Assembly: GCF_040054535.1 (NCBI RefSeq)
Contig: NC_090793.1
Coordinates: 20,230,001 to 20,294,000 of the forward strand
Length of the DNA: 64,000 bases
Direction: 5' to 3'
Source: Antennarius striatus
Taxonomy: Eukaryota; Chordata; Actinopteri; Lophiiformes; Antennariidae
The notes under the pieces were generated by a model. The model was not told the DNA's origin and ran no database searches. It was given only the letters and a program-made list of their open reading frames with translations. Below, piece after piece: positions 1 to 64,000 of the stretch; position 1 is the stretch's first letter; each line of letters starts with the position of its first letter. The position numbers and the translations under genes are program-made.

Positions 1-78
1 GGAAGCTACAAGAAGAGACTGATGCTGGCTGAGCTGCAGGCAGCGTCGGACTTGTCTGTACTGTACATAAAGGGCTGA
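1..78 (+). CDS. 3' terminal coding fragment of an unidentified gene
   Basis: From base 1 the first reading frame is open for 25 codons and ends at TGA 76-78. The encoded tail includes YKKRLMLAELQAASDL and ends in SVLYIKG, which is rich in charged and helical residues. The sequence just after the stop is GC-rich and then turns AT-rich, as expected for a 3' UTR. A possible ATTAAA polyadenylation signal lies at 337-342. The rest of the gene is outside the window. I do not recognise the family. Human NOS1AP is flanked by OLFML2B, but I see nothing here that identifies olfactomedin-like sequence. The short length means chance openness is possible, though codon choice looks coding. Confidence 0.5.
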   Translation, partial: GSYKKRLMLAELQAASDLSVLYIKG

Positions 79-336
79 GGGGCGGCGCCGACGTCAACCG
101 TAGAATCAACAGAGATATAAACGAGTTGCTTTCACACAACCACTACGAAATACTCTGTCGCACAAGTGTATATTTATTCCTTATTTATTTAAAGTTATTT
201 AATATTAACATTATTGTTTGAGCATGTGCTTTGCAACTGGATTGTGAACCTGTTTTGTATCTTTAAGCTGTTGAGAATTTTTCTGGGATATTAAGTGTAA
301 AAAAACCCAACAAAAACAACAAAATAAGTGCACTGA

Positions 337-342
337 ATTAAA
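337..342 (+). terminator. Putative ATTAAA polyadenylation signal of the leftmost gene
   Basis: ATTAAA occurs about 260 bases after the stop codon at 76-78, in AT-rich sequence. It is the nearest accepted poly(A) hexamer variant for the truncated upstream gene. No transcript evidence is available, so this is a plausible site only. Confidence 0.3.
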
Positions 343-1278
<936 letters not shown>

Positions 1279-1583
1279 ACCATAAACCTATTTCTTGAAC
1301 AGAAATCATACCAATGTGATGGGAGGTTGCCATGGTGACAGCATCCACCTACGGAGCACCTCCGCAGACAGCTTTGTTTACTACTGTAGGGCAGCTTGAG
1401 TCACGCCGGTTGCCCCTCCTGCCCCCCCCCCACTGTCATGGCCGACTCTTATTCAAACACCACCCTGCTAAAGAGCCAAGGTTGAGTCATTAGCGCCGCT
1501 CACACACTCATGGAAAGAGATGATGTCGTCGCTCCATTCTTTTTTCTGGCTGTCAATAGTCGAGGTGATGTGTGATGAGGCGC

Positions 1584-1584
<1 letters not shown>

Positions 1585-1628
<44 letters not shown>
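1585..1628. repeat. (AC)n microsatellite, about 44 bp
   Basis: A clean AC dinucleotide run of about 22 units, 300 bases downstream of the larger GT tract and of opposite strand sense to it. Confidence 0.95.
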
Positions 1629-1632
<4 letters not shown>

Positions 1633-3553
1633 TCATCCATACAGGTTGTTTTTGCACACACACCCTAACTACACTACTGTTTCCTGGCAGCAGAGGTCAA
1701 AGGTGATTCAGGAGAAGAAGCAGGTAGAGCTCTGAAGGGGCGTGGCAGCGCGTGGGGGGAGGGAGACTGACAAAACTGATTTTATGCAACCGATGATATC
1801 ATGATATCAAAGGGGGATGGAGTGTAAATTTTATTTAATTTCCTTATTGGGATGGGCGGGGCAAAGCCATATTTTCGTGAACGTCACGGCAACCATCCTG
1901 TTAAAACAAATAGATGCTTTTATTGTGGTGTTATAGTCGTTTTAACGCCTGAGTCACACAATAAAATGTTTGTAATCTTCTTTGAGGTTTTAACTATTCC
2001 AACATGAATTTGTCTCAGGTTTTATTATCTTTTTCCCCCTGCTCCTCAGACTGCGATGGGAAAATAACTGATACATGAAGGAAGTTCAACGGGAATCTTT
2101 CTGCTGCCTGATGGAAATTAAATAAATATAATTGCGATCCAGTGGAAAATTTGAGTCACAAAAAAAATCCACTGACTGTATTCTTAAACTAAACATGTCC
2201 AATTCTGTCCAGAATCAAACTCTGTTTGGATGTTGGTGCTTGTTTTTACCAGGTTTCACAATTATTTTTAGTAAATTAAAACCTTAATCCAGATTAACAT
2301 CAATCCCTTTCTGTATCTCATGTGCCTGACTCTTCCACCAAGTTTTACCAAATTCCATCAAGTCACAAAAATTCTGAAAAAGGCTCATTTCGCATTAAAA
2401 GCTAAATGAAACCTTGAATTCAATGTTTCTTTAAGATTCACGTTGAAATTGAACGTTTTCTTCCTTGGTACTTGTGGAACCCTTCAAATTTCATTTCCAA
2501 CAGGACAGAGACCTAAAATAAAACCAGAAAAGACTAAATAAACTCTGATTTTCCATTATGGAAAGACTCTAAAGCACGAAAATAATCAAAAGTTCCATAA
2601 ATACGCTGAATGCTTCTACAGCTCCTATTGTGTTGTATCAAGGCTGCAAAATAAAAGATATAATTCATGTTATTCCATTCACTGAATCAAACCAGTGAGC
2701 TCCTTTCACTGACTTTCTTTCTCATCTCTTTCTGCTGTATCTCTGCTTCCAGCGAACAAAACAAGACTCTTCTCTGTGAGACTAAAGGTTCATTTTACTG
2801 TAATGTGTTTTTATTAGTTTGAGGGCAGAGATATCATCTCCATTTGCAGGTTTATAGTCGTCATTCCTCACCGGCTGGACAGAGATAATGTGTTTGCACA
2901 AAAGGGGAAAACACAACCATCAACATCTATTTCTGCAGACTAAAACTTCTTGATATTCAGGATCATAAAAGTTTACCGCGTGTAAACACACGTTTCACAC
3001 ACCTCGTCTCTGTTTCACGAGTGTTTCTCAATAATGGGTGATTTGAAGCGACCCGCTTTAAATGTCAGCAAGGAGGGACCTTCTCCTGCGGATCTGGATC
3101 TCTTCAGCGGGAACGATGAGTCAGCGCAGTCATTTTAAAAACACATTAGCCAGGAGAGTCACGGTTGCCAAGGCAACAAACCCTTCAAACCAGAGAGGTC
3201 CCATTCTTAATTTCTCTCTCATTTATAGCTGAAGTGTTTTGACATTTCAAAACGCTGCTATCGCAAATAAACTCGTCTCCGTCCACTCGTTGGAAATAGC
3301 CTTTTTGTTGGACATGATGCGGGCTAACAATCTGATTACAGGTCATAATAAAACACCGCTGCTGTGAGAAATTAATCCACAGGTCCTGATTGGTCAGTAT
3401 TTTCATCAGGATTGTTTCATTCACACGAAATCAGACCCTCCTGATGCGACTCAGTGACCAGAATCTCGCTGATAAATTTCTAACTGTAGGGGCATTGTTT
3501 TTGGTTTCATAGTTATTGCAGAGAGAAATAATTCATGTCACTAGGCATTCTCT
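1629..3553. other. Intergenic AT-rich DNA, no gene seen
   Basis: The longest open frames are under 80 codons and lack domains or splice-supported extensions. No RNA gene or TIR-bounded element was recognised. Confidence 0.5.
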
Positions 3554-3973
3554 ACCATAAATGTGACAAACTCAAGGCCCAGGGGCCAAATGTGGCCCTC
3601 CACATCATTTTATGTGGCCTGCGAGAGAATAAAAGGTCAGAGTTTCTAAAAATAAATACAATATTTAAAAAATTACATTTCTCACGATGCAGTAATTCAG
3701 TCCATTTTAACTTTGAGAAAAAACTTGTGTCTGATGTTATTTTTCTTTATTGATTGATAGTTTGATCCTTGATTGATGGAGTTTGTGGGTTTAATAACCT
3801 GACAAATTAAAAGGATTTATTTAGTAATAAATTCAGTTATTTAACATTAAGGAGTAGTTACATTTATTTTACTTTACATTGAGTTACATAAGTTGCATTT
3901 ATTAGTTACATCTGGCCCTTTGAGGACAGCTGTGATGCTGATGTGGCCCCCCCAGAGTTTGACCCTCCTGATC
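3554..3973 (+). mobile_element. Non-autonomous hAT-like DNA transposon relic, internally deleted copy
   Basis: The segment opens with GACAAACTCAAGGCCC and continues with GGGGCCAAATGTGGCCCTCC. It closes near 3955 with AGAGTTTGACCCTCCTG, a decayed inverted repeat of its start. Most of its length matches a second copy at 22,084-22,597 in the same order and strand, including CTTTATTGATTGATRGTTTG and the CTGGCCCTTTGAGGACAGC block near the right end. The second copy has roughly 70 extra internal bases that are missing here. The terminal TGTCAAACTC style is typical of vertebrate hAT/Charlie-type non-autonomous elements. The superfamily assignment is inference; the paired repeat is seen directly. Confidence 0.65.
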
Positions 3974-4989
3974 TAGATCAATAAGTCAGACTTGACTTAA
4001 CTGAATTAGAATAGTTTCAGCCATCCTAGCCTCCTTCATTATCTCACAGGTGCTACATTAGCTTTGAAGCTTTAGACATTCTGACCGTCAAACGTGGATC
4101 CGGATCTAATTTGCTAATTTGCTAACATTTCCCAGCGCTACATAAAACACCTCCCCACGCCGTTCTTAGTTTCCTCACATAACAGCAAGTAAATCAATGC
4201 AAACAAGAACACACAAAGGACACACAGAGATGTGCAGTCGGAGTTTACCGTCTCCAAACAGACTCTGTAGTGTTTACCACGTGTTCCTTCTGTTGATTTA
4301 CTGGAGAACTTTCAGCCACTGGACATTTCAGGGAACTTTCTCATGACTTTAGGGCTCCTGGTTTCTGAGTAAATCATTTGCTTTGCCGCTAACAACAACA
4401 CAACATGAGCACAAGACCGCTAACATGCCTTTCCCATGATATTCTGAATTTATTTCAACACTTCAACATAATTCTGACAGTTTAATGCAAAAAAAAAAAA
4501 AAAAAAAGCACTTCCACCCATGCATTTGTCAGCTTTATTTACCATGTTGTTATTTATTCTGCATTAGCAAGACGTGCTCACTGGACAGGATGTGAAAATA
4601 TTGTGTTGTGACACACTATAATTACAGTCCAAACATTTATCAAACAAAGGATACAGCTTAATAGAATTAGGATCAAGGTTCGTCATCTTCACCTCTGAGG
4701 AAGACGATGCTAATGGGACCTTGAGGTTCTGAGCAGCTATAAAGTAAATGTGTGCTAACAGGCAAGCTAAGGGAAATATTTGGGGACATTTTTACTGCCA
4801 TTTTTTTTTGGACATGTTTTTCTCTTTGTTGTCAAAAAGTGACTGCAATCAAACAACATCCACAACTACAACCACAGCCTGAAAGGCGGGGTAGCTTCTG
4901 CGAACAGGCCAGCCGTACAGTCTACCTGAAGTTTAACGGGTCCAGACTGTTTCTGTGAGGAAATGCTGTAAACTACATATCAGTAAATA
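3974..4989. other. Intergenic, no gene seen
   Basis: AT-rich DNA with a poly(A) run of about 18 bases near 4490-4507. It has no splice-supported exon and no recognisable element. Confidence 0.45.
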
Positions 4990-5110
4990 TAACTTAGATA
5001 GGATAACCTTTGTTGATCCCAAACTGGGAAACTTAAATGTTGCAGCAGCATTCAGACACATAGAACAAACAGAAACAGGGAAAATATACATTGAAGATAA
5101 ATTAAGACAT
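4990..5110 (-). mobile_element. Non-LTR retrotransposon 3'-tail fragment (reverse orientation)
   Basis: The + strand reads AACCTTTGTTGATCCCAAAC followed by TGGGAAACTT. This is the reverse complement of the familiar fish retrotransposon tail in which an 'AGTTTGGGATCAA' block precedes AATAAAG-like sequence. It lies directly against the AT-rich trinucleotide tract at 5,132-5,272, which may have grown from the element's simple-repeat tail. Only the 3' end is present and there is no ORF. Confidence 0.5.
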
Positions 5111-5131
5111 AAAGGGAGTAATAATGATAAT

Positions 5132-5190
5132 ATTAAAATTATTATTATTATAATTATTATTATAATTATTATTATAATTATTATTATAAT

Positions 5191-5272
<82 letters not shown>
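5132..5272. repeat. Compound (ATTATTATTATA)n / (AAT)n repeat with self-complementary halves
   Basis: The left half, to about 5,200, repeats ATTATTATTATA. The right half, to about 5,272, is a pure AAT trinucleotide run. ATT and AAT are reverse complements, so the two halves can pair into a long hairpin or cruciform. Frames through it give runs of Ile, Tyr or Leu and are not genes. Confidence 0.95.
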
Positions 5273-5275
5273 TAA

Positions 5276-5965
5276 TATCCCAGAAGCGATTTTGTGTGTT
5301 TTCAGGAACATTTAACCCCAAACTGACGTATTTGTGTTGCAGAACCGTCACCAAGCCTTTGAGGACTGAACGTCCCGCCTGCGATCCATCCCACCTGCCT
5401 CCCCCCAACTCCTTCAGTATGTAAACAAGGTGTGTCACGTCTTCACATTAACGTCTCCTCTCATTTCCTTTTACGTATTTTGTGTTGCAACTCCCTAGCA
5501 GACGGGCCTGAGTCACGAGATTCACATTCATTTGATTCAATATTAATTAATTCCTGCAATCATAAAAAGTTCAGTCGTGATTTTGAAATATTTTTATGAC
5601 GGCAGCAGTCTAATCGGTCCAGATGTGATCCAACGGCTAGGGATGGGAAACAGTTGAAGCCTGAAAGCCCACCAGACAGGGAGTGTGCGTTTGGTAACCG
5701 TGGAAGCGAACGAGGCCTGACGTGTGTGCATCTCGCCTGCAGGCTTCTCTGGGTCAAAGCTGAAGCAGAGCTGAAGCAGACGTCTGTAAAGCAGAACAAG
5801 AACTCTTTTTTGGCTTCTGGTTCATTCCATTCACACCCTGTGGTGACGGTTTTGAGTTGGATAACACGTCCTTCAACTCTGTTTCCTGTGTGAAACCAAA
5901 GGAACACACAGGAAGTGGCCTGACGTGGATCTGCAAGGGTCACATGACTAAACTCAGTGTAACGG

Positions 5966-5967
<2 letters not shown>
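5276..5967. other. Intergenic, no gene supported
   Basis: Overlapping open frames of 79 codons (+, 5,654-5,893) and 127 codons (-, 5,560-5,943) exist over 5,560-5,943. Neither shows a recognisable domain, and being open on both strands argues for base composition and not coding. Confidence 0.4.

Positions 5968-6054
<87 letters not shown>
5968..6054. repeat. (GT)n microsatellite, about 87 bp
   Basis: Uninterrupted alternating GT directly after a short G run. Confidence 0.97.
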
Positions 6055-6055
<1 letters not shown>

Positions 6056-7131
6056 TGACGGCGGGCTTCCAGTCAGTAGGTAATTAATTCTGAGGGAAAG
6101 TCTGCTCCTCGCTGAGGGGCTCCGACAGCGCCGCAGGATGTGGTTCTCTGGCCTGTGAGGAGTGGTGAAGGCTCTGGAGGAGCAGATCTCTGATCAGTCT
6201 GAAAACTACACTTTTCTTTTCGGTCATCACACAAATTGAACAAACGACAGTTTGCACCGTATTATGATCGTCGTTGGTTGATCCATGATTTCATCTCATC
6301 TAAAGCACAGGTTCATGTTCCCCAGAGGATTGATCAGAGTGATTCTGGTGAGGCGCCAACGTTTCACATACTTTCACCTTTGGTGTCTCTATGAGAAAAA
6401 CTGTAGTTTATTTCCTACAGTTTACCACATGAAGAACTTATCAGATGTCAAATATTTATAAATGAATGCAGATGAAAAAAGATTAGAATAAAAAAAATCG
6501 TGTTTGTTCTTTTAAAACACAGTCAGGGGATACTTCTCCATTGGCAGGGAGTAGAAGCTTTGAGATCTTTCTGAGATCTAGTAGAGGAGATGACTAAAAA
6601 AAAATCGATTAAAGATGTGAAAATGAATGAATGAAAAATAACGATCCAGGGTGGATGGTTGACTTCCTCTTCTTTTTTTCTGGCTCTTGAAGTTTCACAT
6701 CCTTTAACTCTCCAAAGTGCTCTACTGCCCCCTGCTGGAGGAGAGGCAGAACTGACAGGAGAAAACAGGTGTCTACTTCCAGTAAAATCCTGCAAAGTAA
6801 TGGTTTTTATAAATGATGCATGAAGGTGTTTATCTATTAAAGACAGTACTGGCCAAAACCATAGCTGTAAGGCATTATTTACACACCTATTTATATATGT
6901 AAATATTTACTTATCCATTCGTTTGGTTCTGCATTAAATGAAAAAACAATGATGGTAACTCAGTGTAGTTTCTAAAGACAATGAAACACAAAAGGATTGT
7001 GTATTCTCCTGCAGCTAAAAGAGACTGAACCTGAGCCTCCTGTGTTCCTAAATTTAAAAAAATCCTGACAGAAGGTGTTCCATTCCTCTACATATTTGAT
7101 TATTATCTATCTATCTATCTATCTATTTCAG
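6055..7131. other. Intergenic, no gene seen; one CTCF-like motif
   Basis: AT-rich DNA with short CT and GATA-type repeats, including (TATC)n at about 7,106-7,128. No splice-supported exon is visible. TGCCCCCTGCTGGAGG near 6,726 resembles a CTCF core and is listed separately. Confidence 0.45.
6725..6741 (-). promoter_or_regulatory. Isolated CTCF-like core motif
   Basis: The + strand reads CTGCCCCCTGCTGGAGG, whose reverse complement CCTCCAGCAGGGGGCAG fits the vertebrate CTCF core CCASYAGRKGGCR. The same words are also common in fish SINE sequence, so occupancy cannot be inferred. It lies about 1 kb upstream of nos1ap exon 1. Confidence 0.35.
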
Positions 7132-7214
7132 CCATTAGAACCAATGAACTGCAGCATCCAGGAGGATGAGGGTTCCTTTATGACCCTCCCCGGGTCATGA
7201 GGATGCTCTAATGG
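7132..7214. repeat. Nested foldback (inverted repeat) upstream of nos1ap
   Basis: The outer arms are CCATTAGA...GCATCC and GGATGCTCTAATGG. Inside them ATGACCC and GGGTCAT flank TCCCC. The nested arrangement can fold as a long imperfect stem. It may be a small MITE or a chance foldback; no target duplication was confirmed. Confidence 0.5.
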
Positions 7215-7766
7215 GCTCAGACAGATGAAGAACCATTGATGGTAACATATTTATGTAGTCTGCTCTGGAGAACCCAGAGGAGAACCAGGTTTTTTTTTGG
7301 TGGGGTCTTGTTATGAGTTATTTGGGGGTGTTTATTCCCTGTGAAGCCGCTAGATGTCCTACAACCCGACGCCCGGTGGCGGCTGGTGTTCCGTCCAAAC
7401 ATCTTCATCCGTTAAGAACCCCCCCGCTGCGGCTGATTTTACTCTCTTGCTCAGGTCCGTTAACGCGCGGATGGATACGGGGGGGTTTGAGGGAAAGCGT
7501 CATGCGCTCAGGTTCGTGCGTCATCGGGAACCCGGCGGCGGTGCCCGCCTCTCCGCCGCGCCTCAGTCGGTAGCGTCGAGGTCGGTAAGTGTTCTCCCCG
7601 ACCAGACACCAGCGCGTTAAGCGAACCAACCGGAGCGGCTCAACCCGCATGACCCCCGGAGGGACGCGCCTCTCTCTCTCCGGCGGGAGCGCGGATGGGG
7701 GGGGGGAGCAGCTGGGTAGGCGCAACATCTGCAGGTGTCGAAAAATAACGGCGCGTCGGTGCGGCG

Positions 7767-14804
<7,038 letters not shown>

Positions 14805-14914
14805 AGCCGCGCGTCTACGTCAAACGGAAATGATGAACGATGACGAGGTTCTGCGCAAAAACGCCGACTCAGCACTGTAACTTTAACGTTTAAACTTTGA
14901 TTTCCTGTGCACAA

Positions 14915-14920
14915 AATAAA
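14915..14920 (+). terminator. nos1ap: AATAAA polyadenylation signal of nos1ap
   Basis: A canonical AATAAA 110 bases after the nos1ap stop codon TAG (14802-14804) would give a very short 3' UTR. Another AATAAA lies 20 bases further on in the same AT-rich stretch. Confidence 0.6.
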
Positions 14921-15264
14921 TGTTTGAAAAACTGAAATAAAAATAAGACTGTAGAACGAAAGAGAACACTAACTAAAACATGTTGTACTAGCTTACATCA
15001 TAGAGTAATAGTTATAAATAAATTAAATAGCCTTTTAGGAGTATAAAATACTAGTTTTAATCAACACAACCAGCAGGAGGAGGACTTGGTGCTGAAGTTT
15101 CTGCAGTCGGGAGCGTCTACACAGCTGTAGTTTTTACTGTGGGACCTCTGCAAATAAATCTCATAAAAATTAATGCAGTTAATATTAAGGTTCTAAACTA
15201 ATACAAGAAAAACAACAAGTATAAACCTTTGTGAGGCAAAGTCCCACATGTACTAATGAACCAG
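14921..15264. other. Intergenic, no gene seen
   Basis: AT-rich DNA after the nos1ap 3' end. There is no exon or RNA gene. Confidence 0.5.
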
Positions 15265-15476
15265 TTTAAAGGTATGCTATGCAGAACGCCCCCCCCCCCC
15301 ACACACACATACACACAATTTCCGTTTTAGGGTTCAACCACTGTGAAACAAGCAATGCACTTTTAATTTCTGAGCATCGCCCCCTGTCGTTCTCTCTCCT
15401 GATTCGTTCTCTAGCTCTCTCGACCTCAGGTCCGCTTCAGCCCGGTCCAACACATCCTGCATAAAATACCTTTAAA
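15265..15476. mobile_element. TTAA-flanked MITE, about 212 bp
   Basis: The left end is TTTAAAGGTATGCTATGCAG and the right end is the reverse complement of TTTAAAGGTATTTTATGCAG, so 18 of 20 terminal bases match. Both ends include TTAA, which fits a transposon inserting at TTAA, as piggyBac-like elements do. The interior holds a C run and CA dinucleotides and has no coding potential. The superfamily is inference; the inverted ends are direct observation. Confidence 0.75.
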
Positions 15477-17766
15477 TAATCCGTTGTGGATCTAATGTTT
15501 CAGCTCACATGTGGATGATTTAATGAAAGAACATTTAATTGGATTAAAAATGTGATCAGTATCCACTGCATGCTAACGACTGAATGAGTAATCGATACTG
15601 ATGCGTCAGTATTTGTTTTGATCAAATCAATAATGTCTCCCATCTGTAATGTGAGGAACCTGTCCAGCTTTGTGGTTAAATATGTAAATACACGTCTGCC
15701 TGTCCTTCAGCGACGTGGAGAACAGTTCGTTTCGCTGACTTCACCCTCAGAGAGCGATTTATCAATGTTATTGATCAATTGATTCATTCACGGGTCAAAG
15801 TGTGATTCCTCTGGAGACGTCACGTCCGTCCTGTTTTCTTCATTAACATCTAGAACCAGTTTGCTGGTGGTCCGTTACCGGACCAGCAAGTCAAAAATTA
15901 TCTGGAGGCCACGCTAAGCTAAATGCTAATACCAGCTAAAGCAATGTTAACACAAAGCACAGACTTTTAGGGCAGTAGATGCTGATGAAACTTATTTTTT
16001 AAACACTTTATTTCCCCTTTACATAAGTGATGTACTCTTCTGACTGTGACTCATGCGGGTAACGCAAACCTTTAGTTTATATCAGGATCCTTGTTTCACT
16101 TTACGGTTGATTTTATCTTGAATGAGTGTCTTGGCCTCATCTCTCTGGATATTCTAACACGTGCTAACGATTGAATTAACAAGTAATTGTTCTGCTGTTT
16201 TATCTGTGATTACTAACGGATTGAAGAACATGTACTTTAAACATAACGTGGCATCATTCCTGGTCTTCATTCTGTTGTTAATTCTGAAGAAGGTTTTCTG
16301 AAGAGTTGAAGGAGTTCCTCTCTCTCTCTCTCTTCTATCCATTCTGTCGATTCTACATCTGTCATTTCTTCGTGAACTAGATGTTAAGCTGCACATCAAT
16401 CGGTGTTTCTCCTTGGGGAAATGACGCGCCCTTTCTCAAATGTCTCGTGATAATTAAGAGCATTTGGTGTGACTGACTAATTGCTGAGATGAACCCATTG
16501 GTGACTGTCAGCCCGGTTTGCCTCTAATAATAATAAACCACCCCAGATTCTGGGCAGACCTCTACTAAATGTTTTCCTCCTGTCTGTAATTGGTTGATGA
16601 AATGAGAAATGGGGGAGCTGACAGCTTTCTGTGCACCAGCTGTGGTCATTAAACGGGATCGCCTCCCATTAGACGGAGTCGGTGTGCAGACAGCAGCTGC
16701 TCCATGTCACCATGCGTTAAAAGTGGGAAATGTGGAGGAGAATATCAGCCCTTAGTCGTTAGTTTCAAAGATGGAAACGCCTCAGTGAACGGCGGCGGAG
16801 AAGATGGAATAACTGGTTTGTCATCTAGCATCAACAGCTGGTCAATATTTCACTCTATTATAATAGAATCACCTATTGTTAGCTTCCGTCTCATTGGCTT
16901 CAGGTGTTAGTGCTACCTCAATGTTGACAGATTTGTGACAGAATAAAAAAATTAAGTGAAGAAAATGCAAGTTTCGGATGTAAGTCACTTTATTTTACAT
17001 CCAAACACGTGCAAAGGCTAAGCTCCTATTTCTTCATGACTAATGGTATCATACTAATTCGCCAAACCAAGCAAAGTGAATATACAGTAAGACGTGCTAA
17101 ATGTTGGCATCCAAGTCAACATAATGATCAAGTTTATTCGTCAATAATCATTGATATTAATCTATTAATCCCAATCTAAAATCAGATTCCCAGCAGTGGA
17201 CAGATTAGCACCGGAAAACCAAACACACCTCAAATTTGTCTTTAATCAACATCCTGGAGGAAAAGTCTCCTGTAGAAAAGAATGGAGCTTTTTCTTCATA
17301 CTGGATCATCATTATTAGTCAAAAAACATCCTTTATATTTATATAAAAATTAAAATGAATGCATGTTTATATATTGTACTATATGCGTTTAATCATTAGT
17401 AATAAAAATATGATTTTTTTTTTCCAATCAAATAAGAATCTTCTCCCTCTTTTTTGCTGCTGTGTTCACTTAACGTTCCGTCCCCCTGGTGACTCATCTT
17501 GTTTTTATCCAGGAAGGTTTTTTTTGTCTTTGTCCTCTACTTCACTGAATCCAGTCTTTCTCCGCAGGAAGCTGCTCTGTAGGCCGTAATTGAAACCATT
17601 TGTGGATCAGGTGGAATTCTGAGATTCTGGCTTCACCACAGAAAAAACCCCCAAAGCATACTATTTTCTGTTTCTTCCTTTCAGTCAGACTTTTACATCA
17701 GCCTCCGTTTCCTCTTCCGCCCTCCCTCTTTCCCTCCTTCCCTCTCCCTCGCTTTTCCATTCCCAG
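15477..17766. other. Intergenic between nos1ap and ddr2, no gene seen
   Basis: There is no open frame with a recognisable domain. Genes that separate NOS1AP and DDR2 in mammals (SH2D1B, UHMK1, UAP1) were not found. The last 80 bases are a pyrimidine tract leading into a candidate untranslated exon. Confidence 0.5.
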
Positions 17767-17864
17767 AAAGTTCTTGCGAGGAAGACGAAGAGGTCAGAGA
17801 CTTCAGATGTGGAATAGTCCCTGAAACGGGCAGTTTCAGACCAGCGAGGCAGGAATTTGCAAGA
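17767..17864 (+). other. ddr2: Candidate 5' untranslated exon of ddr2
   Basis: A long pyrimidine tract (about 17,690-17,760) ends in TTCCCAG. It is followed by 98 bases and then a perfect GTAAGT donor at 17865-17870. The exon has no useful open frame and lies 0.9 kb upstream of the first coding exon of ddr2, where 5' untranslated exons are expected. The call rests on splice-site quality and position only. Confidence 0.45.
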
Positions 17865-18764
17865 GTAAGTCAAATCTATGTCGATCTCCTTTCTGACTGT
17901 TAACTCAGGCGTTTGTGTTGAATTTCAACTTTTGTGTCATCTCAGTTCTTTGACTTCACGCAGGAAAAAAACATCATACAGGTTCAGAATAAACTGAAGT
18001 AGAAGAAACGAATGTATCTGCTCACATGAAGGTGTTACATCTGAGTTTTATTTGAATTTATTTAAACTTTTTTTCGTCAGTATTCACAGTGGACCCACGT
18101 GGATTAAATGTTCTCTGGTTCCAAACCGAGTCACCGAGACCTCCACAGGTTTTTTAGAGGTAAAGAAAAGGAACAACAGAAAAGAAAATTACAACTTTTG
18201 CTGATAATGTTCTGATATTTTTGTCCAAGATTTTTCCCAGTATTTCTTTTTAACACAATATTTCAAGCAAGGATTACTGAAAAAATTAAGGATGGACTAT
18301 AATTAAATTTTCTTGAAGTGGTCGGGAAAAGCCCAGAAAAATCACCTTCATGTGGATCGAAAATTTTGAAAAATGTTGGGGGTTTTCAGATTCTGTTCAT
18401 GTTTGTTTCTGTCCTCGTCTACGAGGTTGCTATGTTTGAACAGATAAATACACAATGACATCCCCATATAGGGGTCTATCACAGATCAATAGACATGATC
18501 AGGATCTTTTGAAGTCTACAGGGCACAGTGTAAATTAGCTGCTGTAATAAAATATGTTTTATGATAAAAACTGGTCACTGATCACATAAACGTACCACTG
18601 TCACATTTAGGTTCAATCACATTATGGGAAATCTGAGCTTCCTTGTCAGAGGTGTGCATTCTCTGAATGTTCTAGTGTGTGTTTGTGTTTGTGTTTGTGT
18701 CACAAATAAAACACTACATTTTCCTTGCATATAATAAATTTTGGGCGCTTGTGATCTCATCCAG
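17865..18764. other. Putative ddr2 5' intron, no gene seen
   Basis: AT-rich DNA between the candidate untranslated exon and an acceptor-like CATCCAG ending at 18764, 13 bases before the start codon. Confidence 0.4.
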
Positions 18765-18777
18765 AGCTCGATAGGAG

Positions 18778-25762
<6,985 letters not shown>

Positions 25763-26272
25763 CAGAAGGGTCCTCCCTTATGAATTTATTCTACATTCAT
25801 TCTGAGTCATGAACAATTCATTAAATGTGTCTCATTTATTCACATCGGTTGTGTAAATATTAAGATAAACGGAGGTGCGAAATGGAGCTTAGATCATATT
25901 AAATATAAATATTTAATATCTATTTATAACACATGCTGTCTATTTATAGCCTCCACCACGGTAATCCTAGGTTGATGAAATACAGCTATGTAAATATGTG
26001 TTGAATTTCTTTTCCTTATAAATGCCTGCATTCACACGTTGCACATTTAGGATGTCAGTAGAAAAGTGTTGTGTTCCATGAATGTTCATGTTTTTACCAA
26101 TGAGAAGGGGAGTAGTTAGTTAGTTAGTTTGCAAGATATCATGAAAGGATGTAAATGGGGTTTTTTTTATGTGTACTTGTTAAAGGTTGATATTTGTTCA
26201 AGAAAGAGGTTTAGTTTCATGCTACATTATAAATTTCTGTGTTATCATGATCTTGACCCTCTAAAAAAATTT

Positions 26273-26278
26273 AATAAA
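26273..26278 (+). terminator. ddr2: AATAAA polyadenylation signal of ddr2
   Basis: AATAAA lies 510 bases after the ddr2 stop (25760-25762), and a further AATAAATAAA block lies near 26,443. The intervening 3' UTR is AT-rich with several ATTTA words, which suggests AU-rich-element control of mRNA stability. Confidence 0.55.
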
Positions 26279-26761
26279 TAAACATTTTTATATATAAAAT
26301 CAGGGTAAAGCAAGAATCGTCCAATGTATATATATTTGTGAAGAATCCTAAAATGTAAATAACTGATCAATTTGTTCTTCAGTTGTTCTGCACATCCATT
26401 GATAAATCTGTTGTTCCTGTAAATGAATCTATTTTCATTACAAATAAATAAACAATTGTTTATTGTTTATTCACCCTTGAAAACATAATTACAGTATTTT
26501 TATTTGACATAAATCGACACCACGGTCCTTTCGGAATTTTGAATCGCTTTTTATCCTGTTTTATCCTCCTGGCTCTCCGTACTAAAATCTGATTGGCCAG
26601 CTGTTTGCTGACATCCAATCACACCACGCTCGTGCATAGGCTGAGGAAGTGCTCGCCCAGGGATCGGAAGATGGGCTGAACCTCTGCTGCGATGAGTCTC
26701 AACCGGTTTCGGGTTTTTAACGGCGCCGTTCTCCGCTCCGGCCGCCGGTAACCGGTGAGGA

Positions 26762-28058
26762 ATGGAGAAAGTTGTCATAGTAACCGGCGCGAACAGGTAA
26801 GCCCGTTAACGGTGAATAAACCCGTTATTTTGTCATGTTAGAGTGTCTTCCGATGACTCAGTTGCTGTGTTTATAATTTATTTAGAATTATTGACTCAAT
26901 CATGAAGTGTTTCATTCCTGAAATTTTTATTTATTGATTATTATTGTTGTTTTGAGGAACCGAATAATACATATTTATAAGTTTATAATTCAAATTCAAA
27001 AACTTTATTTGTTCTCAAGGAGCAATTTAAGGCACGTGGAGCAGAATACAGTACTGTATACACAAAAACCAGCACTATCACTACAATATGTTAAGTAAAA
27101 TAGACATTTATCTATTTTATTATTTTATTTATATGTATTATCATGTCCATGTGCAGCATATGACTGTTTGGCATAAAAACATGCTGATAATATACTGTAT
27201 TAAATCTAAACATTTCAACACAAATGAATATCTCACTACACTGCTGTGTAGCATCTACCATAAATATCATACTTTTGATAATAAAATAAGCTCTTCAAAC
27301 ATTTAAATTACCGTCTTTGAGCCGGTTTGGGTGGTTTTAAATCCTAAACATGACTGTTTTGAGATATTTCTATTATATTGTGCTGCTGTTTAAATGGCAG
27401 GATCATTTTAACCACTTGATTTACACGTTTCCTGCCTCTTTTTGGTTTTCTCTTGTTCTGTCTACCCGTCCCCCCCTCCATACAGCGGCATCGGCCTGGC
27501 CCTGTGCGAACGGCTGCTCACCCACGACGTCCACGTCCGGCTGTGTCTGGCCTGCAGGAACGAGCAGCGGGCCGAGGCCGCCCGCTCCGCCCTCCTGGCC
27601 TCCCACGCTGGTGCCCGTGTGGACCTGCTGCACCTCGATGTGGGCTCCGTGCGCTCAGTGCTCGCCGCTGCTCAGGAGATCAAGTCCAGGTACCGACACC
27701 CCCACACAGAGACACCCTGACCCCATCCACGAACCACTTTAAGCTAATATTTCTCCACAGGTACAGCAGAATCCATTTCCTGTATCTAAACGCGGGAATT
27801 ATGCCCAACCCTCGCCTGAATGTAGAAGCTTTTTTCAGGGGTCTGTTTTCCAGGTAATCACTTTCACTCCCAATGACGTGAAATGTGACGGTTGCGTGCC
27901 GCTTCAACTTGTGTATTGTTCCAGGAACGTCGTCCACATGTTTTCAACAGCCGAGGGTCTCCTAACGCAACAGGACCGCGTCAACGCCGACGGACTGCAG
28001 GAGGTGTTTGCTACCAACCTCTTTGGTCATTTTCTCCTGGTAGGACGGACGAACGGAC

Positions 28059-28101
<43 letters not shown>

Positions 28102-29283
28102 GTAAATCCCTGCACCTAAAATATCCTAGTTAGTTAGCCTCACAGCTAAGTGATGTGGTAATCTGGAGCACCAGTAGATGCTGATGTTCCCACAGCTGGG
28201 ATTAGAAAGTTGTCTGGTTTTGTTAGCTCAGTTTGATGCATTTATAAAACCTTCTTAAACATGTCCTCATCTGTGACGGTGCACATCCTTGGTCTCTGTG
28301 ATGCAGATCAGGGAGCTGGAGCCTCTGCTCTGCGATGGCGGCCACACGTCCAGGGTGGTGTGGACCTCCTCGGGTAATGCCTGCCGCTGCGCCTTTAGCA
28401 TGGAGGACATGCAGCACAGGAACGGGACAGAACCCTACAGCTCCTCTAAGTACGCATCCGACACGCTCAGCCTGGCTCTCAACCGACACAAGAACAGTCA
28501 GGTTCGACCGTCATGATGCCTTCTTACCCACATTTTCTGTTTAAGCCCCCCACAAAAGGAGACATAGGGGACTCCCCTTGTTTATCCATGTCTCCTCATG
28601 GAGCTGTTGCGTTAGTTTCACCTGCTGTCTCGTCTCGCTGACAGGGGCTCTTCTCCTCTGTGATTTGTCCGGGACTGGTGATGACCAATCTGACCTATGG
28701 AATCCTGCCCTCCTTCTTCTGGACGCTCATCCTGCCCTTCATGTGGCTGGTGAGGGAGATGATTGTCACCATCCATCCCATCTCCGTTGAGCTTTCAAAT
28801 GAACGATCTGACGTGACGTGTCTTCTTTTGGCGCTGAACAGATTCGATTCTTCACCAACACTTTCACACTGACTCCATACAACGGAGCAGAGTCGCTGGT
28901 AATGTCATCTTCATGAAAGCACTTTATAGATTCTAATTTCTACTGTGAATAAATTATCATTACCCTGCTTTGGGGGTTTTTTTTCCACAGCATTGGTTGT
29001 TTCTTCAGAATCCAGAGTCTCTGGATCCACGAGCGAAGTATCACAGTTTAACGTCGGGGTTTGGAACAAACTACACTCAGCCTCGACGGGTGAGGAGGCA
29101 GAAACCATCCACAGATGGGGGGTCCATGATCACACCTACGTGTGATGCGTTCAGATTTGTCTTATGTTTCTGTTCGTTTTTCAGATGGATGTTGATGACA
29201 AGACGTCAGACGAACTCTATTCAAGACTTCTACAACTTGAGAAAGAAGTCAGGAGACAACTGAAGGAAGCCGATGTGGAATGA
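26762..29283 (+). CDS. hsd17b7: 17-beta-hydroxysteroid dehydrogenase 7 / 3-keto-steroid reductase, 9 exons
   Basis: Exons are 26762-26796, 27486-27689, 27761-27853, 27925-28039, 28307-28501, 28645-28749, 28842-28898, 28991-29089 and 29185-29283. They join in frame to 333 residues; human has 341. The short-chain dehydrogenase signature is complete: cofactor loop TGANSGIG (8-15), LYLNAG (87-92), VVWTSSGNA with the catalytic serine near 170, and YSSSK with Tyr193 and Lys197. A hydrophobic stretch in exon 6 ([16 protein letters not shown]) fits membrane association at the ER. The enzyme uses NADPH to reduce 3-keto sterol intermediates in cholesterol synthesis and can convert estrone to estradiol. 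It directly follows ddr2, as in human 1q23. The glycine-rich loop is split between exons 1 and 2. Confidence 0.96.
26985..27110 (-). mobile_element. Non-LTR retrotransposon 3'-end fragment, reverse orientation, in hsd17b7 intron 1
   Basis: The + strand begins TTCAAATTCAAAAACTTTAT followed by TTGTTCTCAAGG, the reverse complement of the tail seen at 21,030-21,070. It lacks coding sequence. Confidence 0.55.
28069..28100. repeat. (AC)n microsatellite in hsd17b7 intron 4
   Basis: About 15 AC units starting some 30 bases after the exon 4 donor, preceded by imperfect GACGGAC repeats. Confidence 0.9.
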
Positions 29284-30280
29284 AGGACAGGAAGACTCTT
29301 GTTCACTCCTGGGATGTAAATCATGTGTGAGCCGCCATTGAAAAGAAACAAAGAAATGAGCTTTGATTTTTTTCATCTCTGGGGAGTAAAATTCTGATTG
29401 AATTCATTTTAACATTTTATGTTTAAAGACAAAAAACTACAAATACAGTCAGTTCATGAACAATTAATCAATTACCTGGACCTTAAGCAGGACCTGTGTT
29501 CAATCTGTGACAGGAAATAGAGGCCTCAAATTACAGCACATTAAGAAGCGCCTGAACACATCGTCCGTTAAAGTGCCGGCTTTATCTCAGCGTTGGAGAA
29601 CCGCTTGTTCCAGAGGGCAGATATGTCACCGCCAGCCATTACTCAGCACGCCCTTTGCCGACCCCAAACATATTATTGCTGCTTTTTATAAACCAACAAA
29701 TCCCAGTTAATCTTGTATGTGTGTTCAGCATCTGTCTGGAGGAACAGCTGCTCGCACTGCCAGCGCAGCTTAGTCTGGCTCTGCAAACAAGTTGTCTTTG
29801 TGGCTCTAAATTGATGAAACATTTATTATACTGGCAGGTTTCATGATTATTGTGAGTATAAGTTTTATTCCTGCCTGACTGGTTTCATTCTTAAGAAAAG
29901 CATCCTTGTTCAATTGTAATTGAAATTTTAAAAAGCAAACAAATTTGGGATAAAAATATTTTGGAATTTGTAATGCGACGGCTGGATTATCAGGATGGTT
30001 CCACATTAATTCTACAGTGGCCAGTGCGTAGTAGTGACGGTGAACATGTGTTCTTGTTGTGTTATTTCTGAATTTATTACAAATTCATGTTATTAAAAAA
30101 TTTTCATGGGAAAGAAAATATACCTTATTTTTATGCTTCCATTCAACAAACACTGCAGACTTTTCCTACGCGTAAAAAGTGTTTTTATAAAATAAATGTA
30201 AAATAAGTGTTAATTTATTTTTATTTATTTTAATTAAGTGCTTATTTATTTATTTTTGTAAAATAAGTGTTTATTTGTTG
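29284..30280. other. hsd17b7 3' UTR and intergenic DNA, no further gene seen
   Basis: AT-rich DNA. There is no AATAAA within the first several hundred bases; ATTAAA at about 30,092 and AATAAA at about 30,191 are the nearest poly(A)-like words. AT-rich direct and inverted repeats around 30,190-30,280 precede the serbp1 promoter. Confidence 0.5.
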
Positions 30281-30960
30281 AACGCGCGCTTTTCCTCGAT
30301 GACCTGAACGCACTCTGTTACATAACGCAAGTAAAAACATCGTGCCGCGCCGCGTCGCGCCGCGTCGCGCGCTCAGATCGGTGCGCGCGGAGCGGCGCGG
30401 CGCGATGTCCCGGATGGTGCTCGCACCGGAAGAGAAGGGGCATCTCTCCCAGCCATCTTGTGGCAGCATCCCGCGAATTGTTCGCATCAAGCCTCGTAGA
30501 ATCGGAGGTGAATCCCGCTGAAGGGGCGCCATCATGCCCGGACATCTGCAAGAAGGCTTCGGCTGTGTCGTAACCAACCGGTTCGACCAGTTATTGGACG
30601 ACGAGTCCGACCCGTTCGAGATCCTGAAGGCGGCAGAATGCAAGAAGAAGGAGGGGGCCGCCGCTGGCTCCGCGAAGACCGCCGCTCAAGCCGCCAAGCA
30701 GCCGAAGAAGGAGTCACAGAAGGACCGGAAGAACCCGCTGCTGGACAAGAAGGAGGAGTCTCAGGCACCGGTGCCCCTCAAGAAGGAAGGTAAAGCCGCT
30801 ACATGCCCGCTCGGGACGCGTGTTTACGTCCGTCCCTCCAGCCATCATGTGCCGCGTCCGTTAGCTTGGCGTTAGCCGCTGTTTGACACAGCGGAGCGGC
30901 GTGAGGACGACCTCAGCCCGGGGTGAGCTGCACCACAACACGCCGCGGCTCAGGTGCGTC
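30281..30960 (+). promoter_or_regulatory. serbp1: CpG island promoter of serbp1
   Basis: An abrupt shift to CpG-dense sequence, with runs such as GCCGCGCCGCGTCGCGC and GGAGCGGCGCGGCGCG, covers the region before and through exon 1 of serbp1. This is the strongest CpG island in the window and suits a housekeeping gene. Confidence 0.7.
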
Positions 30961-33900
30961 CACCTGTACGGTCCACCGCGCGCTGCGTCGCGGAGATGGC
31001 TTCCATCAGCATCCCGTGGAAGGTGGAGTCTAGCGGCTGGGTAACCGTCTGGAGGATGTCCCGTCGACGCACCTCCATTAGCGGCAGGACCAGCGATGCA
31101 GATTGGGACGCGTCCTCACCTGCGTACCGGGAGAGCTAGTGGTTTCTGTTGGGTTAATATTTTACATCTTGTGTTACATCTTGATGTTTTTAATGATTAG
31201 ACAGCTTGTACACAAAGAAAAGAGAGAAAACAGAATTACAGAGAGCCTGGGGTGAGAAGGTTCCAGAGACACATAAAGTTTGGACATAAAGTAAGAAACA
31301 AAGTGTATTCCTCCGCCAGCACCAAAGTCTCCAACCAGATGAGAAAATAGTCTCAAGACTTTCAGAATAAGATGCAGCCACAGTTATTTATTACTAATGT
31401 TAAAGACAGATATATAGACTTTAAGAGTTTTAGAGTTTTTAAAGATCATCCTTTTAGAATTTTTTCCCAAACATTTGTGTGAATTTAAATACTGATGGCG
31501 TTATTTTCATACAGTGACCCAAGACATGTTAAAAGTTAACATCTATCCATGTCAGAGTATTTATATTCTGATGGTTTTGAAGTTTCATTGGGTTTTTATT
31601 TTTCATCATGAAGGTGAGCCGGTCTGCAGGCAGATTTACGACGTGAATCGTGAGTTGTTGTCAGTGTCAACTGTTTTGTGTTGTCCAGGTATCAGGCGGG
31701 TGGGGAGACGACCGGACCAGCAGGGCCAGCCCGGCTCGCAGCATCAGGGCGGTCAGGGCGGCGATGGCCGACCTGCAGATAAGCGGCCGGACCGGCGACC
31801 TCCTCGTGAACGCCGCTTCGAGAAGCCGGCTGAGGACAAGCCTGAGGGAGGGGGAGAGTTCTCTGCAGACAAGTGAGTTTAAAACCGCGTTTAAACCCGG
31901 TTATCAGCTGATGACAGATCATGAGATCACTGGGGGGGGTGCATTACATTATCTGAATCTTCACCTCATCCTTTGCACTGGTGTTTTAATAACAACAGCA
32001 TTTTAATAATTGACCATCCTTCTTATTTACTCCCCAGGCCCTCCGGAGATCGGCCCCCCAGAGGGCGTGGTGGCGGCAGGGGTGGCCGTGGTGGAAGAGG
32101 GCGGGGCGTGGGCCGAGGAGACGGCTTTGACTCCCGCGGGAAACGAGAATTCGACAGACACAGCGGCAGCGACAAATCGTAAGAGAACACCACAGCATGG
32201 CAGACGTTCCTCTGACAGGAAGCGCCTGAAGCAGACGCCCGCGTTTGTTTGGCACTCCTACATTAATTTATTGACAGACTGTCAGTATTTTTGCACGACG
32301 GTGACTAGAACCTGTTTTTGAAGCTGCCTGGAGCTCCGGTTCCACAGATCCAGCAGCATCACTGCAACAAAGAGACGCGGGTGTTGATGTCAAATATTTG
32401 CCGTGCCGTTCTTCCTAAATCGGCGAGTCGGCGAGTCGTTTACCTTCCCTTCTAGAGGGAGCTTAAACTCAGAAATCGATGTGTTGATTTTCTTCTTCTG
32501 TGGTTTAAAGGCTAGACGTGACAAGCTAGTTTCAGCTGCCTAAAACGAGTGGATTATTCTACCGGAAACGTTTCTCTCTCAGCAGCGATTTGTAACATTG
32601 TGCTGGAGTTGATGTTCATCGCTCGATCCGGTGTGTTTGTGGGCCGCAGACGTCATTGTGTGTTTTCTTCTTTTTCTGCTGCAGCAACCAGAAAGGAGAG
32701 GAGAAGCGGGCCGGCAGCAGCTCCAACAACTGGGGGGCCGTGAAGGAAGAAGTGAGGTGAGCGTCCGTCGCTGTTGGTCTGCTTAAAGAGGTTCTGCCGT
32801 CCTCTCAGACGGATGGCGCTCCAGCTAGAGGGTGGTGTGTGATCCCCCCTGAAGGTGTGCGTCTCACAATCCGTTTTTTCACTTTGCTTATTTTTACTAT
32901 TGAACTGAGGCCGATTGTCTGTCGCGTCCTCAGACTCAAACGCTCCGGTTAGCGTGGGGGTGTCTCGGACACAGTGTGCTGCCAGTCGCTCTCGTCTCCT
33001 GAATGAGTCTAGAAGCTTAATAACGCCAGATAAAAGGATCCGGCGCACATTAAAGAGCGTTTGTGTGCGCGCTACGCTGCAGGCGGTTGATGAGTGTTTA
33101 CAGTGTGTGTGTGTGTTTGTTCGCAGTGAGGCTGAACAGACCGCCGCTCCTGAGACGGCCCCAGAGGGAGAGGAAAACGCTCCTGCCGGATCGGAGAACA
33201 AGTGAGTATCCGTTTAGCAGCAGATGTTCAGACGCTTGATGATATTTGGATGTTTGCTCACAGTTGAAGGACCCCCACCCCCCCATGAATGTGTGTTTTC
33301 ATCAAAAGGCTTCAGTGTAAACGGATAAACATGAACGCTGACCTTTCAACCTCAAGAGTAGCCGGCGTGCAGCCAGAGCTAACGGCTAAGAGGATTGGCT
33401 GATCTGAGGCTGTTTGGTGTTTTTGTTTCCAGGGAGAACGAGGTGGAAGAGGTTAAAAACGAAGGCCCCAAAGAGATGACCCTGGACGAGTGGAAGGCCA
33501 TGCAGGACAAGGAGCGCACCAAGGTGGAGTTCAACATCCGCAAGCCCAACGAAGGCGCAGACAGCCAATGGAAGAAGGGATACGTGCTGCACAAGTCCAA
33601 GAGCGAAGACGTGAGTGACGTGATTTCCTCCCACTCACGTTCCTCTTGATGTTTTAGTGGATTCACGTTCAGATGGCTCTTTTGAGTCGGGTCATAACAC
33701 GGAAGATGCGCACTAACGCAGACCCGCTGTCATGGCAACGGCAGTGATGGGTGTAATGTGGATAGTAGCGGTGTAATTCAGACGCTACGTAACGGTTTTG
33801 TCTGTAAAACGTGACAAACTGGAGGACGCATCGGAATGTGTCGCAGGTGAAGAAGAATAAATCATCCTGTCAGAGTCGCCGACGCTTCACTTCCTGTTTC

Positions 33901-35042
33901 TGTTGTTCTTTGTGTCTGAAACTGTTGGGATGTTTTTTCTCACCACCTCATCTGATGCTGAGTTAACGGGATCCTCCTGCTGTCATCTTGTTTCAGAGGC
34001 CTGTCGGTGCTTTGATTGACGCCGCAGAGACTGAAGCAGAGGCACACACTCTGTACCACAAGGTGCTGCGATACTCACACACACACACACGTGTTTCATC
34101 CAACACTCAGTCAATGCAATGTACAAACCACCTGTCACAAAAGCAGTGGATTAAAACACCTCATAATATTGAAAAGGGATTATTTAGATTTTTTTCCAGA
34201 GAAGACAAAGCATGTAAAGGTGTTAGTAGTGCAAAGAACACTGATTGACTCTGTCCGTTCTTCTCCTATCTGTTCCTCTTTACTCCTATGTGTTCTATCT
34301 GCTCCTGTCCACTCCTATCTGCTCCTGTCCACTCCTATCTGCTCCTATCCACTCCTATTTGCTCCTATCCACTCCTATCTGCTCCTGTCCACTCCTATCT
34401 GCTCCTATCCACTCCTATCTGCTCCTATCCACTCCTATCTGCTCCTATTCACTCCTATCTGCTCCTATCTGCTCCTATCCACTCCTATCTGCTCCAATCC
34501 ACTCCTATCTTCTCCTATCCATTCTTGTCTTTTCCTATCCACTCCTATCCGCTCCTGTCCATTCCTATCTGCTCCTATCTGCTCCTGTCCACTCCTATCG
34601 GCTCCTGTCCACTCCTATCCGCTCCTGTCCACTCCAATCCGCTCCTGTCCACTCCTATCCGCTCCTGTCCTCTCCTATCTGCTCCTGTCCACTCCTATCT
34701 CCCTCCAGCAGGCCAATCCCGATGAGTCAGCCGACCACCACTTCCGCAAACCAGCCAACGACATCACATCCCAGCTGGAGATCAACTTTGGAGACCTGGG
34801 GCGCCCCGGCCGCGGGCGCGGGGGGGCTCGTGGAGGCAGGGGGGGCCGCGGCGGGGGCGGCAGCAGGACGTCACGTGGTGGAGGACGGTCCGAAAAGGTG
34901 ACGATGAAACCTGTTGCCCCGACGTCCCAGCTGTTCTGTGAGCTCTCTAACCCAAACAGTCTTGTGTTTGCCCCCCCCTCAGGCCAGCGGCGTGTCGGTC
35001 CCCAACGTGGATGATCCCGAGGCCTTCCCAGCGCTGGCCTAG
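30534..35042 (+). CDS. serbp1: SERPINE1 mRNA-binding protein 1, 9 exons
   Basis: Exons are 30534-30789, 31689-31872, 32038-32178, 32685-32756, 33127-33201, 33433-33610, 33997-34062 (possible cassette), 34709-34897 and 34983-35042. They join in frame to 406 residues, or 384 without exon 7. The start [20 protein letters not shown] is the family signature. It is followed by [32 protein letters not shown], a first RG-rich stretch with [20 protein letters not shown], the conserved [12 protein letters not shown] and [12 protein letters not shown]. Next come [20 protein letters not shown], a C-terminal RGG box and the end [11 protein letters not shown]. It belongs to the hyaluronan/mRNA-binding family (Stm1-like), which binds RNA and occupies the mRNA channel of idle 80S ribosomes. 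Fish often have two serbp1 genes; which paralogue this is cannot be told. Confidence 0.96.
33997..34062 (+). other. serbp1: Candidate 22-codon cassette exon of serbp1
   Basis: A TTTCAG acceptor and a GTGCTG donor bound 66 bases, phase 0 at both ends, encoding [20 protein letters not shown] plus HK. The human protein as I remember it has no matching insert at this point, so the exon can be included or skipped without changing frame. The donor is weak, so usage is uncertain. Confidence 0.5.
34261..34700. repeat. 10/20-bp pyrimidine minisatellite in serbp1 intron 7
   Basis: Forty-four successive 10-base units alternate between ACTCCTATCT-like and GCTCCTGTCC-like forms, making a 20-bp higher unit. 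The first five units are more diverged. The array ends 8 bases before the exon 8 junction and therefore forms that exon's polypyrimidine tract. No stop codons occur in the regular units in any + frame, which creates long false ORFs of Leu/Ser/Pro/Ile/Cys repeats. Confidence 0.95.
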
Positions 35043-36493
35043 ACGCCCCCCTTCCACCACCAGTCCACCCGTCAGCCCCTCCGGGCTCCTCCTCTACGAG
35101 GCTTGCATGCTTACCACATCTATATAAGAAAACGACGCGGAAAAAAAAATTTTAAAACGACGAAAACGACTGTCATCCCATCCCACCCACACCCCCACAC
35201 CCCCCTCGAGGACTAGAACTTTACCTGATCTTACCTGTTTTAAAAGAGAACAAAAGACAAAAAGGCGGGAAAAGGACCTCTTGTTACACTGAAGTTTTGT
35301 ATTTAGGAACATGGAAGCAGGGATGTTTTCACACCTTTTTTTTTCTTTTTTTTTTTCTGATATCCTGCATCGATATTTTTCGTGCTGCTTGAAATCATTC
35401 TGACATTAGTTTGAAGCGTGTCCCTTTCTCCCCCCTCCAGGCTTCTGTTTCTCGTGACTTCAGTATTACGGGGTCGTCCTAGAAAAGACTTTTTCCTGGA
35501 GTCCCCCCCCCCCTGTAATACACACTGACGTGGTCGACACTACATAGAACCCCCTGCACTCGCTAGCTGTGTGAACATACATTGTTCCTCTGATCCTGAC
35601 TACCCATCCCTCTGCGAGGCACAAGGCATGATGGGTAACCAGGCCAAGTGACCTACGACTAAAGCTTGGTATTTTTCTGCTAGTTGTGCAGTGGAAGTAA
35701 ACGCCTCGTTTCCTTTTTGATAGCTTGCCTTTTAATTTTATTATTTTTATTTTTTTTAGTGGACCAGTGCTTAGTGATGCTTCATAACCCCACCCCCCTC
35801 CCATTCCAGGTGTGCTACCTGTATTTTCAGGGTGTTCCAGGGCCCAATGTGTATCTGTAGGCTGGTCCTTTAGGTCATACAGACTGTACTTCTTGTAATT
35901 TCAGGACCACTAAGCAGTTTTTTTTTCTTTTGTTGAGTTGTGCGTGTGTGTGTGCGTGTTTGCACGTGTGCGTGCAGCAAAGTGTGTGTGATGTTGGACG
36001 TGTGAATATCGCAGCTAATGACTTAGGATTGAAGTATTCCTCCTCTCTGAACGTGCCGTTCTCCGACGGCCTGCAGGTTTCCCGTCTGTTGCGGTGAGAG
36101 CGACGGGCGCGTCTCGCTGTTACAGTATCTGTAAAGCGCTGGCTTTTACCGCCACCGGTCTTCCGGTGATTGTGTCCCCGCCCCTGATTTCTGCCAACCA
36201 TATTTGCCGTTTTATTGTAGCACCAGTTTGTTTTTTTGTTCTTTTTGTCTGAAAGAAATGTCCGCAGTCATTGTGGAGCAAACCTGAGCTACAGAATGTA
36301 ACGTAAGCTAACGGCACTCTCGGCCATCTGTGTCCCAGCGAGCGCTTCCTGTTAATGAAGGAGGGGTGGATGTCACATTTCAAGGGGTGGGGGGGTTAAA
36401 GGTAATGGCGTTCTGACACAGATGGCCGGAGCGCTTTTCTCATAGAACCGTTTGAGCCACATGACGGTGAAACTCTGCAAACATCCCTGTTCT
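35043..36493 (+). other. serbp1: serbp1 3' UTR (predicted)
   Basis: A non-coding stretch between the serbp1 stop and the AATAAA. It contains C-rich and T-rich runs. Frames on the minus strand here lack domains. Confidence 0.5.
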
Positions 36494-36499
36494 AATAAA
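36494..36499 (+). terminator. serbp1: AATAAA polyadenylation signal of serbp1
   Basis: AATAAA in TCTAATAAATTGCTCTAG lies about 1.45 kb after the serbp1 stop (35040-35042). The intervening DNA is a plausible 3' UTR with poly(T) and GT patches and no other gene. Confidence 0.55.
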
Positions 36500-37249
36500 T
36501 TGCTCTAGAGGTGTTAAATGTATCTGCCAGTGACTGTTTGGGTTTTTGAAAATCCATTCTGTGATTTTTAAAAGTGAGAACACATTTCATGTGGTCAGTT
36601 CATTCAATATACAGCTGTGGTGAGAACAACTCCAAGTTACTACAAATCACGAGGAACCTGAACGCACCAGAAGGGTTTGGTTTGCTTATTGCTGGTTTGT
36701 TCGGAACAGATAGCTAAAATAAATGACACCTTTCATCAAGGTTTTAATGATTTAGTGCGTTTCATTTCCTTTCTGGGACAAAATCCAGCATCTTGTATTT
36801 TTTTTACACAACATTCAACCATTGAAGGTGTGCGTTGGAATTTTTTTTTTTGTAAATTGGAATTTGGATAATTCTGGTGGTTGATTTCATTTCAAGATCA
36901 TTAACAGAATTTTGTACACACAACAACCAAATACTGAAGCTAATGCTGTTGCTATTTTGGAACATCGTTAAAAAAACATTTTGTCTCTGTAGTTACACAT
37001 CAGAAACCTGACAGATCCGCAAGTAGTTTGGGTAGAAATATGTCACAAATGCACTAAACTGCAAAACATTCCCAAAATGCTATGTGATCTTTTACTTTCT
37101 TCTTTCATCAAATTTTCTTAAAACTTGTTCACACCGATGTTTGAATAATGTATGTATGTCTGTTATATGATCGTTAGATGTGGGCAAACCATCCAGAAAA
37201 ATACTTCCTCTGGAACTAAATGGCTTCAGTCTTTAATCAAAGCATAATG
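36500..37249. other. Intergenic, no gene seen
   Basis: AT-rich DNA with poly(T) runs and no splice-supported exons. Confidence 0.5.
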
Positions 37250-37495
37250 ATTCAAATTCAAAACCTTTATTAGTCCTCAAGGGGCATTTGAAAGCATATA
37301 AAGCAGGATTAGTGTAAAAGTGAAAACATACAGTGTAAACATAAATGATAAATAACAAATACAGTGTATGTTCAATAATCATTACAAACCTAGTTAAATT
37401 TCTTGTAAACCTAGTGGGTAAGTTAGTTCACAAACTAGTTAGTTTAAAAAAACCTACTTGGTTTAAACGTAGTTAATTAAAATCCAAATTGGTTC
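37250..37495 (-). mobile_element. Non-LTR retrotransposon 3' end plus TAAC minisatellite, reverse orientation
   Basis: From left to right this is the mirror of the ddr2 intron 3 arrangement. The tail complement ATTCAAATTCAAAACCTTTA and CCTCAAGGGGCATTTG come first, then ACAGTGTAAACATAAATGAT, then AACCTAGTTAA / AACTAGTTAGTTT words that match the TAACTAACTAGGTTTT array. The shared order in two places shows that the minisatellite travels with the element. Confidence 0.65.
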
Positions 37496-37501
37496 AAATG
37501 A

Positions 37502-37623
37502 TGACGTCATAGCAGGAACGAACGTTGCCGAATTCAGCCGATCCGAGAGGTGACTCGGTGTTTCACCAAGTTTGGCTCGGCTGAAACAAGCCGTGATGAC
37601 GGTCGTTCCGCTCGCTGACGTCA
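37502..37623 (+). promoter_or_regulatory. Paired CRE palindromes, candidate promoter
   Basis: Perfect TGACGTCA sites occur at 37502-37509 and 37616-37623, 114 bases apart, in a locally GC-richer stretch. This is the classic binding site for CREB/ATF/CREM factors. It lies upstream of the unidentified gene whose 3' exons end at 39,175 and could be its promoter. Confidence 0.5.
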
Positions 37624-38407
37624 CCAGAAAACAAAGCAGGTGGATTTCCGGCTCCAGTGCAGGTTGGAGTTTAGTGAACCGGAGAAAATGGACCGGAAGC
37701 ATATTGGTTCACGGAAACCAGGAAAAACACGGAGGAAGATTTAACGTGGAGCGGTTTTCAAAGAAAAAGTGGCTAACAGGGAGCTAGCAGTTAAGAGGTG
37801 ACTAACGGGGAGCTAACAGGTAGCGGCGGGTTAGCCACTGTCAGCTAGCTTCAGGCCTAAACTCGGTGACCTCCGTTCAGAACCAGCCGCTGTTCGGTCT
37901 CTCTCTAAAGTTGGGCCTCCGCTTTGGGGACTCGACTTAAAGCAGACATTTTGGTGGATGGGTTTAAAAGCTGAAGCCAGTGGACGGGTGTTCTGCTTTT
38001 GTTTGGGTCTTCAGGGATTTGAAGAACTTGTCGTGCAGTGGTTCCACCTGCTGGTGAGACCCGCTGCGGTGGTTCTCCTGCGGAGCCCCTCACATCGTTG
38101 TTGGATTACATCTTCATGTCAGGTTGGGTTCGAGTCCCGTCGGTGTTTTGTCTGTTCGCAGGAACACGAATTCACCAGGAAACACTCAGTGTCACTGAAT
38201 GCCTGTCACTGGTTAAACACACACAGGTCTTCTCTCCATCTTCTCTCATCACAGATCATGAACTCGTAGAGATCCCTCATGGCTGTTTTCTGTACAGAAA
38301 CGACACTTGCTACACTGCAAAGGATTCTGGGTAGGGAGCTTCGGTGACATGGACATAAGGTGGCGATGACGATCGTCAACGATGAAGAAAGGAAAAGACG
38401 TCTTCAG

Positions 38408-39175
38408 TGGAAGGTGGAGCTTTGGACGCCAGTTATTTGGACTGGGACGTGTCCTCCATCAGAGCATTGACTCAGAACCGTCTTCTGTCTGTTTTGTCCC
38501 CAGTTCCAGATGTGGACGCTCCTGAACCCGATCAATCGAACATCCTCAGGCTCATCCATCAGTTTAGACACAGTGCAAGGCGGCTAATGGAGGAGATGCA
38601 GCAGGACAGGCGGAGCAGGGATCTGGAATCAAGACGGTCTCGTGGACGTAAGGAGTCTGTCAGTAGCTGTTGATCTCCCTCAGAGACTGGCGTCCAATCA
38701 GCTGACCCTAATCTGTTTCTGAATCAGTTCAGACGACGACTCCGAGCTGGTGGACCAGCGGCCGTTCGTCCCCCTCCTGAGACGCCTGCTGCACCTGGAC
38801 GGCGCCCAGAGGACGAGTCCCCACCTGACAGAGACACATCCAATCACAGCACAGTAAGTGAGTGTGTGTGTGGGAGGAGCCAGAGGTCTGGCCCACAACT
38901 TCCTGAAAGCAAAGGGCAATGGATTCACTGATTGACTCACGATTGATTCACTGATCAATTCACTGATCGATTGTCATGTTTGTTGCAGCCTGACCGCTGC
39001 TCGGGCCACGACGGAGGTCTGCCAGACGGACAGCTCAGCTTCCCAACGGGAACACGGTGCTGCAGCTGCAGAAACTCTTCCCACCCCCAGCCCCCACCAG
39101 CACTGGATCCCCTCCCCCTTTGCCACAGAAGCTCCTCCCACCATTAGCAGCTTCATGAATAGACTGGACGATTGA
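38408..39175 (+). CDS. 3' coding exons of an unidentified gene
   Basis: Three exons join in one frame. 38408-38647 has a CTTCAG acceptor and a GTAAGG donor, 38733-38853 has a GTAAGT donor, and 38989-39175 ends with TGA at 39173-39175. The first includes LTQNRLLSVLSPVPDVDAP and a basic helix (LIHQFRHSARRLMEEMQQD, RRSRDLESRRSRG). The second has VDQRPFVPLLRRLLHLDGAQ. The third ends PPTISSFMNRLDD. Consistent phases and clean splice sites indicate a real gene. No family is recognised. A further open stretch at about 38,162-38,330 (SLVKHTQVFSPSSLITDHEL, then GCFLYRNDTCYTAK) may hold upstream exons, but I could not join it in phase. The 5' end is unresolved. Confidence 0.6.
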
Positions 39176-39589
39176 TTTTTTTATACATATTTGACTTGAA
39201 CTTTTTATTCCTCTGTTGTATATTAATACAATTCTGTTACTCAATACTTTGTGGTTCAGCAGTGTTTTTTCTATTTATCACATTACAGGTTCTTCTTCAC
39301 AAAAAAATCGATCCTACCTTTTTTGCTGCAATTACCTACAGACCTGGTGAGTTTGTTAGATGCCTGGCAGCAGCGGTACACTCCTGCTATACCAGCATTT
39401 TATCTCGTTCATGATAACAGTAAAATATCAGTTATTTCTGATTTGAGGCTTCATAACACCCTCCTTCTAAAGTTCCCAAGGTTTGGAGAGGGGGCCACGT
39501 CCCCTCCCACATGATGTAAAAACATGAAAAACTCGTCACCAGTTTTTGGTCGTACTTTTCTCGTGAAATTGAATCAAATATCTTTCTTG
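39176..39589. other. Non-coding flank between the unidentified gene and the macrosatellite
   Basis: AT-rich DNA. The last 70 bases show faint similarity to the unit sequence before clear homology begins near 39,590, so the true edge of the array is blurred. Confidence 0.4.
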
Positions 39590-40523
39590 TTCGTTTGATG
39601 CTTTTATTTTGCGCGACCACCAGACATGAAGACATTTTGGTGACGCTGCCCTCCTGTGGTCAATGGCCGTATTACATATTTTAGCTTTTCCCATTCTGAC
39701 TGAGGAATTATCATTTCAACGAGCAACATTCTTGATTGCTGGATAGGTTAAAGCATCAATCAAAGGATGTGAGTCCTGAGGTGAACTAAACGACCAAAAA
39801 CAACACAAAAACTCAAAGACAAAGACACAAAACCCTCTAAAGGACAGAAACTACAGGCATAATAACACATGTATGCTGAATTCATATTCAAGCCCTGACC
39901 TCGGATAAATTTACTCAAATCACTTCCTGCTCAGTGAATACATTTCCTACTCTCCTCATAACTATAACAGCAGTAATACATACCTTTACGCAATTAAATT
40001 AAATCAAAACAAGTCTTTTTCTATGATTTGAGTACAAAATCACCAACAGTGCAAGGCGAACATAATGGTAACGTTGAATTTCCTAGCTTTTTATCTGTTG
40101 TTAGGTAAACGGACTTTTATCCCGAAGTCCACCCACAGCAGTTGTGTGTTCAAAACCGGAAGGAAGAACAAGAAACAAACCGTTTCGTTCATCAAATGTG
40201 TATTTTTATCCTAATACAACATTTCTAAGCAGATCTGGGTTCTCTGTCCCTAACACAAAATCTGGTGTTGTCTGAACCGTGACAAGGGGCAGGAACAACA
40301 CATTCCAGAGAACCTCAGATATTTATTATGCCCGTCTCTAGGCTCCACCTTAAGGATGAGCCGCTATACATTAACACATATGCATCGTGTCTTTCTCTGG
40401 CTGGTTGTTTTTCCTTATTTGGTTCTCCAGTGTCAGTCACCAGTATCAGTCTCACGTACCAGTCTCCCGTACCAGTCTCCAGTGTCTCCACCTACAACAA
40501 AGAGCCAAACAAATTACACAGCC

Positions 40524-40550
40524 GGCGTCCGCCGCTAAACGGTGGACGCC
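40524..40550. repeat. 11-bp-stem hairpin, one per macrosatellite unit (unit 1 shown)
   Basis: GGCGTCCGCCG, loop CTAAA, then CGGTGGACGCC. All pairs match except one G-T wobble. It recurs in every unit, 210 bases before the CTCF-like motif. Two smaller perfect hairpins follow in each unit: ACAAAGT/ACTTTGT at 40776-40792 and TTTGTAC/GTACAAA at 40892-40908. Confidence 0.8.
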
Positions 40551-40733
40551 CATTACACAACGTATTTAGCTATATCATTATTGGATGAAATACAAAGTAA
40601 AAACAAAACCTGAGAATATATTTGATTATATTTTCCTTCACTGTTAAAGTGTTCGGTGAAAAACTACACAACAAAGTTTCGGAAGACGTGACAATTAATG
40701 TATTATACATTCTTGAGTGATCTGTGATCGTGT

Positions 40734-40749
40734 CGCCCCCTGGTGGTAA
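40734..40749 (-). promoter_or_regulatory. CTCF-like core motif, one per macrosatellite unit (unit 1 shown)
   Basis: CGCCCCCTGGTGGTAA on the + strand is the reverse complement of TTACCACCAGGGGGCG, a close fit to the CTCF core CCASYAGRKGGCR. The identical 16-mer starts at 40734, 42502, 44270, 46038, 47806, 49574, 51342, 53110, 54878, 56647, 58415, 60183, 61933 and 63685, always in the same orientation. No copy has a change in it. Binding is predicted from motif only. Confidence 0.6.
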
Positions 40750-41474
40750 TAGTGGGTTCCTACAAAAACATTGAGACAAAGTTAGACTTTGTTATATTGT
40801 TAATAGCTTCCGGCTGTGACTTTCAAATTAATTTTAAGAACCGAACGATTGCGTACTTGCCCCCCCCTCTCCCCCTAAAAACGAATACAATTTTGTACGC
40901 AGTACAAACTTCTAAATTAGTTGTTTGCATTACTATATCTCCTCTTACTTCGAGGTGTGTAGAAGATACTACACTCATCTCCCCGACAGAGTTAGCAGTA
41001 GCTTTAGCGCTACCAGACTTTTTCACCAGCTGACTCTTTCTATGTGAAAAATCGTCTATATGTTCGGTTGTAGTATTTCTTCAAAACCGATGTAATAAAA
41101 AAGGTTAAAAACGCATCATTGGAATATTTCGCGTATTTATATTTCCTTATTTTGATGCTTTTATTTTGAGAGCTAACCGGAAATGTAACTTCTTTGGTGA
41201 TTAAATCCAACTGTACCTACGTTGTGCCTACACTGCCCTCCTGTGGTTAATAGCCGTATTACATATTTTAGCTTTTCCCATTCTTACTGTGACATGGGAG
41301 TGCGTCTCCAAAGCCAGACGAAGTACTATCTACCTTACCTTTAAGACACTCTAACAAGAAAGCAGAGGGGGGCTACTACTGGTTAGCATTTCAGGCAGTT
41401 TAATGATTGTATAAATTTCAAACAGTAAGGCATTTTAAACTCCATTGATGACGCTGTTTGATCGTTGTAAATGG

Positions 41475-44400
41475 GGAATTATCATTTCAACGAGCAACAT
41501 TCTTCATTGCTGGATAGGTTAAAGCATCAATCAAAGGATGTGAGTCCTGAGTTGAACTAAACGACCAAAAACAACACAAAAACTCAAAGAGAAAGACACA
41601 AAACCCTCTAAAGGACAGAAACTACACGCATAATAACACATGTATGCTGAATTCATATTCAAGCCCTGACCTCGGATAAATTTACTCAAATCACTTCCTG
41701 CTCAGTGAATACATTTCCTACTCTTCTCATAACTATAACAGCAGTAATACATACCTTTATGCAATTAAATTAAAAGCAGTATTTTTCTATGATTTGAGTA
41801 CAAAATCACCAACAGTGCAAGGCGAACATAATGGTAACGTTGAATTTCCTAGCTTTTTATCTGTTGTTAGGTAAACGGACTTTTATCCCGAAGTCCACCC
41901 ACAGCAGTTGTGCGTGTTCAAAACCGGAAGGAAGAACAAGAAACAAACCGTTTCGTTCATCAAATGTGTATTTTTATCCTAATACAACATTTCTAAGCAG
42001 ATCTGGGTTCTCTGTCCCTAACACAAAATCTGGTGTTGTCTGAACCGTGACAAGGGGCAGGAACAACACATTCCAGAGAACCTCAGATATTTATTATGCC
42101 CGTCTCTAGGCTCCACCTTAAGGATGAGCCGCTATACATTAACACATATGCATCGTGTCTTTCTCTGGCTGGTTGTTTTTCCTTATTTGGTTCTCCAGTG
42201 TCAGTCACCAGTATCAGTGTCACATACCAGTCTCCCGTACCAGTCTCCAGTGTCTCCACCTACAACAAAGAGCCAAACAAATTACACAGCCGGCGTCCGC
42301 CGCTAAACGGTGGACGCCCATTCCACAACGTACTTAGCTATATCATTATTGGATGAAATACAAAGTAAAAACAAAACCTGAGAATATATTTGATTATATT
42401 TTCCTTCCCTGTTAAAGTGTTCCGTGAAAAACTACACAACAAAGTTTCGGAAGACGTGACAATTAATGTATTATACATTCTTGAGTGATCTGTGATCGTG
42501 TCGCCCCCTGGTGGTAATAGTGGGTTCCTACAAAAACATTGAGACAAAGTTAGACTTTGTTATATTGTTAATAGCTTCCGGCTGTGACTTTCAAATTAAT
42601 TTTAAGAACCGAACGATTGCGTACTTGCCCCCCCCTCTCCCCCTAAAATCGAATACAATTTTGTACGCAGTACAAACTTCTAAATTAGTTGTTTGCATTA
42701 CTATATCTCCTCTTACTTCGAGGTGTGTAGAAGATACTACACTCATCTCCCCGACAGAGTTAGCAGTAGCTTTAGCGCTACCAGACTTTTTCACCAGCTG
42801 ACTCTTTCTATGTGAAAAATCGTCTATATGTTCGGTTGTAGTATTTCTTCAAAACCGATGTAATAAAAAAGGTTAAAAACGCATCATTGGAATATTTCGC
42901 GTATTTATATTTCCTTATTTTGATGCTTTTATTTTGAGAGCTAACCGGAAATGTAACTTCTTCGGTGATTAAATCCAACTGTACCTACGTTGTGCCTACA
43001 CTGCCCTCCTGTGGTTAATAGCCGTATTACATATTTTAGCTTTTCCCATTCTTACTGTGACATGGGAGTGCGTCTCCAAAGCCAGACGAAGTACTATCTA
43101 CCTTACCTTTAAGACACTCTAACAAGAAAGCAGAGGGGGGCTACTACTGGTTAGCATTTCAGGCAGTTTAATGATTGTATAAATTTCAAACAGTAAGGCA
43201 TTTTAAACTCCATTGATGACGCTGTTTGATCGTTGTAAATGGGGAATTATCATTTCAACGAGCAACATTCTTCATTGCTGGATAGGTTAAAGCATCAATC
43301 AAAGGATGTGAGTCCTGAGTTGAACTAAACGACCAAAAACAACACAAAAACTCAAAGAGAAAGACACAAAACCCTCTAAAGGACAGAAACTACACGCATA
43401 ATAACACATGTATGCTGAATTCATATTCAAGCCCTGACCTCGGATAAATTTACTCAAATCACTTCCTGCTCAGTGAATACATTTCCTACTCTTCTCATAA
43501 CTATAACAGCAGTAATACATACCTTTATGCAATTAAATTAAAAGCAGTATTTTTCTATGATTTGAGTACAAAATCACCAACAGTGCAAGGCGAACATAAT
43601 GGTAACGTTGAATTTCCTAGCTTTTTATCTGTTGTTAGGTAAACGGACTTTTATCCCGAAGTCCACCCACAGCAGTTGTGCGTGTTCAAAACCGGAAGGA
43701 AGAACAAGAAACAAACCGTTTCGTTCATCAAATGTGTATTTTTATCCTAATACAACATTTCTAAGCAGATCTGGGTTCTCTGTCCCTAACACAAAATCTG
43801 GTGTTGTCTGAACCGTGACAAGGGGCAGGAACAACACATTCCAGAGAACCTCAGATATTTATTATGCCCGTCTCTAGGCTCCACCTTAAGGATGAGCCGC
43901 TATACATTAACACATATGCATCGTGTCTTTCTCTGGCTGGTTGTTTTTCCTTATTTGGTTCTCCAGTGTCAGTCACCAGTATCAGTGTCACATACCAGTC
44001 TCCCGTACCAGTCTCCAGTGTCTCCACCTACAACAAAGAGCCAAACAAATTACACAGCCGGCGTCCGCCGCTAAACGGTGGACGCCCATTCCACAACGTA
44101 CTTAGCTATATCATTATTGGATGAAATACAAAGTAAAAACAAAACCTGAGAATATATTTGATTATATTTTCCTTCCCTGTTAAAGTGTTCCGTGAAAAAC
44201 TACACAACAAAGTTTCGGAAGACGTGACAATTAATGTATTATACATTCTTGAGTGATCTGTGATCGTGTCGCCCCCTGGTGGTAATAGTGGGTTCCTACA
44301 AAAACATTGAGACAAAGTTAGACTTTGTTATATTGTTAATAGCTTCCGGCTGTGACTTTCAAATTAATTTTAAGAACCGAACGATTGCGTACTTGCCCCC

Positions 44401-47400
44401 CCCTCTCCCCCTAAAATCGAATACAATTTTGTACGCAGTACAAACTTCTAAATTAGTTGTTTGCATTACTATATCTCCTCTTACTTCGAGGTGTGTAGAA
44501 GATACTACACTCATCTCCCCGACAGAGTTAGCAGTAGCTTTAGCGCTACCAGACTTTTTCACCAGCTGACTCTTTCTATGTGAAAAATCGTCTATATGTT
44601 CGGTTGTAGTATTTCTTCAAAACCGATGTAATAAAAAAGGTTAAAAACGCATCATTGGAATATTTCGCGTATTTATATTTCCTTATTTTGATGCTTTTAT
44701 TTTGAGAGCTAACCGGAAATGTAACTTCTTCGGTGATTAAATCCAACTGTACCTACGTTGTGCCTACACTGCCCTCCTGTGGTTAATAGCCGTATTACAT
44801 ATTTTAGCTTTTCCCATTCTTACTGTGACATGGGAGTGCGTCTCCAAAGCCAGACGAAGTACTATCTACCTTACCTTTAAGACACTCTAACAAGAAAGCA
44901 GAGGGGGGCTACTACTGGTTAGCATTTCAGGCAGTTTAATGATTGTATAAATTTCAAACAGTAAGGCATTTTAAACTCCATTGATGACGCTGTTTGATCG
45001 TTGTAAATGGGGAATTATCATTTCAACGAGCAACATTCTTCATTGCTGGATAGGTTAAAGCATCAATCAAAGGATGTGAGTCCTGAGTTGAACTAAACGA
45101 CCAAAAACAACACAAAAACTCAAAGAGAAAGACACAAAACCCTCTAAAGGACAGAAACTACACGCATAATAACACATGTATGCTGAATTCATATTCAAGC
45201 CCTGACCTCGGATAAATTTACTCAAATCACTTCCTGCTCAGTGAATACATTTCCTACTCTTCTCATAACTATAACAGCAGTAATACATACCTTTATGCAA
45301 TTAAATTAAAAGCAGTATTTTTCTATGATTTGAGTACAAAATCACCAACAGTGCAAGGCGAACATAATGGTAACGTTGAATTTCCTAGCTTTTTATCTGT
45401 TGTTAGGTAAACGGACTTTTATCCCGAAGTCCACCCACAGCAGTTGTGCGTGTTCAAAACCGGAAGGAAGAACAAGAAACAAACCGTTTCGTTCATCAAA
45501 TGTGTATTTTTATCCTAATACAACATTTCTAAGCAGATCTGGGTTCTCTGTCCCTAACACAAAATCTGGTGTTGTCTGAACCGTGACAAGGGGCAGGAAC
45601 AACACATTCCAGAGAACCTCAGATATTTATTATGCCCGTCTCTAGGCTCCACCTTAAGGATGAGCCGCTATACATTAACACATATGCATCGTGTCTTTCT
45701 CTGGCTGGTTGTTTTTCCTTATTTGGTTCTCCAGTGTCAGTCACCAGTATCAGTGTCACATACCAGTCTCCCGTACCAGTCTCCAGTGTCTCCACCTACA
45801 ACAAAGAGCCAAACAAATTACACAGCCGGCGTCCGCCGCTAAACGGTGGACGCCCATTACACAACGTACTTAGCTATATCATTATTGGATGAAATACAAA
45901 GTAAAAACAAAACCTGAGAATATATTTGATTATATTTTCCTTCCCTGTTAAAGTGTTCCGTGAAAAACTACACAACAAAGTTTCGGAAGACGTGACAATT
46001 AATGTATTATACATTCTTGAGTGATCTGTGATCGTGTCGCCCCCTGGTGGTAATAGTGGGTTCCTACAAAAACATTGAGACAAAGTTAGACTTTGTTATA
46101 TTGTTAATAGCTTCCGGCTGTGACTTTCAAATTAATTTTAAGAACCGAACGATTGCGTACTTGCCCCCCCCTCTCCCCCTAAAATCGAATACAATTTTGT
46201 ACGCAGTACAAACTTCTAAATTAGTTGTTTGCATTACTATATCTCCTCTTACTTCGAGGTGTGTAGAAGATACTACACTCATCTCCCCGACAGAGTTAGC
46301 AGTAGCTTTAGCGCTACCAGACTTTTTCACCAGCTGACTCTTTCTATGTGAAAAATCGTCTATATGTTCGGTTGTAGTATTTCTTCAAAACCGATGTAAT
46401 AAAAAAGGTTAAAAACGCATCATTGGAATATTTCGCGTATTTATATTTCCTTATTTTGATGCTTTTATTTTGAGAGCTAACCGGAAATGTAACTTCTTCG
46501 GTGATTAAATCCAACTGTACCTACGTTGTGCCTACACTGCCCTCCTGTGGTTAATAGCCGTATTACATATTTTAGCTTTTCCCATTCTTACTGTGACATG
46601 GGAGTGCGTCTCCAAAGCCAGACGAAGTACTATCTACCTTACCTTTAAGACACTCTAACAAGAAAGCAGAGGGGGGCTACTACTGGTTAGCATTTCAGGC
46701 AGTTTAATGATTGTATAAATTTCAAACAGTAAGGCATTTTAAACTCCATTGATGACGCTGTTTGATCGTTGTAAATGGGGAATTATCATTTCAACGAGCA
46801 ACATTCTTCATTGCTGGATAGGTTAAAGCATCAATCAAAGGATGTGAGTCCTGAGTTGAACTAAACGACCAAAAACAACACAAAAACTCAAAGAGAAAGA
46901 CACAAAACCCTCTAAAGGACAGAAACTACACGCATAATAACACATGTATGCTGAATTCATATTCAAGCCCTGACCTCGGATAAATTTACTCAAATCACTT
47001 CCTGCTCAGTGAATACATTTCCTACTCTTCTCATAACTATAACAGCAGTAATACATACCTTTATGCAATTAAATTAAAAGCAGTATTTTTCTATGATTTG
47101 AGTACAAAATCACCAACAGTGCAAGGCGAACATAATGGTAACGTTGAATTTCCTAGCTTTTTATCTGTTGTTAGGTAAACGGACTTTTATCCCGAAGTCC
47201 ACCCACAGCAGTTGTGCGTGTTCAAAACCGGAAGGAAGAACAAGAAACAAACCGTTTCGTTCATCAAATGTGTATTTTTATCCTAATACAACATTTCTAA
47301 GCAGATCTGGGTTCTCTGTCCCTAACACAAAATCTGGTGTTGTCTGAACCGTGACAAGGGGCAGGAACAACACATTCCAGAGAACCTCAGATATTTATTA

Positions 47401-50400
47401 TGCCCGTCTCTAGGCTCCACCTTAAGGATGAGCCGCTATACATTAACACATATGCATCGTGTCTTTCTCTGGCTGGTTGTTTTTCCTTATTTGGTTCTCC
47501 AGTGTCAGTCACCAGTATCAGTGTCACATACCAGTCTCCCGTACCAGTCTCCAGTGTCTCCACCTACAACAAAGAGCCAAACAAATTACACAGCCGGCGT
47601 CCGCCGCTAAACGGTGGACGCCCATTACACAACGTACTTAGCTATATCATTATTGGATGAAATACAAAGTAAAAACAAAACCTGAGAATATATTTGATTA
47701 TATTTTCCTTCCCTGTTAAAGTGTTCCGTGAAAAACTACACAACAAAGTTTCGGAAGACGTGACAATTAATGTATTATACATTCTTGAGTGATCTGTGAT
47801 CGTGTCGCCCCCTGGTGGTAATAGTGGGTTCCTACAAAAACATTGAGACAAAGTTAGACTTTGTTATATTGTTAATAGCTTCCGGCTGTGACTTTCAAAT
47901 TAATTTTAAGAACCGAACGATTGCGTACTTGCCCCCCCCTCTCCCCCTAAAATCGAATACAATTTTGTACGCAGTACAAACTTCTAAATTAGTTGTTTGC
48001 ATTACTATATCTCCTCTTACTTCGAGGTGTGTAGAAGATACTACACTCATCTCCCCGACAGAGTTAGCAGTAGCTTTAGCGCTACCAGACTTTTTCACCA
48101 GCTGACTCTTTCTATGTGAAAAATCGTCTATATGTTCGGTTGTAGTATTTCTTCAAAACCGATGTAATAAAAAAGGTTAAAAACGCATCATTGGAATATT
48201 TCGCGTATTTATATTTCCTTATTTTGATGCTTTTATTTTGAGAGCTAACCGGAAATGTAACTTCTTCGGTGATTAAATCCAACTGTACCTACGTTGTGCC
48301 TACACTGCCCTCCTGTGGTTAATAGCCGTATTACATATTTTAGCTTTTCCCATTCTTACTGTGACATGGGAGTGCGTCTCCAAAGCCAGACGAAGTACTA
48401 TCTACCTTACCTTTAAGACACTCTAACAAGAAAGCAGAGGGGGGCTACTACTGGTTAGCATTTCAGGCAGTTTAATGATTGTATAAATTTCAAACAGTAA
48501 GGCATTTTAAACTCCATTGATGACGCTGTTTGATCGTTGTAAATGGGGAATTATCATTTCAACGAGCAACATTCTTCATTGCTGGATAGGTTAAAGCATC
48601 AATCAAAGGATGTGAGTCCTGAGTTGAACTAAACGACCAAAAACAACACAAAAACTCAAAGAGAAAGACACAAAACCCTCTAAAGGACAGAAACTACACG
48701 CATAATAACACATGTATGCTGAATTCATATTCAAGCCCTGACCTCGGATAAATTTACTCAAATCACTTCCTGCTCAGTGAATACATTTCCTACTCTTCTC
48801 ATAACTATAACAGCAGTAATACATACCTTTATGCAATTAAATTAAAAGCAGTATTTTTCTATGATTTGAGTACAAAATCACCAACAGTGCAAGGCGAACA
48901 TAATGGTAACGTTGAATTTCCTAGCTTTTTATCTGTTGTTAGGTAAACGGACTTTTATCCCGAAGTCCACCCACAGCAGTTGTGCGTGTTCAAAACCGGA
49001 AGGAAGAACAAGAAACAAACCGTTTCGTTCATCAAATGTGTATTTTTATCCTAATACAACATTTCTAAGCAGATCTGGGTTCTCTGTCCCTAACACAAAA
49101 TCTGGTGTTGTCTGAACCGTGACAAGGGGCAGGAACAACACATTCCAGAGAACCTCAGATATTTATTATGCCCGTCTCTAGGCTCCACCTTAAGGATGAG
49201 CCGCTATACATTAACACATATGCATCGTGTCTTTCTCTGGCTGGTTGTTTTTCCTTATTTGGTTCTCCAGTGTCAGTCACCAGTATCAGTGTCACATACC
49301 AGTCTCCCGTACCAGTCTCCAGTGTCTCCACCTACAACAAAGAGCCAAACAAATTACACAGCCGGCGTCCGCCGCTAAACGGTGGACGCCCATTCCACAA
49401 CGTACTTAGCTATATCATTATTGGATGAAATACAAAGTAAAAACAAAACCTGAGAATATATTTGATTATATTTTCCTTCCCTGTTAAAGTGTTCCGTGAA
49501 AAACTACACAACAAAGTTTCGGAAGACGTGACAATTAATGTATTATACATTCTTGAGTGATCTGTGATCGTGTCGCCCCCTGGTGGTAATAGTGGGTTCC
49601 TACAAAAACATTGAGACAAAGTTAGACTTTGTTATATTGTTAATAGCTTCCGGCTGTGACTTTCAAATTAATTTTAAGAACCGAACGATTGCGTACCTGC
49701 CCCCCCCTCTCCCCCTAAAATCGAATACAATTTTGTACGCAGTACAAACTTCTAAATTAGTTGTTTGCATTACTATATCTCCTCTTACTTCGAGGTGTGT
49801 AGAAGATACTACACTCATCTCCCCGACAGAGTTAGCAGTAGCTTTAGCGCTACCAGACTTTTTCACCAGCTGACTCTTTCTATGTGAAAAATCGTCTATA
49901 TGTTCGGTTGTAGTATTTCTTCAAAACCGATGTAATAAAAAAGGTTAAAAACGCATCATTGGAATATTTCGCGTATTTATATTTCCTTATTTTGATGCTT
50001 TTATTTTGAGAGCTAACCGGAAATGTAACTTCTTCGGTGATTAAATCCAACTGTACCTACGTTGTGCCTACACTGCCCTCCTGTGGTTAATAGCCGTATT
50101 ACATATTTTAGCTTTTCCCATTCTTACTGTGACATGGGAGTGCGTCTCCAAAGCCAGACGAAGTACTATCTACCTTACCTTTAAGACACTCTAACAAGAA
50201 AGCAGAGGGGGGCTACTACTGGTTAGCATTTCAGGCAGTTCAATGATTGTATAAATTTCAAACAGTAAGGCATTTTAAACTCCATTGATGACGCTGTTTG
50301 ATCGTTGTAAATGGGGAATTATCATTTCAACGAGCAACATTCTTCATTGCTGGATAGGTTAAAGCATCAATCAAAGGATGTGAGTCCTGAGTTGAACTAA

Positions 50401-53400
50401 ACGACCAAAAACAACACAAAAACTCAAAGAGAAAGACACAAAACCCTCTAAAGGACAGAAACTACACGCATAATAACACATGTATGCTGAATTCATATTC
50501 AAGCCCTGACCTCGGATAAATTTACTCAAATCACTTCCTGCTCAGTGAATACATTTCCTACTCTTCTCATAACTATAACAGCAGTAATACATACCTTTAT
50601 GCAATTAAATTAAAAGCAGTATTTTTCTATGATTTGAGTACAAAATCACCAACAGTGCAAGGCGAACATAATGGTAACGTTGAATTTCCTAGCTTTTTAT
50701 CTGTTGTTAGGTAAACGGACTTTTATCCCGAAGTCCACCCACAGCAGTTGTGCGTGTTCAAAACCGGAAGGAAGAACAAGAAACAAACCGTTTCGTTCAT
50801 CAAATGTGTATTTTTATCCTAATACAACATTTCTAAGCAGATCTGGGTTCTCTGTCCCTAACACAAAATCTGGTGTTGTCTGAACCGTGACAAGGGGCAG
50901 GAACAACACATTCCAGAGAACCTCAGATATTTATTATGCCCGTCTCTAGGCTCCACCTTAAGGATGAGCCGCTATACATTAACACATATGCATCGTGTCT
51001 TTCTCTGGCTGGTTGTTTTTCCTTATTTGGTTCTCCAGTGTCAGTCACCAGTATCAGTGTCACATACCAGTCTCCCGTACCAGTCTCCAGTGTCTCCACC
51101 TACAACAAAGAGCCAAACAAATTACACAGCCGGCGTCCGCCGCTAAACGGTGGACGCCCATTCCACAACGTACTTAGCTATATCATTATTGGATGAAATA
51201 CAAAGTAAAAACAAAACCTGAGAATATATTTGATTATATTTTCCTTCCCTGTTAAAGTGTTCCGTGAAAAACTACACAACAAAGTTTCGGAAGACGTGAC
51301 AATTAATGTATTATACATTCTTGAGTGATCTGTGATCGTGTCGCCCCCTGGTGGTAATAGTGGGTTCCTACAAAAACATTGAGACAAAGTTAGACTTTGT
51401 TATATTGTTAATAGCTTCCGGCTGTGACTTTCAAATTAATTTTAAGAACCGAACGATTGCGTACTTGCCCCCCCCTCTCCCCCTAAAATCGAATACAATT
51501 TTGTACGCAGTACAAACTTCTAAATTAGTTGTTTGCATTACTATATCTCCTCTTACTTCGAGGTGTGTAGAAGATACTACACTCATCTCCCCGACAGAGT
51601 TAGCAGTAGCTTTAGCGCTACCAGACTTTTTCACCAGCTGACTCTTTCTATGTGAAAAATCGTCTATATGTTCGGTTGTAGTATTTCTTCAAAACCGATG
51701 TAATAAAAAAGGTTAAAAACGCATCATTGGAATATTTCGCGTATTTATATTTCCTTATTTTGATGCTTTTATTTTGAGAGCTAACCGGAAATGTAACTTC
51801 TTCGGTGATTAAATCCAACTGTACCTACGTTGTGCCTACACTGCCCTCCTGTGGTTAATAGCCGTATTACATATTTTAGCTTTTCCCATTCTTACTGTGA
51901 CATGGGAGTGCGTCTCCAAAGCCAGACGAAGTACTATCTACCTTACCTTTAAGACACTCTAACAAGAAAGCAGAGGGGGGCTACTACTGGTTAGCATTTC
52001 AGGCAGTTTAATGATTGTATAAATTTCAAACAGTAAGGCATTTTAAACTCCATTGATGACGCTGTTTGATCGTTGTAAATGGGGAATTATCATTTCAACG
52101 AGCAACATTCTTCATTGCTGGATAGGTTAAAGCATCAATCAAAGGATGTGAGTCCTGAGTTGAACTAAACGACCAAAAACAACACAAAAACTCAAAGAGA
52201 AAGACACAAAACCCTCTAAAGGACAGAAACTACACGCATAATAACACATGTATGCTGAATTCATATTCAAGCCCTGACCTCGGATAAATTTACTCAAATC
52301 ACTTCCTGCTCAGTGAATACATTTCCTACTCTTCTCATAACTATAACAGCAGTAATACATACCTTTATGCAATTAAATTAAAAGCAGTATTTTTCTATGA
52401 TTTGAGTACAAAATCACCAACAGTGCAAGGCGAACATAATGGTAACGTTGAATTTCCTAGCTTTTTATCTGTTGTTAGGTAAACGGACTTTTATCCCGAA
52501 GTCCACCCACAGCAGTTGTGCGTGTTCAAAACCGGAAGGAAGAACAAGAAACAAACCGTTTCGTTCATCAAATGTGTATTTTTATCCTAATACAACATTT
52601 CTAAGCAGATCTGGGTTCTCTGTCCCTAACACAAAATCTGGTGTTGTCTGAACCGTGACAAGGGGCAGGAACAACACATTCCAGAGAACCTCAGATATTT
52701 ATTATGCCCGTCTCTAGGCTCCACCTTAAGGATGAGCCGCTATACATTAACACATATGCATCGTGTCTTTCTCTGGCTGGTTGTTTTTCCTTATTTGGTT
52801 CTCCAGTGTCAGTCACCAGTATCAGTGTCACATACCAGTCTCCCGTACCAGTCTCCAGTGTCTCCACCTACAACAAAGAGCCAAACAAATTACACAGCCG
52901 GCGTCCGCCGCTAAACGGTGGACGCCCATTACACAACGTACTTAGCTATATCATTATTGGATGAAATACAAAGTAAAAACAAAACCTGAGAATATATTTG
53001 ATTATATTTTCCTTCCCTGTTAAAGTGTTCCGTGAAAAACTACACAACAAAGTTTCGGAAGACGTGACAATTAATGTATTATACATTCTTGAGTGATCTG
53101 TGATCGTGTCGCCCCCTGGTGGTAATAGTGGGTTCCTACAAAAACATTGAGACAAAGTTAGACTTTGTTATATTGTTAATAGCTTCCGGCTGTGACTTTC
53201 AAATTAATTTTAAGAACCGAACGATTGCGTACTTGCCCCCCCCTCTCCCCCTAAAATCGAATACAATTTTGTACGCAGTACAAACTTCTAAATTAGTTGT
53301 TTGCATTACTATATCTCCTCTTACTTCGAGGTGTGTAGAAGATACTACACTCATCTCCCCGACAGAGTTAGCAGTAGCTTTAGCGCTACCAGACTTTTTC

Positions 53401-56400
53401 ACCAGCTGACTCTTTCTATGTGAAAAATCGTCTATATGTTCGGTTGTAGTATTTCTTCAAAACCGATGTAATAAAAAAGGTTAAAAACGCATCATTGGAA
53501 TATTTCGCGTATTTATATTTCCTTATTTTGATGCTTTTATTTTGAGAGCTAACCGGAAATGTAACTTCTTCGGTGATTAAATCCAACTGTACCTACGTTG
53601 TGCCTACACTGCCCTCCTGTGGTTAATAGCCGTATTACATATTTTAGCTTTTCCCATTCTTACTGTGACATGGGAGTGCGTCTCCAAAGCCAGACGAAGT
53701 ACTATCTACCTTACCTTTAAGACACTCTAACAAGAAAGCAGAGGGGGGCTACTACTGGTTAGCATTTCAGGCAGTTTAATGATTGTATAAATTTCAAACA
53801 GTAAGGCATTTTAAACTCCATTGATGACGCTGTTTGATCGTTGTAAATGGGGAATTATCATTTCAACGAGCAACATTCTTCATTGCTGGATAGGTTAAAG
53901 CATCAATCAAAGGATGTGAGTCCTGAGTTGAACTAAACGACCAAAAACAACACAAAAACTCAAAGAGAAAGACACAAAACCCTCTAAAGGACAGAAACTA
54001 CACGCATAATAACACATGTATGCTGAATTCATATTCAAGCCCTGACCTCGGATAAATTTACTCAAATCACTTCCTGCTCAGTGAATACATTTCCTACTCT
54101 TCTCATAACTATAACAGCAGTAATACATACCTTTATGCAATTAAATTAAAAGCAGTATTTTTCTATGATTTGAGTACAAAATCACCAACAGTGCAAGGCG
54201 AACATAATGGTAACGTTGAATTTCCTAGCTTTTTATCTGTTGTTAGGTAAACGGACTTTTATCCCGAAGTCCACCCACAGCAGTTGTGCGTGTTCAAAAC
54301 CGGAAGGAAGAACAAGAAACAAACCGTTTCGTTCATCAAATGTGTATTTTTATCCTAATACAACATTTCTAAGCAGATCTGGGTTCTCTGTCCCTAACAC
54401 AAAATCTGGTGTTGTCTGAACCGTGACAAGGGGCAGGAACAACACATTCCAGAGAACCTCAGATATTTATTATGCCCGTCTCTAGGCTCCACCTTAAGGA
54501 TGAGCCGCTATACATTAACACATATGCATCGTGTCTTTCTCTGGCTGGTTGTTTTTCCTTATTTGGTTCTCCAGTGTCAGTCACCAGTATCAGTGTCACA
54601 TACCAGTCTCCCGTACCAGTCTCCAGTGTCTCCACCTACAACAAAGAGCCAAACAAATTACACAGCCGGCGTCCGCCGCTAAACGGTGGACGCCCATTCC
54701 ACAACGTACTTAGCTATATCATTATTGGATGAAATACAAAGTAAAAACAAAACCTGAGAATATATTTGATTATATTTTCCTTCCCTGTTAAAGTGTTCCG
54801 TGAAAAACTACACAACAAAGTTTCGGAAGACGTGACAATTAATGTATTATACATTCTTGAGTGATCTGTGATCGTGTCGCCCCCTGGTGGTAATAGTGGG
54901 TTCCTACAAAAACATTGAGACAAAGTTAGACTTTGTTATATTGTTAATAGCTTCCGGCTGTGACTTTCAAATTAATTTTAAGAACCGAACGATTGCGTAC
55001 TTGCCCCCCCCCTCTCCCCCTAAAATCGAATACAATTTTGTACGCAGTACAAACTTCTAAATTAGTTGTTTGCATTACTATATCTCCTCTTACTTCGAGG
55101 TGTGTAGAAGATACTACACTCATCTCCCCGACAGAGTTAGCAGTAGCTTTAGCGCTACCAGACTTTTTCACCAGCTGACTCTTTCTATGTGAAAAATCGT
55201 CTATATGTTCGGTTGTAGTATTTCTTCAAAACCGATGTAATAAAAAAGGTTAAAAACGCATCATTGGAATATTTCGCGTATTTATATTTCCTTATTTTGA
55301 TGCTTTTATTTTGAGAGCTAACCGGAAATGTAACTTCTTCGGTGATTAAATCCAACTGTACCTACGTTGTGCCTACACTGCCCTCCTGTGGTTAATAGCC
55401 GTATTACATATTTTAGCTTTTCCCATTCTTACTGTGACATGGGAGTGCGTCTCCAAAGCCAGACGAAGTACTATCTACCTTACCTTTAAGACACTCTAAC
55501 AAGAAAGCAGAGGGGGGCTACTACTGGTTAGCATTTCAGGCAGTTCAATGATTGTATAAATTTCAAACAGTAAGGCATTTTAAACTCCATTGATGACGCT
55601 GTTTGATCGTTGTAAATGGGGAATTATCATTTCAACGAGCAACATTCTTCATTGCTGGATAGGTTAAAGCATCAATCAAAGGATGTGAGTCCTGAGTTGA
55701 ACTAAACGACCAAAAACAACACAAAAACTCAAAGAGAAAGACACAAAACCCTCTAAAGGACAGAAACTACACGCATAATAACACATGTATGCTGAATTCA
55801 TATTCAAGCCCTGACCTCGGATAAATTTACTCAAATCACTTCCTGCTCAGTGAATACATTTCCTACTCTTCTCATAACTATAACAGCAGTAATACATACC
55901 TTTATGCAATTAAATTAAAAGCAGTATTTTTCTATGATTTGAGTACAAAATCACCAACAGTGCAAGGCGAACATAATGGTAACGTTGAATTTCCTAGCTT
56001 TTTATCTGTTGTTAGGTAAACGGACTTTTATCCCGAAGTCCACCCACAGCAGTTGTGCGTGTTCAAAACCGGAAGGAAGAACAAGAAACAAACCGTTTCG
56101 TTCATCAAATGTGTATTTTTATCCTAATACAACATTTCTAAGCAGATCTGGGTTCTCTGTCCCTAACACAAAATCTGGTGTTGTCTGAACCGTGACAAGG
56201 GGCAGGAACAACACATTCCAGAGAACCTCAGATATTTATTATGCCCGTCTCTAGGCTCCACCTTAAGGATGAGCCGCTATACATTAACACATATGCATCG
56301 TGTCTTTCTCTGGCTGGTTGTTTTTCCTTATTTGGTTCTCCAGTGTCAGTCACCAGTATCAGTGTCACATACCAGTCTCCCGTACCAGTCTCCAGTGTCT

Positions 56401-57387
56401 CCACCTACAACAAAGAGCCAAACAAATTACACAGCCGGCGTCCGCCGCTAAACGGTGGACGCCCATTCCACAACGTACTTAGCTATATCATTATTGGATG
56501 AAATACAAAGTAAAAACAAAACCTGAGAATATATTTGATTATATTTTCCTTCCCTGTTAAAGTGTTCCGTGAAAAACTACACAACAAAGTTTCGGAAGAC
56601 GTGACAATTAATGTATTATACATTCTTGAGTGATCTGTGATCGTGTCGCCCCCTGGTGGTAATAGTGGGTTCCTACAAAAACATTGAGACAAAGTTAGAC
56701 TTTGTTATATTGTTAATAGCTTCCGGCTGTGACTTTCAAATTAATTTTAAGAACCGAACGATTGCGTACTTGCCCCCCCCTCTCCCCCTAAAATCGAATA
56801 CAATTTTGTACGCAGTACAAACTTCTAAATTAGTTGTTTGCATTACTATATCTCCTCTTACTTCGAGGTGTGTAGAAGATACTACACTCATCTCCCCGAC
56901 AGAGTTAGCAGTAGCTTTAGCGCTACCAGACTTTTTCACCAGCTGACTCTTTCTATGTGAAAAATCGTCTATATGTTCGGTTGTAGTATTTCTTCAAAAC
57001 CGATGTAATAAAAAAGGTTAAAAACGCATCATTGGAATATTTCGCGTATTTATATTTCCTTATTTTGATGCTTTTATTTTGAGAGCTAACCGGAAATGTA
57101 ACTTCTTCGGTGATTAAATCCAACTGTACCTACGTTGTGCCTACACTGCCCTCCTGTGGTTAATAGCCGTATTACATATTTTAGCTTTTCCCATTCTTAC
57201 TGTGACATGGGAGTGCGTCTCCAAAGCCAGACGAAGTACTATCTACCTTACCTTTAAGACACTCTAACAAGAAAGCAGAGGGGGGCTACTACTGGTTAGC
57301 ATTTCAGGCAGTTTAATGATTGTATAAATTTCAAACAGTAAGGCATTTTAAACTCCATTGATGACGCTGTTTGATCGTTGTAAATGG
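41475..57387. repeat. Macrosatellite units 2-10 (homogenised core)
   Basis: All nine carry the core variants TCCCTGTTAAAGTGTTCCGTG (shown in part), CCTAAAATCGAATAC and AACGTACTTAGC. They differ from each other at very few positions. The first is CCCATTCCAC (units 2, 3, 6, 7, 9, 10) versus CCCATTACAC (units 4, 5, 8). The others are a T-to-C in GCAGTTCAATG (units 6 and 9), TACCTGCC in unit 6, and one extra C in unit 9. Confidence 0.93.
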
Positions 57388-60300
57388 GGAATTATCATTT
57401 CAACGAGCAACATTCTTCATTGCTGGATAGGTTAAAGCATCAATCAAAGGATGTGAGTCCTGAGTTGAACTAAACGACCAAAAACAACACAAAAACTCAA
57501 AGAGAAAGACACAAAACCCTCTAAAGGACAGAAACTACACGCATAATAACACATGTATGCTGAATTCATATTCAAGCCCTGACCTCGGATAAATTTACTC
57601 AAATCACTTCCTGCTCAGTGAATACATTTCCTACTCTTCTCATAACTATAACAGCAGTAATACATACCTTTATGCAATTAAATTAAAAGCAGTATTTTTC
57701 TATGATTTGAGTACAAAATCACCAACAGTGCAAGGCGAACATAATGGTAACGTTGAATTTCCTAGCTTTTTATCTGTTGTTAGGTAAACGGACTTTTATC
57801 CCGAAGTCCACCCACAGCAGTTGTGCGTGTTCAAAACCGGAAGGAAGAACAAGAAACAAACCGTTTCGTTCATCAAATGTGTATTTTTATCCTAATACAA
57901 CATTTCTAAGCAGATCTGGGTTCTCTGTCCCTAACACAAAATCTGGTGTTGTCTGAACCGTGACAAGGGGCAGGAACAACACATTCCAGAGAACCTCAGA
58001 TATTTATTATGCCCGTCTCCAGGCTCCACCTTAAGGATGAGCCGCTATACATTAACACATATGCATCGTGTCTTTCTCTGGCTGGTTGTTTTTCCTTATT
58101 TGGTTCTCCAGTGTCAGTCACCAGTATCAGTCTCACATACCAGTCTCCCGTACCAGTCTCCAGTGTCTCCACCTACAACAAAGAGCCAAACAAATTACAC
58201 AGCCGGCGTCCGCCGCTAAACGGTGGACGCCCATTACACAACGTATTTAGCTATATCATTATTGGATGAAATACAAAGTAAAAACAAAACCTGAGAATAT
58301 ATTTGATTATATTTTCCTTCACTGTTAAAGTGTTCGGTGAAAAACTACACAACAAAGTTTCGGAAGACGTGACAATTAATGTATTATACATTCTTGAGTG
58401 ATCTGTGATCGTGTCGCCCCCTGGTGGTAATAGTGGGTTCCTACAAAAACATTGAGACAAAGTTAGACTTTGTTATATTGTTAATAGCTTCCGGCTGTGA
58501 CTTTCAAATTAATTTTAAGAACCGAACGATTGCGTACTTGCCCCCCCCTCTCCCCCTAAAAACGAATACAATTTTGTACGCAGTACAAACTTCTAAATTA
58601 GTTGTTTGCATTACTATATCTCCTCTTACTTCGAGGTGTGTAGAAGATACTACACTCATCTCCCCGACAGAGTTAGCAGTAGCTTTAGCGCTACCAGACT
58701 TTTTCACCAGCTGACTCTTTCTATGTGAAAAATCGTCTATATGTTCGGTTGTAGTATTTCTTCAAAACCGATGTAATAAAAAAGGTTAAAAACGCATCAT
58801 TGGAATATTTCGCGTATTTATATTTCCTTATTTTGATGCTTTTATTTTGAGAGCTAACCGGAAATGTAACTTCTTCGGTGATTAAATCCAACTGTACCTA
58901 CGTTGTGCCTACACTGCCCTCCTGTGGTTAATAGCCGTATTACATATTTTAGCTTTTCCCATTCTTACTGTGACATGGGAGTGCGTCTCCAAACCCAGAC
59001 GAAGTACTATCTACCTTACCTTTAAGACACTCTAACAAGAAAGCAGAGGGGGGCTACTACTGGTTAGCATTTCAGGCAGTTTAATGATTGTATAAATTTC
59101 AAACAGTAAGGCATTTTAAACTCCATTGATGACGCTGTTTGATCGTTGTAAATGGGGAATTATCATTTCAACGAGCAACATTCTTCATTGCTGGATAGGT
59201 TAAAGCATCAATCAAAGGATGTGAGTCCTGAGTTGAACTAAACGACCAAAAACAACACAAAAACTCAAAGAGAAAGATACAAAACCCTCTAAAGGACAGA
59301 AACTACACGCATAATAACACATGTATGCTGAATTCATATTCAAGCCCTGACCTCGGATAAATTTACTCAAATCACTTCCTGCTCAGTGAATACATTTCCT
59401 ACTCTTCTCATAACTATAACAGCAGTAATACATACCTTTATGCAATTAAATTAAAAGCAGTATTTTTCTATGATTTGAGTACAAAATCACCAACAGTGCA
59501 AGGCGAACATAATGGTAACGTTGAATTTCCTAGCTTTTTATCTGTTGTTAGGTAAACGGACTTTTATCCCGAAGTCCACCCACAGCAGTTGTGTGTGTTC
59601 AAAACCGGAAGGAAGAACAAGAAACAAACCGTTTCGTTCATCAAATGTGTATTTTTATCCTAATACAACATTTCTAAGCAGATCTGGGTTCTCTGTCCCT
59701 AACACAAAATCTGGTGTTGTCTGAACCGTGACAAGGGGCAGGAACAACACATTCCAGAGAACCTCAGATATTTATTATGCCCGTCTCTAGGCTCCACCTT
59801 AAGGATGAGCCGCTATACATTAACACATATGCTTCGTGTCTTTCTCTGGCTGGTTGTTTTTCCTTATTTGGTTCTCCAGTGTCAGTCACCAGTATCAGTG
59901 TCACATACCAGTCTCCCGTACCAGTCTCCAGTGTCTCCACCTACAACAAAGAGCCAAACAAATTACACAGCCGGCGTCCGCCGCTAAACGGTGGACGCCC
60001 ATTACACAACGTATTTAGCTATATCATTATTGGATGAAATACAAAGTAAAAACAAAACCTGAGAATATATTTGATTATATTTTCCTTCACTGTTAAAGTG
60101 TTCGGTGAAAAACTACACAACAAAGTTTCGGAAGACGTGACAATTAATGTATTATACATTCTTGAGTGATCTGTGATCGTGTCGCCCCCTGGTGGTAATA
60201 GTGGGTTCCTACAAAAACATTGAGACAAAGTTAGACTTTGTTATATTGTTAATAGCTTCCGGCTGTGACTTTCAAATTAATTTTAAGAACCGAACGATTG

Positions 60301-60922
60301 CGTACTTGCCCCCCCTCTCCCCCTAAAAACGAATACAATTTTGTACGCAGTACAAACTTCTAAATTAGTTGTTTGCATTACTATATCTCCTCTTACTTCG
60401 AGGTGTGTAGAAGATACTACACTCATCTCCCCGACAGAGTTAGCAGTAGCTTTAGCGCTACCAGACTTTTTCACCAGCTGACTCTTTCTATGTGAAAAAT
60501 CGTCTATATGTTCGGTTGTAGTATTTCTTCAAAACCGATGTAATAAAAAAGGTTAAAAACGCATCATTGGAATATTTCGCGTATTTATATTTCCTTATTT
60601 TGATGCTTTTATTTTGAGAGCTAACCGGAAATGTAACTTCTTCGGTGATTAAATCCAACTGTACCTACGTTGTGCCTACACTGCCCTCCTGTGGTTAATA
60701 GCCGTATTACATATTTTAGCTTTTCCCATTCTTACTGTGACATGGGAGTGCGTCTCCAAACCCAGACGAAGTACTATCTACCTTACCTTTAAGACACTCT
60801 AACAAGAAAGCAGAGGGGGGCTACTACTGGTTAGCATTTCAGGCAGTTTAATGATTGTATAAATTTCAAACAGTAAGGCATTTTAAACTCCATTGATGAC
60901 GCTGTTTGATCGTTGTAAATGG
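57388..60922. repeat. Macrosatellite units 11-12 (right subfamily)
   Basis: They return to the unit 1 variants (CACTGTTAAAGTGTTCGG, AAAAACGAATAC, AACGTATTTAGC) and add CCAAACCCAGACG. Unit 12 shares TTGTGTGTGTTC with the left edge and has ATGCTTCGTG in place of ATGCATCGTG. Confidence 0.9.
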
Positions 60923-63900
60923 GGAATTATCATTTCAACGAGCAACATTCTTCATTGCTGGATAGGTTAAAGCATCAATCAAAGGATTTGACTCCTGAGG
61001 TGAACTAAACGACCAAAAACAACACAAAAACTCAAAGAGAAAGACACAAAACCCTCTAAAGGACAGAAACTACAGGCATAATAACACATTCAAGCCCTGA
61101 CCTCGGATAAATTTACTCAAATCACTTCCTGCTCAGTGAATACATTTCCTACTCTCCTCATAACTATAACAGCAGTAATACATACCTTTACGCAATTAAA
61201 TTAAAAGCAGTATTTTTCTATGATTTGAGTACAAAATCACCAACAGTGCAAGGCAAACATAAGGGTAACGTTGAATTTCCTAGCTTTTTATCTGTTGTTA
61301 GGTAAACAGACTTTTATCCCGAAGTCCACCCAGAGCAGTTGTGCGTGTTCAAAACCGGAAGGAAGAACAAGAAACAAACCGTTTCGTTGATCAAATGTGT
61401 ATTTTTATCCTAATACAACATTTCTAAGCAGATCTGGGTTCTCTGTCCCTAACACAAAATCTGGTGTTGTCTGAACCGTGACAAGGGGCAGGAACAACAC
61501 ATTCCAGAGAACCTCAGATATTTATTATGCCCGTCTCCAGGCTCCACCTTAAGGATGAGCCGCTATACATTAACACATATGCATCGTGTCTTTCTCTGGC
61601 TGGTTGTTTTTCCTTATTTGGTTCTCCAGTGTCAGTCACCAGTATCAGTCTCACATACCAGTCTCCCGTACCAGTCTCCAGTGTCTCCACCTACAACAAA
61701 GAGCCAAACAAATTACACAGCCGGCGTCCGCCGCTAAACGGTGGACGCCCATTACACAACGTATTTAGCTATATCATTATTGGATGAAATACAAAGTAAA
61801 AACAAAACCTGAGAATATATTTGATTATATTTTCCTTCACTGTTAAAGTGTTCGGTGAAAAACTACACAACAAAGTTTCGGAAGACGTGACAATTAATGT
61901 ATTATACATTCTTGAGTGATCTGTGATCGTGTCGCCCCCTGGTGGTAATAGTGGGTTCCTACAAAAACATTGAGACAAAGTTAGACTTTGTTATATTGTT
62001 AATAGCTTCCGGCTGTGACTTTCAAATTAATTTTAAGAACCGAACGATTGCGTACTTGCCCCCCCCCTCTCCCCCTAAAAACGAATACAATTTTGTACGC
62101 AGTACAAACTTCTAAATTAGTTGTTTGCATTACTATATCTCCTCTTACTTCGAGGTGTGTAGAAGATACTACACTCATCTCCCCGACAGAGTTAGCAGTA
62201 GCTTTAGCGCTACCAGACTTTTTCACCAGCTGACTCTTTCTATGTGAAAAATCGTCTATATGTTCGGTTGTAGTATTTCTTCAAAACCGATGTAATAAAA
62301 AAGGTTAAAAACGCATCATTGGAATATTTCGCGTATTTATATTTCCTTATTTTGATGCTTTTATTTTGAGAGCTAACCGGAAATGTAACTTCTTCGGTGA
62401 TTAAATCCAACTGTACCTACGTTGTGCCTACACTGCCCTCCTGTGGTTAATAGCCGTATTACATATTTTAGCTTTTCCCATTCTTACTGTGACATGGGAG
62501 TGCGTCTCCAAACCCAGACGAAGTACTATCTACCTTACCTTTAAGACACTCTAACAAGAAAGCAGAGGGGGGCTACTACTGGTTAGCATTTCAGGCAGTT
62601 TAATGATTGTATAAATTTCAAACAGTAAGGCATTTTAAACTCCATTGATGACGCTGTTTGATCGTTGTAAATGGGGAATTATCATTTCAACGAGCAACAT
62701 TCTTCATTGCTGGATAGGTTAAAGCATCAATCAAAGGATTTGACTCCTGAGGTGAACTAAACGACCAAAAACAACACAAAAACTCAAAGAGAAAGACACA
62801 AAACCCTCTAAAGGACAGAAACTACAGGCATAATAACACATTCAAGCCCTGACCTCGGATAAATTTACTCAAATCACTTCCTGCTCAGTGAATACATTTC
62901 CTACTCTCCTCATAACTATAACAGCAGTAATACATACCTTTACGCAATTAAATTAAAAGCAGTATTTTTCTATGATTTGAGTACAAAATCACCAACAGTG
63001 CAAGGCAAACATAAGGGTAACGTTGAATTTCCTAGCTTTTTATCTGTTGTTAGGTAAACAGACTTTTATCCCGAAGTCCACCCAGAGCAGTTGTGCGTGT
63101 TCAAAACCGGAAGGAAGAACAAGAAACAAACCGTTTCGTTGATCAAATGTGTATTTTTATCCTAATACAACATTTCTAAGCAGATCTGGGTTCTCTGTCC
63201 CTAACACAAAATCTGGTGTTGTCTGAACCGTGACAAGGGGCAGGAACAACACATTCCAGAGAACCTCAGATATTTATTATGCCCGTCTCCAGGCTCCACC
63301 TTAAGGATGAGCCGCTATACATTAACACATATGCATCGTGTCTTTCTCTGGCTGGTTGTTTTTCCTTATTTGGTTCTCCAGTGTCAGTCACCAGTATCAG
63401 TCTCACATACCAGTCTCCCGTACCAGTCTCCAGTGTCTCCACCTACAACAAAGAGCCAAACAAATTACACAGCCGGCGTCCGCCGCTAAACGGTGGACGC
63501 CCATTACACAACGTATTTAGCTATATCATTATTGGATGAAATACAAAGTAAAGACAAAACCTGAGAATATATTTGATTATATTTTCCTTCACTGTTAAAG
63601 TGTTCGGTGAAAAACTACACAACAAAGTTTCGGAAGACGTGACAATTAATGTATTATACATTCTTGAGTGATCTGTGATCGTGTCGCCCCCTGGTGGTAA
63701 TAGTGGGTTCCTACAAAAACATTGAGACAAAGTTAGACTTTGTTATATTGTTAATAGCTTCCGGCTGTGACTTTCAAATTAATTTTAAGAACCGAACGAT
63801 TGCGTACTTGCCCCCCCCTCTCCCCCTAAAAACGAATACAATTTTGTACGCAGTACAAACTTCTAAATTAGTTGTTTGCATTACTATATCTCCTCTTACT

Positions 63901-64000
63901 TCGAGGTGTGTAGAAGATACTACACTCATCTCCCCGACAGAGTTAGCAGTAGCTTTAGCGCTACCAGACTTTTTCACCAGCTGACTCTTTCTATGTGAAA
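60923..64000. repeat. Macrosatellite units 13-14 (deleted subfamily)
   Basis: Unit 13 and the partial unit 14 share a 17-bp loss after AACACAT (AACACATTCAAGCCC), GGATTTGACTCCTGAGG, AACATAAGGGTAACG and GTTGATCAAATG. The start-to-start spacing is 1,752. Shared private changes show that one was copied from the other. Confidence 0.92.

Follow-up and report, generated by a model that had tools for sequence, protein, structure and literature searches.

A tandem array with CTCF-like sites in Antennarius striatus, composed of a dispersed repeat family and a solo LTR

Tandem arrays and dispersed elements with CTCF sites

CTCF is a protein that delimits domains in folded chromosomes. Retroelements have spread CTCF sites, rodent B2 being an example; among tandem repeats, the human D4Z4 unit carries the DUX4 gene and has CTCF-dependent insulator activity, and human DXZ4 marks a superdomain boundary. 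DXZ4 is described as an uninterrupted tandem array of a 3-kb, 62% GC unit with a CTCF motif in each unit and no obvious protein coding. Internal microsatellites aside, its sequence occurs nowhere but at Xq23, its promoter is conserved, and the inactive X is where CTCF binds it; beyond New World monkeys, conservation is described as poor except at the promoter and the CTCF site (PMC3218863). D4Z4 is reported as a distally located array at human 4q35, where 3.3-kb units carrying CTCF sites are repeated in tandem (PMC2639723). The tRNA tandem repeat of human 1q23.3 is described as a variable array of a 7.3-kb, GC-rich unit with tRNA genes and a CTCF motif, which has ERV LTRs around it and for which a boundary role has been suggested (PMC4041453), while the mammalian retroelement-spread sites are reported as dispersed repeat families with CTCF motifs in their copies and binding detected by ChIP-seq (PMC3368268).

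The array considered here lies in a window of 64,000 nucleotides of Antennarius striatus (NC_090793.1, here C18, positions 20,230,001 to 20,294,000; coordinates below are window positions unless a contig is named). A sequence-only reading of this window had proposed DXZ4 as the parallel, which holds for the uninterrupted tandem array, the CTCF motif in each unit and the lack of obvious protein coding; however, the unit is 1.77 kb long and, at ~39% GC, not GC- and CpG-rich, its LTR and family relatives are dispersed rather than locus-unique, and its two CTCF sites per unit are predicted. D4Z4 resembles the array in its kb-sized unit, CTCF sites and distal location, whereas the unit here consists of dispersed-repeat sequence with predicted CTCF sites and has no substantial ORF (longest 96 aa, no Pfam family above cut-off). 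In contrast to the 1q23.3 repeat, no tRNA was found in the window and the LTR lies inside the unit; unlike the dispersed mammalian sites, the interior of one copy appears to have become a one-directional array of putative sites. DXZ4 membership is not supported, and D4Z4 and transposon-spread CTCF sites are equally close parallels. Fish are not known to have X inactivation of the DXZ4 type.

Extent and homogeneity of the array

A long head-to-tail array with the motif in a single orientation, as first read, was borne out: the window contains 14 copies of CGCCCCCTGGTGGTAA, each on the + strand, from 40734 to 63685. Motif-to-motif distances are 1768-1769 bp and then 1750 and 1752 bp. The array overruns the window, with 25 motif copies at C18:20270734-20313011 (14 inside the window) and an assembled length of ~44-45 kb (~25 units); these 25 are among just 27 exact matches in the 548-Mb assembly, where the reversed control pattern has none. 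Head-to-tail arrangement, units of at least 1 kb, many copies and high identity characterise it as a macrosatellite. Its beginning had been placed at 39590; near-identical repeats instead start at 39701, preceded by the outer part of a dispersed element.

39511..39700, + strand: left outer part of the host element, a single occurrence at the left margin (dispersed matches, 84-92%)
39701..40733, + strand: incomplete first unit (unit positions 739-1768), 98% identical to unit two
40734..64000, + strand: tandem array, window part, with 14 motif copies; extends to ~C18:20314019

The 24 motif-to-motif units of 1750-1769 bp vary at just 53/1769 alignment columns, and the identity of the 16-mer in all copies carries little information because nearly every base of the unit is identical. 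Unit lengths fall into two classes separated by a 17-bp indel, and two subtypes (A and B) are distinguished, with unit 20 carrying a short subtype-B tract (columns 895-924) inside an otherwise subtype-A stretch. The array sits 0.73 Mb from the scaffold end and, as the earlier reading had it, adjoins DDR2-, HSD17B7- and SERBP1-like exons, assigned by domain-family matches alone (the dehydrogenase match falls 0.2 bits below the curated cut-off), which we take to be those of DDR2, HSD17B7 and SERBP1.

The absence of recognisable coding or rRNA content, also claimed earlier, stands at the cut-offs applied. No RNA gene or rDNA spacer was matched by Rfam in the window at gathering scores, and an RNA identity was rejected for one unit, where sub-threshold matches were weak and their families implausible; a tRNA array was likewise rejected (zero tRNA in the window), as was a protein-coding unit, since eight unit ORFs had no Pfam family above the curated cut-off (the 96-aa maximum refers to ATG/GTG/TTG ORFs in 42000-44300). 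No fish CTCF macrosatellite was found in the titles and abstract openings of the open-access papers listed.

Solo LTR and dispersed host family

The unit had been read as free of transposon content, a claim that fails: 544 of its 1768 bp are a solo LTR, and the remainder comes from a dispersed repeat family.

41865..42408, + strand: solo LTR (unit positions 1132-1675), in every unit; dispersed copies, TG...CA ends, 4-bp duplications
42192..42251, + strand: 13-bp minisatellite inside the LTR, in every unit

The solo-LTR assignment follows from the TG...CA ends, the short target duplication (CTGT, 4 bp, at 41861-41864 and 42409-42412, read by eye) and the many dispersed copies, found on many contigs at 87-97% identity, with 4-bp duplications also flanking 3/5 other copies inspected. 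Units 1-9 have C as the final base of the LTR, the remaining units A, and the copy of the unit at the right margin is without the LTR. The LTR insertion preceded amplification of the unit.

The non-LTR ~1.2 kb belongs to a family found at 112 places by a single 28-mer test, the outer parts of which border the array on both sides; the array therefore arose by tandem expansion inside a single copy. On the left, family sequence begins sharply at 39511, with at least 39 dispersed places, among the best 40 of 584 candidates scored, matching from 39511-39518 onward (query 332-339) at 84-92% identity, and 89% over 153 bp for the copy on C8. The right outer part lies in the right flank at L011:533-974, and matches to the C18 copy end at L011:974 or earlier; by eye, the similarity between the copies on C2 and C8 continues beyond this 3' limit, which may therefore be a breakpoint of the C18 copy. 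Right-tail matches lie downstream of a same-strand family site 1 (see below) in 20/24 places, by coordinates only and with 24 of the 43 non-self matches taken in, and left ends have site 1 or the tail downstream in 20/39 cases (one at 3.8 kb distance; one C16 left-end match and one C23 site-1 place excluded). Small tandem runs of the family also occur on C3 and C16, where the ~1.2-kb spacing would not fit the LTR.

The family clusters near chromosome ends, with 37/41 clusters examined lying <5 Mb from a scaffold end, a count drawn from 86 of 100 listed places (112 in all) outside C21-C24; the control LTR (36 matches merged to 32, with C22, C24 and short minisatellite matches left out) is not distributed in this way. 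An orientation of the clusters toward the nearest scaffold end was rejected (16 toward vs 25 away).

Predicted CTCF sites and their conservation

All bit scores derive from an approximate CTCF matrix. On this matrix the motif, earlier taken for the reverse complement of a CTCF core, is a strong match (site 1), scoring 22.7 bits in 25/25 array copies. The view of a single CTCF match per unit is correct as to this strong site, present everywhere, but overlooked a second same-strand site in each unit (site 2, n=25 at 15.8 bits); together they provide ~50 CTCF-like matches facing one direction, on the minus strand.

39644..39662, - strand: left-margin CTCF-like site of type 2, 17.6 bits, aligning with family site 2
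40731..40749, - strand: CTCF-like site 1, first copy (matrix scan, 22.7 bits)
42499, 44267, 46035, 47803, 49571, 51339, 53107, 54875, 56644, 58412, 60180, 61930, 63682, - strand: further site-1 starts
41231..41249, - strand: CTCF-like site 2, first copy (matrix scan, 15.8 bits)
42999, 44767, 46535, 48303, 50071, 51839, 53607, 55376, 57144, 58912, 60679, 62431, - strand: further site-2 starts

With the same matrix, 5 Mb of random sequence had no site of at least 20 bits, and 200 kb of genomic background from 20 other places had one of at least 22.6 bits (1 and 6 per 200 kb at the site-1 and site-2 thresholds, respectively). At the right margin, a CTCF-like site at 84616 (17.3 bits) lies on the strand opposite to the array sites.

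Dispersed relatives, 73-78% identical over unit positions 1-600, qualify the family as a repeat-borne source of CTCF-like sites, the motif scoring at least 13.3 bits across copies retrieved with a motif-containing query. Site 1 is kept in 15/15 relatives (13.3-24.0 bits), retrieved with a query starting at the motif, which favours motif-keeping copies; site 2 is kept in 7/7 (13.3-17.5 bits), and site 1 has been lost from the relative at the array's right margin (9.0 bits). Around site 2, conservation over 19 columns peaks precisely at the CTCF window (9 rows). The idea that site 1 is the family's best-conserved segment was rejected, its CTCF window ranking 62/163 (17 rows), and a non-CTCF block nearby is better conserved (17 rows). 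Array site 1 differs from the family consensus, taken as the ancestral state, at 6/19 positions, yet is stronger by 5 bits, a gain equalled by random substitution in 0.0175% of 400,000 trials, in a post hoc test; array site 2 scores below its family counterpart (15.8 vs 17.5 bits).

Origin, function and alternative explanations

About an even chance is given to the explanation in which internal amplification of one element copy produced a CTCF-bound, one-sided boundary, with binding inferred from CTCF biology. The dispersed element would already have held two same-orientation CTCF-like sites, a solo LTR would have entered one internal unit, and unequal exchange and gene conversion would have brought this LTR-bearing unit to ~25 copies and kept them alike. 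These steps of origin are supported by the sequence, through the LTR-less relatives and the LTR-less margin copy, the 4-bp duplications of the LTR, the family parts on both flanks with their right tails downstream of site 1, and the two subtypes with the mosaic unit 20. TAD boundaries in zebrafish are reported to be marked by convergent CTCF motifs (PMC8438036). In cells with an unmethylated array, CTCF would bind some or all of the minus-strand sites, and the array may then halt cohesin coming from the left, DDR2-HSD17B7-SERBP1 side. It would insulate and anchor loops on that side, its strength depending on array length, and the lone opposite-facing site just right of the array would give the right edge the character of a divergent boundary. 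The likely function would be that of a CTCF-bound boundary of the D4Z4/DXZ4 type, unless methylation or silencing blocks binding.

A neutral satellite could well be the correct explanation, although its chance is put somewhat short of even: ordinary unequal exchange in a distal region would have made the array, with transposon-borne CTCF-like motifs that are methylated or unoccupied. Recent amplification alone accounts for the extreme homogeneity, the small runs on C3 and C16 indicate that the family forms tandems elsewhere, and near site 1 conservation does not peak at the CTCF window; multimerised D4Z4 is, moreover, reported to lose CTCF binding (PMC2639723), so that a 25-copy array may be silent. 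The strengthening of array site 1 despite six changes, and the peak of local conservation at site 2, argue against neutrality, as does the lack of CpG depletion in the unit (observed/expected 0.79 vs 0.41 in 20 control regions), a weak point given flanks of 0.70 (left) and 0.66 (right).

That LTR promoters, one per unit, drive transcription of the array as a long non-coding RNA or piRNA precursor, with CTCF incidental, appears improbable. Each unit does have an LTR, in uniform orientation and ~90 bp from site 1, but neither Rfam (gathering scores, window) nor Pfam (eight unit ORFs, curated cut-off) returned a match, and the family runs with ~1.2-kb spacing have no room for an LTR. Far less credible still is an assembly artefact, by which collapse or expansion errors would have given a wrong copy number; groups of identical units (for example 2, 5, 8 and 3, 4, 7) are difficult for assemblers, yet both margins resolve into diverged sequence with zero N, and the two subtypes and the mosaic unit stay distinct.

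Beyond the boundary reading given above, it is conceivable, though we consider it unlikely, that the end-concentrated, transposon-like family spreads directional CTCF sites through the distal arms and that the C18 array, as a powerful boundary acting in one direction, separates the DDR2-HSD17B7-SERBP1 block from the 0.7 Mb distal to it. The array would then be a counterpart of D4Z4/DXZ4 that evolved independently, and selection would have sharpened its version of the site.

Perspectives

The origin of a CTCF macrosatellite would here be readable stepwise in one genome, from a motif-bearing dispersed element, through LTR insertion and multiplication and homogenisation of the interior, to one site lying nearer the CTCF consensus. 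The locus would thereby serve as a test of whether tens of same-direction sites strengthen a loop anchor or cancel themselves by silencing.

Extent and composition of the array

The window covers C18:20230001–20294000 and holds 14 copies of the 16-mer CGCCCCCTGGTGGTAA, on a single strand throughout, at spacings of 1768 or 1769 bp and later of 1750 and 1752 bp; an exact-match search of the assembly (548 Mb, 42 contigs) returned 27 copies, 25 of which belong to the array on contig C18. The array ends outside the window, and with the 40 kb beyond also read, near-identical units extend from 39701 to ~84019 (window numbering carried on past 64000). Among 24 motif-to-motif units, 53 of 1769 columns vary, and the units fall into two subtypes, told apart by 11 linked bases and an indel of 17 bp; unit 20, a subtype A unit containing a short subtype B tract (columns 895–924), points to gene conversion, besides unequal exchange, in the shaping of the units. 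At unit position 1026 the last unit is broken by a long GATA microsatellite (84020–84211, outside the window; L011:20–211 in the sequence right of the array), terminated by what we take to be retroelement-tail-like sequence, and beyond the microsatellite the unit resumes as a diverged, LTR-less copy.

CTCF-like sites and LTR in the array and at its margins; bit scores rest on CTCF matrix MA0139.1
CTCF-like site 1: all 25 motif copies in the array, minus strand, 22.7 bits each (matrix scan)
CTCF-like site 2: 25 copies, one per unit, first at 41231, strand as site 1, 15.8 bits (matrix scan)
Left-margin CTCF-like site: 39644, strand as the array sites, 17.6 bits (matrix scan)
Right-hand CTCF-like site: 84616, just past the array, opposite strand, 17.3 bits (matrix scan)
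Solo LTR: unit positions 1132–1675 (dispersed copies, TG...CA ends, 4-bp direct repeats)

Twenty control stretches (200 kb in total) held one site of at least 22.6 bits and six of at least 15.8 bits, a rate that makes chance an unlikely source of one strong CTCF-like site in 1.2 kb. The tens of copies in the array are a single event multiplied, and motif identity between copies is no sign of selection, because almost all bases of the unit are identical. Two more strong lone sites lie on the minus strand, as in the array, at 6723 (22.1 bits) and 38039 (20.0 bits), and weaker sites are found in the window on either strand.

Origin of the unit

A genome search with the unit as query found dispersed LTR copies on many contigs at 87–97% identity; read by eye, the LTR ends in TG...CA and is surrounded by 4-bp direct repeats, CTGT in the array, with such repeats also at three of five other copies and absent at two. 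The degenerate right-margin copy spans the insertion point uninterrupted, without the LTR (85% and 78% identity), indicating that the LTR inserted into an older unit that was amplified afterwards. The LTR contains a GC-rich hairpin whose 10-base arms include a single G–T pair (42292–42318 and 44060–44086 in the two units checked), and match coordinates at one LTR copy (C12:1023469–1025256) show its internal 13-bp minisatellite seemingly expanded to many repeats.

The rest of the unit belongs to a dispersed family: positions 1–600 match 15 further loci at 73–78% identity, plus two short pieces, and positions 601–1131 likewise match other dispersed places. For a 201-bp piece of one relative, the best 40 of 521 candidates, itself included, all reach at least 81% identity. 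The 28-mer adjoining site 1 was found at 112 places with up to three mismatches (reversed control, 0), the array copies carrying four mismatches and being absent from the 100 of those places listed. A 44-mer across site 2 has 50 matches, of which the array accounts for 25, its left margin for one and the rest of the genome for 24. Small tandem runs spaced by ~1.2 kb, the unit length minus the LTR, occur at C3 28.405–28.409 Mb and at C16 0.933–0.935 and 0.939–0.941 Mb. Family copies at C21:16.696–16.706 and 17.560–17.578 Mb recur near-regularly, with one interval of 1.8 kb and several of 3.1 kb, and may be whole elements in another tandem arrangement.

Parts of the same family lie on both flanks. 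On the left, dispersed matches start sharply at 39511, at least 39 further places beginning at query 332–339, plus one unrelated stretch; the right flank matches a further set of dispersed copies as far as L011:974, and copies on C2 and C8 have common sequence past the C18 right limit. From coordinates alone, family site 1 lies upstream on the same strand for 20 of 24 right-tail matches (24 of 43 non-self matches used), and site 1 or a tail follows downstream of 20 among the 39 left ends. The 12 left ends with a downstream tail have the nearest tail end at 1.3–2.0 kb (10 cases) or 2.9–3.0 kb (two), against ~45 kb from left end to tail end at C18, which makes an internal tandem expansion within one element copy the best reading of the array.

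Conservation of the CTCF-like sites

Site 1 matches are retained by 15/15 fetched relatives (13.3–24.0 bits) and site 2 matches by 7/7 (13.3–17.5 bits), in the same relative orientation, counts biased toward retention in that the relatives were found by a query starting at the motif. Across the site 2 region the CTCF window is exactly the best-conserved 19-column window (alignment of nine rows); the site 1 window ranks 62 of 163 (17 rows), the top block lying directly beside it. Relative to the family consensus, array site 1 carries six changes in its 19 positions and scores 22.7 bits where the consensus scores 17.6, a gain that six random substitutions attained in 0.0175% of 400,000 trials, which suggests, in a post hoc test, that selection strengthened it. 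Site 2 is weakened in the array (17.5 to 15.8 bits), and site 1 of the right-margin relative is down to 9.0 bits.

Genomic position and neighbours

The array lies 0.73 Mb from the C18 scaffold end. With 86 of the listed 28-mer places, on contigs of known length, grouped into 41 clusters, and scaffold ends not necessarily being chromosome ends, 37 clusters lie within 5 Mb of an end (16.9 expected) and 32 within 4 Mb (13.6 expected), each unequalled in 200,000 random draws; a 2-Mb limit takes in 12 (p 0.03 against an expectation of 6.8). The dispersed LTR, taken as control, showed no end concentration (12/32 within 5 Mb vs 12.7 expected), and cluster orientation relative to the scaffold end is inconsistent (16 toward, 25 away).

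Pfam matches (E up to 0.01) were obtained for eight of ten flank ORFs tested, those at 28642 and 38386 giving none; they fit a tyrosine kinase (presumably DDR2), a short-chain dehydrogenase (probably HSD17B7; at 26.4 bits just under the 26.6 cut-off), a HABP4/SERBP1-type protein (gene name likewise presumed) and a nucleotide-sugar transporter, apparently of SLC35A type, located ~16 kb past the array's right edge. The interval from the SERBP1-like gene to the array contains a 20-bp minisatellite, CTCCTATCTGCTCCTATCCA, of ~22 copies (34263–34700).

Proposed function

A convergent CTCF motif rule has been reported at zebrafish boundaries (PMC8438036), under which the minus-strand motifs would hold loops reaching left, toward DDR2–HSD17B7–SERBP1, and the single site on the plus strand, at 84616, would point rightward, together making a divergent boundary heavy on its left side. 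The main rival explanation is that the array is a neutral satellite, possibly methylated. A lone D4Z4 unit is reported to bind CTCF and insulate, and multimers to lose both (PMC2639723). The unit has a CpG observed/expected ratio of 0.79, compared with 0.70 and 0.66 in the left and right flanks and 0.41 in controls, and therefore bears no mark of long methylation, although a young array would carry none either.

Should the array work at all, D4Z4, DXZ4 and the 1q23.3 tRNA array would be closest to it in working; membership of DXZ4 itself is not supported, given the GC content and non-unique sequence. The spread of CTCF sites by repeats has been described (PMC3368268), CTCF macrosatellites are likewise already known, and the sequence evidence indicates that the two are combined at C18, where the route from repeat-spread CTCF-like sites to a CTCF-type macrosatellite can be followed within a single locus.
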